In this document: positions 1-64,000 of the stretch, in pieces
Layout: the number at the start of each line of letters is the position of its first letter
Position numbering within the stretch: the first letter of the stretch is position 1
From: Chrysoporthe austroafricana
Taxonomy: Eukaryota; Ascomycota; Sordariomycetes; Diaporthales; Cryphonectriaceae
Assembly: GCA_001051155.2 (NCBI GenBank)
Contig: JYIP02000002.1
Span: 5,003,315-5,067,314 of the forward strand
DNA length: 64,000 nt
Reading direction: 5' to 3'
Made by a program: the position numbers and the translations under genes
Notes under the pieces: model-generated
Database searches by the model: none
Seen by the model: the letters and a program-made list of their open reading frames with translations, nothing else
What the model was told of the DNA's origin: nothing

Positions 1-199
1 CAAAGAAACCCGTCTCAGAGTCAACTGGATACCTTCCACCCGAAAAGTATTTGCCACAGAAGACGAAAGTATACCATTCGACAGTCGGCTTGACACGATC
101 TAAGATGATCAAACTCTATCTGAGGAGCGGCGCACTGCCGCTATACTCGGCATAAGCGATGACCATTGGATCGAGAACTTCAGGGCGCTCTTCTTCGTA

Positions 200-450
200 G
201 TGACGCTCAGCCTTGAATCGCCCGAGGGCAAGGTTGCCGCCGTAGAGGCGGCCCTGCGCGTAGCTGCGGATCCCAACGAGCTCGACCATAACATGGCAAG
301 CTGCGTAACCACGACTGGGTGCTGGCGTTGTTTGTCGACTGTAAACTGCATTACCAATTTAATGGAGGGCTGCATAACACAACTAATAACCTGCTGGCTA
401 TCGAGATCTTATCGCGCTACGGAGTGGATCCGTGTTGAACGAACCTAGGA
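200..450 (+). pseudogene. ankyrin-repeat fragment, broken
   Basis: The frame contains text resembling an ankyrin helix pair (AAVEAALRVAADPNE). About 50 codons later, in another frame, is a second ankyrin-like piece (LLAIEILSRYGVDP). The two are separated by a frame change, so no intact protein can be read. Ankyrin arrays of this style sit at the C-terminus of fungal STAND/NLR-like proteins. A second remnant of the same style lies at about 6290-6780. The upstream part is outside the window. The assignment rests on pattern recognition only. Confidence 0.35.
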
Positions 451-1211
451 ACGAGTGAACGAGTGTATTGAAGCTTAATCAGCTGAACTATCTGGAAGGA
501 GGAAAACTGCCCTTAGATAGAAGGCTCTTTGGTTCCTGGAAAGGCTATTGCCTTTCCTTTCAGCCGATAGGGTTCAGTTGGACAGCAATTATCGTTTCTA
601 TTTAGGAAGCTACGATGTTTTACGGCTGCTAAGGGCTGGGGAGCGCCTGGGTGCCTAAAAAGGTGCCTGAGAGGGTGCCTGAGAGGGTGCCTAGGAGCCT
701 TGTCGATATTCAACAGTCCATACCTAGCCGCTCCGTTCCTAGGCCCGAAGAGTGCACTAGACTACGATATGTGGTATCTGCCCCGGACCGAAAAGTGGCG
801 CTGTCGTTCTATTAGGCGGAAGATTTAGGTTGATTGGTTCGGAGAGGCAAGAAACTTGGGTAAAGATTCGGAAGAGCGCATGGAGAGTATATTCAGTCCC
901 GTCAACTAAGGGAAAGAGACCATATATCTGTACGTCTGTATAGTCCGAAATACCTATTCCTAAAATTCTAGCCAAGAGTATTCAGGTCTAGCTAAGATAT
1001 TAGTGGATTTAGGTAGGCTGAAATATCGTACGATTCCCTGACGGTGCTAGGCTGCATCCGGCATTCTATTACAGCTATATTACCGTAAAAGGGAGGATGT
1101 TGGAAGAAGCGGCTACAAGCTTGGACGGTGAGTAGGTCACAATCTACAAATATATCAAAGCAGCCTAGTCTCATTAAGCATTTCCCCTTATCCAATGGAA
1201 GCGAAAAAAAG

Positions 1212-1249
<38 letters not shown>

Positions 1250-1630
1250 AGAGGAAGAGCGCTATAGCGCATCCTTCATTTGTCCGGTAGAAAATTTCTC
1301 TGCACCACGGAGGCAATAATAACATAAAAGTGATTACCAGTGTCCCGATCTCGGCAATATTACCTTATATTTTCCCACAAATAATCAGGCCGTGAGGCGC
1401 TGATCATTTCTTCGATTTAATCAAAGGATATCCTCATGTATGAAATCTCCCGAGTCACTGTGAGCCGGCGCTATCCACCTCTCACGAACTAATCATTCAA
1501 CTGATCACAGCGCGGTGGCCTCATTTTGCAACAGCCCCTTTGTTCGGGCAGGGTGGTCATGGAGTAATCATTGCTGCAGAGCCCACCTTTGGCCCTCAGC
1601 CTGCCCCGCTAGTCTTCCATGCATTTCATG
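451..1630. other. AT-rich stretch without a gene
   Basis: I see no supported gene here. Near 660-690 are three tandem copies of a short unit reading gtgcctgagag. At 1204-1247 lies an almost pure A tract interrupted by single G bases. It makes the lysine-rich open frame at 1128-1319, which is not a gene. Confidence 0.5.
1204..1247 (+). repeat. poly(A) tract
   Basis: About 43 bases, nearly all A, with a few G interruptions. It could be a simple repeat, an old retroposed tail, or an assembly artefact like the A tracts at 29.2 and 60.5 kb. No target-site duplication is obvious. Confidence 0.7.
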
Positions 1631-1632
1631 CC

Positions 1633-2677
1633 TTACCTTATGAGACTCCCATCCCTGGCAGACCCCTCAGTACTCTTCTTCTCCCGGCAGCATTGCTCTT
1701 TTCCGCCCAGTGGCCGCTCCGGAGGACCGCCAGGAAACCCGATCTTTCTCCAGGAATCTACAGCAGACGGAAAACGAACATTAGTCCTGCTATCGTAACC
1801 ACGCAAGAAGATTGTCCCGTCCATTGCCACCATGCTAATAAGCGTAAACCATTCATCATCAGGCGGTGTAGAGATCCATTGCACTTCCGTACGCAAATTC
1901 TTTTGACCGTAATAGAATGGCTGCCAGTAGTACAACAGGGTGATTACATCAGTCGGAAAGAACCTGTAGATCAAAGCTCTAGTCAGCCGACGTTCGATAC
2001 ACGCTTCAGGTTATTCCTAACGCCTAAGAGTCATAACTTACTCTGTCTTTTGACGAAATCCCCGGTCAGTCCGTATAGTCCCGAGGAGTTTGCAATATTT
2101 ATCGTCGATTTCGTTCTTATTCTTTGCGTAATATTGTTGTAGAGGGCTCCACCTTAGTGGATACAATCCTTCCCTGACGTGGTATTCCCAGTACTCGCAA
2201 AGGTAAGATATCGCTCGGTCTGTTTTCATAAACCATTTTGTTGGTATATACCATGGCTTATTTTGCAAGCGCCTGGCTTCTCCGCTATGATCACTTTTGT
2301 GCCCGAAGTAGTGGAATTGATTCATTTCGCGGCCAAGGACTTCCAGAGCCCAGTCCTCCCGCAGGCGATCCAGTTCCCCGTGGTATCGATCCATAGCTGC
2401 CTTCCACTCCGGGTGGACGGAGTTGTTATTGGGATCCGCCGCTTCCTCTTCGGAGAAAACAGAAACTGCAGGCCGCAGGCCGCGGGCGACGTGAGTCGAC
2501 ATAAGCATTGACTTTGTGCGCGTAGTTTGCGCGATCAAGCCACAAGACCATCCTGATTGGTGGTAGACCTTCACGGGCAGCTGTTTCAACGTGTCTGAGT
2601 CGAGATGGCTGTGGATATTCGAGGCCAGGAGGGTCTAAACGGGTGTTCAGATATTGAAGCTTTCGTGTAGGATCCAA
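1633..2677 (-). CDS. hypothetical protein fragments, possibly a decayed gene
   Basis: Three minus-strand open stretches look protein-like but are not in one frame: 2677-2426, 2589-2038 and 1974-1633. The middle one is rich in W, Y, D and E and in helix-forming residues (HPEWKAAMDRYHGELDRLRED) and has normal composition. The third carries an aromatic-rich segment (YYWQPFYYGQ). They could be exons of one gene or pieces of a gene broken by frameshifts. I could not find clean donor and acceptor pairs joining them. I do not recognise the family. Transcript data would settle whether it is expressed. Confidence 0.3.
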
Positions 2678-2849
2678 GCTGGTACTGAAGTGAGTTTTCT
2701 ACTTCTTTATATAATGAGCATCACATGCCAAAAATCTGATTAGTCCGGCCTTGTACCCCGCTTCAGTGCGAAGTACAGAAACTAACTGTCGAATCAAACT
2801 CGGATAGGAATGGACGATCTTTGCTTTGGCAACCTTTTATTTCCTGAAA

Positions 2850-3405
2850 ACACCGCTAGACGCGGTGTTGGTAGGGCTGACTATTTTCGGGGCACCCTAA
2901 TATTTTAGCCAGATATGGCCATCTTCCTCTTGCTTTTCTCTAGCCTCCCCCTTCCACCCACCCCTCCTCTTCCTTCTCCCCACTCTCTTTTGTCTCTTAT
3001 TTCTCTTTCTCCTATCAAATTCGTAGCTAGCATTATAAGCAGACTCTAATAGATAGCAAACCAACCATTCCTTATGACACTAGTTTTCTCCTATTCCTGG
3101 TTAAGAGATTACGCAGATTCAGTCTTTTGTATTTAGTAAGAACAGATCAGATTCTACCACTTCCGGTGAATAGAGGGGAGACAATATTTGCGATCGTTCT
3201 TCGGAGAAGTACTTGCATAGGTGGTAAAGGGCCGGGTTATCTGCTATCTTTTGTGAGGTATCTATACCTTTCACCCGCGGATAGCACCAATATCGGCTAG
3301 GTTGGTGGTTCTAGTCAAGTAAGTATCGGCATTCTGTTCGAATGTTAGAAACCAGGCTTTGTCAGAGGCCTAGAACTTGCCACTTACGCCCATGGAGGTG
3401 AAAGG
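2850..3405 (-). pseudogene. diverged, shortened copy of the micro-exon gene
   Basis: Two blocks match the neighbouring micro-exon gene. About 2850-3200 matches about 3965-4310 (the 3' exons). About 3225-3405 matches about 5200-5395 (the zinc-knuckle exon and flanks). Everything between those blocks in the intact gene, including the heptad-exon array, is missing here. In a 34-base alignment within the zinc-knuckle exon I count 8 differences; 7 are G->A or C->T and one is a transversion. The knuckle cysteines are lost. The mutation pattern fits repeat-induced point mutation (RIP) of a duplicate, which is an inference. Confidence 0.6.
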
Positions 3406-3881
3406 TAGAAGAGGGTTATCATTGCCCAAGATCTGGCTGACGAGTGACGGTGTCTTGTTCCGGTATGACTCGTAGTTAGAAATCTGGTGAATACTGACAT
3501 CGCTTCCTGATTATCAGTAACTCTTCTCGGAATGGTATGGGTCCGGCCCGCTCGCGTCGGCACCTCTCATGCAAGAATCTGAGCTGGCTTCTAAAGTATG
3601 GAGTCATCGAGTCACAGGACATGAAGTGCATTTATATGTTAAGACAAGGTCAATGAAGAATTAACAAAAAGGAAAAGAAAAAAAACCCCCCCGCAAAAAA
3701 ACAAAGTTGAGTTGCTGCGTATTGTTAGCTCTTCATTGTCCTTTACCGGAGGCGATCTCATTCTTCTCTTAACACTGTTTGAGATTGGGAGCGCTGACTT
3801 ACCAATAGGGGGGGGAAAAAATGCTAATTCTTGGTAGCCCGGGATTGCTTCATCTGCATACTTGTTAGCTATATGAATCCT
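3406..3881. other. intergenic, no gene seen
   Basis: AT-rich sequence between the decayed copy and the stop of the micro-exon gene. It holds short A- and G-homopolymers near 3675-3700 and 3810. I see no coding signal. Confidence 0.4.
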
Positions 3882-5878
3882 TCAGTGTAGAATCTTGCCT
3901 CGACAACCCACCTTCTCCTCATACAACCCCTAAACCAAAGTGATATCGCATTAGTACGGTGTAAGTGTAGTACGGCGTTGGTAACGGGCAGGGCTAATCT
4001 CACCATGGCTGATTTCGGGGTGCCCTATCAGAAACATTTTAGTCAGCCATCTCAGATGGAAGGACAGCATCAGATATGGCTTACACCCCCACCATTGTCC
4101 TCCTTCTCCTCCTCGATCTTCTTCTCCTATCAAGTATTTAGCATTGTTATTCGGCCTAAATAGAAAATAACTCAATGTGACTAACCATCATGTTCCCCTC
4201 TGCCTGATAAGGGATTAGACAGGGTCAGTATCTTGTTCTTTTCGAGGCCCCAGATCCTGCGCTTGCCTGCGCAAATAGAGGAGACAATGCTTACGACTGC
4301 TTTGTCGATTATTTCCTATGCAACAAACGCCATCTGTAAGTAGCTGATAGTAGCCTGTAGACGTGAATAATTATATCAATCAAAAACGGCTAACCTGCTT
4401 CGTCTGCTCGAGCTTCTCGAGCTCGGCTTGCATGGCCTGTAAATTGAAAAGAGGTAATATTAGTAAACTGTTGATACGCAACGAAAATAGAACAGGGTAT
4501 AGACTCACGACCATCATTTCTTTCATATTCTATGGCGAAGTCTAACGGATGTCAGTAACTCTTATACGCATTCAGGAAACAATAGACGTGAAGTTGCGCT
4601 CTAGAACAAAACACAGAATAAGGCATAGACTCACCGCCATTTTATTCTTGATACCCTATCGTAAAGTCGAACGAATGTCAGCACGTAGTCAGGAAGCAGT
4701 AGACGTGAAGTTGCGTTCCACAACGAAACACACAACGGGCGTATACTTACGGTGATCTTGGCGTTGATGCCCTATCGCGAAGTCGAATGCATGTTAATAC
4801 CTCTTCTACGTATAAGAGCCTTCCGTTTGGGCCGAACGGGCGATAGTGATCAAACCTCACCTCTGCACTGTCGATTAAATTCTGTAAAATATTTCTCAGT
4901 AATTTGAGCAGCAAGACATGCACGTGCATGTTTATCGACCCCCACCCGGTGGAGGGCGGGTGACTTACGTCTCTCTTGTTCATGTAGTACTAAGACAACG
5001 AGTCAGTATAATTAGACTCCCAGATCTTGGCAGAATGTAATCTTACCGCAGAGGTTTCCTACAGAACACAATTAGTTCATTGCCTTTCCTTCACAGACCT
5101 CGGGCAGGAACACTTACGACCAGGACAGCCTGCTGGATCCCGTGTATCTGAGGTTAGCTAAATCTTTCTCTTGACAACCGAATACTAGAAAAATTTTTTG
5201 ACGTGGAAACTGGGCAGGCTTATCTGCTCTTCTTCGTGAGATACTTACGCCTCCTTCCGCCCGCGGGCGGCACCAACATCGGCCGGGGCGGTGGCCACGG
5301 CCGCCACAGTATGGGCAATTCTATTTGCACGTTAGCAACCAGGCCTTCCCAGAGACCTTGGACCTAGCACTTACGGTCGTGGAGGAAGAAGAGAGGGCGG
5401 CGGCAGCGGCAGCGGAGGAGGGGATGGTAGTGGCGGCGGCAGCAGTAGTGGCTACATCATGTCAGTACTAATGTCATATGTATGATATAGGGATGCGGAT
5501 CAAATGTACTCTTGGTGACATGGTAGTTCTCTTATCATTTATCATATGTCAGTACCAATAAGATGATGACAAGGCGATACGGGAGACACACGGTTGCGCC
5601 GCGGCTGGTCTGTCAAGTCATACGGATCAGCGATATACTCTCAACTCGGGATGATAGGAAAGGAGGAAAGAACTTACAGAACCGAGCTGGGCGGCCTTTT
5701 TTATTGTCTTCCAAAGAGTTAGCCCCCTTCTTGGAAATGACTGTAGCCTGCGGAACTTAGGACTTGGTCGCGGAGCTGCTCACGGTGTGGTGGTGCCACT
5801 GTGCAAAGTGTTAGTTACCTCAATACCGAATTCTTCTTGACCACGCGATTACTTACTCTTGTCTTCTAGAAGAGTTTT
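3882..5878 (-). CDS. micro-exon gene: zinc-knuckle plus heptad coiled-coil protein
   Basis: I traced 20 exons in one frame, 5' to 3': 5878-5857, 5798-5784, 5695-5678, 5609-5581, 5530-5510, 5451-5375, 5320-5249, 5147-5118, 5058-5047, 4989-4969, 4881-4861, 4771-4751, 4655-4635, 4529-4509, 4436-4395, 4315-4295, 4203-4186, 4126-4085, 4024-4004, 3929-3882 (stop TGA). Exon lengths are mostly 12-42 nt, and ten exons are exactly 21 or 42. Introns are 50-105 nt, mostly with GTRAG-type donors and CTAAC/CTGAC branch sites. The donor of the 5530-5510 exon (GTACAT) is weak. From 5320 on, every exon is phase 0. The product has a Thr/Pro/Ala/Ser-rich N-terminal part, a CX2CX4HX4C zinc knuckle (CPYCGGRGHRPGRC), then a coiled coil with one heptad per exon, a Glu/Lys-rich stretch and a short Cys-containing tail. 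The start is unresolved. A frame-consistent option adds 6205-6191 and 6432-6270 (256 aa in all), but that lies antisense to ankyrin debris. I do not recognise the family. Confidence 0.72.
4295..4989 (-). repeat. array of heptad-encoding 21/42-nt exons
   Basis: Seven consecutive exons (4989-4969, 4881-4861, 4771-4751, 4655-4635, 4529-4509, 4436-4395, 4315-4295) encode eight heptads in phase 0. Residue 2 of every heptad is hydrophobic: Y, L, I, I, M, M, L, I in order. Residue 6 is A, I, M, M or L in most. Examples are GINAKIT and NMKEMMV. The coiled-coil register is therefore fixed by exon boundaries, so skipping or adding an exon would change coil length by whole heptads without a frameshift. 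Confidence 0.75.
4509..4771 (-). repeat. tandem duplicated exon-intron units
   Basis: Exon plus intron units recur with recognisable identity. The introns at 4530-4634 and 4656-4750 share a block around AACTTCACGTCTA and similar branch/acceptor regions (CTGACAT, then CGACTT or AGACTT, then ATAG). The 21-nt exons they flank share the GGTATCAA/GGCATCAA start. The unit length is roughly 116-126 bp. This indicates growth of the array by duplication of whole exon-intron units rather than exons alone. Confidence 0.65.
5249..5320 (-). other. exon carrying a CCHC zinc knuckle
   Basis: A 72-nt exon in phase 0 reads NCPYCGGRGHRPGRC and continues with WC. The spacing C-X2-C-X4-H-X4-C is that of the retroviral/CNBP-type zinc knuckle, which binds single-stranded RNA or DNA in characterised proteins. 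The acceptor is AAATAG and the donor GTAAGT. The phase used here is the same one that gives the clean heptads downstream, which supports it independently. Confidence 0.7.
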
Positions 5879-6289
5879 CTGCTTAAGAGCATTGTTAGCT
5901 GAGACTCATTCCACGGAGATTCTCGCAGTCAAGGTTCCAGCGGACGCAGTCCAAAGAGGAGCAGCAGGGGCCTGGTTCTTGTACTTACATCAACGAGAAT
6001 TGGGTCTTTTTAGCAAACAAAAAGTCAGTATACATCTACCACAACTCGTACGGGGGCGGTGGGGTACATACGAATTTAGTTGCGGTGGCTGAAGAACAAA
6101 GTAAACGCGGGACGGGCTCATGGCGGAGATGTGGCACTTAACACAATTCAATTCCCACTAAGGAAGGGAAGGAACTCATATGGCACCTACCGTTGAGTTT
6201 TCGACCTTGATGACACATAATGCAATTTTTAAGAAATTAAGAAAGGGAAGGATTTGAGGTCGCACCTACCGCTAAGCTTCGGCAATGCC

Positions 6290-6780
6290 CGCCTGCAAAA
6301 TTCAAACGCACAACTAAACACCACTCTTAATTCACACCCAAAAAATTCTGCAGTAATTGTGACTGCAGAAATTGGGGATGGAGATGGTCTAGTCCAGATT
6401 ACAGAGTTCGGTCGCAGAAAGAGATGGTACATCCTTGCGGCATACGCTCAGGATGGCATCATGCTAACGCGAGCATATGGAGACCAGGTCACAATCACAG
6501 AGGGTGTGGTCAAGGCTGCTGCTAGCGGTTGAGACAGTGGCAAAGAGACGATGGGCCTTCTTCATAGACAACGACTTGAACCTTTTTGTGGCCTCTATTT
6601 GGTCTCAGGTCTACCTCTTTGCATCAACATGTGGTCAACTAGCTGTGATTGACTATTTAAGAGAGCATTTCCCCTCCCGGCCCGTCTCTTAAGTTTACAA
6701 CGCTGCCAAAAATGGAGATGTTCAGACGTTGATGAAATACCTGAGTGAGGGCATTGGCTGGCTGGCATAGGCAGCATTAC
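6290..6780 (+). pseudogene. ankyrin/STAND repeat remnant
   Basis: Plus-strand text resembles the repeated C-terminal region of fungal NLR-like proteins: RAYGDQVTITEGVVKAAA, then (after a TGA at about 6531 and a frame change) SGKETMGLL. Later come CGQLAVIDYLREHFPSRPVS, a stop, and YNAAKNGDVQTLMKYLSEG, which is ankyrin-like. At least two frame changes and two in-frame stops prevent a continuous product. It is best read as the decayed 3' part of a STAND/ankyrin gene. The family call comes from motif memory, not a search. Confidence 0.5.
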
Positions 6781-6807
6781 ACCCCTGCTTTGAGCGCCCC
6801 AACCTCC

Positions 6808-7022
6808 TCCTGCGAATGTGAGGCCGCCCGAGCCCCTCTGAGCGTCAGACCAGCAAAAGCGGCTGCACTGCGCCCAAATCCGCGAAAACCGACCCAGTCA
6901 GACCCGACCCTTGCAGCGAACGTGCCACATGTTTCCTGAATTTGTCTGGGTGGCTTTTTGCGGCTGCGGGCGCGGTGCAGCTGACCTGCTGTTTTGGTGC
7001 TGCTAGAGGGCTAATAGTTGTT
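6808..7022. repeat. degenerate direct repeat, left copy
   Basis: Two blocks match the right copy at about 8930-9320. One surrounds ccgcccgagcccctctga and extends to cccttgcag (right copy: ccgaccgagccctttga and tccttgcag). The other surrounds gcagctgacctgctg with agagggctaat (right copy: gtagctgatctactg with ggagggctgat). The copies are in the same orientation and bracket the BCS1-like gene. Most differences are C/T and G/A. Confidence 0.55.
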
Positions 7023-7111
7023 GCTCTCCGCCCCCCCATGAGCCACCGCCAACCGCATATTTACTGTTGAGTGATTCCCAAAGTGAGCCCCCCCCCGGCC
7101 CTCTCCTTAGA

Positions 7112-7117
7112 TATAAA
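7112..7117 (+). promoter_or_regulatory. TATA-like box of the AAA ATPase gene
   Basis: TATAAA about 75 bp upstream of the ATG at 7191, followed by a pyrimidine-rich leader. Position and sequence fit a core promoter. There is no experimental support. Confidence 0.4.
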
Positions 7118-7190
7118 GTGCTCTCCTACCCTATAGATCTCTCAAGTTACCAAGTCTTGTCATATATCTCATTCTTGTCAACCACTCCTC

Positions 7191-8756
7191 ATGGATTTTA
7201 TTAACTCCCATCCCGCCGCTGAGATAGCTGCTCTTCTCGTCAGCCTCACTAAGGGCCTTCTTAGCTTTGATACGGCCTTCATAATCAACTTGGGCCTGCT
7301 CCTTGCCACCTGTTCCACTATTTTACACTTCTTCAGAGGCTTCATAACCAATTTCGCGCGCAACTACTTTATCTCTACTGTCGAGATCGATGGCATAGAC
7401 CCCGTCTACCTTTACATTATGAAATGGATGACTGACCACCACGTTCGCTTGACGTCCAAGACCGTCAAGGCAACGGCTTTTCCTAATGTAACGGAGGAAT
7501 ATAACGAAGCGTCACCCTTATTCCGAAACGATGATCAGAAGGGTGGCATCGAGGAAGTTACTTCCAGCGGCTCAGGTGCACAACAGTCCGGCCGGATCAA
7601 CTACCGAGGCATGGCAGGACGGCTGCCTATCCGGCTCTTGCCCACAGGCCGCTATATCTTCTGGCATCGGAATACTTTATTCGTCTTTACGCATTCCACG
7701 CGCGAGAAAGAATCGAACCATGACATCATGAATGTTGACAACCAGATCGTCCTCAGCTGCTGGCGCCGCTCGCTGGGGCCGATCCGGGATCTCCTCCAGG
7801 AGGCTCAAGACGAGTTTTTGGACGCGTCCGGGTCGGGGACTCGCATTTACCGCTCGTGCGCAGGGCCGGGGGACCAGTTCCATTGGACCCAGATTACTCG
7901 GCGGCCGGCCCGGGGCCTAGATACGGTTATTATGGACGAAACCAAGAAGCAGGAGCTCGTAAGCGATATTAATGAATATCTGCTCCCCGCTACGCGGAAA
8001 TGGTATGCCGACCACGGGATCCCTTACCGTCGGGGCTATCTCTTTTCGGGCATGCCAGGTACGGGCAAGACGAGTTTGGCGTTTGCGCTGGCCGGCGTCT
8101 TCGGGCTGGAGATTTATTCCGTCAGCCTGGCTGACCCAAAGCTGACCGAGTCCGAGTTGGTTCGCCTGTTCTCAAAGCTTCCGCGGTGGTCGATCGTTCT
8201 TCTTGAAGACGTCGATGCAGCGGGCATCAAGAGGAACATCTCCGACAAAGCGTCGTCTAACCATCAAAGTCATATAGCGACGCGCCAGTCCGGAAGGGAA
8301 GATGGTCCCGGCTATCACCAAGGCCTCACCCTGTCTGGTCTTCTCAATGCTATCGATGGTGTTGCGTCGCACGAAGGCCGTATCTTGATTATGACGACGA
8401 ATGCGCCCGAAGCCCTTGATCCGGCGTTAGTCCGACCTGGAAGGGTTGACATGCGCGTTCATATTGGCCTAGCAACGTACGATCAACTTCGACAATTGTT
8501 TCTCGCCATATATAGAAGAAATATAACGCTTGGTTCCGAGGATGAGAAGGAAGACTCTTTGGCATACCTCGCCGAGACTTTTGCAAATAGGGTACCACCC
8601 GACCGCGTTAGCACGGCAGCAGTGCAGGGCCACCTGCTATGCTATAAGCATGACCCGCGCAAGGCGCTGCAGGCTACGGAGGGCTGGCTTAAGAACATGC
8701 TTGACCGAGATGGCAGCCCTCGCGCGAATGGCGCAGATGGCAGCGCAGACGATTAG
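7191..8756 (+). CDS. BCS1-like AAA ATPase
   Basis: An intronless 521-residue protein. A hydrophobic segment lies near residues 30-50, followed by the BCS1 N-terminal domain and a C-terminal AAA domain. Walker A is GMPGTGKTS near residue 287, Walker B is IVLLEDVDAA near 334, and the second region of homology with its arginine is in TTNAPEALDPALVRPGRVD near 400. Yeast Bcs1 is a mitochondrial inner-membrane translocase that inserts the Rieske protein into complex III. Filamentous fungi carry many divergent paralogues of unknown role, and this looks like one of them. It is flanked by degenerate direct repeats and STAND debris. A TATA-like box precedes the ATG. The catalytic motifs look intact. 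Confidence 0.88.
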   Translation: MDFINSHPAAEIAALLVSLTKGLLSFDTAFIINLGLLLATCSTILHFFRGFITNFARNYFISTVEIDGIDPVYLYIMKWMTDHHVRLTSKTVKATAFPNVTEEYNEASPLFRNDDQKGGIEEVTSSGSGAQQSGRINYRGMAGRLPIRLLPTGRYIFWHRNTLFVFTHSTREKESNHDIMNVDNQIVLSCWRRSLGPIRDLLQEAQDEFLDASGSGTRIYRSCAGPGDQFHWTQITRRPARGLDTVIMDETKKQELVSDINEYLLPATRKWYADHGIPYRRGYLFSGMPGTGKTSLAFALAGVFGLEIYSVSLADPKLTESELVRLFSKLPRWSIVLLEDVDAAGIKRNISDKASSNHQSHIATRQSGREDGPGYHQGLTLSGLLNAIDGVASHEGRILIMTTNAPEALDPALVRPGRVDMRVHIGLATYDQLRQLFLAIYRRNITLGSEDEKEDSLAYLAETFANRVPPDRVSTAAVQGHLLCYKHDPRKALQATEGWLKNMLDRDGSPRANGADGSADD

Positions 8757-9971
8757 GCCTTTGTTTAGCCTCGGCCTGAAACAACTTTTGGTATTGGGGG
8801 ATGGGGTATAGCATGTATTCACAAGTGCTCGGTTCTAAATATTGTTAAATGGGAGTATGATGATTTTGGTTTTAGAAGTTCACTATTAGGGATTCCTTGA
8901 GCTTTTCCTTACCAGCCCTTTACTCTAATCTGCAGATGTGGGACCGACCGAGCCCTTTGACCGTGAAAAAACGACGCAGTTAGCCCGGTCCTTGCAGTCC
9001 AAAATGGTCTGCATCGTTCGCAAGCGAACCGGCTCGTTCTTCTATGAACATGTGTAAAATGTGGCTAGATTTGGTGTTTCTGCTGGTGTTTTTTCTGCTA
9101 GATGGAGGCTGGAGGTTGTGCATATTTTAATGGGTTGAGAGGGACGGCCAGGCAGTCCGAAGGCTGCCATGCTCGTACCACAGAGACAAATGACCCAGAC
9201 AGGATGCAGAACGGTATATATTATCATGCTACATGCATTTCAAGCCTGACTGGATCCTTTTTCGCTGGTGTGGGTGTGATGTAGCTGATCTACTGTCTTG
9301 CCGCTCCTGGAGGGCTGATTGGGGGTTGGGTGCGTGGAGCTTGAGTAAGAGAGTATCCAAGCAGATCTACTTGAGGTGATTATTATACTATCGATTAGAG
9401 ATACTTTTGGCCAGTATCATACAAGATACCCCTTGGCACCGTTCTAGGATCGGTTGATTTTTTTTTTTTATTCGACAAGAGAGATCTATGTCTCGGAAGC
9501 TGCGTTTCCTTTTATAATCGAGCTGATGAGGCTGAATGTTTTAAATTCTGCAAATCCGCTTTATGACGAAAGGTCGGGGGGGGGGGTGGGCAGGCATGAT
9601 GTTATTCTATCGATATGTTCAGTGCACCCAGTCTCCGTTTTGCTCCGTCTTCGTTACAGACCTCTCAGGGTTGGATCAAGCCTCGACAGCCTGGGCCGAT
9701 GGTATGAGGAGGGTGTTGTAAGGAGCACTTGATTATGATTTCACTGTTGGTAGCTGAAGATGGTTCCAGATATAATTGCGTTGTGAAAAGCTTCTCTATA
9801 AAAATTTCGAGCCTCGCTCAACATTCACAATCTTTCGCTATATCATTAGTTAATGCCGTATTGTATTCTGTTGGTTCTCATCAAATATTTAAACGAGGAA
9901 AGTGAACCGAAGTATTCGACCAGAGAGGGAAAACTCCAAACTAGTCTCTCTGCCATGGTCCAGACAAATAT
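8757..9971. other. intergenic, with the right repeat copy
   Basis: I see no supported gene. The right copy of the direct repeat lies at about 8930-9320. A TATAAAAA motif occurs at 9797-9804, but the plus-strand frame that follows it runs antisense to the CorA-like gene and has no protein character. Confidence 0.45.
8930..9320. repeat. degenerate direct repeat, right copy
   Basis: Same two blocks as at 6808-7022, here separated by about 150 extra bases. Compare gtagctgatctactg here with gcagctgacctgctg on the left: the changes are transitions. The pair may be remnants of a mobile element or of a segmental duplication. Confidence 0.5.
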
Positions 9972-11768
9972 TCAAACCATGACACTGATATCGCTATCCA
10001 CGTCTTTCAGTGTTTTTTCGTTCTCTTTTTCCGCTACTATATCCATCCGTCTGGAATATCTCCAGGTGACAATGATGAAAAGCGCAGCGAGGCCTGCATA
10101 TAGAGCTATCCAGGGTGAAACAATAATCTGACTGTTCGAGGGTATCCAGTTGAAAAAACTCATAGAGAACAGTCCCTTTTGCGCATAATCAGTTTTATTC
10201 TGTATGGTTTGAAGTTGAGAACTCACAGCGAGGAAGGTTGGAGGCAGAAAATACATGCCTAGCCTAGAAATAATCTTCATTGTGCTGCTGTCTCTGCTTG
10301 AGGCACGTGCGAGACTATAACTCGCTCTTGAATCCTGCCTTGCGTAATAATCTCTTTCCTTTATTTCCCTTTTGGTCAGAATAGTTGCGCAAAGCATGTT
10401 TATCAGATTTAAAGGGTGGCGAACCATTTGCATAGCGAGAGCCATGCCGCCCAGAAGGCTCTGACAATGTCGCAACTTGCTATTCATCTCAGCTGTCATC
10501 TCTTCTAATCTTGATCCAATATACATCGCGCTCTCATTTTCATTTGGGTATACTGAAGAATCATACGTATCGATGTTCGGTCGCGTTTTGGACGGGTCCT
10601 TGAGGTGGCTGTTCATCGATTCAAGAAGAGCAAGCAGAGTTTGCATCCCATTCTTCAGCTGGCTTGTTGACAGCCATAGTTCGACAGCCTTGGAATCTCT
10701 TTCGGTTAATGTGATCCTCCTCGTCTTCTCGTTACTCCTTTGAATCAAGGGGCGACGACCTGCTCCTTCGTTCCTGAGTTGAATTTTCATGTCGAGGATC
10801 TTCTGATCAAGCTCTGTCCACTTATCGTCCATGGCGTCCAGAAGTCGCTTACGCTCCAGCTCGGCAAACAGCATAGGTAGTACGAGTGGATGGAATACTG
10901 AGCTCTTGATTCGCTGTAGCCAAGCTTCTATATCCTCAAGAACATCATCTGTGCAGCCATATGCTACTGCAAGTATCAGGGGCTTGTTAGTAAAGCAGGT
11001 AGCCGACAGAACAATATCTTCGCCCCTGGGAAGAGACTCGGTATCCGACTTGCAGTGATACACTGGAGTTCTGGTCAATACCTGATACCTTCTCATCCTC
11101 CATAAAGTGCTCAACAAGGATGGGGAACGGGTTTTCGTGCCAGCGGGTAGGACTCATACCTACTGAGGGGCAACTAGAAGCCCCAAGGTCCCAATTCACG
11201 TGCCTGGTATTCAAGACTGCGGTCGAATCTCTGGCTACGACACTAGCTAGCGACCTATGCTGATACAGTTGTGCGCAGACATGTTTAAAAGTCTGGCCAT
11301 CGTACGGAAGAGCAGTGGCTTTCCATGTGTCTTGTGGCCTTCTGAGACGTCTATGCATAGCTAGGAAAAGCGTGGGGCGGTGTTCCATGGGCAATGATGA
11401 GCCGATCTAATTTCGCTCTGTGAGTATACGCATAGCTACGATTCGATAGCATCTAAACTAAGTAGCAAGTATTTCAAGCCTCACTTGCTGTGCCCATGTA
11501 AGGTAACGATTTCCAGAATTGACAGTATCTGGGTCGAAGACCACATTGCCCTTCGAAAGATGATACATGTCAGTGTCTTGCTCGAGTCGCTATTTGCTTT
11601 ATAGAGGCCAGTATAGCTTACATTCCCGTTATCCTGAATTTTGATAGTACGAATATCACAGGGCTGCTCGGGATGAAAGCCGATGTCTCTGTGGTCTCGT
11701 TTTTCGAACTGATTACCGCGAGACAACCAGTCCATATTGACTTGAAGATGCTTGGCCTCAGGAGGCAA
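9972..11768 (-). CDS. CorA-like C-terminal membrane protein
   Basis: Exons 11768-11622, 11550-11485 and 11406-11082 join cleanly: the donors are GTAAGC and GTGAGG, and the first two junctions are phase 0. The last part (10966-9972) is in another frame. A GTATTG donor at 11081, a TACTAAC branch site and an AG at 10967 restore the frame and give 510 aa. A one-base frameshift near 10985 is the alternative. The C-terminus has two hydrophobic segments (around FLPPTFLAVSS and IALYAGLAALFIIVTW) after a long helical region, the arrangement of CorA-type Mg2+ channels, though the GMN signature is not visible. Fungal proteins of this kind are of unknown function. The N-terminus is uncertain because the frame stays open upstream of 11768. 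Confidence 0.6.
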
Positions 11769-13296
11769 GCTGAGGCCAGAAGCCGCAAATGGGGTTACTT
11801 CGTTATATCAAAAGAACGTGGCGACCTTGGGAGAGATATTCAAAGAGTGAACATGCCAAGTCCTCGATATTTCGATAACTCTGGAGAACGATGGTACTAA
11901 ATACCACATCGGCGGGCAACTCAGAACAAAGCATCAGGGAATATCAGCGAAGATCTCCAAGCTGCTTCATTCGATCACGGAGGACTGTCTTGATCACATA
12001 GCGGGGTGAGAGGGACCCTAATCTGGAGGCTGAGAATGAACATGTGTCACACTACTAAAGGGCCCCCACGTTTGGGCACGAATGCAGGGCGTGGTTAGCA
12101 CTAATGTACGAGAACACCTGATGTAAAAAGTAGATATCTACAACCAGTCTCATGGAAGATGCCACCTCCAAGTGAGCTGCAGATTGATGCAGGCAATCGA
12201 GTCCACTAATGTGATGCAGAGGCGAAGTATCGATAATCCGATCAAGGCAGCTCACCGCCCACCTTTTCTACAATGCCTGCCTTTCCCAGGACACGTAGCC
12301 GGACAACATTGACTTGCATGGGTCGCAGAAGTATACGAAACAGTAAGTCGCAGGCTGATTTCTTTGCTCACAGACCGGCCTGAGTCGTAGGGCCGATGCG
12401 AGAATCTCTCTCATATGGCGGGGCGACCAATCTATCTTATAGCCTGCCGCGCCACGCTAATCGCCTTGCCAACATCAAGTGTAAAATCAAGGCTCCCACT
12501 CTGTTTTCCGCAATTCTTTTTTTTTTAAAAAAAAAAAAAAAATTCATACCAGGCTGTAAGACCTAGATTTCATGTGAAGAACCTTATAAATATCTTGCTT
12601 TGCACCTGTCCGGTGAGCTCACGAGCTTCAATCCCGACCCCTATGTCTTTCAACTCGTTTAAAAAGTTATTTGGATGGACAGCACGCAACATGCCTGGAG
12701 ATACAGACTTGAACTTCAATGAGACCGATATTATCGCCACTCGTTATGATATGCCAGAAGTTTTGACGGCTGCGTTGCTAGAGTTGAAATTCAAAAATAG
12801 CGAAATTAGAATAAGGGCAAGAGCATTCCATTAATGCAATGAGATAATAGTGCTCTTAAGCTAACCAGTTGGCGTATAGCGACAAGGACAGAAGTTCCTT
12901 CTGCACCTTCCGCGAAAGCTCGAGCCGGTCAGTCCCAAGAGCCTTAAATACGAATCGAGTCTGCTTATATTAATTAGCAAATGCACTGAACAGACCGAGA
13001 AGGATGGTATCGTGAGGAAATTGAAGGAAGCTCGCAGGAATGAATGAGGATTAAGATCGATTCGGCTGGTCAGGGTTTTTGTCATCAAGATCAACTTCGT
13101 ATTGTCTGGATGGCTGCAAAGCTACTGTATTCATAGACTTGAAGGGCTGGTCCAGAAAAGATGCAATATCTACATGCGACCCCCACCATCCGGCTAAATC
13201 ATTTATCAACCCGAACCTGTTTCCCAGAACACAGAAACCTCAATGCATATGTTGTTTCTGATGTTTCCAAAGCTGCTGCCAAGTTTCAAGAATTGT
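11769..13296. other. intergenic; one weak small ORF
   Basis: No confident gene. A plus-strand frame at 12574-12834 (86 codons, or 63 from an internal ATG) has protein-like composition near its end (MPEVLTAALLELKF). It has no recognisable domain and no neighbour supporting it. A T/A homopolymer pair occurs at about 12519-12542. Confidence 0.35.
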
Positions 13297-15033
13297 TTAC
13301 AGACCCCTGAAGAAGGTGGTTACTTCGCTAGCATCCGCCCTTGTTTCGACGTCAACCACCAGCATACGTTCTTGTATGAATTCTACAAATGCTTGAAGTT
13401 TACTGCTACAACCTTGTTGTTCTTTCAATTGTCTCAGATGCTTCTTGCGGTATCAGTTCTACATGTCGCTATCGGGAGAATGAGGAAGGAAACTTCGCAC
13501 GCACTGTAATTACACAGTCTTTGAGTTGAAAGACAATCTCGACATGTGAGACAATCTGGAATGAATGTCGGGTACTTGTCCGATTAGGTGCAAATTCCCT
13601 AGTCGTCTTGCAGTCCACAATGGGGAATAATTTTCGTTTCCCTTTGGCTTTCTTAAAAAATATATCATCTTCAAATCTGGAATCGGTAGATTCTGGCGCA
13701 TCTTGTTCTTTCAACCGCTCATCTCGGAAGCACTTCCAGCCAGGCCAGCCACGAAGTGCCCAAGTTACAAACTCGAGAAAAACGCAGCCAAGGCACCACA
13801 CGTCATATTTGGACGAAGTCGCTTCGTTCTCTGGCGGTCTTTGAGTCTTGACATGTGGAATAAATCTTAAGTCAATGCTCTCTCCAGGCCTGAATTGCCG
13901 AGCTTCACCGAAGTCTGAAAGTTTCAGGATGAAGTGCTGCTTTCCCCCATCAAAGGATTCGAAACACAGAATGTTTTCCGGCTTGACATCCAAGTGTAAC
14001 TGATGTACAGATCCGCTGTCACTTAACCCTTGAGTAGTTGCAAGAGCATCGGTGACTTGGTAACACTCGTTAAAGAGCCAGTTGTCTGAGTACCAGGTGG
14101 CCTCAGTGGGGTTGTAAGTCTTCCACAGCTCTTGAAGATTGCCTCCTTGGGCCCATGGAAACAAGAGATAAGGTATCTGGCAATGTTCGAAAGCTGCTAA
14201 GAGTGGCACGATTCGGATATGCTGGGGTGTGTTTCGGTTCGCCTGGACTTCTCGTTTGAACATTTCTTTTCTTGCTTCTAATATGCTAACGTCGGTAAAG
14301 AATTTCACAGCAAAGTAATCATCACCATTCTCTATATTGGGCTTCTAAGTGTCAAAAATTGGTTTGGAGCGTTTGTATTTCCAAATTCAGTAATACTTAC
14401 TAAATTGTGGTTCCTGGTGTAGATGCGAACCTTTTGTACCACAGTGACCTGCCCTTCGATATCGTCGTCCAGGCTTTCGATTCTGTCTCGCGCGCTAGTA
14501 AGCTCGCTCCAAGGAAGAGAGACCTCATCGTGGAACTCTTGAACATTTGCGCTCAGACTCTCGATGAAGGGCGTGAAGACTTGCCACTGCCAGTAATCGA
14601 ATAATCTGGCTTCAGCTTCCGTAAGACCAAGGGCTGTCGAATTGCCTTGGAGATTACGTTGGGCGAACCAGATGCGGTCACACACCGGATGTAGGGCAGG
14701 TCCCAAAAATACATTTTCTCTACCGACGAGAATTAGTATTGAGAACAACACCCTCCATCCGGTACAGCTACACCGGTTACATAAACAATTCCCCGACTCT
14801 GGGCATAGACGTTGCGCAATTTCTTGGTATATGGCGTTATCATCCGTCGGGCTCGAACTCGCTTCCAAGATCTTCAGAACACTTTTGTGGTTGATGATAT
14901 CGAACAAGGCGTCTCGGGGTATGAATCGCTGACGGTTATTATTGAGGTCCGGTTTCAGTTCTTGCAGAAGCCTGTCCCTGAGGTCCCAACGCAGCTTTAG
15001 CAAGTACTGGTCAGAGTCAAAGCCTTCGGCCAT
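13297..15033 (-). CDS. protein kinase-like protein with a novel N-terminal region
   Basis: Three exons: 15033-14401, 14344-13505 and 13440-13297. All junctions are phase 0, giving 538 aa. The start at 15033 (MAEGFDSDQ) is preferred over an upstream ATG at 15129. The N-terminal 190 residues are unrecognised. The kinase domain follows, with the lysine of FAVK near residue 225, HLDVKPENIL near 328 (Leu replaces the usual Arg of HRD), and DFGEA near 354. The C-lobe ends in exon 3 (FVEFIQERMLVVDVETRAD). The glycine-rich loop is poor (GQVTVV instead of GXGXXG), so catalytic activity is uncertain. Family members in filamentous fungi are numerous and mostly uncharacterised. The gene is divergent from the small gene starting at 15674. 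Confidence 0.75.
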
Positions 15034-15475
15034 GTTATCCGATTTTCGGATGGTAGCCGTTCTGCGTAATGGCAGGTGCAGGAAAGGCCCGCCAGAGTGC
15101 TTAGACGATTGTCGATGAGTAAAACCCAATCAGAAGATGAAAAGAGGGTTACCTCAGTGTTCTCGGAACGCTGTTATCTAGTACTTATAATGAAGACAGC
15201 CTACAGGTTTAGCGTGATATCAGTAGAGGGAAAGTCTGGTCTAGAGGCTTCAGTGTGGGTGTCACTGCATATTCCACTCCACCCTCAGCTAGGTCCAGAC
15301 TCACACCATCAGCAGAGGTTGGGGATTGATTGACAGTGATTAGTGGGTAGAGATTACGGATTACGAATTACCTAAAGGGTAGTCAGCAGAGCTTCCTCTT
15401 CGGTAGCTGCCATGCAGTATAGCCCAGCCTTACCGCCCAAATATTAAATACACTGCTGCACGGAGACCAAAAAAA

Positions 15476-15531
<56 letters not shown>

Positions 15532-15673
15532 AATAACGCAGCTCTTCATCAAAAGGTGATACTTAAGTAAGGTTTCGTCCATTGCAGTACATCGAATCAA
15601 TCTCAATTCACACTGCTGCAGCATTATTTGGACTTGCAATTTATAAGAGAGTATATATTACAGAAGCTTCACA
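15034..15673. other. divergent intergenic region with a microsatellite
   Basis: About 640 bp between two divergently transcribed starts, so it may hold a shared promoter. It includes the GAAA repeat at 15469-15533. I see no clear shared operator. Confidence 0.4.
15469..15533 (+). repeat. (GAAA)n microsatellite
   Basis: About 14 tandem GAAA units preceded by an A run. It produces the poly-Phe/Leu/Ser open frame on the minus strand at 15430-15639, which is not a gene. Confidence 0.95.
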
Positions 15674-16019
15674 ATGGCTCCTGTAGCCTCATTTTTCCAA
15701 AAGCATCTGCCGATTTTCCCTTTTCCTGGTTTACATCACCGGTCTAGGGATCATTCGCCTTCCATCAGATCATCAACTATCACAGAACATGAGGGCTTGA
15801 TGAAACAGAATGTGATTGCAGGCACTTGGGTGAATGAGCATGAACTTAGAAAGCTATGCAATGTTAAGTTCGGGGACCGGTATATACTGCGGGTGGGTAT
15901 TTGCGAAGTCTTCTTCGTACAATGACTAACATACTCAGCTGCGATCCAATCAGTACACTCTGTATGCGCGAGAACGGCTGAATGATGCGGATATCAGGCG
16001 TTGCTGTTCAATATGGTAA
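15674..16019 (+). CDS. small hypothetical protein, 99 aa
   Basis: Exons 15674-15892 and 15939-16019 are joined by a 46-nt intron with GTGGGT donor, GACTAAC branch site and CAG acceptor. The junction is phase 0. The frame continues without a stop to TAA. The product has a Pro/His-rich N-terminus and a charged C-terminal half (TLYARERLNDADIRR). A TATATA motif lies just upstream of the ATG. I do not recognise it. It is divergent from the kinase-like gene about 640 bp away, so a functional pairing is possible but unproven. Confidence 0.5.
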
Positions 16020-17842
16020 TGCAAGTCGCTTCCTATTGATAGGAATGCAGGTGAAATCTTTTTACAGGTCTTCGATTACTTTCCCTGCTGTTGATTCCCT
16101 ATTACATACCTATATGAGGATAACGAAATGGCTTTATATGGATATAGGATTTACTGAAGCCCAGTAGCTTTAAGTTCCATTTTTCCAGTACTGTAGTATC
16201 TATTCAGCTCTTTGTCACTTTGTGAACAGGATTTCTAGCATTGACTTTTGTTATATGAGTTGCTGTACAAGAAGTGGCAAGCTCTTCAAGGGTCCGAGCA
16301 GCAGGTATAGGTCCAGTCATTCAGTGTCTCTGTTGAAGCGCGCATCTTGCAATATCAAGGAACAATCACATGTCAAACTGAGAGCCTTGGTATACAATTT
16401 GACTTTTAAACTGATTATATTAAATGATCTAAGTTGAAGGGAAAACCTTTAGCATTCTCGGAGCTTAGCAAATGCTAAAACCACTGCATCAGGCCTATCT
16501 ATTGCAGCTATTCAAGCTCAGTGACAGGATTTATTGTCATTGAGCTGCTAGCTAGATGAATGAGAGGGGTTCATGGTTTGCTGCTGATGCTATAGTAGCT
16601 GAATAGTATCTATTCAAAAGAGGCCGAGGTGAGAGAAATGGACTGGTGTAAGTGGTAGACAGTCCAGGTGGATCCGGCTGCATCGCATATTGCAACTCAT
16701 TCTAGAGTCCTTTTTTTTTTTTTATCCCAACGATATTACAGTAAAGTGATTAATGCTTCATATGGAAATTTGTCTAAGTATTAATCGATTCCAGACTTGA
16801 AAGAATGGTAAAGCACTCGGTTCTGCATTAAAATAGTAAGACCTCGCTGTGCGAGACCGGAAAAAAAAAAGACTATAATGCAGATACTATCGAAGATAGC
16901 TCTGGTACTACCATTTCTACACTCAAAACTGAGGCAAATGTCGGAGGAAAGATGGCCTGTGTAATCTCGATTCCGATATTTGCGTTCTTCCGGCTTCCTC
17001 GGAATGTGGGAGCAACCTGGGATTTTGAACACCATTCCTGCTCCCACTTTCCGCTCCACTTGCCCCGTAAACTGTCTAGACCCGGGGTTCATGGGTCCGG
17101 GTGAGGCTCTATATTTAGTTTAATCATTGTAGTAGCGGGTTGTTCTGGAATGGAGATCTGTTAGAGTGCCCAGCTCCCACTATGGTTCTTTTATTCTAGA
17201 AGACAATCTACCTCAACTTTATCGTCACGCGGTACGAAATCGCCTTGACATCCGATCATCCTGTTGTGAACCCAGCAACGTAATAGGATGCATTGGTGAG
17301 GTATCTATCAACCAGCCGGGCTAAGTGGAGTGTAGCATCCATACTCTCTACAAAGTTTCTGCCGATCACGAATGTTTCCCCTCATCTCCACCGCGGGGAC
17401 TTGTCTAGCACGAGCTCTCTTGGTGCCGGATCGTGTCCACGGGAACCCTGCCGCAGGCCTCTCAGCTCATCATACATCTAATCCTTCCTCTTATTGTATC
17501 CGCCTGAAGGAATGAAGCTACCCTTCGCAAACGTGAAATGAATACGTACGCGACACCGGCTACTTCCTACGACGACTCGCGAAAAACTACTAATCTCAGG
17601 AGAAGATAACCGATCAAGGTGCCGAGTTGGAATAATCGTGACGTTTCCCGGGACCGACTCTTCGAATAGCTCATCTGTAAGCATTCGGCATTTGTACCGG
17701 ACGATCGAGGGTTTATGTCACCCCACATCCCGAGTCAATAAATGATCGAGCGATATATTGTTTTGTACATAAGCAGTCTCTTGCATGCCTCGTTCCTGAC
17801 TTCAGCCCTTGAAGCCAATTTGGCACAGCAGCGGACAGTATC
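16020..17842. other. intergenic, no gene seen
   Basis: About 1.8 kb of mixed AT-rich sequence with T and A homopolymers near 16710 and 16860. Open frames are short and lack protein character. This is roughly the boundary between the AT-rich accessory half and the GC-richer conserved half. Confidence 0.5.
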
Positions 17843-19260
17843 ATGGCTCTTCACCATCTCAAGACTGCGCGGTTGAGCGCAAACGTGGAATCGACCAACC
17901 AAAAGGTTACTGGTATTGTTCAAGGAGTCATCCAAGCCATCAGGGCCGACGGGGACAAAGCCGTGAGGAACTACTCCGAGACCTTCGACAAATGGTCCCC
18001 CGAATCATTCAAGCTGTCACAGGAACAGATACAGGAATGCATTGCCAAAGTTCCCCCACAGACTATACAGGATATCAAGACTGCTCAAGCAAATGTTCGC
18101 AAATTTGCTGAAGCCCAGAGGTCCTGCATCAAGGATCTTGAAATTGAGATACAACCTGGCGTGATTCTCGGACACAAGAACAATCCGATCAATCGAGTCG
18201 GCGCGTGAGTCTCCTGCGAGATGAAGGTGGGAATAGATAGCTGACCAGATTAGGTATATCCCTGGTGGCCGCTATCCCCTGCTTGCCTCTGCACATATGA
18301 CCATTCTTACGGCCAAAGTTGCTGGAGTAAAGCAGGTTATTGCATGCACGCCTCCAATTCAAGGAAAATTGCCTTACGCAACCATTGCAGCAGCTCACTT
18401 TGCTGGCGCCGATGAAATTTTCATCCTCGGCGGTACGCAAGCCATTGCTGCTATGGCAATAGGTACGGAGACGGTGAAGAAGGTGGACTTTATTGCCGGC
18501 CCCGGCAATGCCTTCGTAGCCGAAGCGAAACGTCTCCTCTTTGGAAGCATCGGAATTGACCTGTTCGCCGGCCCAACCGAGACCCTGATTGTGGCAGACG
18601 AGCATGCCGACCCTTTCACTATTGCAACCGACTTGCTATCACAAGCCGAGCATGGTCCTGATTCTCCGGCCGTCCTCATTACGTCTTCGGAACGTGTCGG
18701 CAAAGAGACTATCAAGATTATAGACAAGCAGCTTGAGAATCTGCCAACTGCCGAGATAGCGGGAGTTTCTTGGAGGGATTATGGACAGGTTGTTCTCGTG
18801 AATAGCACCGATGAGGCTTTCCAGGTTGCGGACAGTTACTCGAGCGAGCATGTTCAGATCATGACTCAAAACCCCAGGGAGGCGCTCGAAAAGATGACCA
18901 ACTATGGAGCACTCTTCCTCGGCGAGAAAACTTGTGTTTCGTATGGCGACAAGGTAAGGCCCTATCACCTCTTCTTCATGCTTGGTTCCTGACGACGAGT
19001 AGTGTATTGGCACAAATCATGTGCTGCCGACCCGCAAAGCCGGCAATTACACTGGCGGTCTGTGGGTGGGCAAGTTCCTCAAGACTCAGACATATCAGCA
19101 GGTCTTGGACGAGAAAGTGAGTGGCGAGATAGGAAGACTCTGCGGTAGATGCTCGCGGGCGGAGAACTTCGAGGGCCACGCTCGGTCCGGCGACTTGAGA
19201 GCACACAAGTATCTGGGCGATGCGTATGAATGGATCAAGATCTCGCAGCCCGGCAATTGA
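17843..19260 (+). CDS. HisD-family NAD-dependent alcohol dehydrogenase
   Basis: Exons 17843-18204, 18254-18953 and 19003-19260 (both introns 49 nt) give 439 aa. It is collinear with histidinol dehydrogenase: VGAYIPGGRYPL near residue 120, the nucleotide-binding region IAGPGNAFVAEAKR, the metal-site region LLSQAEHGPDS, catalytic Glu-His in SSEHVQIM, and GTNHVLPT. Fungi normally make histidine with a HisD domain inside trifunctional HIS4. A stand-alone copy like this is more likely a relative such as the sulfopropanediol dehydrogenase (HpsN) branch, or another polyol oxidase, oxidising an alcohol to an acid with NAD+. The substrate cannot be read from the sequence. The family is largely bacterial, so ancient transfer is possible. 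Confidence 0.85.
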
Positions 19261-20136
19261 ACTCGCTTTTGCTTTCTCCAAACGGTCAATGTTCGAGCAT
19301 AGTCCTCGGTAGATTGTTTCATAGCAACAGTATAGGGAAGAACAGGATTGGAAGTCAAAGGCAGGTTGACCTGACAATTGTATCGAGGCAGAGTTCGAGT
19401 AGAGGTAGCCACTGCCTGCTGCATCCTTTTCATAGAGACTTTATGACGAGTCGATCTCGCTTCTCGATTCTCTGCACAGCTTGAGGCTCTCATTATGACG
19501 ATCTCTGATCTCCATTCCGGCCTTTAGCGGCATCGTGAGATTGCGAGGGGCCGAGCTGTAACGTGTGCATAATCTCGCCACTATGTACGAGAACGCCAAG
19601 GCGTTTATGGAAAGCATCGTGTGGAGACTCGACAGGGTACTGCAGCCACCGGCCTTGCACCTCGACGTGCAGAGCTGGTCTCGGCCGAGCTGGTGTCCAT
19701 CCTTCGCCCCCTGGGGTGCTTCGCAAAGTAGACACTTCAAGTAAGGTTATAATCTTCTACGGCCTTCCTTCACCGTTTCAAAACATCTGCTAGGATGAGG
19801 GCGGCCCTTGTTTCCTATCCGGGGCAGCACGGCGGGAAACATCGAAACTCTGCCAAGACCCCGTGTCAAGCCTCAATACTACTAGATAGGGAAATTTGCA
19901 TAGTTCCGACCGCATCTCCTATAGCATTTACCAGGGTAATCGACCCTCCCGTAGAACATGAGCGGGTCTGCCTGCGGTAACTATATCTATTTGACGTCTG
20001 GCGCCTTTGCGTACTCTCTGTGCTCCTCAATTCGCCGTTCTTTGTGAATTGTATTCCACTTTCTATTGACGTTCTTTTCCACCTCATCGAGGTCCTTTTT
20101 TACACTTCAAACCCTTCCATTCATTTCGAGCACAGG
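19261..20136. other. intergenic, no gene seen
   Basis: Contains the 3' flank of the dehydrogenase and the leader of the DUF1996 gene, which is pyrimidine-rich just before the ATG at 20137. There are no convincing coding frames. Confidence 0.5.
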
Positions 20137-21292
20137 ATGCCTTCATTCTTCACCCTTCGCGCCGCCGTGGCCGGCAGTGTGGCCGCCCGAGTAGCCTACG
20201 CCTACACGGAAGCCAGCGTCTACTATAATCCTTTCATGTATAAGAACATCGACCCGATCAAGTTTCCGGGAGAATACGGCGTCTCGCACATGCACAGCTT
20301 CTTTGGCTCCGACAGCGTGACGGCCAGCACCAACACAAGCGCCGAGCTGCAGGCCGGTTGTGGAACGACAGACAATCCAAATGATCTGTCCACCTACTGT
20401 GAGTTTCCTCGCTCCTACTGCCTCGCCGCCTGTGTCTGCTCCTGACAAGCTTCACTAGGGGTTCCTTCCCTCGTATACACCGTGGATGACGGCGCGACCT
20501 ATGACTACGTGCCCCTCTTCCGCTTCTCGGCTTACTATAACCTGGGCGAGACGGAAGCCGAGGTCCCTATTCCCCAGAACTTGAAGATGGTCGCCGGCCT
20601 CGCCACGGCCACGACAGCGGACGAGTCGCCGGCGGACGCCAAGGTCGAGTGGTTCTGCGAGGGCGACGACATCGCCCTCGACGCGAACGGCTTCCCCAGC
20701 TCCACGTGCAGCACGCACCTGCAGACGCTCCTGTACTTCCCGCAGTGCGTCGACGTCGGCACCCTCGAGACTGCGTACAAGAGCTCGAGCTACGGGACCA
20801 CCAACTGGTGCCCCGAGGGCTACAACAGCATGCCGCAGCTGCGCTTCTCCATCCGGTACGACCTGCGCGACGCGCTGCCTGACGGGTGGAGCGGCACCGC
20901 GCCCTTCAAGCTGGCCAGCGGCAACGCGTACTCCAGCCACGGCGACTTGTAAGTGCTAATATTACTCTCATCTTGGGCTTTTTCCGGCCAGAGAAACAGA
21001 TTCCGACCGGACCGCGGCTAACCGTGTGCATGGCAGCATCATGGGCTGGACGGAGGAGGCGGCCCAGACTATGGTTCTGGCAACCGCTGCGGCGTACAAG
21101 TACGAGTATTACGCTGTGGACGGTGCTCTGGGCAACGCCGGCGATGCGCCTACCTGCACTGCCACCGATGCCGACCCCGACAACGGGACCTCTGACTACG
21201 CCGAGTCGGTGGCCGAGATGGAAGCGTCCAGCGCGACGAAGCGGTCCGCCCGGCCTCTGTGGTCGTCTAGACGTCGCTCAGCTCGCGTGTAA
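20137..21292 (+). CDS. secreted DUF1996 protein
   Basis: Exons 20137-20398, 20459-20948 and 21037-21292 give 335 aa. The N-terminus is a signal-peptide-like stretch (hydrophobic/Ala-rich, residues 1-22). The DUF1996 pattern is clear: HMHSFFGSDSVTASTNTSAEL near residue 50, then TYWVPSLVYTVDDG across the first junction, Cys pairs in the middle, and SSHGDFIMGWTEEA across the second junction. DUF1996 proteins are secreted, often found with WSC domains, and of unknown function; they occur widely in fungi. No WSC domain is present here. The C-terminus is Ser/Arg-rich. Confidence 0.85.
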
Positions 21293-22349
21293 GTGCAGAC
21301 AGAGCTGGCTGGCAGACATTGATCAAGGGGATTACGTTGTTTATTCAACTGTACATATTGCTGGCTCTAGATACAATCCAGCCTAGTGACGCAAAGGGGC
21401 AGTTTCTCAAACTATTATAGATGTAAATACACGAGTGCATATTATCCTGCAAGAACTACCAGACGTGATAGTTTCTACCAGACGATGTGATTACTTCGTA
21501 GTCGTTTGTGGGGATCGTGATATTCATTTGTGCTCCGACTGTGTGTCGAGACGAGGTCTGCGGATGAGGATCGCACCTCCATTCCAAAAAAAACACTCAC
21601 CCATGGGCGAGCATGCCCAAGACCCCCCATCGTTCTCGGTCGGATGCAACGTCAGCCCGTCCAGCACATCTGGGGTTAGCCTCTGGCGGTGGAGCGCGTT
21701 CGCCCCCTTCGCCCCATCCCAGCGCGCGCCTGGCCCTCGCGCCGATACCCATTCCGGCGTTTTCCCCTCACGCATCGCGCCACGGGGCTTATTCCCCCCT
21801 ATTATTTCCAGGCCCAGGGCCTCCGCCACTTTCTCCCCCCTTCACCCAAAAACCGCCCCGTCCCAGGTCGTCCTGCCTCGCTCCACGCCCACGCGGATCG
21901 TCACACGCCTCAGCAACCCGTTATTCCCAGCCAAAGCCGAAGCTCTCCTGGTCGCGTCGTCGACGACTCAGCGCGCGAGCACGAGACGCCGGCCGCGCGA
22001 GTAAGAATAGCCAGCCAGCGCCAGCCCGTGCCAGCCCGCCGCCTCGACCCGACCCGAGCGGCTCTGACAGCCGAGCTGCCAAACGCACGTCAAAGCCAGA
22101 CCAGGCCAGGCCAGCCAGGCCAGCCAGGCCAGCCAGGCCTCTCCTTTCTTATTCCCGAGGGCCGTGCTACCCATCGTCTGGGGCCCGCGTCCACGGTCCC
22201 GGAGCCTGCCCTCCTCGCGCGGAGGCTCGTGCTACTCTGCTCGGCGCGCCTGGCAGCCTGGCAGCCTGGGCGGTGGGTGATCCCTGATTTCATGCCCGAC
22301 CGGCTGTCAGGCGCACCGGGACCCCGCCGGTGATACGTCTCGCAGCTGG
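21293..22349. other. intergenic / long 5' leader, GC-rich
   Basis: Long C-rich open frames at 21613-22333 are low-complexity (Pro, Ala, Arg, Ser) and overlap in two frames, so I treat them as composition artefacts. A short tandem array of ccaggccag units lies at 22098-22138. It probably includes the 5' leader of the downstream transcription factor. Confidence 0.5.
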
Positions 22350-24715
22350 ATGGACCACCCTCAGTCCCGGGGCGTGTCCTCGCGGCCGAGGTACAACCCT
22401 ATGCCCATCGGAGGCCCCGACCGCCCGCCCATCACCCAGTCGCCCAGCCCGGGCACCATCTACGCCTCGACGCCCGGCCACAGGGACGGCGGCGGCGGCT
22501 ACTACGACGACCGCGCCGCCCGCCGCTCGGCCGACACGGACCTGGGCAGCCCGAGCGCCCAGCGCGCGCCCGGCCTGAGACAGGATTCTGAGTACCCGCC
22601 CGAGCCCCCGAGCGCCGCCACCGACTACACGGACCGCAGCTCGACCGCCTACCCCGAGGCCGGCGCCTACGGCTTCAAGGCCGAGGACGCCGAGGGCAAC
22701 GGCGAGCCGCAGAAGAAGCGCCAGAAGCGCAACAAGCCCACGCTGTCCTGCTTCGAGTGCGTCGAGAGGAAGACCAAGGTAGGTAGGCAGGCCTCTGGGC
22801 CTCTCTCTCTCTTATCATCCTTGCTGCGCCCGCCCTTGTGCCCCTCGCCCTCTGCGCGCAGACACCACGGCGCCGTCGCAGGAGGAGGACAAATGCGATT
22901 ATTTTATGTCGATCCCCCCGCCGCTGTCACACAGCAGGCCGCAGGTGTGCACACAAGGCTGACATCCCAATCTCGACAGTGCGACCGCGGCCGGCCCAAC
23001 TGCCTGGCGTGCATCAAGAGGCAGACCGAGTGTCGCTATGCCCAGGTCGCCAACCTGCTGGAGGAGACGTCGCGGGCCTCGGCCAGCGGCAGGCGCACCA
23101 CCAAGCCGCCCAAGAAGAAGCCGGGGCCGGCGATGAACCCCAGGTCAGCCATCCCTAACATCGCAGACCGCGGTGTGCTCTCTACCAATAACTACCTTAG
23201 CAGGGCCGCGGTCGCCCTGTCGACGGGGCTCCTCTCCAACGTCCCCTACTCCCTCGCCACCGGCTCCAACATCTTCGGCATCGGCACCGGCCACCCCTTC
23301 ACCAACATCTGGACCCGCAACTGGGGCCTCGACGAGGTCATCGTCATGATGCCCAACAAGGTCCAGTGCGACATCCTGCTCACGCGCTACTTCGAGTGCG
23401 TCGACCCCGTCTACCCCATGCTGCACCGCCAGACCTTCCTCACCGAGTACGACCACTTCTGGAGCCAGTCCGTCGAGGACCGCTGCCAGGCCGACCCGGC
23501 CTTCGTCGCCCTCATGTTCGTCATGTACGGCCTCGGCACCCAGTTCCAGCGCATCCCCAACAGCAACGAGCAGTCCAAGGCCAACACCGCCGAGATGTAC
23601 GCCTCCGCCGCCAACCAGGCCCTGCGCGCCGCCTCGTACCTGTCGTGCGCCTCCATCCGCTCCATCCAGGCCATGACCCTCATGGTCTACTTCCTCATCA
23701 ACGACAACCACGCCAGCGACGGGTGGGCCTTCGCCGGCATCCTGATGCGCCAGTCGTACGCCATGGGCCTGCACCGCGACCCCAACATCGTCACCCCCGA
23801 GGCCACCGCCTTCGAGAAGAACGAGCGCCGCAAGCTGTGGCAGGCCGTGCTCCTGCAGGACACCTTCATGACCGTCCTGCTGTCCCTGCCGCCCAACGCC
23901 ACCCACACCGACGTCAACGTCGACGACCTCTTCGACGAGCCCGCCGAGGCCTACACCACCCACAACGGCACCAGCCACGCCACCACCGACACCGCCTACA
24001 TCCGCGGCAGCTGGACCCTCGCCAACCTCGTGCAGGAGTCCATCTGCAGCCCGCGCTGCCTCGACATGCCCATCTGCGCCACCCCGCGCCACAAGACCAA
24101 GCTCGTCGCCGACTTCCGCGCCGTCTACCGCTCCTTCCCGGACGTCTTCCGCTCCTGGGACGCCGACAGCCTCACCGCCCTCGCCGCCCGCGACAGCCGC
24201 GCCGTGCGCCAGACCCTGTTCCTCACCAGCAACTACTTCCACAACCTGATGCTCGTCCACGCCAGCGAGAGCCCCGAGGTCCCCGTCAACGTGCGCGGCA
24301 CCCTCGAGGCCGCCCACGAGGCCGTCAACGCCTTCTTCATGCTCTTCGCCCTCTTCGAGCAGGAGGCCCGCACCTGGTGGGTCTTCAGCCACCGCGCCTT
24401 CCTCGAGGCTATGTGCATCGGCAGCGTGCTGCGCGAGACGGCGAGGGAGCCCGGCGGCGAGGAGACGGTCGGGAAGGACCAACTGTTCGTCAGGGGGAAG
24501 GGGGATATCGGTACGTCCGGGCAGTCCATCATCACTCCTTACCCCTTCCACTTTTTTTTTTATTTCCCCCCCCCCTTCTCTTTCAGGGGCATGCAGGCTC
24601 GCTGACACCCCACGACACAGTCCGCATGGTCCAGATCATGGACCGGATGGCCGAGGGCGAAGACGGCTCCAAGGTGGCGGGGACGCGGTCGGAGGTGCTG
24701 CGCGAGTTCCTGTGA
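22350..24715 (+). CDS. Zn2Cys6 transcription factor
   Basis: Four exons: 22350-22778, 22980-23143, 23204-24510 and 24597-24715 (672 aa). The binuclear zinc cluster CX2CX6CX6CX2CX6C begins CFECVERKTK near residue 133. It is split by a 201-nt intron just before the third cysteine, a common intron site in this family. A basic KKRQKRNKP stretch precedes it and may be a nuclear signal. A fungal-specific TF domain follows (about 250-560), with typical text such as DPVYPMLHRQTF and FAGILMRQSYAMGLHRD. The last exon was chosen because an AG at 24596 restores the frame of LTPHDTVRMVQIMDRM. It should bind DNA as a dimer in the nucleus. The target pathway is unknown. Confidence 0.9.
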
Positions 24716-25979
24716 CCGGCGCCTTTCGATAGAGCAGGATACCTCACGGTACAAGTCGGTGATACTACTATTACTACTACTACTACTCCGGTACTCTTAG
24801 ACGGCGGTGGAAACCCTCCACCCAGGGGGCGGCAACGATACGGCGGGGGAATAGCATAAAGCGGATTTAATATTTCCGGGTGCATAGGTGGCTGGCTGGT
24901 CGGCGGCGGATGGCCTATTACGGTGTCCGTATGTCCCCCCGGTGGTGGGGGGGGGGCTACATCATTTTCTGTTATGTTACATATTTTTAGATACCTTGCA
25001 ATTCCTTTTTGGTTTCTGCTCTTAGCATTGTCAACCAGCACCTTTGCGGAATGAGATTGTGTGTAGGCCTGGGCTAGGTATGTACCTTCGTCGACTCGGA
25101 TCCTAGGTTTCGGTCCGCTCCCTCGCATTGCCCGCGGTGTTTCCCCACGCCGCGCCACTCGCAAATGCCTTGTCCTCCTCCGCCGCACAGAAGGAAATGT
25201 GATGTCTAATGTCATTGCATCAATAGCCCTGTCTATCTGCTCACCTTCGCCTTTTCCTCGCAGATACTACTGCTGGCCTATTTTTGGCCTCTTCACCCCT
25301 TGCTTGTTCCCTCCAACTGTGATGTCGCGGCGAAGCTCAGACAGCCTGAGTGCCGGACAGTGCCGAGGATTATGTTGCACGCCGCCGGAGAGACCGGGCC
25401 AACCTCCTTTCCCCACGAAGCCCGATCTCCCACAGCGCATGCATGCCTGAATAGCAGCTAGTAAACCATGCCGGACGTGTCTCACTGCTCATATCCTCTC
25501 TCGAGCAGAGTCAAGTCCTAGAAAAAAAAAAGAGCGCGACCAAGTCCCAAGTAACGCAGCGCTCGCTCGCTCAGTTCTTTGAATTCCTCCGATCTGGCAC
25601 GATGCATGTTGAGGTGCTTGTGCCCTCCCCTCCTCGCAAATTATTCGTACACAAGTAATTCTTGCACCAGTGATGCTGGTGTATTCCATTCCTTCAGGAA
25701 AAGCGATGTTGGACAAGGTGCCGATGTCCCTAGTATCTCGTGACCCTATGAGCTGCTCTCACACAGACTGATGGCCTCGGTTCCCCGTTCCAGGGCAGCC
25801 GCGCAATGTACGAAGCTCCCGCCACAACTAAACTCGCGGTCGAGGTAGAGTCGAGTTCGGACGTGGAGCAGAAGTGGCGGAGACTTTCGCGTGGTTGGGC
25901 TGCTGTCTCGTGAGTGATAGTTGCAGTTGTCTCGGAATATCTCGATGTGTTCGAGTTGGGAGTCGGCTGGCTTCCTCTT
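24716..25979. other. intergenic between convergent genes
   Basis: 3' flanks of the transcription factor and the RING gene, which converge. It includes a ctactatta-type triplet run at 24764-24788 and G/C homopolymers near 24950. No gene is seen. Confidence 0.5.
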
Positions 25980-27750
25980 CTAGGACCGTTTCCGGCCCTC
26001 ATCACCGTTGTGACTGCTCCCACTACTACCGAACCGATCCCGAATCCAGCTGAGGGGATTCGACGAGCCCCCACCGCTTCCGCCTCCCGGGGTGTGGCTG
26101 CTCCGACCGCTCCGCGGAGAGCTCCAGGTCGCCGAGTCCGCCCGGTGGGAACGAGCGCGGACAGGGGACCTATCCCTGGCCGAGGACGAACCCTGCGGCG
26201 GGCTGGTAGGTGACCACGAATCGCGCCTGTACCGAGACCTCTCTGGACGCGGCTGTCCGCAGGTCGGGGACCCTGCGGCATTGCGGATCGCGTTCAGCCG
26301 TCGCTCGCACTCCTCGGGACTTCGGGGCCCTCGCCCCTCGGGCGTTCGGGGTCCTCGCGCCTCCGAACCTCGGTGTCCTCGTGCCTCGTGTGCGCCACCG
26401 CCAAACGCGCCGCCCGCTGCGCCAGGGCTCCAGCGGTTTCCGCCGCCGCCGAGCACATCAGCGAACGTGTAGCTGCCGGAGAAATGCTCGTTCTCGGAGC
26501 CACGCCGTCGTTGCTGGCCAGGACTGCCGCCGGCCTCTCCGTTGCCGTTGCCGCTCCCGTTGCCTTCTCGCTTCTCGATCGGCGTTCGACATATCGGGCA
26601 GGTGTTGTGCTCCTTCAGCCACAGCACCACGCACTCCTCGTGGAACCAGTGCTTGCAGGGCAGCACGGTCACCTCGTCCCCCACGTGCATCTCGTCTATG
26701 CAGATGGTGCACTCCGCCTTGCCGCTCTCGCCCATCATCTCGTCGTCCAGTCTCTTCTTCTCCAGCCTCTCGATGGCGGCCTCGGTCGCGGGCGGCGCCG
26801 CGTTCGACTGCGGGTTGTTCTCCATCAGCTGCGTGATGATCCGGTCCAGGGCCTCCTGGGAGTAGACAGCGTCGCCGTGGACGGCATTGTGCGCGCCGAG
26901 TCCGGGGCCGAGCAGAAGGGAAAAGAGACCCTGCAGGCCGCCCTCGAGGCCCGGGTGGCCGACGTTGGGGGGGCGTATGTTGCCGCCGCCCATGGCATTA
27001 CTAAAGATTCTAGGATATTGGTCAGCTGTCAGAGCCCATAGAAATGAACGTGACCTCCGGTATGCCAGGCATCGCCGGGCGAACCGGCGCGAGGGGTGCG
27101 GGTGTCCATACATGTCAAATTCCTCGTCGTGACTGTGATCCAGGCCCCGCAGTCCGGGGCCGGTGCTGGTAGTGATAGAGAAGGTCGCGCGTCCCGACGG
27201 CGTGACGTAGGTTCTTGTCTGCGTAGATGGCCCGCTCAGGAAGGCCTCGCGGGGGGACCGGGCGCCGTGGCCCATGGGACCGCCCATGAGCATGTTCAGG
27301 GTCTCCTGAAACCGCGTGAATATCTCCTGCTCGCTGCTCGGATCGATCGGACTACGTCCGCGGTGGCCTCCGCGGTCGGGGTCCGGCGGCGAGGAATAGG
27401 GCGGCGAAGGGAACACGTCGTTTATCATCTCCTCGCCTGGATCTTCGAAGTCGAAGGGGTCGGACGGTGGTGGCCCGGCGGGGTCGCGGGGGTCGTCCTC
27501 TGGGGTTACCTACCGACGGGGTGTCAGTCCCTGCGCTGCTGCGCCGTTGCACAGGGTCAGATAGGGTGGTGGTGTCTGGGGGAGGGAGGGCTGGACCCAC
27601 GATCTCGCAGCTCTCGCCCTCACAGTGAGGGCACCGCAGGCCGAACTCGTCATTGTACCAATCCTTGCGGCACTTGTGGCAATAGACGACCTCCCGGCCG
27701 CCGGCGAGGTCGAGATAGCCGCGGCGTTCTGGCTCTGGGGAGGAGGACAT
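25980..27750 (-). CDS. RING-H2 E3 ubiquitin ligase, RNF126-like
   Basis: Exons 27750-27553, 27509-27112 and 27009-25980 give 541 aa. The N-terminus has a four-cysteine zinc finger (YCHKCRKDWYNDEFGLRCPHC) as in RNF115/RNF126 proteins. The RING-H2 near residues 325-370 reads CTICIDEM, PCKHWFHEECV, CPICRTP. The C-terminal third is a disordered Arg/Gly/Ser/Pro-rich tail. RNF126-type ligases ubiquitinate cytosolic quality-control clients, so that role is inferred. The 43-nt first intron (donor GTGCAA, acceptor GTAG) is needed to join the frames. The second intron is 102 nt, has no stop and is in frame, so it could be retained. Confidence 0.85.
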
Positions 27751-29820
27751 GTTGGCCTGTCGATGCTGCTGCTCGTGGCTTCGCTGGTGGTGTTGATGGG
27801 CAGCCAAGGCCGTGAGTCCGAGGCCTGCGAGGAGGCCAGCTGCGCGGAGGGCTCTGAACGCCACGGTGAATGGGGGGGCGACGGGACCGGCCAGTGGCGG
27901 CTGCTGACCTTCGCGGGGTGGTGGATCGGGCTCCCGCTGCTGTCGGTTGCTTGCTGACAACGCGGTCGTGATGTGATGGTGATGGTGTCGTAGGGTGATT
28001 GGCTGGTGCGGTCTAACAAAAGCAGCGACCGTCAGGCACCTCGTAGCATAGGGGTAGGGCCAAGGGCCAAGGGAGGAGAAAACAGGGAAGACGGTGATTA
28101 GGTTGTGTGCGGTGCAGTGCAGTTGTAGCGCAGCAGCGCAGCGCAGGTTCGGGTTCGAGATGGTGGATGGGCGCCGATGACATGCGTCCAGTGACTGACT
28201 GACAGCGGCGTGAATCGTGATGTTAGGTGCAGGGATGGTGGGGCCATCTTGTCCGTACCGAGCACTGACGTTGACATCACCCGCAGCTTGGCTCCACAGA
28301 GCCCAGACTTCACAGCAGGGCCAACTCACCTGGGGGAAGGGGGGTCAGTCGCCCTTCTGGATGCTTCTATGGGCCGCTGGCGGTCTCTCGGTCTGCTTGT
28401 CGGTGGCGGCCAGGTTTCCACCCGCGTTTCGTGCTGCCTGATGCCTGATGCGCTCAGGCTGAAGCCTCCTTGTCTCTTGTCTGTACGTCCGTACCTCGCT
28501 GGGTGTAGGGTAGGCAAGGCAGATAGGAGACGGGGTAAAGAGGCCTGCCGACTGGCCTCCAAGTCTGTTAATGCTTTGCGCACGTCTTAGTGGGGGGCTG
28601 TGCAGCCGCACTTGGTGTCAGACCACGCCGGCAGACGTCTCTACCGATACACACACACCTACACACACACTCACACTCACACAGACGCACACTCACTCAG
28701 ACACGCAGAGAAACTCCGAAGAAGGAATCGCAGTGCGCACGTGCGCGAGCAGGCTGCCTCAGGCCCGCGCAACACCTGGCATCACGAGCAGGCTGAGCTG
28801 GGCTGGGCCAAGCAAGCCCCTCTCTCTACAAGACGTACTTGGCCCGCAGGACAACAACAGGCTGGGGCGCGGGGCGCGGGCGGGCGGGATGCGTGCGTCT
28901 CACGTTCCGCCCGAGCAGCCTTCCCGCTTGACCGGTTCATGCTGCAGTGAAACACCAATGTTGCGCTGCGCCCGACAGAAGCGGCCCTATAACGCCGACC
29001 TGAGCAACGAGGTGGGGGACCTTGTCGTGTTGCTTCTGCCCACGCCGCCGCCCCCGTGGCACCTCGGAACATCTTTCGTTCGGTGCTCAGCACGGGGAGC
29101 GGCGCACAGGGGGAGCGGCGCACAGGGAGAGCGGCCAGCCTGTCATCACTCACTGCTGTCGCACGGTCACCAAAAAAAAAAAAAAAAAAAAAAAGGGGGC
29201 AGGGGGGCGGGGGGGCCGCGCGTGGCGCGAGCGGGGCGGCCCGCGGGGCGCGGGGGGCCNCACCCAGGGGGCGCCAGGGCAAAAAAAAAAAAAAAAAAAA
29301 AAAAATGGTGCAAGTGCCCGACGGCGCCACATGGAGAGAGAGGGAGGGGGGGAGAGGCTGGGGCGGTTAGCGGTTACCGTGCCTCCGTTCCTCCTCACCG
29401 TGCCCGGCAGATCCGTGGGCCACCCCCACCTCGGCGGCCGGAGGGCGGGCCTGGCTTCTGCGCCGGCGGAAAGCATGGCGACGTGCCCCGGCCTATAGCT
29501 CGATGCTAACCTAGCCTCCTGGAGGACATATCACGACACGTACCCTGCCGGCTCCACTCGCAAAAGGGAGGAACTGACTGCCCCTGGATTCTGATCCCAT
29601 TGACACCTCGCCGTGGTCATATGCAAGTTCGGCTCCTCATATTTAGTAGGCCCTAGAATTAAAGAGGACATGTTGAAGGGGTAGGACATAATGCCAAAAA
29701 AAGGAGATCCCAAATGATCAGTCTTCTTTTTTTTTCCGTTCCCAGAATCGCTAATAAGTTCGTCATTCCCATGGCTATTGGCTCCCACTGCGCTAGTCGG
29801 GGTGGAGGGTGGTGGGCTGC
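27751..29820. other. intergenic, low-complexity
   Basis: Head of the RING gene and 3' flank of BFR1. It holds a CA-rich run at 28650-28690, two A homopolymers at 29172-29193 and 29281-29305 around GC-rich sequence with one undetermined base at 29260, and otherwise GC-rich sequence without a convincing gene. Confidence 0.5.
29172..29305 (+). repeat. paired poly(A) runs flanking an N
   Basis: An A run of about 22, about 87 bp of very GC-rich DNA containing N at 29260, and a second A run of about 25. The same arrangement recurs near 60.5 kb. It is likely a sequencing or assembly artefact rather than biology. Confidence 0.6.
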
Positions 29821-31510
29821 TTATGCGGCAGCAGCTGTCTCACCCTCCTTCTTGTCCTCGAGGCTGGCCTCGGCAGCATCCTTGGTGACCTCCTCGACGG
29901 CCTTATCGCCGTTCTCAGCCGCAGCAGCGCCCGCCCCGTTGGGAGTCGCAGAGCCGGAGGAGGACTTCTTACCGTCCTTCTCCTTGGCCTCCTCGGCCTC
30001 GAGCTTCTCGATCTCCTTCTTGGCCTTCTCGATGTTCTGCGGTAGATAGTCAGTAGGCGTTTGTAGACGGGGGCGCAGCGCCGCGGGAGGAACTTACACG
30101 CTGGGTCTGGGCAGCCTGGTCGGACTTCCAGTGGTCCAGCTTGGCCTTGACCTTCTCGATGACGGCCGGGACCTCGTCGGCGCTCATGGGAGGGTCGATG
30201 TTCATGAACGCGCAGTCCTCGACGACAGAGGGGGGGCAGTTGAAGGCGGACGCCGACTTGGTGGCGTTCTTCTTCTTGCCCTTCTTGCCCTTCTTGACGG
30301 CGGGCAGGTAGTCGTCGTCCTGGTCCTTCTTGCTGACGATCTTGGTGCCCTTGATGCCGGAGTCGTCGACCTTGCGCTCGGCCTGGGCCTCGAGGCCGCT
30401 GCTGGCCTGGAGCGGGGCCTTCTCCTCGGCGACGAAGGAGGGGTCGAAGAAGTGCAGCAGGCTGTTGGCGCGGCGGATCTCGTCCAGGTAGGCGGCGTCG
30501 CTCGCCTCGGCGAGCATCTTCTGGGCGCGCTCCTTCTTGCGCTCCTTCTCCTGGCGCTCGCGCTCGGCCCGGTTGCGCTCCCACGCCTTCTGCTTCTGCT
30601 CGCGCTCCCAGTTGTTGAAGGCCTTGCGGGCCGTGTGGTAGTCGTCCTTGTACTTCTTCATCTCGTCCCACTTCTCCCGCTGCTGGGCCTGCAGCCGGGA
30701 GCGCTCGTCGCGGAGCCCGCTAAGCTCCTTGTACGCGGCATCCTGCTCGGCCTTGATGGAGTCCAGCTCGGCCTGGATGGTGTTGTACTGCTCCGAGAGC
30801 GCCTTGGCCTCGGGGTTGTTGGACTTGCCCTTGGTCTCCTGAACCTTGGCGACGAGCTCGTCCACCGCCTTCGACTTCTCCTGGATGACGGGGAACTGCT
30901 TGCGCGAGCGCCGCAGCTTGCCGATCTGCTCGACCGTCTTCTTCTCCTCGAGCACGGTCAGCTTGCCGGACGCGATCTGCGCGTCGAGCTCGCTGATCCG
31001 GTTGTCCAGGGCGGCCTCGTCCTTGAACCCGACAGTGTCCTGCAGGGTCTTGAGTTCCTTCTTGCGCTCCTTGATCTGCTCGTCCAGGCGCTTGACCTGC
31101 TCCTGGGCCGCAGTGCGCGAGTTCTTGCCGTCGCCCTGCTTCTTCCGGATCTCGTTCAGCTGGGCAATGAGCTCCTGGCGGCGCTTCTGGGTGGGGTTCT
31201 CGGGGTTCTTGCCGGGGGTGGCGAGCTCGATCTTCTGCTTCACGGCATCCTGCAAGTCGACGCATGGTGAGTACTGGAGCCCTCAGAACCACCCGCAGTG
31301 GGGTCTGCCTGCTCAATGCGACGAGCCACGTAGCGATTGAGGATGCAAAAGAGGGGGGGGTGAGAGGGGGGGGGTGCGGTATACCAGCTGCGTCTTGACC
31401 TGGGTGTGTTCCTTCTCGAGCTTGACGACCTTCTCCTTGAAGGCAGCCTCATCAGGCTTCTGGGGCCTGGTGGCAGCCGGGGCGGCGGCGGGAGCGGCGT
31501 CTTCAGCCAT
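29821..31510 (-). CDS. bfr1: BFR1-like nuclear segregation / polysome protein
   Basis: Exons 31510-31385, 31249-30098 and 30036-29821 give 497 aa, all junctions phase 0. The protein is almost entirely charged alpha-helix. Recognisable BFR1 features are the early KPDEAAFKEKVVKLEKE, ATPGKNPENPTQKRRQELIAQL, a long coiled coil (about 60-300) and the C-terminal SAFNCPPSVVEDCAFMNIDPP. Yeast Bfr1 associates with mRNA and polysomes at the ER, affects nuclear segregation, and suppresses brefeldin A sensitivity. The C-terminus is Ala/Glu-rich. The start MAEDAAP was preferred over an upstream in-frame ATG at 31576. Confidence 0.88.
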
Positions 31511-32153
31511 AGTGAACGAGTCGACCTTAGAGATGGAACCAGGAGGGGATAGCCGGAGCGACCAGGTCCTGTACACAGAATACAGGAGAGAGGATCAACA
31601 GCGATCAGTGCTTCGACAGGCCAGATGGGTCGTCAGAGGAGGGAGGGTCAGACCCAACAAGCAGAGGTGGAGTTGGTATTTGTGAAATAAATAGGAATTG
31701 GCAAGACCACGAGCCTACGGCATGCTGTTCATCCCACGACCTTGGGGCGGCGAGTCTCGAACTTTTTTTGTTGACTGGACAAACTGGCCCATTCACCACC
31801 CGAATTTGTGGGGCTCTGGGCTCGGCCGCTCCATCTGAACCCCAGCGCCGAGAGACCCTGGCTCCTGGGTCGCTGCAGGTGAACCCGGCGTCTGGCCTTG
31901 CCGTTGTCCGTTGTCGGGTAAGCTGGCACGCTGGTACTTGGTAGTGGCTGGCACCGCTGGGTCGTGTGCTGTGCCGCCGGCAAGTCTCTGGATTAATTTT
32001 CGACACCAGGTGCCCGCAGCTCCTTTCATCCACCCACCCAGACCTTTCAACCGCCACGACAACAACAACGACACCCAACCTTCACCTGCAGGCCGCCCAC
32101 AACGACGACACTCTCACCCTTCCTCCCCAGACTCTTCCTGCAACCCGCCCGAG

Positions 32154-33086
32154 ATGGAAGACGCGGCCGCTGCCAACCGGGAGGCCAACCTGAAGGAGGC
32201 GATCCGCTTCTGGCGGGCGTGGAAGACTGTGCACCAGATGTGCCAGGACCGAGTATGCGACAACCCCCCCTCCGCAGCCCTCTCGCGCAACCTCGCCCCA
32301 GAGAGCCCTGCGTTTCAGGTCCCCTGCGATACGGTACAACCCGAGATGCGACAACAGCCTGCTGACTGCGACTTCGATAGGGGTACGAGCTCACGGATGA
32401 GGAGGTCAACATCTCTCTCGACAGGTTTAGGGACGAGTACACCAACCACGACGGCAGCGTCAAGTAAGCCCCCCCACCGGTCGCCACCCCATGCCCTCCC
32501 TCCCGATCTCATTATGCCCTGACCCCGTGGCGAGACGCGATGCTGACCCTGGGCCTCCAGCCGCGCCAAGCTGCAGTTCTCCGCGCGCCCCTCCGAGCTC
32601 ATGGTCAAGAAGTACACCAACCCGCCGACCCCCGCCAACCCCAATCCGGAGCCCGAGTGCGGCACGATCTACGTCGAGTTCATGCAGGAGAACACGATCG
32701 GCGTCAAGGAGATCAAGAAGTTCGCGACGTACGTGGCGACCAACAACTTCAAGGCCGGCATCATGGTGACGATGGGCACGCTCTCGCCGCAGGCCCGCAA
32801 GGGCATCAACGCCACCAGCGCCCTCACCACCCTCGAGTGCTTCCTGCTCGAGGACCTGCTGGTCAACATCACCCACCACGACCTGGTGCCCACGCACGTC
32901 GTGCTGAGCCGCGAGGAGAAGACCGCCCTGCTCAAACGGTACCGCCTCAAGGAGACGCAGCTGCCGCGCATCCTGATGAAGGACCCCATCGCGAGGTATT
33001 ACGGCCTGAAGAGGGGCCAGGTGGTCAAGATCATCCGGTCCAGCGAGACTGCGGGTCGGTATGCCAGCTACAGGCTCTGTGTCTGA
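32154..33086 (+). CDS. rpb5: RNA polymerase subunit RPABC1 (RPB5)
   Basis: Exons 32154-32252, 32381-32463 and 32561-33086 (introns 128 and 97 nt) give 235 aa, about the family size of 210-235. The N-terminal jaw domain contains FWRAWKTVHQM and YELTDEEVNISLDRF. The C-terminal assembly domain is highly conserved: LVPTHVVLSREEKTALLKRY, KETQLPRILMKDPIARYYGL and RGQVVKIIR. RPB5 is shared by RNA polymerases I, II and III and contacts downstream DNA. The gene is divergent from BFR1; their ATGs lie about 640 bp apart. Confidence 0.95.
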
Positions 33087-34136
33087 GCTGGAGGCCGGTC
33101 GGGAGGGAGGCCATCCTAGGGTCTCCGGTGTCGCGGCTGTAGTGATGCAGATGGGTCAAGGGAAGCAGAAGTGTTTTCTAGTTACAATTCCTCGGCCAGT
33201 TAATGACGGCCTAGGGGCGTTCGCAACGCGGAAAAGGGAGGGCGGGCGGACGGCAAAATTTAGCATCTGAAGGCGTTGAGGGAGTTTCAGGTCTCGGAGG
33301 TCCCTTAGACCAAACAAATCGAAGATTGATGATACCACAAGTTCTGTGTTTCCACTGGATACTTTTCGTCAGTGCCCCCTTTGTGTGGGATGACTTGATG
33401 CAGGGTGTTTGTTCTGGAAATGTCTGAATTCCCGTTACAGTGACCTGGCCAGTCCTGCAGCTAAGGCCTAATGATGCACTAGACAAGCTCTGGAACTACG
33501 AGGAGGAAGACCAAGCGGTGTGACGAGAAGATCTCAGGATGGCGCCCGGACCTGCATTAAGGCGCTCACTATGGCAGGTCCTGCAGCACCACCGTTAGAT
33601 GATCAAGCCAAGCAGATAGATAGTCACAAGCCGCCTGCAGGAGGTTCATAGATGGCGAGGCCGGGCTGCTCATACACACAAAGAAGCCCCAGTGCGCAAC
33701 TGCCAATAGATACATGCAAAAGGTCAAAGCCTCTAGACGCCACATCGTTTCCTTGATACTATGGAGTGCCACCCCGATGTTTCAGTCCCTGAAATTACTT
33801 CCGCTGCGCGGCGGGTAGATCACATTGCATGTGTACATCGGATGGCAGGCGAGCCAACCGGGGGGGTTCTGTTGCGGTTCTAGAAGGGGGGTATACGATC
33901 GTCTCGCAGTTCATAAGTGGAACACTACTTGGTACCTTTTCGTTTCATTGGTCGGGTTTCATCGTTATTTCTATTGTGTCTAAAGCAAAGACGAAAAAAG
34001 AAAAGTACTAAGTAAATGGGGGTATCATGCCTTGTCTCGAAATATTGCGCCGATCGGATCTAATAGAAGGGGCTGGTCCATCGCCCGGGTATAATTTCAA
34101 GAACGCGGAAAGGAAAAAAAAAAAAAATCCCTGGTC
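33087..34136. other. intergenic between convergent genes
   Basis: 3' flanks of RPB5 and the rhodopsin-fold gene. An A run occurs at 34113-34126. No gene is seen. Confidence 0.5.
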
Positions 34137-35804
34137 TCACTCGCTTACCACGCCACCAACGTCGTCGCTCCTCCTGTCGCGGCCCTCATAAGGCGGCGGG
34201 CTGGCCCCGCTCTGGTCCTCCTCCGCCAGTCGTGGAGGCACCTCGGTCTTCGGGGATATGGCCGGCGACAGGTCCCGCAGCTCCGTGGCCGAGTCGCCGG
34301 CGAAGGCGGCCTCTTTCTCCTTCCCGCCGCCGCCCTTGTCTCGGCTGCTCGCCCGGAAGGGCCCCAGCAGCCCGCCCAGGTCCTGCAGGAAGGCCTGCGA
34401 GCCTCTCCTAAACCCGCCGGCGCCCGCAGGCAGGGCCGAGGGGGGCGTCATGGGGTCCCTGCTAGAGATCGTGCTCTGCCTCCGCATGATGCTGGGGCTG
34501 CCCGAGCTCTCGTCGTCGAGCAGCCCGCCGACGTCGAAGAAGGACACCTTCTTCGGCCCGCTGCTGGTGGGCGCGTCCGACAGCGGCAGGCTGGTCTTCC
34601 TGGTGCTGTCGCCGGCCTGGTCGGAAAAGTTCCAGTTCTGCATGCTGAACTGCCGGACCGATCCCGCGGGCATCGGCCTGGCGGGTACGGCCTCGATGTC
34701 CCCGATATCCCTCAGGTCCTGGTGCACGCCGAAACCGATGTCCCGGAACAGGTCCTCGTCGCTGCCCCATGCCCGCTCCGCGACAGTCGGCCTCCTAGAC
34801 CTGTTGTCGCTGTCCGTGCCGTGTGCAGACTCGTCTGCCACAGAGCCGTACTTGAAACGCCGCTTCTTGACGCCCCTGTCGCGCACAAAAGAGCCCAACA
34901 CCAATGCGTTGGCGACGCCCGTTGCCACGAGCAGCTCGACAGACGCGAGGAGCGAGCGCAGCTGCTGGCCGCCGTGGTCTTCGATGACCCGCTGGAGTCG
35001 GTACAGCGTGACGATGACGGGGAGTAGAGACATCGAGAAGAGGAGAATGAGCTGTATCTTGCGGGTGAGGGTCATCTGGCTCGACGTGATGATAGGAATT
35101 GGAAGCACGACGAGGAGCAGGTCCGTGAGGACGTTGCACACGCCGATGGTGAGCAGGTTGGCGTATCCCTGCCGACATTGGCCGCCTGGGTCGGGCGAGA
35201 CCTGCCAGTAGTGGGTGAAGGGCTGACACTCTGCCAGGTCGCTAATAAGCACGGCGACAAAAGTCGCGACGAGAACGCAGCGGACAACGACCACGCTGCT
35301 CTGGTAGGCCTTGGACCAGGTAAGTCCCGAGAGGCGCTTGAAGAATTCGAGAATAGTGTTCTTGAGCATCCAGAGACTAGCAGCGGGCGCAACGGTCAGT
35401 ATGCATCTCCCCGAGCACGGAATGGTCTTGTCGACTAAATTAGCAAGGGGCACTACTCACGTTGCTGCATAGAAGATCCGGCTAGCGAGCACCAAGCCGC
35501 TCCCGATCTCCCTCTTGCGCAACTCGTCTGCCGTGAGAGTCAGGACCGCAAGGTCAACATTATTGGTGCCGTATAGCAGTATGACTTGGACAAGTCCCAT
35601 GCGCGCATAGAGTGGGACCAGGCAGAAGAAAGCCATCTTATCTTCGGTGAAGAGCATCTCGGAGCGGATGAAGCGGCCGGTTACCCTCAGGAGGATGATC
35701 GTGGTGGAGAAGAGGGTTGCCCACCAGCACACCAGGAGGGTGGGCTTGACGCTGGTCCACGGCATCTGGTCCGGGGCCTCAGAGTAGAGCGTCATGGTGC
35801 CCAA
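34137..35804 (-). CDS. rhodopsin-fold integral membrane protein
   Basis: Exons 35804-35461 and 35376-34137 (intron 84 nt, donor GTGAGT, acceptor CTAG) give 527 aa. About seven hydrophobic segments occupy the first 260 residues. A conserved motif of the fungal rhodopsin-like family is visible in LAECQPFTHYWQVSPDPGGQC, followed by LTDLLLVVLPIPII and KIQLILLFSMSLLPVIVTLYR. The cytoplasmic C-terminus (about 260-527) is Ser/Asp-rich and disordered. These PTH11/SAT4-type proteins are plasma-membrane receptors or accessory membrane proteins of mostly unknown ligand. The ATG at 35795 is an equally possible start. I cannot name the ligand. Confidence 0.85.
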
Positions 35805-38800
35805 AAAATTCCTGCGAAGCTGGGCTCTCGACGGTGAGGCTGGCCACGCCCGTCAACCTCCGTAGAGGGGACGAGCGGGGGAGGCGGTGCTGACTCGATG
35901 GGCGAAGGCCTATTCTGCAGGCGACGATGGAAATGACTAACGTCTTCGAAATTCGTGTATGAAGGTACTGCGCACGTGCGGTCGCATGTGGATGGAAGTA
36001 TGATTGAGCTGGCTTTCGAAGCACAAAGCGACGTAGTCACGAAATCTCGGGGGCGTTTCGTGGTGGTGCTGAGGCTATGACGTTGCTGTGGCCGTCTGTC
36101 TGATCCTGCTGAATCCGGAAAGCCTGCGAGGCGGGCTGCTGTAAGTCGTGGTGGCATGAAAACTCCCGTGCGTTTTCCCGCGGCCTCCCTGGTCGGACTC
36201 TATAAAGTTTCGAGGACATGGAGCACGGGAGAGGCTGGGACGACGACAGGCCGAGGGAGCTGGCGCCTCCTGTCGCATCAACGCCACCGATGATGCCCTA
36301 CTATGTAAGCACACAGTGAGTCCACTGGGGATAGTGGAGTAAAGGGTCCAGATCCGAGTCGGAAGCAGTAGCCGAGAAGGTCCCGCGCAGGAATGCGAGA
36401 TCCGGGCCCAGCGGCGATCCCCGAGAGGCGCCCTCTGTGTCGGTGAGGAAAAATCGCGAGGAGGACGCTGGAGGACCTTCTTTGCGCGCGAGAGGATGTT
36501 GTTGGAGAGGGAGGCTTTGCTGTTGTGATGTGGTGTAGCACGGGCGGCCGGGTCCCTGGTCAAATACTAAGTACGCGCAGGGCCGGGGAAAGAGCATGGC
36601 ATGGTCAGGCTCGACTCCCAGCAGGGAGCAGGGGCTATGGGCAAGATAGGGGCCAGAATGGGTGGTATGGATGGGTTGTGGGATGAGGCCCGGTGGCGTG
36701 AAGGGTTGGCAGATAGGCACGTAGGGGTCGAAGGGGGTCGAGGGCGGCGGGCTGGGGCGCGCCACAGCTAATAGTGCTCGAGGCACCACCAAGGGCTTGG
36801 GGCACGATAGGGACGACGGCAGACGACGGGCGCCCGGCTCGGTGCCTCGATATGCGGTGGCAGGGTCCCCCCCAGATGACGACCGTGGGCTGCGTGCCCT
36901 GCGTGGGCGGTCGATCGTAAGGCTAGGGTGCCACTGGGGATCCTCCCACCTGGTAATCCTGCCGGGATCTTTTGGCGGCTGTCATCTTTTCGCGGTGCAC
37001 TGCCCGCCGGCGAGGCGTGGGATGGGCCCCGATCCGGCTGAGGGCCTGCAAGCGCAAGCACGCATGCCACGGTACCGCGGACCGGGGGGAGGGGGGTTCA
37101 GAACCACCTGCATGCATGCAGAGGATCGCGACTTAGCAGCCCCTGCCTATCAGCAGCTCCCATGCCTGTCCTGATCGGGCCTGCAGGGCGAGTACCAGCG
37201 AGAACCAGAGTTTGGGGCGTGGGATGACGGTGGTACAGGTCTGCCTACAGGAAGCCTGGGGCTGATGGGCCGGCCAATTGCCCACCCCCCGGCCCACAGG
37301 CCCAGGTCAGAGGCCCAGAGGCACGGGTTATGTCCATGCATACAGGACCATGCAGCCACATCGACGCGACAGACATAAGGTAGGTATGCTGCACATACGT
37401 AGATAGATACCAGCAGCCTGCGTATCTGCCGTGCCGTCGCCTCAGCGCACATCGCCTCACCAGGGATCGTACGAGCACTCACTCTCCTATCCCGTATTCA
37501 CTGGAGCACGCGTCCCTGAGGAGATCCCCCGTACGATCAACTGCGGAAAACTTTTTTATAGTGTATAGTATGCGTACTGACTCGAGTTCAGACGGGTTCG
37601 GATGGGTTCAGCCGGGCCTGGTTAGGTAGGGCTGGGCTCTCCATGGCGCTATCGGTTCCCTATAAACCCAGGTGCTGGGTGTGTGGTGGCAGCTTCAGTC
37701 TCTGCGCTCCCATCGTGGAGGTTTTCGCTGCGTTCCGGCCTCTCGGGTCCAGGTGGGTGGGGTCGCTGCAGCTGCGAGTGCTCGAGGGGCCCTTACATAG
37801 TACAGCTACAGTAGCGAGTAGCTAGCCTGCTGACATGTGGGATCCACCAACGAGGTGACGAGGTCTCTGAGTCGCTACCGGCGACGATGCCAATGAAAAT
37901 CAGCTTCTGACACGAGCTCTGTTATCTCAAACAAGATTATACCCAATTACACCTCTTAGGTATAGTGTAGGCAGCTACCCCGGTCTTGTACCGACGGAAA
38001 ACGTTCCGGGCTATGATGCAGTGATCAGCCACACCCTGTTTGTCATGCTATCCTCGTCCCTCCCTCGCCTCATCTCCCCGTCGCATTTAACCCCTCGCGA
38101 CTGTCAACGGGTCTCTGGTCCCATTCTAGCAATCAGCCCGGGTAGCAGCCCGGGTGGCTTGGGCTAGCACATGTGTCCCTCTAAGAGCTCTACTACTTTG
38201 GGTTATCACTGAGTTGTGTACATAAAACTTGTGCTATCTGGTATCTTGGACCCTCCCGGCCGGACGGGTCCGGCTATTCCTGGACGAGGCCTAGACCCAG
38301 CGCGGTCTTCAGCGCCAGGGACTTGGGGTGACATCGATTGCCTCTGCTGCTGGTTGGTGGTCTAGCCAGGCACTCCGCGACTCATATACAGACCATTTGG
38401 GGCCGCCTCAGCTCGCCCGATCGATCGCCGTAAGGGACTTAGGCTCGGCGGGAGGGCTAGCCACCCTTCCGCTCCTTATCAAGCCGTCTCGCAACGTGGC
38501 AGACCATACGAGTATTCAGTATCAAATCCACAGTCAGGAATGCTGGACCCTAAGCCTCTGGGTCCAGGCCAGTAGGGCTCAGGGCAACGCATGTCAACGT
38601 AGGCCCCTGCACCTCTGGCTATCGCCTCTGTTTGCCTCTGCCTCGACATTCGACAGAAGACACATGAACCACCACCACCAGTCAGCGTCGCAGTCTCGGC
38701 ATCCAGCTCCGCCAAGAAAAACTCTGTCCCATAGCGGATGCCTGCGCCGAGGATACTTCACCTGAAGCCCTGGCGTGTGCCACGTCGGCGACCTTCCGTG

Positions 38801-40470
38801 GAAGACAAGATTCACAGCCTCGCTCCAAGCTCGCCAGGCCGACTCCCCGCCCCCGCTGGGCCACTGGGAGGGGGCCTTATCAAACCTGCCAAGAGGATGA
38901 GACCTGACTTCTCGGCCCTTCCCAAGATCGGAGACCACCTGACCGGTCGACGCCACGACGTAGCGCTCGTGTGGCTTCTCGGTCGACAGATGCGGCATTC
39001 TCGTATATATGTTTTTTCTTTCTTCCTTGCTTTCCGTTCCCTGGCCTCGGCTCCAGGGTCAATCCGGAAGGTCGCTCGTCCACGGACCCTTGCGCATGAA
39101 ATCACCGGCGGGGCTCCTGGGTGTCAAGCACGTGGGAGCCCACTCCCTTCCCGCTGTCTCAGACTCGCGGTGACGCAGGTGTCCTATTATTCTCCAGCGG
39201 AAGCTGAGGGCGTCGGCTAGAGTTGAGCCTCAACAAGCTCCTTCGCGGCACGTCGACTCGGCTCCCGAGACACAAGTCAACCGCGCCGCAATGTCTCGCC
39301 GCAGGCCCGAGGGGGGGAGACAGCTATACATGGATGGAGCAGGTCTCAAGCGCACCCTCTCCAGGCTGATGACGACACATACACACACGCGCGCTCTCTC
39401 ACATGCCTGGGCTGACGAGAATCCGCCGATCAGAAACACCACAGTGCCTACTGACAGGCCGCATGCAGCCTTGTTTGACCCCCCGATCCTTCAGTGCCCA
39501 GCACCTGTCAGCCTGGATTGTGGGTACCCCTCTGACTGCCGACATGTCACAGGGGATCCTTCGCCGCTGGCTGCGGCGCAAGCACTTCCGTCCGGGTCTG
39601 CCCTTTCCACACGAGCAGCCCCAGCCGTGGTACAGTCAAGCCAGTCCGGCTTCACGGCCGGACTTGTGCCGCACTGCGCCACCCGGCTGACAATCTTGGT
39701 TTCTCACCGGCTGTGAGCTGCTTGTATTGGCAAAGTACGCCATCCCCCCCGTTCCTCCTGCGTGTGACGTGTCGCTGGTCTTATCGCTGCGATCTCGAAG
39801 GAGGAGCTCGAGTTGACGCCACCCAAGCCCGGCCGCACCTAATGACGACACCTTGTAGATCTCTCGTAGGCCGACGGGCGTCGTGATCCCATCTGGTCAC
39901 CTCTTAAGTTCTCACGGACGGCGGAAGAACAGCCTCGTTGATGGCGCCTTCTTCTAGCAGGCGATTGCAACCCTTGCGTGCGCGTACACAAGCAGCCCTG
40001 GGAGCCAGAGCTTTAGCCCGGGCTCCAGGTGTAGTCGCCGAACTAATCCCGACTCTGAGACATGTCAGGCGGTACAACGGGATTCCTGGATGCGGCGCCG
40101 TCCGGACTTTGGCTGCCTGTGGTTTACCGGACGGCAGTTACTCCGGTGCGAACACCCCTCAGTGTTTCCGCGGGAACATGAAGATACCGTTGCTCAGTGC
40201 ATGCCGCCTCGTTTGAGTGGTGAGTGCTTCATAGGCTTGCTTGAGCTCGTATGCTATCTCAACAGGAGTCGCATGCCTTGTTGCGTGTCACTTCCAGACA
40301 TCCCGTTCGGGATGCTTTCTCCCCGTAGGCTATCTCGCTTTCGGAAGCCCGTAGCAGTTTGTGCACGTCGGGGATATCTGTCAGAATAGCCGGGCAGATT
40401 CTCACTACATTCTGTATACACAGCTTTCTATGTGCGGACATGTATCAACAGATCGGGTACCCTTCCCATA
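35805..40470. other. 4.7-kb stretch without a supported gene
   Basis: GC-rich, with many overlapping open frames of 60-160 codons on both strands. None shows a domain, a consistent intron chain or conserved-looking text. The frames at 36792-36301 (-) and 38328-38765 (+) are the best looking but have low-complexity or Arg/Pro-rich composition. It may hold regulatory DNA or non-coding transcripts. Confidence 0.45.
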
Positions 40471-41325
40471 TCAAGGCCACACCTCTACGACCTCCCACTC
40501 CCCTTCCACATTCCCACCAGGCCTCGTTGCCTTCCCTCTAGGCCCGACGTACGTATACAGCCACCTCCTCGGGTCAGCCGGGTCCTTCAGATTCACCAGA
40601 TCCACCTCGTCGGGGACGATCACCACCACCCTGAAATTCCGCCTCGCGAGCTCGTCCTCCAGCAGCTCATCGCCCACCTCCTGGCCGAGCCCCTCGCCCG
40701 GGCCCGGCTTATTCGCCCTCGGCGTGCCCGGGCTCGGGTTCTTGAAACTGCCCCTCATGCCGGGGCTCAGGTTCCCAAAGTGCCCGACGACCTCCCTCTC
40801 CCAGTCCCACTCGCCCTCCCCGCCCGCCGCCCCCCTCATCCGCGCCGTCAGCGCACCCCGCACCGCCCTGGCGCCGCTGCTGTCGGAGGCGATGTCGGCG
40901 GCCGAGAGGACCCACGCGCGGCCCCGGATGCGCCACTGCGTCCCCGTCGGGACGGCCCAGAACGTGGCCTCGACGGGCCCGCCGCCGCCCGAGTGGCTGA
41001 CGTCCCGCCCGTCGCCGCCGCCCGAGGCGTAGATCTCGGGCACCTTGTCCATCCGCGCGTCCGAGGTGAGCACGGGCATGTCGGACTCGTACAGGTCCGG
41101 GTTGCGCGGCGCGGTGTTCTTCTCGTTGGGCGGGAGCGAGGCCCACAGGCCCCGGAAGATGCACGTGCGGGCGCGCGGCACGGCGGCGGCGGCGGCGGCG
41201 GAGGAAGAGGACGAGGGCGATGAGTGGAGGGAGGTGAACGTGAAGGAGGGCTGGTCCATCTTCTGGATATCCGAGAGGAACTGGGCACGCCAGGGGGCGG
41301 CGGAGGACCCTGAGCCTGAGACCAT
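40471..41325 (-). CDS. pyridoxamine 5'-phosphate oxidase-like FMN-binding protein
   Basis: An intronless frame of 284 aa from the ATG at 41325 (MVSGSGSSAAPWRAQFL). An upstream in-frame ATG at 41430 is possible but less likely. The PNPO-like split barrel is recognisable: APWRAQFLSDIQ, FTFTSLH, RTCIFRGLWASLP, SDMPVLTSDARMDKVPEIY, then GPVEATFWAVPTGTQWRIRGRAWV. The C-terminus has the WLYTYVGPRGKAT-type end. These fungal proteins (Alr4036/PNPOx-like family) bind FMN. True PNP oxidase activity is not established for them. Confidence 0.8.
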   Translation of the reverse strand: MVSGSGSSAAPWRAQFLSDIQKMDQPSFTFTSLHSSPSSSSSAAAAAAVPRARTCIFRGLWASLPPNEKNTAPRNPDLYESDMPVLTSDARMDKVPEIYASGGGDGRDVSHSGGGGPVEATFWAVPTGTQWRIRGRAWVLSAADIASDSSGARAVRGALTARMRGAAGGEGEWDWEREVVGHFGNLSPGMRGSFKNPSPGTPRANKPGPGEGLGQEVGDELLEDELARRNFRVVVIVPDEVDLVNLKDPADPRRWLYTYVGPRGKATRPGGNVEGEWEVVEVWP

Positions 41326-42011
41326 AGTGGTGATGGGGATATGCTGTCTCGCGCTTGGGGGCACGATCATGTTCTGTCTGAGGGGCGAGAGGCTCTTAAG
41401 TATAGCTTGGAGGCGCTGGCTGGGAAACATTTAGCCTGCAAGACGCCCCTATGACATGGCGAGGATGGAGCATACGCGGAACTTAGATAGGTGGGTTTAG
41501 AAGTGACGTTATGAGGCTCCAGGGACGTCTTAGACTCGGTCTTCAGAGATGTCGTTGATGAATCATGGGGTGACGTTTCCCTGCCCGGGTACATGGAAGG
41601 ACTGCAGTTCTGAGCCTCAACCCGGCCTGGATTTTTTTTATATGATGTGCTCGAGATGTGTATCCTGTGTGCTGGGTCAACGGAATGCGAGGTCACTCCC
41701 GTCTGAGATCAGTGCCTCTTCAGAATGACTCTTCACACGTTCAAGAGCTTGCGTAATGTATCTGGTGAAGACGGCCAGTGAAGAGCTGGGGGTGTGGGGC
41801 AACAGGGGAGTGGGGTGAAGGTACGGAGGGGTACGGAGGTACACCGTACTCTGCCCCTCCCCCACACTATCTTATCGGAAAGGCTCCACCTACCCTGGCT
41901 GCATTTTTTTGATTTTCTCCCAGAGGACGTCTCCAACATTGTTCCTACACCAGCCACGAGCCCCTTCGTACCTTTCGATCACAACCACACAAGGAGCCAA
42001 TTGCCCTCAAC

Positions 42012-44779
42012 ATGGGCAAGAACAAGGTATATTGTAGTATAGCACCTCCTCCCGTCTCCTTGTCACTAACGACATGTGCTTGCAGAACCGTGGTGGCAGG
42101 AGGGGCGGTGGCCGGGGCGGTGGCCGGGGCGGCGGCCAGGGCGGCGGCGGCGGTGGTGGCCGCGGTCGTGACAACCGCTATCGATCCGAGATCAAGAAGT
42201 TCCACGCGAGGCTGGAGGGCTACTACAATGAGTTGCTTGATATGACAGAGGATGAGAAGACGGAATTCTGGGAGGCGCTCCGGCGGGAGCTGCCGAACAG
42301 CTTCAGGTTCTGTGGCTCGAAGGGGTGAGTCCTGCCGAGTCGCGTCCCGACTCTCCCATCGCTTGCACACTCGCACGACTGACATGCAGCCCACAGCCAT
42401 GCCCTCACCGTCAAGCGCCTCCTCGAGGAGCGCTATATCCCCGAGATCACCGAGCTCGAGAACTACGATGGCAACCCTGTCACCCCTCCCGTCCCCGTTC
42501 CTTGGTACCCCGACAACCTCGCATGGTGGATGACCACCCCCAAGAATGTTGTCCGCCGGTATCCTCCATTCGCCAAGTTCCAGAAGTTCCTCGTGTCCGA
42601 GACCAGCGTCGGGAACATCAGCCGGCAGGAGGTAGTGAGCATGATCCCGCCACTGCTCCTCGACGTCAAGCCTGGTCATGCCGTCCTCGACCTCTGCGCT
42701 GCGCCCGGTAGCAAAGCTGCACAGCTTCTCGAGATGATCCATTCGGGTGAGGAGGGACGCATACGCAAGGCCCTGCAGATGCATGCGGCGGAGGATGGGC
42801 GTGAGGAACCCGAGTTCCCAGGCTCGGAGGAAGTTGATATGGAGGCGGACCCCGGCGACGACGGCCGCGCAACTGGCATGCTGATCGCAAACGACATGGA
42901 CTACAAGCGCAGCCACCTGCTCATCCACCAGCTAAAGCGCTTATCATCCCCGAACATGATCGTTACCAACCACGACGCGACCCTTTTCCCCTCGCTGAAG
43001 CTGCCCTCGGACGACCCCAAGAAGCAGAACTACCTCAAATTCGACCGCATTCTAGCCGACGTCCCCTGCTCCGGTGATGGCACGCTGCGCAAGAACGTCA
43101 ACATGTGGAAGGACTGGATACCAGGTAACGCTCTTGGTCTTCACCAGACACAGGTCAGGATCCTCGTTCGTGCCCTGCAGATGCTCAAGCCCGGAGGCCG
43201 TGTCGTCTATTCGACCTGCAGCATGAACCCCGTCGAGAACGAGTCCGTCATAGCTGCTGCCATCGAGCGATGTGGTCTTAACAATGTCGAGATCCTAGAC
43301 TGCAGCAACGAGCTTCCTGGACTGCAGCGAAAGCCCGGTATGAAGACATGGAAGGTCATGGACAAGGCCGGCCGCGTCTGGAATAGCTGGAGCGAGGTCG
43401 AGGCGTGGGTGGCCGAGAGCAAGGACAAGGTGATCCCCGGAAAGCTGGTCCCGACCATGTTCTCCCGCGCGCAGGAAGAGGGCACACCCGAGATACCACT
43501 GGAGAGATGCATCCGTGTCTATGCGCACCAGCAGGACACTGGAGGCTTTTTCATCGTCGCGCTACACAAGAAGAAGGAGTTCAAGGCCAAGCCCGAGAGC
43601 TGGGGCGCGAACAAGCCCGGGCAAGAGTCACAGAAGGCTGAGAACTCCACGGCAAATACACCAAAGGCTGAGGAGGCCACTGCCAATACCGAGGATGTAG
43701 CCCCGATTGCTGTGGAGACGAACCAGACGACTGCTGCAGACGAGACGGCTGGCGAGCAGATCAACCCCCTGAAGCGGGCTCTTGAGGATGAGGGCGAGGA
43801 GTCTTCGTCAAAGCGGCAGCACACGGAGCCCGCAGCGGCGACCAATGGAGATTCAAAGACAGGCGAGCAGGACCAGCAGAATAGTGGCGAGGCGGCCAGC
43901 CAGCCAAAGAACCAGAGCACCTCTGATGGCTACGGTGACAAGGCTGCGAAGAAGCAGAACAGGGAACCCTACGAGGAGCCCTTCAAGTATCTCGCTCCTG
44001 ACCACGAAGTCATCAAGAATGTCCAGGAGTTCTACAAGATCTCGCCGCGATTCCCTTCGGACCGTTTTATGGTCCGCAATGCGGCGGGCGAGCCTTCGAA
44101 GGCCATTTACTACACTAGCGCACTGGTTCGAGACGTTTTGTCATCCAACGAGGGACGCTTCGTCAAGTTCGTCCACGGTGGAGTCAAGATGTTCATGAAG
44201 CAAGATGCACCCTCTGCGGAGGTCTGTCGCTGGCGTATCCAGAGTGAGGGCATGCCCATCCTCCAAGGCTATGTTGGTCAAGAGCGCATTATCGTGCTCC
44301 GGAACAAAGAGACACTTCACAGGCTCCTTATCGAGATGTTCCCGCGCATCAACAACGACGAGTGGAAGAAACTTGACGAGATTGGCGAGCGCGTGCGTGA
44401 GGTAGGCCTCGGCTGCCTGGTCCTGCGAGTTGAGCCTGATGGTACGGACCCCGATTTCGCGGAGAGGATGGCACTTCCCCTCTGGAAGAGCTTCCATTCC
44501 CTGAACCTCATGTTGCCGAAGGAGGACCGCAGTGCAATGTTGCTGCGCGTCTATAACGATACCACGCCTCTGGTGAACACGATGTTGAGGGACCAAAAGA
44601 AGACCAGCGAGGCGCAGGACGGTGACGAGGCCGACGCCAAGGGCGGCGCGCTCGTTGCCGAGGCTGCGGCTGATGCGGATGCAGATGTCGTGGCCGATGC
44701 CGACGGTGATGTGGCCGATGCTGGCGATGACGAGGTCGCGCCGGTGGAAGATGCTCAGGAAGAAGGTCAAGCAGCTTAG
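42012..44779 (+). CDS. ncl1: tRNA (cytosine-5-)-methyltransferase, Trm4/NSUN2 family
   Basis: Exons 42012-42026 (five codons), 42086-42324 and 42397-44779 give 878 aa. Both introns have clear signals. A Gly/Arg-rich N-terminus is followed by the RsmB/NOP methyltransferase core: LDLCAAPGSKAAQLLEMIH (SAM site), DVPCSGDGTLRKN with the TC/PC-motif cysteine, and VVYSTCSMNPVENESV with the catalytic cysteine. An acidic, Ala/Thr-rich linker (about 500-610) precedes a conserved C-terminal domain, and the tail is Asp/Ala repeats (about 840-878). Trm4 forms m5C at several tRNA positions in the nucleus, using S-adenosylmethionine. Confidence 0.93.
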
Positions 44780-45954
44780 GCAGCTGGCGTCCCTTCTCCA
44801 AACACGCTTTCGCTTCGGTGTCGCCTTCATTTGGCTCTCTCTATGGAGAAGCTCCACATCACTGCCGAAAATGCGGACCTTTATCTTGATGGTTCTTGAA
44901 AGCCCCGAGACGGGCCAAGACCTATCCAGTCGTATTGAGGCGGCCAAGCTCGGCGCAGCGTCAACCCCGCCGGAGTGGCATGAGTCTGGCGCAGCTGCGC
45001 CCGATGACAGGCAAGGCGTCTGGGTGGTCCAAGCTGACCAAGGGTCCCAGGCGCCCCGCGGAACCGTTACTCGGTCTAAGAGAGAAGAGAGATCTTGGGA
45101 AGATCTGAAAAGTTTGTTTCTGTAACATTACGATCCCTCCTCGGCGGGGCAAAGGAAAAGTCTGTATCTTTCAATATGAGCCTGGGCCAACAGCAGGATA
45201 AGAGAGATAGTTGGACTATGTCGCTCGTCTTTGATTCATACGAGCAGAATGAAATACAGGACCACTGGATCTTTGGTGTTGTCTTCGGGTAACGGGACTG
45301 CGGTACAAGGAGTTAAAAATATTCAACTGTTATATATGCATCACGCTGCTTTTTCTGTCTATGTATGTGTTGTGACCTGAACCATAGACGCGTTTATCGG
45401 GTTGTTTGACTCACAACTTGGCGTTCAATACCGTCCAGGTATGTTGAAAAAGCCATTGCCTGCCTTAATACAACCCATGTTCGTGGGTAGTGTGAGAAGA
45501 GGTCTGTAGACAACCGCTGTTGTATCCTTCGATGCCTAGACGACGACAGTGGCCTAACAAGTCCGTATTCGAGACACACGTATGGTGACTCGCTGTCTCT
45601 GTAAGGATCAATGTGCTGCCATTCCCACAAAATGAAGCGTCCGCCGATACTAACAGCTCTGTCACCAGAGCTACTCCTGTACATCCACCCCTTTCTCGCC
45701 CAGTCCGACCTCGCCAGCGTGTGTATACATCCAAACGCATCGGTATATCTGTCCAGCTCCTAATCTGAAAAATATATCGAGATCCACGGCCGCCGAAGAC
45801 GCGGTGCTTTCTTTCCGTCGTCGACTCACTATCCAAGCCGGATGTCGCCCGCTTCCACGGCGCTCACCGCACATATACGCAGCCCGTAGCCAACATGTTG
45901 TCAGCTCGTGTGATGTGCTCACGTGGTCGCGCGCTTGGGCGTCTTTACCAGCGC
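44780..45954. other. intergenic between convergent genes
   Basis: 3' flanks of the methyltransferase and the MFS carrier. No convincing gene. Confidence 0.5.
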
Positions 45955-47451
45955 TCACACAAACGGCAATAGCCTGGTCCACTTCCACACGACAGCCCAA
46001 CCTCCAAGGATCGACGACAGACCCGTGAAGATGATGAGCGGACCGTATGACGTCCCATAGCCAAAGTTTCCCAGGGAAGTGCCACCTCCAGCCTTGAGCA
46101 GCGGGACGCCGGCCAAACCACCACTTACATACCCAATACCCCTGGCTCCGTTGAGCATTCCGTAGATCACGCCCATGTCAACAGCCTCATTGCTATCCGC
46201 GGCCTCACGCTCGAGCTCGTTCAGCACGCTGCCCCACGTAGCACTATAGCCGCCGGCGAAGAACCCGAACGTGATCGAGAACAAGACCAGGAGCGCCATG
46301 CTCCCCTGCGAGGTCAGGCCCCAGAACAGGAACGCCGCGAGCGCCGAGCCCACGGCGGGGATGGACGTGACCGTCGACGCGGCGAGGGCCAGGCGCCGGT
46401 TGTCGCTCAGGTACCCGAAGAACGAGCTCGCCACGATCCCCGGGATATTGAAGACGGTCAGCAGCAGCGTCGCGGACGTCTGGCCCAGCAGCGCCACCTC
46501 GTGCGCGTACGTGTTCAGGTACGTCTGCGGGATACCGTACCCGGCGCTCTGCAGCGCGATGGCGGCGCCGTAGACGTAGATCGTCCTGTGGCGCAGGAAG
46601 TGCCAGGGGATCCTGCGCGCCCGCGGCGGCCCGCCCGCGTCCTCGCCGCCGCCGCCGCCGCCCGGGCCGAGGCTGGAGGGGTGGGCGCGGACGAGCAGGA
46701 TCGCCGGCAGGCTCGTGGCGGCGGCGATGGCGGCCCAGACACGCAGCGCGGCGCGGAAGTCGTAGCGGTCGAGCAGCGCGCGCAGGACGAAGGGGCACGC
46801 GGAGCCGACGACGTTCTTGCACGAGAGGACGACGCCGTACGCGACGGCGCGGCGGCCCGAGCCGAACCACTCGCCCAGGGAGAGCGTCGTGGGGCTGTAG
46901 ACGAGGGCGCAGCCGAGGGGCGCGAGGACGCCCTGGGTGGCGACGAGGTGCCAGACGTCTGTGCTGAAGGAGGACAGCACGAAGCTGAGGCACATGAGCG
47001 CGGCGCCGCAGAGGGCGGCGGCCTGGCGCTGCCGCGCCCAGCGCTTAGTGAAGGCCGCGAAGAGGATGGGCATGGAGAGGTAGATGACGCCGTTGAACGT
47101 CGTCCCGATGATGCCCGTCAGGTCCTGGTTGCCCTCCAGCGTCCAGTTCCCGGAGAAGTACTCCTGGAGCACGCCATAGCTCATCGCAAAGCCTGTCGTC
47201 ATATCAGGACTATGAACCAGGGTTGCGAACGCAGGTCAGACTCGGGCTTGCATACCCCATATTGGCAGCTGTAGTATGCCGTTGCCGATGAGAACACAGG
47301 CCCTCCTCGTTTCCGACCCGTGCTGCCCTTGTCGTCGATCCTGGCTAGGTTCTGGTGAAGGTTCTCGTGATGATGCCGTCGTCTGGAGCTCGTGCCCGCC
47401 GAGGTTAAGCGGCGGGTGCTCGCGCGACGTCGTGGTCTCGACCAGCGACAT
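45955..47451 (-). CDS. MFS monocarboxylate-type transporter
   Basis: Exons 47451-47256 and 47192-45955 (63-nt intron, GTATGC donor) give 477 aa. The junction restores the family-typical LPIWGFAMSYGVLQEYFSG. About twelve hydrophobic segments are split by a Gly/Asp-rich cytoplasmic loop near residues 255-275. The text resembles fungal MCT/SLC16-like carriers (GVLAPLGCALVYSPTTLSLGEW, RRAVAYGVVLSCKNVVGS). Such proteins move monocarboxylates or related small molecules across a membrane; the substrate cannot be assigned here. Many fungal members lack monocarboxylate activity. Confidence 0.85.
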
Positions 47452-47772
47452 GTTGAAGATATTTATCTGCCTTCGAGCCCAGTTTCAAGGGCCATGATGG
47501 CCACTCAGTAGGCTCATGCTCTGTCTTATGTACGCGGCGGTGACGATGACTCTGGCGGTGATGTGCCGAGATCCCTGCATTTGCGCCCTTTTCTCCATCT
47601 GCGCCGGCGCCATGCCTATCATCGCTGCCGATCTCGGTCCCAATTCACATTCCGCTGAGCACATTGGGTATCACAGGTACCACATCGGGCTGTCATAGTG
47701 GGAACTTTGCAACTGCAGTCACGATTGTGCCTATTTGCTGGTGAAGATTAAGATGCGAAGTCCAGCCCCCGC
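47452..47772. other. short intergenic region
   Basis: Between the start of the MFS gene and the stop of the phosphodiesterase gene. No gene is seen. Confidence 0.5.
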
Positions 47773-49776
47773 TCAGAAGTTCGTCTCGATCAGCCTCGCC
47801 ACGAGATCACTATCCTCGGGCAGCTCTGGATAGTCCAGATTAACTACGCCCAGCCTCTTCTTTCCGCTACCGAGACTTCGCAGGTAGTCTCTTGTCCTCA
47901 CGTTCATGCCCTCCACCCATTTACCGAAGAAGTGCAGATCACTGTGGGCGCCTACGGCGATCCATTTCGCCTCTGCGACCTCACCATGTTCGACCGGGTC
48001 GCCTACGGCAGAGCAGAAGTTGATGAACCACGTCTGCTCCGGATCCGTGTCCTCCTCCGCATCCGACTCCTGGCCCGCCGCCCTTGCCATCATCTGCTGG
48101 ACGAAGTCCTGCTTGGAAGATACGAGATCGTTCAGCTCGCAGCGCGTGGCGTACTTCCACTTGTCCTGCAGGTGTACCTTGACGCCCGTCGGCGTCTCGA
48201 TTGTGAAGTTCGGGTTGTCGTCAAGCCACTTCTCGAGATCAAGGCCCATCCTCTCGGTAGGCTCGACATCCGGATCGCCGTAGTACCGTCGCAGGAGCAC
48301 CGCCTTGCCCCTGATGTCACCAAGTCTTGCTGTGACCGGCGCAGAGTACCACTTCTCCGAACCATCGTCGTATGGCGGCGTGCTCTCGATGGTCTCTTTC
48401 ACAGTATTGTAGAAGATCTGCGGTTGTTCTTTTTGTTCCTTGGACTTGTCGTCGTTGTTGATTGATATCAAGACCGTCTCTGTGGCAGGTCTGTCCTTCT
48501 TGGGCCCGATGAAGTCGAAAACCTGCTCCATCACGTCGTCGAACGACAGGCCCTTGGGCAAACCAATGGGCATACCGCCGTGGTAACAGTAAAGCTTGTT
48601 GTCGTCGTGCCTCCGCAGCCGCAGGTCGAAGAACCGTATCCCGAGCGCGAGCTGCTGCGCGATGCTGAGATACTGTGTCCGCACGAAGGGAACGTTGCTC
48701 CTCGCACAGCTGTCGTGCGTGCCAGGAACCGTCATACCACTCAGCCACGTCTCGTCAGGGACCGAACCCATCCACGTTTTGAGATCGTATCCCAATATCG
48801 GCCTGCTGAACCAGTGCAGGTCGCCCTTCCACTTGCCGGCAAACACGCAGTGCACCCGCCCGTTCATCAGGGTCATCTGCGGCGGGAATCGCGCCTTGAC
48901 ATCATTCCCGCCGACACGCTCCGGCGGACCCCATTCCTTGCCGTCCTTGTGGGCGGCCACGTACACCCAGTCGTCCTCGACGAAGCCCAGGTAAGCGTTC
49001 CCGCCGTAGCTTGCCGCGCTCACGCCCTTGGCCGCCTTGCCCTCGGACACGTCGTCCGTGGGGCACCACGACCACCCGCTCTCGGTGTAGTCGTAACGGT
49101 ACCCCACGATCTCGGCATCGCCGCCCGCAGACTCGCAGAGGAGGTGCAGCGTGCCGTTAAGGACGAACAGGGCCGGCGCGCCCTGGTACTTCCCCTTCGC
49201 GTCCACCTCGGGAGGGGTGGGGCCGGATGGCGAGACGGCCGCGGGCTCCGACCACGTCTGCGAGTGGATGTCGAACATGGCGTGCGACAGCCCGCCGTCG
49301 ACGTCGATGTAGGCCAGGAACAGCTTGTTGTGGAAGGCCACCAGCGCCGGGTCGCGCGTCTCGGCCCCGGCGACGCAGCCCGCCGGCAGGCCCTCCTGCC
49401 GCACCCACGCGAGCTTCTCGTCGGCGTCATACAGGAAGTGGACCATCTCGCCGGTCTCGGCGGACACGATGATGGCGTGCAGCACGCCGTTGAGGTTGGC
49501 GATGACGGGGATGCCGCCGCCCTTGCCCTCGTAGGGGAACGTGCCGCGGCCGCCGAACGCGTCGCCGTGGCTCGCGGGCGTGGTCGCCGCGTAGTAGATG
49601 ACGTCGTCGAAGTCGGCCCAGACGACCCAGAGGCGGCCGCGGTGCGTGGCGAGCGAGGGCGGCGCCTTGCCGCGGACGGCGTCCTTGCCGTGGTCCGCGA
49701 GCAGCAGGAAGCCCTGCTCCGTCGGGCCCTGGGGCACCCAGGTGGTGGAGGATCCGCCGTGCGACATGGCGGCTGG
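47773..49776 (-). CDS. PLC-like phosphodiesterase with N-terminal propeller-like region
   Basis: A single frame. The ATG at 49776 gives 667 aa. The frame stays open to 50058, adding 94 residues that look like leader sequence. The first half (to about residue 330) has repeated blocks such as LWVVWADFDDVIYYAA, LFLAYIDVDGGLSHAMFDI, LHLLCESAGG and VHCVFAGKWKGDLHWF, as in a sialidase- or lectin-type beta-propeller. The second half is a PI-PLC X domain: WLSGMTVPGTHDSCA with the first catalytic His, RFFDLRLR, and YCYHGG with the second His. It resembles bacterial-type PI-specific PLC, which cleaves the inositol head group without Ca2+. No signal peptide is evident. Confidence 0.82.
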   Translation of the reverse strand, partial: PAAMSHGGSSTTWVPQGPTEQGFLLLADHGKDAVRGKAPPSLATHRGRLWVVWADFDDVIYYAATTPASHGDAFGGRGTFPYEGKGGGIPVIANLNGVLHAIIVSAETGEMVHFLYDADEKLAWVRQEGLPAGCVAGAETRDPALVAFHNKLFLAYIDVDGGLSHAMFDIHSQTWSEPAAVSPSGPTPPEVDAKGKYQGAPALFVLNGTLHLLCESAGGDAEIVGYRYDYTESGWSWCPTDDVSEGKAAKGVSAASYGGNAYLGFVEDDWVYVAAHKDGKEWGPPERVGGNDVKARFPPQMTLMNGRVHCVFAGKWKGDLHWFSRPILGYDLKTWMGSVPDETWLSGMTVPGTHDSCARSNVPFVRTQYLSIAQQLALGIRFFDLRLRRHDDNKLYCYHGGMPIGLPKGLSFDDVMEQVFDFIGPKKDRPATETVLISINNDDKSKEQKEQPQIFYNTVKETIESTPPYDDGSEKWYSAPVTARLGDIRGKAVLLRRYYGDPDVEPTERMGLDLEKWLDDNPNFTIETPTGVKVHLQDKWKYATRCELNDLVSSKQDFVQQMMARAAGQESDAEEDTDPEQTWFINFCSAVGDPVEHGEVAEAKWIAVGAHSDLHFFGKWVEGMNVRTRDYLRSLGSGKKRLGVVNLDYPELPEDSDLVARLIETNF

Positions 49777-51075
49777 AAGGCTGCTGGAGGCGCGATAAGG
49801 GTCCAGGGGAGGTCGGCCGTCGAGCTGGATGAAAATGTGCCAAGACGGGAGGTTCGTGGTCAGACCGCGCGTGTTGGTCATCTTTGGGATGAGGCCGGGG
49901 GAGGGGGGGCCGGCAGATACGTCAGCAAGCTGGATACTACGACGACGACCAGCTTGTTTGAGGTGCAGCACCGACAGGGCCCTTTGCTTCATTGCCCCAT
50001 CTCTGATGGTGCTGCGGCTGTAGTGTGGGTCATCATCCTTGCCGGTCCACCGGGCCATGATGTTTGCGGCCTATGTATGTGACTGGGCCGTGGCCGAGCG
50101 ACATCTGATTTGTGGCTGGAAACATCATCCAGGTCCACCCATATCTTCACTCATCTTTGCAATACCTGGAACAATGTCAGCACTGGAAAGGAGTATGAGG
50201 AGCCAGCCCGTCCTCTCCGCCGCCCCCGGCCCCCAAAAGCAAAGGAAGGGAAAGAAACAAATAGGAAGAAAGCAATCAGGTACATTCATTTGAAGCCTTA
50301 AACAAATGTACCTACCAGAGACTAGGACGGATTATGTTGATGAAGGTTAGACTTCTTCACATTGTAGGTATATGTGAGCACACTTACATAATTCCAGGTA
50401 ATTACTTAATTGGGGAGGTAGCCGTGCAATGAAATATTTAGACTCGCTAGAAATCATGTTAGCCCCATGCCGTTGGGTGATCAACTATCGAAGCGTGTTT
50501 CGAGCCTTAGAATTTGGGCACATTAATCGAGCTCGCTTTGAACCGGGAGCGGCTTTGGCCCGTCTCACCATCTCATCAATGTAGGCCGCATTCCGTGGCC
50601 ACGACCGTCAGACGAACCCATACCCACGGGTATGCGGCACAGGATCTCGGCTAGATCTCCGGAGCAAGGGGGCGGAGACCTCTTTCAACCAGAAATATCA
50701 TTCAGCTTCTGATGGCGAGTCCTCTCCTGGGCCCGCCTCCTCGTCTCACGTAGTAGTTATCAGTATCAGAACCAGCCTCTGGGTCGCGAAGCTGGTCCGA
50801 GTTCACAGACCCGCCAGATCGCAGACCAGCGGGATCAATTATAGCAGTCAAAAGTGTCTTCCAGGGCCATCATCATACGCATCTTGGAGGAGCAGCCATG
50901 CAAACAGCCTCGGGGCTCGAAGAGTATATAAGATGGAAAACCATCGTATGATCTACTCAACATTCCTCAACAGCATCAGCATCACAACGGTCAACAGCGA
51001 TAATCCATCCTTCTTGCACACACCATCTTCCCCATCAGATCTTCTATTGCATCTCGCAGTTAATAACTATTCAAA
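49777..51075. other. intergenic, leader and promoter region
   Basis: The divergent leader of the phosphodiesterase gene and the promoter of the small secreted protein gene. The TATA box is listed separately. No other gene is seen. Confidence 0.5.
50925..50931 (+). promoter_or_regulatory. TATA box of the secreted-protein gene
   Basis: TATATAA about 145 bp upstream of the ATG at 51076, followed by a long CA-rich leader (catcaccatc-like text) typical of highly expressed fungal genes. Confidence 0.5.
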
Positions 51076-51501
51076 ATGATCGCCACCAAGAGCTTCTTCC
51101 TGCTTGCCATCAGCGCCTTTGCTGTGGCAACCCCCGTCGAGCAGCGCTCGGAGAAGACGGCCACGGTCAAGACTTTCACCGGCACGGACTGTGGCACGCT
51201 GGCGAACACCTTCATCTGGGAGGGCAGCACCGATTCCCAATGCTGGCCCGTTAAGAACGTTGGCTCCTACCTGGCCAACGACAAGTATGCCACCCCCCCC
51301 CCTTCCCCTATGTACCTTATCAACCCCTTCGAAGGGGCCACTCTCATGCCTTCTGGGAGGAAGTGAATAGTAGCTGACCTTACTCGCAGCGGCTGCACGA
51401 CGTACTTGTGGGCCGACTCTAACTGCGAGGGCAAGAAATGGAAGGTCAAGAACAGCAACTGTAACAGCCTGGAGTACTCCGCCGTCAGTATTCATTGCTA
51501 G
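51076..51501 (+). CDS. small secreted six-cysteine protein
   Basis: Exons 51076-51284 and 51390-51501 (105-nt intron, GTATGC donor, CGCAG acceptor) give 106 aa. The first about 19 residues are a signal peptide (MIATKSFFLLAISAFAVATP). EQRSEK follows and may be a propeptide, with KR-type cleavage not evident. The mature part has six cysteines (TDCGT, SQCWP, NGCTT, SNCEG, SNCNS and the C-terminal IHC), enough for three disulfides. Small, secreted, Cys-rich proteins in fungi include effectors and antimicrobial proteins. I do not recognise a family, and no toxicity is implied. Confidence 0.7.
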
Positions 51502-52351
51502 CATTAGATTCGCTTCTGCTTCAGACTGTCACCATACAGGTAAAAGATCGAGGGATATTGGTCTGTCCAGGCGTTAATGGCGGCCGGATGACGGGAGTTC
51601 AAAGGAGGAGCGGGCACCTGAAGGTTGGCGTTCCGGAAGGGCTCGTCTTTCTATATTGCGTTACTTATTCACTTTCAATGCTAAGCCGGTCTTTGCTGTT
51701 CTTACATCCTTCAGCTTGGCGACGCGCCATGAGGCCGGGTGGACCGGAGAGATTTTGTGTCACGATTGCATGCTTTCGGCAATCGAACGCAGCGTCCACA
51801 GAATCTACGGCATCTGAGATGCGAGGAGTCCGAATCTCGTGACCACCTGCTGCTTGCTCGGAGACCAGATGTCCACATGTTCATGCTGTGCGAGGCCGAG
51901 CTCCACTGAGATCACACATCATTCCCGGTCGGCTATGGCTGATTAGTGACCACCCCGTTTGAGAACGGCGACACATAGGCTCCCGGTAGTGTTGAGATTG
52001 TGTATTGTTGCGTATTTACGGTCGTAGCCTGTTCGGCGGGCTCTAGGTTTCTGTTCGACGATAATTAATTAGTGATCAGATTAGAGGCTTGGGGGCCGTA
52101 TAGAGCGTCAGGCACAACTACTGATCTAAAACTTCGGATTTCGTATTAGACCGCTATATCTCATCACGACTTTGGAATCATACTTGATCATATAATCATG
52201 TATCTCCGTCTCCAAGCATAAAATAACCGGAGGTGTCTCATATCTTGTGGAGCACTGTGACTGCCATCAACCAACCAAATAACGCACTCAGTCATATTTC
52301 TTCTCAGGACGATCTTTTTCCCCGTCGAACAGACCTCAACCACTCGATACA
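51502..52351. other. intergenic, no gene seen
   Basis: The open frame at 51495-51842 overlaps the stop of the secreted-protein gene and lacks protein character. Confidence 0.5.
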
Positions 52352-53351
52352 ATGGCTTCCAGCAATCCCGCGCACTCTGCTCAGCAACTGCTGCAGCACA
52401 ACGAGTGAGCACACCACGGTCTGCGCCTCCATCGTGATCGTGAGCTGACTTGGGGTAGACAATACGCCAAGACCCATAAGCCTGCTCCTTACCTCAACGA
52501 GGCGCCTCCGGACGGCGCCAAGCCCAAGACCTTCATCTGTACGATCTAGAACCCTATTAGGAAATATCCCTAGTTGTTGTTGTTTTTTTGAGGGGGGGGG
52601 GTAGAAGGAACCAGAGAATCTAGACCAACAACGAGACATGAAGGCCTCAGCCTAAAAGGATCCATGGAGTCATTGGCCATGCCGTACTAATTCGAATGGC
52701 TCCAGTCTGCTGCTTTGATCCTCGAGTCAACCCTGTAGCCTTCCTTGGCGTCGATCCATGGGGTAAGTGACTATTCTCAGGTGGATCATAATCAATGGTT
52801 CTGTCATTTCGGCTACTCGAAGACGTCGGCTTTCTGACTTTTTTTGGGCCAGACGCTCTTATTGTTAGGAATGGCGGTGGCGCCGTGGCCCCTGCCATCA
52901 ACTCCTTGGTCGCCCTCGACTATTTCCTAGGCACTTTCGAGGATGTGCTTGTTATTCAGCACACCGGTAAGGCTACGTCTGCATAATTATCGGTACGACT
53001 CACTCAACAGATTGACTGACCTGGGATGCAGACTGCGGCGCTCTGCACATGAAAGAGGGGGGTATCAAACAGCACCTGAAGGACAACCACCGTGGAACCG
53101 ATAAGGCTATTGATGGTCTCACGTTCAATCTTGATCAAACGTAAGAACAACCCTCTGCGCTCTTTGGTTTCTCCCACATCTTGTATATTGAATATCTCGA
53201 GGGATGTTAATAGCATGCTAGTCTCGAGGAGCGCGTCCGGAACAATGTCAAACTCATCAAGGACTCGCCCCATATCAGGGATGAGCTGAAGGCTCGCACT
53301 CGGGGGTTGATCTATGATATCAAGACGGGCAAGCTCACTGAGTTCAACTGA
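52352..53351 (+). CDS. beta-carbonic anhydrase
   Basis: Six exons: 52352-52404, 52459-52538, 52706-52762, 52853-52966, 53032-53140 and 53222-53351 give 180 aa. The zinc site is complete: Cys in FCCFDPRVNP (with the Asp-Arg pair) and His plus Cys in VIQHTDCGALH. The region DALIVRNGGGAVAP between them is typical of beta-CAs. It interconverts CO2 and bicarbonate, and at about 180 aa is one of the small fungal beta-CAs. There is no obvious targeting peptide, so it is probably cytosolic. The first two introns are in non-conserved N-terminal sequence. Confidence 0.88.
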
Positions 53352-53660
53352 GCAGGATTCGAGACGGCGTCCAAGGGTGCAGGAGTGACGCCAGTTCTTG
53401 AAGCCGCCCACTACCCGCTATAGGTGAAATTCAAATATGCTCTCTCAGAAAACTTGCCATGTCTCGATTATGTGTGACTTTGTTATCTGAACCGCGAATC
53501 TGCCTGCCCTTCGAGCTTAGCAACTATGCCTGTGTCTACCCGACGCCAACTATAAGGTCTACCTTAAGACCGGCGCCAAAATGCTGCTGGATCACATAGC
53601 ACCGGGTGTTTGACGTAGGTACCCACAATCTGGTCATAGCCTTAGTACGGACCGACCCAT

Positions 53661-54533
53661 CTATCTCGCCAGCCTCCCAGAAAGCACCATATCCTCGCCC
53701 ATCTGCACCCAAGTGACCTCCTTCAGCCTCGGACCCGGCGCTTCCCTCCCCTCCGCATCAGACGACCTCTCCGGCGCCACGCTCACACCCCCGGCGCCCA
53801 ACCAGGTCGGCGCAATGGTGACAACGACCGCATCAACCAGATGCGCCCGCGCCAGCAGGTCGTTGATCACCCGCCCCCCGCCCTCGACCATCAGGCTCCG
53901 CACGCCCTGCTCCCACAGCGCCCCCAGCACGTCCTCCCACGCGACCTCCGCCCGCCCCGCCCGCGCCGCGACGCGTAGGTACCGCCCGCCGACGCCCTCG
54001 ACCGCGGCGCGCGCCCCCTCCGCCGGCTCCGTCCCCTCCGCGACGACGACCCACGGCGCCAGCCCGACGCCCTCGCGCGCGAGCCGCACGACACGGCTCT
54101 CCGCGCCCGGAACCCAGCGCGCCCGCGGGTCCAGCACCACGGGCCGCGGCGACGACGCGCCGCCCGCCAGCCGGCAGTTCAGGCCTGGGTCGTCCGCCGC
54201 GGCGGTGCCCACGCCGACCAGGATCGCGTCGTGCCGCGAGCGGAGGAAGTGCGTCATGGCCTTGGTGGCTGGCCCCGACAGCGCGGTGCGGACGCCTGGC
54301 GCGAGGGAGAGCTGGGAGTCGAGGGACTGGGCGTAGGTGAGGGTGAGGAAGGGCCGGGGTGGGTGGTGCTGGTGCTGGTGCTGGTGCTGGTGTTGTCTCG
54401 GTGGGAGGTATGGCTCCAGCTGGGCGGCCCACTGGTCTGGGAACGAGAGCGTCTCTTGTGGGGCTATCTTTGGTTTGTCTTGAGGATCTGGCGGGTGAGG
54501 TGTGGCGTTGGAGGTCGCGGGCTGTTCGGCCAT
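53661..54533 (-). CDS. rib7: diaminohydroxyphosphoribosylamino-pyrimidine reductase (riboflavin pathway)
   Basis: An intronless frame of 290 aa from the ATG at 54533 (MAEQPATSN); an ATG five codons upstream is possible. It has the RibD-C/DHFR-like fold text: FLTLTYAQSLDSQLSLAPG, THFLRSRHDAILVGVGTAAADDPGLNCRL, RPVVLDPRARW, RSLMVEGGGRVINDLL and VVVTIAPTWLGAGG. RIB7 reduces the ribosylamino-pyrimidinone 5'-phosphate intermediate with NADPH, the second step of riboflavin synthesis. A (His-Gln)n run of about 10 residues near residue 50 is encoded by GGTGCT repeats and is probably expanded low-complexity sequence. Confidence 0.9.
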   Translation of the reverse strand: MAEQPATSNATPHPPDPQDKPKIAPQETLSFPDQWAAQLEPYLPPRQHQHQHQHQHHPPRPFLTLTYAQSLDSQLSLAPGVRTALSGPATKAMTHFLRSRHDAILVGVGTAAADDPGLNCRLAGGASSPRPVVLDPRARWVPGAESRVVRLAREGVGLAPWVVVAEGTEPAEGARAAVEGVGGRYLRVAARAGRAEVAWEDVLGALWEQGVRSLMVEGGGRVINDLLARAHLVDAVVVTIAPTWLGAGGVSVAPERSSDAEGREAPGPRLKEVTWVQMGEDMVLSGRLAR

Positions 54534-55273
54534 GATGACGACCCGCACCTGGCTTGGTGAGACAAGTGACTTGAATGTAAGAGAGAATGGGCAGTGACGA
54601 AGCTCCTGGGAGGACGGTAAGTTGTCTACAAAACCGGAGAGATAGAAGAACGGACTAGAATCGACGCGAGGAAAGACAAGACGCTTGAGGCCAAGATATC
54701 TCTCTTAAGAAGGGTTAGCGAAGGGTTAGGGTTTTACTGTGGTCTTGAAAGTGCAAGCGATTATCGTCATCCAGAGATTTTATCGTCATCTAGAGATTTG
54801 GCTATCTGCGTACGTAAGGTGGACCAACGAGGCGAAAGAGGCGCAGGCTGAAGATATTCGGACGTATGAGATTCTGATTCATGCGCACATCCTATCAAAT
54901 CCCTCAAAACTCGCGTGAGCCCTCGCTTCCAGCCTCCCTGCATGTGGAACCATCCGTGTATTTGTAGCCTCTTTCGTATTCAACAGTGCTAGTCCAGCCC
55001 TCCTCCTCCCAGCCCGTCGTCCACCACCGCCCTCTTCCCTCCTCAAGTATAATCAAATGAAACCTTTCTGGCTTCTGGGTATCATGAAAGTCATTCCAAA
55101 CATATTCCCCCCTCCTCCCCGCTCGCGTAACTGGTTCGTTCATCTTTGCTGCACATCTATCCCTCCAGATGGCAGCATGCGGTAGTGATACATAGACCCC
55201 CCTCGCGCCGCATCAAGGAGCCTCAGATTGCCATCCTTCCATGCCATGCCGTAGGTCATGAGAGCGCGCGCCC
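54534..55273. other. intergenic, no gene seen
   Basis: Leader of RIB7 and 3' flank of the FNIP-like gene. A short direct duplication, gattatcgtcatccagag then tttatcgtcatctagag, occurs near 54760-54800. Confidence 0.5.
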
Positions 55274-58200
55274 TCACTGCGCCGCCGCGTCGAACCCGGC
55301 CTCGACGCCCTCGACCCACGCCCGCACCGCCTCCCGCAGCACGCTCTCCTTGTCCCGGCCGCTGCGGCGCCCGCCGCCCCGCGCCTGCTGCTCCTCCTCC
55401 TCGTCCCGGTGGTGCACCACGTCCTTGGCGATGTGCTCCAGCGCCGACAGCACCACCGTCTTGCACTCGCCGCGCGGCACCTCCTGGTGTGCCGCCGGCA
55501 GCTGCATGTCCAGGCTCGCCGCGTCGTCCGACCCCGCGGGGCGCGCGGCGCCGGCGGGCGCCTTGTAGGCGCCGCTCTCTCGCCGCTTGCTCGGCGACCG
55601 CGACGACGCCTGCGAGCCGTCCCTGCTGCTCAGGTCGCCGGCGCCGGCGGCGGCCCCCTGCGCGGTGACGCGCTCGACGGCCCCGATGAGCGTGTCGTCG
55701 AGCGCCACGATCGGGTCCTCGATGAACTCGTCCTGCAGGTGCTGCTCGTACGGCGAGACCATGGGCGTCAGGGCGGAGCTCGTCGTGTTGACGGACGACG
55801 ACAGCAGCGGCGTCGCGCGGTCGCCGCCCGGCGCGCGGGCGGCCCGGACGAGCCGCCGGTAGCGGATGCGGCGGATCGTGAACGCCGTGCTGTCGGCGAT
55901 GAGCGCGGAGCTGACGTCGACCCAGCGCTCGCCGCGCGCGTCCGGGGGCGCGCTCGTCGCGGGCGTGGGTTCTGCCCGCAGCGACGCCTTGACCTGCTCG
56001 ACCAGGTCGGCCTGCGGCGGGATGGCCTGCAGGATGAAGTCCGGGTGGTAGCGCTGGAGCCAGCCGGCGACGTTCTGCGGCACGTCGCCGTCGACGGTGA
56101 CACGGCAGGCCTGCTCGAACAGCTCGAGGCCGCTGAGGCCCGGCGTCGAGAGGTAGCCGCTGCTCGACGGGGAGCTGACGGCCGTCTCGAAGGACGCGAT
56201 GAAGTCCGGGAACGGGACGTCGACGTCGATGACGCCGTCCTCCTCGTTGATGGTCGTCTTGACCGGCGAGTCGAACGCGCTGTTGGGGTCCGCCTTGCGC
56301 TCGACCGGGATCGGCGGCACCCTCGACGGCTCCGGGGTGTCCTGCGGGCCGTCCTGGCTCCGCCGCGGCGTCTCCGGCAGCCGGTCCTCCGGCCGCCTGG
56401 GCCCGTCCCCCGCGCCCCGGGCCCGGGGCTGCGTGCCCTGCTGCTGCGCCTGGGCCTCCTCTATCATCCTGCCGAGCGAGGCCCGGCGGGCCGCGGGCGG
56501 CTTCCGCGGCGACAGCGGCGACATCTTGTCGCGGGCGGGGACGGAGTCGCGGCCGGGCGACGCCGTGGTGACGACCGAGTCGCGGCGCCGCGCGCTCCAC
56601 AGCCCGCTGATGACGCTGCCCCAGCGCGAGCTCGACTGCGTGTCCGAGCTGCCCATGCTGTCGCCGCGTTGCAGCGACCGCTTCAGGTCGTCGGTCGCCG
56701 CGCTGCTGCCGCCGCCACTCCCGGGCGGGCTGGCCAGCTGCGCCTCGGCCTTCTGCACCGCGAAGTGCGGCACGCTCGTCTCGGGCACGATGGTCGCCGC
56801 GCTGACCTTGCGCGCGTCCAGGTCCGCCGCCAGCAGCGGCACGTGCGGCATCGTCCGCACCGACACCGCGTCCGAGGCGCGCCGGTCGCGCGGGCCGTTG
56901 CTGCTGCCGCTGCTGTCCATGCTCAGATGCGCCAGCTGCGCCGGGACCGAGCTCCTGGGGCCGGGACCCGCTGCGCCGGCGGTGGGGGGGGCGGCGGCGT
57001 ACATGCTCGCGTTCCGGGAGTGCGAGTTGTGCCGGGAGGCGCCGCGGCGGTTGATCTTGCGGCGCAGCGACTCCTCCTTGGTGAGGGGCACGATGAAGGA
57101 GGGCGGGGACTGCGAGAGGGCGCCCCACGAGGCGGAGGTGGCGGGCCGCTGGGCGCGGGCGCTGGCGGCGGCGGCGGCGGCGGCGGCGGGCAGCTGCAGG
57201 TTGGCGGGGAGGAAGGCGGAGAGCAGGAAGATGAGGCGGCGGGCGGCGACGCGGTCGTGGCCGACGATGACGGTGCGCGCCGGCAGGGCCAGGTCGTCGT
57301 CGCCGCCGCGCAGCTTCTGCAGCATCGAGAACTGCCGGCGGTACTTGGACGGGCCCAGCGCCTGCAGCCAGTCGGTGTGCACGGCGAGGAACCCCGTCAG
57401 CAGGTTGAAGAAGAAGAAGCCCTGGTCGCGCCCGCCCGCCCACCGCTCGACCCACCGCGCCTCCTCGCGCCAGATGCCCCAGCGGTTCTGGCCCGTGACG
57501 ACGCGCGCGGCGCGCAGGCCCGCGACGATGCGGGCGCGCGCGCCGTCGACCTCGGCGCGGACCTGCGCGTCGTGCGCGAGGCAGTTGGGCAGGAGGGAGA
57601 CGAACTTGGTGTTGGTCTTGGGCGGCTTCGGGGGCGCGGCCGCGCCGGGGCCGCCGGCGGGCAGCGGGCGCGCGCGGGGCGGCGGCGCGGGCAGGGGGTC
57701 CGGCGATGCGATGTCGGCCTGCTTTAGCAGGGCGAGGATCTCGACGGCGACGAAGGACTGCAGAGCCGTGAGAGTCCGCATGATGACGTCCCAGTGGCGC
57801 GTGATGGCGTCGATGCGCTCCTCCGAGTCCAGACCGAAGGCCGGGTCGAAGGCGTCGAAGCCGCCGCCGCCGCCGCCGAACGCGGGCCCGGCGGCGGCCC
57901 AGCCGGAGCGCCGCGTGGAGCTGTAGGACGACGGGAAGGAGGCGTCCTGCTGGTCGGTGTAGGAGCCGGGGCCGCGGAAGACGGCCCTCGAGGCGCTCGC
58001 GGGCGTGCCGGCCGGGGGCGCCGGCGGCAGGGTGACGACCAGGGCGACGGCGTACATGGGGGTCCTCCGCTGCTTGGGCGGGGGCCTCTTGGCCCGGCCC
58101 CTCACGCCGTCGTCGGCGGCGGCGGCGGCGGCGGCGGCGCGCGGGAAGGGGAACTCGGAGCTGTCCTCGCTGAAGTGGCCGCGCGCCGGGCTGGCCGGGG

Positions 58201-59242
58201 TATCGTCGGCGGGGAGGTTGACGGGGAAGAGCCTCGTGATGAGCACGCGCTTCCGGTCCGAGGGCCGCGGCGTGGGGGACGGGGCGGGCTGGCCGAAGGG
58301 GGACGGCACGGTCTCCGAGGAGAAGGACTGCGACAGCTTGCTGGCTCTCGTGGCGGACCTGCCCACGGACCCGCCCCGCCCGTCGGCGAACGCGTAGGAG
58401 ACGTCGGCGCGCAGGTCGGAGGGCACGACGTGGACCTTGGTGGAGGTGCCCTTGTAGGCGAGGAACTCGTTGTTGCCGAAGATGCAGCCGGCGAAGGTGT
58501 CGAGCTCCTGGCGGTACTCGCGGGCCGCGCGCTGGGCCTCGCCCTCGGCACGGCTCTGGGTGCGGCCGTGGACGGAGGCGCGGCGGTCGAAGGCGCTCTG
58601 GCGCTGCTGGGGGCTGCTGCTGCTGCTGCTGCCGCCGCCGGGCTGGATGGCGAGGGGGCGGGCGGACGACTGGGCCTGGCCGCCCCCCGTGCTCGCCTTG
58701 CGCTGGGGGGCCTGCTGCTGCGGCGGCGGCGGCGGCGGCGGCTGCGGCGCGGGCGGCGGCAGCAGGGGCGGCGGGGCGCGCCGGGGGTCCTGCTGGAGGA
58801 GGGGGCCGGCGGCCTGAGACAGGCCAGCCACGGTCGCGGGGCGGTGGTCGGCTGGCGAGGGTGTCTGAGACACGGGCAGCGGCTGGCTGTCGTAGAGCAG
58901 GGAGGCCGGGGAGGCGCTGGACGTGTCCTGCATGATGACGACGCGCACGTCGCGGCCGTCGAGCTCGAGGTCGCCGCTCAGGTCGAAGGGGCTGGTGGCG
59001 GAGGTGGCGAGGGCGGCGGCGCTGGACATGGGGAAGACCTGGTCGTTGCCGTGCGGCTGGTACAGCGACTGCGGGTCCGGGAAGAGGAGGCAGCGCGTGT
59101 GGATGTCCTCCTGGACCGACTCGAGGGAGGAGACCTGCCTGGAGGCGGAGGCAGAGGCGGAGGACGAGGAGGAGGAGGCGGCGCCCTGGCCCTGGGCCGG
59201 CGAGCCAGCGGCGGCGCTCAGGTTGAAGAGTTTCCCCAGCAT
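55274..59242 (-). CDS. folliculin-interacting protein (FNIP/Lst4)-like
   Basis: One uninterrupted 1,322-codon frame. The N-terminal FNIP/longin-like block is visible: DVRVVIMQD near residue 100, and FGNNEFLAYKGTSTKVHVVPS near 250. A central DENN-like region follows (ITRHWDVIMRTLTALQSFVAVEIL, RFFD-less), with FFFFNLLTGFLAVHTDWLQALGP and a later conserved block with ADSTAFTIRRIRYRR. Long Ser, Gln, Pro and Ala stretches separate them. Yeast Lst4 pairs with Lst7 (folliculin) as a Rag-GTPase regulator at the vacuole for amino-acid signalling to TORC1; that role is inferred. The full frame is intronless and very GC-rich, which creates long false frames on all other strands. Confidence 0.75.
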   Translation of the reverse strand: MLGKLFNLSAAAGSPAQGQGAASSSSSSASASASRQVSSLESVQEDIHTRCLLFPDPQSLYQPHGNDQVFPMSSAAALATSATSPFDLSGDLELDGRDVRVVIMQDTSSASPASLLYDSQPLPVSQTPSPADHRPATVAGLSQAAGPLLQQDPRRAPPPLLPPPAPQPPPPPPPQQQAPQRKASTGGGQAQSSARPLAIQPGGGSSSSSSPQQRQSAFDRRASVHGRTQSRAEGEAQRAAREYRQELDTFAGCIFGNNEFLAYKGTSTKVHVVPSDLRADVSYAFADGRGGSVGRSATRASKLSQSFSSETVPSPFGQPAPSPTPRPSDRKRVLITRLFPVNLPADDTPASPARGHFSEDSSEFPFPRAAAAAAAADDGVRGRAKRPPPKQRRTPMYAVALVVTLPPAPPAGTPASASRAVFRGPGSYTDQQDASFPSSYSSTRRSGWAAAGPAFGGGGGGFDAFDPAFGLDSEERIDAITRHWDVIMRTLTALQSFVAVEILALLKQADIASPDPLPAPPPRARPLPAGGPGAAAPPKPPKTNTKFVSLLPNCLAHDAQVRAEVDGARARIVAGLRAARVVTGQNRWGIWREEARWVERWAGGRDQGFFFFNLLTGFLAVHTDWLQALGPSKYRRQFSMLQKLRGGDDDLALPARTVIVGHDRVAARRLIFLLSAFLPANLQLPAAAAAAAASARAQRPATSASWGALSQSPPSFIVPLTKEESLRRKINRRGASRHNSHSRNASMYAAAPPTAGAAGPGPRSSVPAQLAHLSMDSSGSSNGPRDRRASDAVSVRTMPHVPLLAADLDARKVSAATIVPETSVPHFAVQKAEAQLASPPGSGGGSSAATDDLKRSLQRGDSMGSSDTQSSSRWGSVISGLWSARRRDSVVTTASPGRDSVPARDKMSPLSPRKPPAARRASLGRMIEEAQAQQQGTQPRARGAGDGPRRPEDRLPETPRRSQDGPQDTPEPSRVPPIPVERKADPNSAFDSPVKTTINEEDGVIDVDVPFPDFIASFETAVSSPSSSGYLSTPGLSGLELFEQACRVTVDGDVPQNVAGWLQRYHPDFILQAIPPQADLVEQVKASLRAEPTPATSAPPDARGERWVDVSSALIADSTAFTIRRIRYRRLVRAARAPGGDRATPLLSSSVNTTSSALTPMVSPYEQHLQDEFIEDPIVALDDTLIGAVERVTAQGAAAGAGDLSSRDGSQASSRSPSKRRESGAYKAPAGAARPAGSDDAASLDMQLPAAHQEVPRGECKTVVLSALEHIAKDVVHHRDEEEEQQARGGGRRSGRDKESVLREAVRAWVEGVEAGFDAAAQ

Positions 59243-59792
59243 CTCGGCGGCGTGGTGAAGGCTGCGCCTGTGCTGGGGGGTGGTGCTCCTGTCAGAGGAG
59301 GGAGCGAGAGAGCGCGAGAGCGCGCGCGCGAGAGAGAGAAAGAGGTAGAGTGAGTGAGAGTGAGTGAAGGCGGGCCCTATCGCGCGGCGCAGCGCGGCCG
59401 AGTCATCTTTTCTGGCCGCGGGCGAGGGTGGACGTGGTGGTGAGGCGAGGGGAGGGCGGTTTCGCGCAGAGCCATATAGGGACGCGAGCCAGGTCAGGCG
59501 GCGGGCGACGATCTCATGTGAAGAATAAAGGCCGGTGGACCTGTGGATTTAGTCGTCGGTGGCCAGCGCGCGCCATCCGAACTCGGTGTCGCAGGTGATC
59601 CAGCAGAGGCTCCTCTCTCTGGCCCCGTCCACAAAATATGAATAAGAGCTCCAGGCCCGTGGCGGATCTGGGCGTCGTCTCTCTTCTGAGATGGGGTCGC
59701 AGAAGGTGAGAATCGGAGCAGGTCGAGAGAGGAGAGTGAGAGAGTTGAGTGAGTGAGTGAGCGAGTGAGTGAGAGGGAGGGAGGGAGGGAGG

Positions 59793-59798
<6 letters not shown>

Positions 59799-59834
<36 letters not shown>
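59799..59834 (+). repeat. (GA)n microsatellite
   Basis: Tandem GA units in a purine-rich stretch that also holds GAGT and GGGA repeats just upstream (59740-59798). Confidence 0.9.
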
Positions 59835-59837
<3 letters not shown>

Positions 59838-60094
59838 TAGGAGAGAGACAAGGGATGGCCCAGGCCCAAGCAGATGCTATTATGTACGGGATGGGTCGAG
59901 ACGACGCGGCGGGCCTTTTTGGCAATTGCCGGGACGTGAGAGGACGAAAGGCCGGGCCACCAGAGCGAGGTGGATCGATTTTCTTCAGAAGCGGATGGGA
60001 CGCCCCCTCCCCTCCCCTCCCGAGGAACGGCGCAGGTGATAGATATTTCGACCACGTAACAAGGTGTTGTTGTACCCGCAGCGGCGGCAGCAGC

Positions 60095-60126
<32 letters not shown>
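60095..60126 (+). repeat. (CAG)n microsatellite
   Basis: About ten CAG units. Confidence 0.9.
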
Positions 60127-60511
60127 GAGGAGGAGGTAGGTGGGCGGCGCTAATCGTGGGAAGAAAGAATGGGGCCGGGACACCTCACGATGCGGCGAGG
60201 CGTGCGTGCCAGCGGAGACGGGCGCTGTGTGTGTGTGTGTCTCTGTCTCTCGCGCGGTAGAGGGATGGATGGTTGTTGTTGTGCGCTGGGTAGGGAGGCG
60301 AGCGAGGAGAGAGTAAAGAAAGTAAGTGAGTACGTGAGGAGAGTAAGTGTGAGTAGTAGAGCAGGCAGGTAAGATAAGCAGGCAAGCAAGCAGCAGGCTG
60401 GCTCGTGAGAGGGAGGGCAGCGCAAGACACGACACGACAGGACGGCGGCCTCCAGGTATGTATGTGCGCCTCGTGTTGTTGGGAAGCAGCCTCGTCGTGA
60501 GGCCCGCGACC

Positions 60512-60512
<1 letters not shown>

Positions 60513-60554
<42 letters not shown>

Positions 60555-60569
60555 GGCCCCGGCCCCCCN

Positions 60570-60608
<39 letters not shown>
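60513..60608 (+). repeat. paired poly(A) runs flanking an N
   Basis: A run of about 38 A, then a short GC segment with the single undetermined base at 60569, then another A run of about 39. It parallels the structure at 29.2 kb. Confidence 0.6.
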
Positions 60609-60611
<3 letters not shown>

Positions 60612-61210
60612 GCTAGCCTGGCCCGCCGCGCGCCGTCGTCGTCGTGTGCTTGCTTTATCACCGGCAGTCAGTCGATCGAGGGGGGGCCCAGCCCATATGC
60701 TGCTGCTGCTGCTGCTGCTGCCGCCGCCGCCACTAGGCAGGTTTAAGTGCACCACCCCCCCGTAACTGAGTAAGTCGTACCGTGCTAAGTCGTGGGCCGC
60801 CCAGCTAATGGCCGGAACCGGCATGGCTCGGCCCCTCGAGCGAGCAGGTGTGGGCTCTCCTCTCTCTCTGCCCTGCGACGCTGGGGGAACGCTGGACGCT
60901 TTCGTCGAGCTGTCCCGGCGCTACGGCGGATATCCTGTACGTACGGGGCGCACGGCTAGCAGCAACGGCTGGCCTGGCCTGGGGGAGGAGGCGGAGGAGG
61001 AGGAGGAGGAGGAGGAGGAGGATGACAGGGCAGCGAGGGTCGAGATGATGAGTCAAGACGAGAGAGCACGTCGTCATAGGTGAGAGAGCTGTGCGACTGT
61101 GCCGTCTGGGGCCTGGGCCTGGCCACAACCCACACGACACAGCACAACCTGCGTGCATGTGCGTGGTGTTGCCCCAGAGTTCCCACCGGCGAGCAGCAAG
61201 GCCCCCCAGG

Positions 61211-61280
61211 CAACGCAACGCAACGCAACGCACGCAACGCAACGCAACGCAACGCAACGCAACGCAACGCAACGCAACGC
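61211..61280 (+). repeat. (CAACG)n repeat
   Basis: About fourteen tandem CAACG pentamers with one shortened unit at 61231-61235. It is not telomeric: fungal telomeres are TTAGGG. Confidence 0.95.
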
Positions 61281-61842
61281 ACAGGGAACGCACAGGGCTC
61301 GCTCGCTCACCCCACAGGCAGGCCACACAGGCCACAGCAGAGATCGGAGCAACGCCCTGTCCTCGAAGCTTGTCCTGTGACGGATGGGAACAGCCTGCTT
61401 CAGGTGTCCTCCCCCTCCTCCAGCTGCCGTGTAAGTTGCGGTGTACCGGGATGGAGGGCTGGAAAACGTGGGAAGGCAAGGTTATCCTGGCCGTGGTAAG
61501 TTGATATTGATATGATATGATATGATATGATCCATTTATTCGCGCAGGGCCGCCGCCGAGTCTTGCTTTGCTTTGCTTCTCCTCCGTCTGGCACACATGC
61601 ACCCTGGGCATATTGGCCACCAACGCTATCACCACCACCACCACCACCCTCAGTAAGTAGTAGTACTGCGTACTAATGTATTATAGTACGTACGTACAGT
61701 CGCACAGTCCCGTATCTACCAACAGCAGCCACCGCCCAGCCAGGCAGGGGGGGTGGGGAAAAAAGAGATAATCCCGCCGGTAGGACCATGCGTCGCACAC
61801 GCCCAGCTGCGTTCGTACGTGCCCTCCCTCGACGCCGTCATC

Positions 61843-61843
61843 C

Positions 61844-61880
<37 letters not shown>
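61843..61880 (+). repeat. (TGTC)n microsatellite
   Basis: About nine tandem TGTC units. Confidence 0.95.
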
Positions 61881-61884
<4 letters not shown>

Positions 61885-62488
61885 GTGTGTCTCACGATAG
61901 AGATGACAGTAATAAGCAGAACAACACCCACCCGCTCAGCCACCCATCCACGCACCCGCGCAGGGCTCCTCGGATATTACATACGATTTACTACTGCGAA
62001 CACAAAGCAGTCGCAAATCACCCGCCCGCCATTGGGCTGGCTGGCCTCAAACCCTGCTCCGGCCCATCCCACGAACCCACGCACGCGACCCCCCACCGCG
62101 GTTGCTTGCTCACCTCTTTGTACCGCCTGCGAAGGGGGGGGGGTGGGCGAGGCACGGGATATTCCGTCCACAAGCAGCAGGGGGGAGATGGTGGATCCAT
62201 TACTAACTACCACACCCCAGACAGACGATCCTCCCCGTGGCTGGCGGCGCATTGACAGAGAGAGAGAGACAGACAGAAAAATAATTACGCAGTACGGGGG
62301 GGCGCCAGCTACACCGACGCCTCGTTCTGGCAAGAGTCTGCGCGCATGGCGCACCCTCTTGTCTCGTCTGTCGCGGCCGGCTGTCGCCGGAGATGGGGCG
62401 TGTGCTACGTATTTGGGTCAGGTGGTGGCACCGGTGGTGGCACCGGTGGTAAGTAAGTAAGTAAGTAATAGTAATAGTAGTGGTAGTG

Positions 62489-62490
62489 GT

Positions 62491-62522
<32 letters not shown>
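62489..62522 (+). repeat. (CAG)n microsatellite
   Basis: About eleven CAG units, preceded by GTAA and TAG repeats. Confidence 0.9.
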
Positions 62523-62524
<2 letters not shown>

Positions 62525-63694
62525 ATAGTGAAGCCTCCCGAAGCTTGGCTCGCCCGTGTTTTCTTCACCGGCCGCCTCCTTCGGGCCTAGCCAGACAGCG
62601 GTCGTTCCCGTGGCAGCCGGCGCACGCGAAGAGCGCACGCGAGAGAGGGAGCATCCTCCCACCACCCGCCCTGTCTCGCCCTGTCTTCTCGCCCTGTCTC
62701 CTCCTCCTCGTCCTCGTCCTCCTCGTCCTCGTCCTCCTCGTCCTCCTGCTCCTGCTCCTGCTGGTCCTCCCTCCTCCTGGTCCGTCCCTCCCCCCCCCCC
62801 TTCTCCCCCTCGAGACGCCAGCGCCCGTTGGTTCCTAGGCTCCGATGTGTAGAGGAGAGAGAGACGGCGGTGAGGCCGCGAACCGGGCCCTCCCCGGGCG
62901 AGGCCAAGATAAGACCAGCCAGCGCCGGCCACACTCTATGGCCCAGCTGCTCGAAACAGGGCCCTGCGCCGGGAAAGCTCACCGTCTGTGGCCTGTCCTG
63001 TCCGTCAGCCCTGCCTTCTTTTTCGCTGCGTGCAGCATGATCAGCCGCGCCGCGCCGCCCTCGAGGATCGACATGGCCTGTCCCGGGCGGGCTGGTTCTC
63101 TCTCGCCCCTGCCCTGGTGGTGATGATGACGACGAGGACGAGGGTCTTATCGCCCGCGCATACATGCCTAACCCGGCCTTGGCTCGGCGGTGACAGCGGC
63201 GGCTCGGCGCCGGGCGGAGGAAGGGGGGAGGACGCCCACGAAGGAGGGTTGCACACGCGGTCGTCCCGTGTTCACTCCTCCTCCCCAGAGAGAGAGAGAG
63301 AGGAGGAAGAAGAAAGAAAAAAGGGCTGCCTGCCTGCGGTGGCACCATGGCAGCATGACATGACAGGCCAGGACAAGCCAGCCAGGACAGGCGGTCGGTC
63401 GGGGCCACTGGGACGGCCAGTCCGCCGAGCCTCGTAAGCGAGCCTAATGCAATGCAGGCCGCCATCACCTATCTATCAATCACCCCTCGACGCGGGAGAG
63501 CCGTGCGTGGTCGTGGTCATATGGTCTGTCTGTCTGCAGATGCGGTCATCCGGGCTAGCGGGGCGTGTGCGTGCTATAGCGAGAGACCAATACAACCACC
63601 ATCACCACCACCACCACCACCACCACCCGCCAGGCAGGGTAGGTAGGTATACTCGGTATACGATCTGGGCATAAGCTGGGCCGCGTCCGAGACC

Positions 63695-63696
<2 letters not shown>

Positions 63697-63742
<46 letters not shown>
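63697..63742 (+). repeat. (CTG)n microsatellite
   Basis: About fifteen CTG units. A (CCA)n run lies at 63597-63628. Confidence 0.9.
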
Positions 63743-63744
<2 letters not shown>

Positions 63745-64000
63745 GACCGCTGTGGCGTCGTGCTGCCGCCGACGACAGATCCCGCCACTATCACCACCAC
63801 TACTACCACCACTATCACCACTACCACCTCTTCCTCCTCCTTCACATCCCTTCGCAACACTAGACGGGCGCTGCGCTGGGACAACACGCACAGCACCCTC
63901 ACCAGGCTAGGAGGAGGAGGGACGAGAGGGACACCGCGAGACGATCCCCCCGGCGCCACCGGCCACCACCGCGGCCGGGCGGACCCCAGCGCCTACTAAG

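Follow-up and report, generated by a model that had tools for sequence, protein, structure and literature searches.

Introduction

The question raised by this locus is whether about 2 kb on the minus strand of a fungal contig can hold a protein-coding gene cut into some 20 exons, most of them only a few codons long, and, if so, what such an arrangement would do for the protein. The locus lies in a 64,000-nt stretch of Chrysoporthe austroafricana DNA (contig JYIP02000002.1, positions 5,003,315 to 5,067,314), which as a whole is referred to here as the window and in whose coordinates all positions are given unless otherwise noted. The gene content of the window is fungal, including a fungal-specific transcription factor with a Zn(2)-Cys(6) cluster, a fungal rhodopsin-domain protein, a DUF1996 protein and a BCS1-type AAA ATPase. 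The G+C content per kb is 40-53% in positions 1-19000 and 49-77% in positions 19001-64000, the micro-exon gene being located in the G+C-poorer part. At 29172-29305 and 60513-60608, a single N (29260 and 60569, respectively) stands between two A runs of 23-39 nt, perhaps as an assembly artefact.

Exon chain and gene model

The exons were first laid out by eye on the minus strand of positions 1-9000 and were then checked by script. An automatic chain search was also used, which adds up the donor, branch and acceptor scores of each open-frame chain, charges a fixed cost for every intron, selects the chain with the highest total and permits no exon shorter than 9 nt; its weights were the fungal consensus and were identical in every control. 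The original prediction of at least 20 micro-exons on the minus strand was borne out by the revised model, which contains 20 exons and 19 introns from position 5878 down (Table 1), with GT and AG borders at every intron and a joined frame that is open for 190 codons and then reaches TAG. The smallest exon of the model is 12 nt, and the introns are 54-140 nt in length (median 74). Between 5878 and 3824, 573 nt are exon and 1482 nt are intron (72%), in agreement with the earlier estimates of about 590 coding nucleotides and about 70% intron, and the two expected 42-nt exons are present; the 21-nt exons number seven, one fewer than had been counted. The uniform phase 0 claimed for the last 14 exons is retained and extends in the revised model to the last 15, all of which begin in phase 0.

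Table 1. Predicted features of the micro-exon gene and its surroundings, in the order in which they are met on the minus strand
Feature	Length (nt)	Position in window	Strand	Remarks
Intron upstream of first exon		5988-5879	-	Score 24.4 in automatic chain
Exon	22	5857..5878	-	GT/AG borders; last base may supply the A of an ATG that the next intron interrupts (putative start, from the sequence)
Exon	15	5784..5798	-	Splice borders, automatic chain
Exon	30	5678..5707	-	Encodes KKGRP; automatic chain prefers 5686-5678, 9 nt
Exon	18	5592..5609	-	Splice borders, automatic chain
Exon, Ser/Thr/Ala-rich linker	77	5375..5451	-	Low-complexity stretch of paralog aligns
Exon, C-x2-C-x4-H-x4-C (zinc-knuckle pattern)	72	5249..5320	-	Paralog keeps motif, 51/72 bases
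Exon	30	5118..5147	-	Automatic chain prefers 5132-5118, 15 nt; paralog drawn 21 nt
Exon	12	5047..5058	-	Paralog also 12 nt
Exon	21	4969..4989	-	Paralog 21 nt if its GC donor works
Exon, heptad block begins	21	4861..4881	-	Donor lost in paralog
Exon, heptad	21	4751..4771	-	Paralog 21 nt; tandem exon+intron unit, copy 1 of three
Exon, heptad	21	4635..4655	-	Unit copy 2; missing from paralog
Exon, heptad	21	4509..4529	-	Unit copy 3; missing from paralog
Exon, two heptads	42	4395..4436	-	Paralog as drawn 42 nt
Exon, heptad	21	4295..4315	-	Paralog 21 nt; acceptor taken from paralog; automatic chain: exon from 4343
Exon	18	4186..4203	-	Paralog 21 nt; automatic chain: exon from 4199
Exon	42	4085..4126	-	Paralog 30 nt
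Exon	21	4004..4024	-	Paralog as drawn 21 nt
Exon	18	3912..3929	-	Paralog 18 nt
Last coding exon	30	3824..3853	-	TAG 3826-3824; paralog has stop-bearing last exon at same place
Intron behind stop		3715..3802	-	Conserved in paralog; score 24.4 in both copies
Degenerate fragment of a further copy, around knuckle exon		3229..3398	-	69% over 174 columns to gene, E 3e-14
Gene D, two exons, protein without known family		1633..2551	-	Downstream of micro-exon gene; duplicated with it, same order

The end of the gene had to be moved. The TGA at 3882, which had been taken as the natural stop, can be reached only by a transcript that keeps the intron 3911-3854. At the corresponding site, the second copy of the gene in the genome (the paralog described below) has a donor (GTGAGC), a CTAAT branch-like site, an acceptor (CAG) and a last exon with a stop, a layout which favours splicing on, past 3882, so that the most likely last exon of the window gene ends at 3824, with TAG at 3826-3824. 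Acceptors differ between the automatic chain and the revised model at five places (5687, 5133, 4344, 4200 and 3824). The paralog was used for choosing those at 4344, 4200 and 3824; there is no paralog counterpart of 5687, and at 5133 the paralog exon as drawn (21 nt) matches neither choice. As for the coding start, an ATG at 6432 was considered, from which the frame is open for 68 codons, but the by-eye join to the chain hit a stop and this candidate was rejected. The candidate 5' end of the model is hydrophilic by eye. Upstream of the gene (minus strand, 6159-6279), a 42-nt unit with a donor-like word occurs twice (76% alike, 79 nt apart), possibly as 5' UTR exons.

Comparison with the paralog

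When the whole genome (48.15 Mb in 22 contigs, the window being part of contig C12) was searched at the DNA level, a single further locus was recovered, split into two segments within C21:1016669-1018165. The chain score of this paralog is 81.5, with 13 introns. Twelve exon pairs follow one another in the same order in both copies; eight of the 12 are equal in length, and all 12 are multiples of three in both copies. The paralog exon borders were drawn with the window copy in view, and the automatic chain redraws five of the 12 paired paralog exons, either at the acceptor (giving exons of 15, 23, 27 and 16 nt) or at the donor (giving one of 85 nt), its last paralog exon (54 nt) overrunning the stop. 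For the motif exon, the window copy has NCPYCGGRGHRPGRCWCRPRAEGG and the paralog RCPHCGKMGHQPSRCWCRPPAEGG. No paralog match was found to the part upstream of the linker, so that it is the chain which supports the predicted N-terminus.

The identity between the copies is 208/327 (64%) in exons and 334/527 (63%) in introns, the latter being calculated from nine of 11 introns since two were omitted for exon loss and duplication. Exons and introns are therefore alike in overall similarity, and the codon-position pattern alone tells them apart, with matches at positions 1, 2 and 3 in 56, 55 and 40 of 76 codons, respectively. For these 76 codons, which come from the eight equal-length exons, the dN/dS ratio in the predicted frame was 0.26 (bootstrap 0.09-0.53; 0.0005 of resamples at least 1), as compared to 1.74 and 1.42 in the frames shifted by 1 and 2, and the removal of the knuckle exon (52 codons left) gave the same value, 0.26 (0.10-0.62). 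The splice dinucleotides of the window copy are also kept in the paralog more often than other GT or AG words (20 of 26 vs 76 of 165 ungapped cases; Fisher p 0.003), in a comparison that used fixed whole-region alignments and excluded gapped cases (5 splice, 15 other). Of the 16 donors and 15 acceptors in the fixed alignment, five are gapped and six differ in the paralog. These data indicate that the exons evolve as protein between the two copies, and that they do so in the predicted frame only.

The two copies and their surroundings also carry marks of decay, and among the alternative explanations the one that survives best, although we regard it as unlikely, is that the two copies descend from a working gene and that one or both are now pseudogenes, like the adjoining fragment. 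In the paralog, the counterpart of exon 4881-4861 has no working donor and seems dead there, and the donor of another exon is GC. The whole-genome DNA search found no intact further copies, and a search with the knuckle returned the same two places. The degenerate fragment, which sits between the micro-exon gene and gene D, has stops in all three frames, and in the window copy of gene D a frame-shifting 7-bp difference is found near the start, so that reading from the expected ATG (2551) runs into a stop; in the paralog copy of gene D, the first exon is open. Against decay of the micro-exon gene itself, however, the window chain is open over its whole 573 nt with GT and AG at every intron, and the dN/dS ratio of 0.26, although assignable to neither branch in particular, points to constraint for much of the time since the duplication.

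Gene D was found at two places in the genome and has a dN/dS ratio of 0.36 between them (200 compared codons). Four metagenome proteins are related to it (38-66% identical), none of which has a precomputed domain; when three of the four were compared with Pfam, the single hit lay below its cut-off. A search for relatives gave 47 pattern matches to gene D in viral contigs and 64 in prokaryote contigs, none of which was confirmed. The predicted fold is helical, at low confidence (mean pLDDT 60.4). The micro-exon gene and gene D may form a functional module, or may simply be one duplicated segment.

Heptad periodicity and growth of the exon array

In the exons from 4881 to 4295, the predicted translation consists of seven consecutive heptads (NLIDSAE, GINAKIT, GIKNKMA, NMKEMMV, AMQAELE, KLEQTKQ and EIIDKAV). 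All seven carry I, L or M at position 2, and four carry a core residue at position 6, so that core residues occupy 11 of the 14 places; only 10 of 20,000 shuffles were as good in their best register. With the five heptads of the paralog added to these seven, 3 of 20,000 shuffles were as good, and for the paralog heptads alone the figure was 3931 of 20,000, which is not significant. Since the seven-heptad block was picked after seeing the sequence, the cautious figure is the 277 of 20,000 obtained with the full set of 11 window heptads; within this set, the three unit copies are not mutually independent. The 3-4 hydrophobic spacing is that of a coiled coil, and the exon borders hold its register fixed. 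It is thus plausible that one 21-nt phase-0 exon corresponds to one coiled-coil heptad in a fixed register, and that the tail of the protein would form a coiled coil.

An exon together with its neighbouring intron forms a unit that is present in three tandem copies in the window (Table 1) and in one copy in the paralog. Among the 171 pairs of introns within the gene, this unit duplication (introns 10-12) stands out with z values of 26.1 and 11.3, the next pair having 4.9. The three unit copies, and the fact that only the introns of that unit are strongly alike, argue that the array arose, at least in part, through the copying of exon plus intron in tandem, each step of which adds one heptad to the predicted protein. 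A separate similarity is seen between exons 4881-4861 and 4315-4295 (74% over 27 nt including the donor; minus strand, 4851-4877 and 4285-4311), perhaps from an older duplication of a heptad unit.

The intron comparison also bears on the explanation that a compact coding sequence was cut by mobile introns, the 21-nt spacing being a by-product. Mobile introns of this type are known as introner-like elements, and the similar lengths of the nineteen introns (Exon chain and gene model) would fit such an invasion. Near-identical introns, the feature of introners, were however not seen within the gene, where the unit duplication supplies the only strongly alike pairs, and where intron copies do exist the exon was copied along with the intron. 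We therefore consider an invasion of this kind improbable.

Controls against chance

In the target (minus strand, 6600-3601) and with a cost of 14 per intron, the optimal chain had a score of 132.5 and 21 introns. By comparison, 200 dinucleotide shuffles of the target had a mean score of 13.4 and a maximum of 33.5, and the maximum was 31.6 among 78 other 3-kb segments of the window on both strands (82 in total, from which the four minus-strand segments overlapping the target were excluded and the plus strand of the same place was retained) and 25.0 among 136 segments from 14 loci elsewhere. The optimal chain contained seven 21-nt exons, as compared to a mean of 0.26 and a maximum of 3 in 300 shuffles under looser settings; six of the seven are common to the revised model, and one lies behind the stop. 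The pattern YAG-21-GTRAGT was matched six times in the window (1.29 expected), and five of the six matches are inside the gene, one of these behind the stop. Donor and acceptor words are common, and shuffles can reach up to 16 introns at low score, but the view that an intergenic stretch has merely strung splice-like words together is contradicted by the chain scores, the number of 21-nt exons, the paralog layout and the frame-specific constraint, and we give it hardly any credence. Overall, these controls of the splice chain, a diverged paralog with a similar exon layout and protein-type evolution confined to the predicted frame uphold the original claim of a real micro-exon gene, which this locus very probably contains and which would be transcribed and spliced as modelled.

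Predicted protein and searches for relatives

The predicted protein has about 180-190 residues and would begin with a short basic segment, followed by a linker rich in Ser, Thr and Ala, the C-x2-C-x4-H-x4-C motif and a tail consisting mainly of heptads. The KKGRP predicted for the third exon resembles the core of an AT-hook. The CCHC zinc knuckle has the pattern C-x2-C-x4-H-x4-C with Gly before His, and this pattern, including the Gly, is read in both copies of the gene, where it precedes the predicted coil. No match to a zinc-knuckle Pfam model was obtained with the spliced proteins (E up to 1) or with the knuckle frames (E up to 10), and the knuckle reading frame as a two-row profile found no homolog among 4 candidates. 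The Pfam search gave eight hits for the spliced product of the window, all below the curated cut-offs, and none for that of the paralog. When the spliced protein was compared by a word-based method with about 5.8 billion predicted proteins, 2075 candidates and no homologs at E up to 10 were obtained, and Rfam gave no match in 2000-7100 at E up to 0.1. The cysteine motif would bind zinc and nucleic acid, and the coil would assemble the protein.

Discussion

The explanation that we favour, at a probability of roughly 0.7, is that the locus is a fungal protein-coding gene whose transcript would be spliced from about 20 micro-exons and whose predicted tail consists largely of heptads. In the heptad block, each 21-nt phase-0 exon would encode one heptad whose core residues occupy exon positions 2 and 6, and a 42-nt exon would encode two. 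Since neither the reading frame nor the register of the coiled coil is disturbed at the exon borders, the coil could grow or shrink by whole exon-plus-intron units, and the gain, loss or skipping of an exon would make it longer or shorter while the protein stays intact; regulated exon skipping is speculative. More tentatively, as a possibility to which we give somewhat less than even odds, both the length and the pairing specificity of the coil might be adjusted through the duplication, loss or alternative splicing of individual exons, with frame and register intact.

In fibrillar collagen genes, 54-bp exons encode a whole number of Gly-X-Y repeats, so that frame and register are kept. The heptad exons of the micro-exon gene would resemble these in encoding whole structural repeats, although the repeats are Gly-X-Y triplets there and predicted coiled-coil heptads here. 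No fungal gene with heptad-sized exons was found in the literature searched, which mostly lay outside subscription journals.

The nank genes of Tuber melanosporum, which are cited as having codon-sized, alternatively spliced microexons (PMC4986451, PMC3689799, PMC10197012), are likewise ascomycete genes with many tiny frame-keeping exons. Theirs are 3-bp exons in NACHT-ankyrin receptors; the exons modelled here, in a chain search that permitted none below 9 nt, are 12-42 nt and would encode heptads. In the part of the gene from 5878 on, no Pfam match to NACHT or ankyrin was found at E up to 1. Xlr2 of Trichoderma virens is another filamentous ascomycete gene with a micro-exon, a single 20-nt exon that switches a DNA-binding domain, whereas about 20 exons, mostly multiples of three, are present here (PMC11121469). 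Outside the fungi, the MEG genes of Schistosoma mansoni are similar in their 10-20 short exons, mostly multiples of three, and differ in that their introns are long, their exons mostly of 15 bp and their proteins equipped with a signal peptide at the N-terminus (PMC10526429); the introns here are 54-140 nt, and the candidate start of the protein is hydrophilic by eye. The bicycle genes of aphids share the small internal exons in one uniform phase, with about 17 exons on average; their internal exons start in phase 2 (PMC9168663), whereas phase 0 is the rule in the last 15 exons of the present model.

Since the word-based search of about 5.8 billion predicted proteins returned no relative of the spliced product, genes of this kind may well escape gene finders. 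With about 20 small exons in 2 kb, the locus would provide a test of how fungal splicing handles exons of 12-21 nt, and if one exon does equal one heptad, it would be a clean natural case of the length of a coil evolving via exon copy number.
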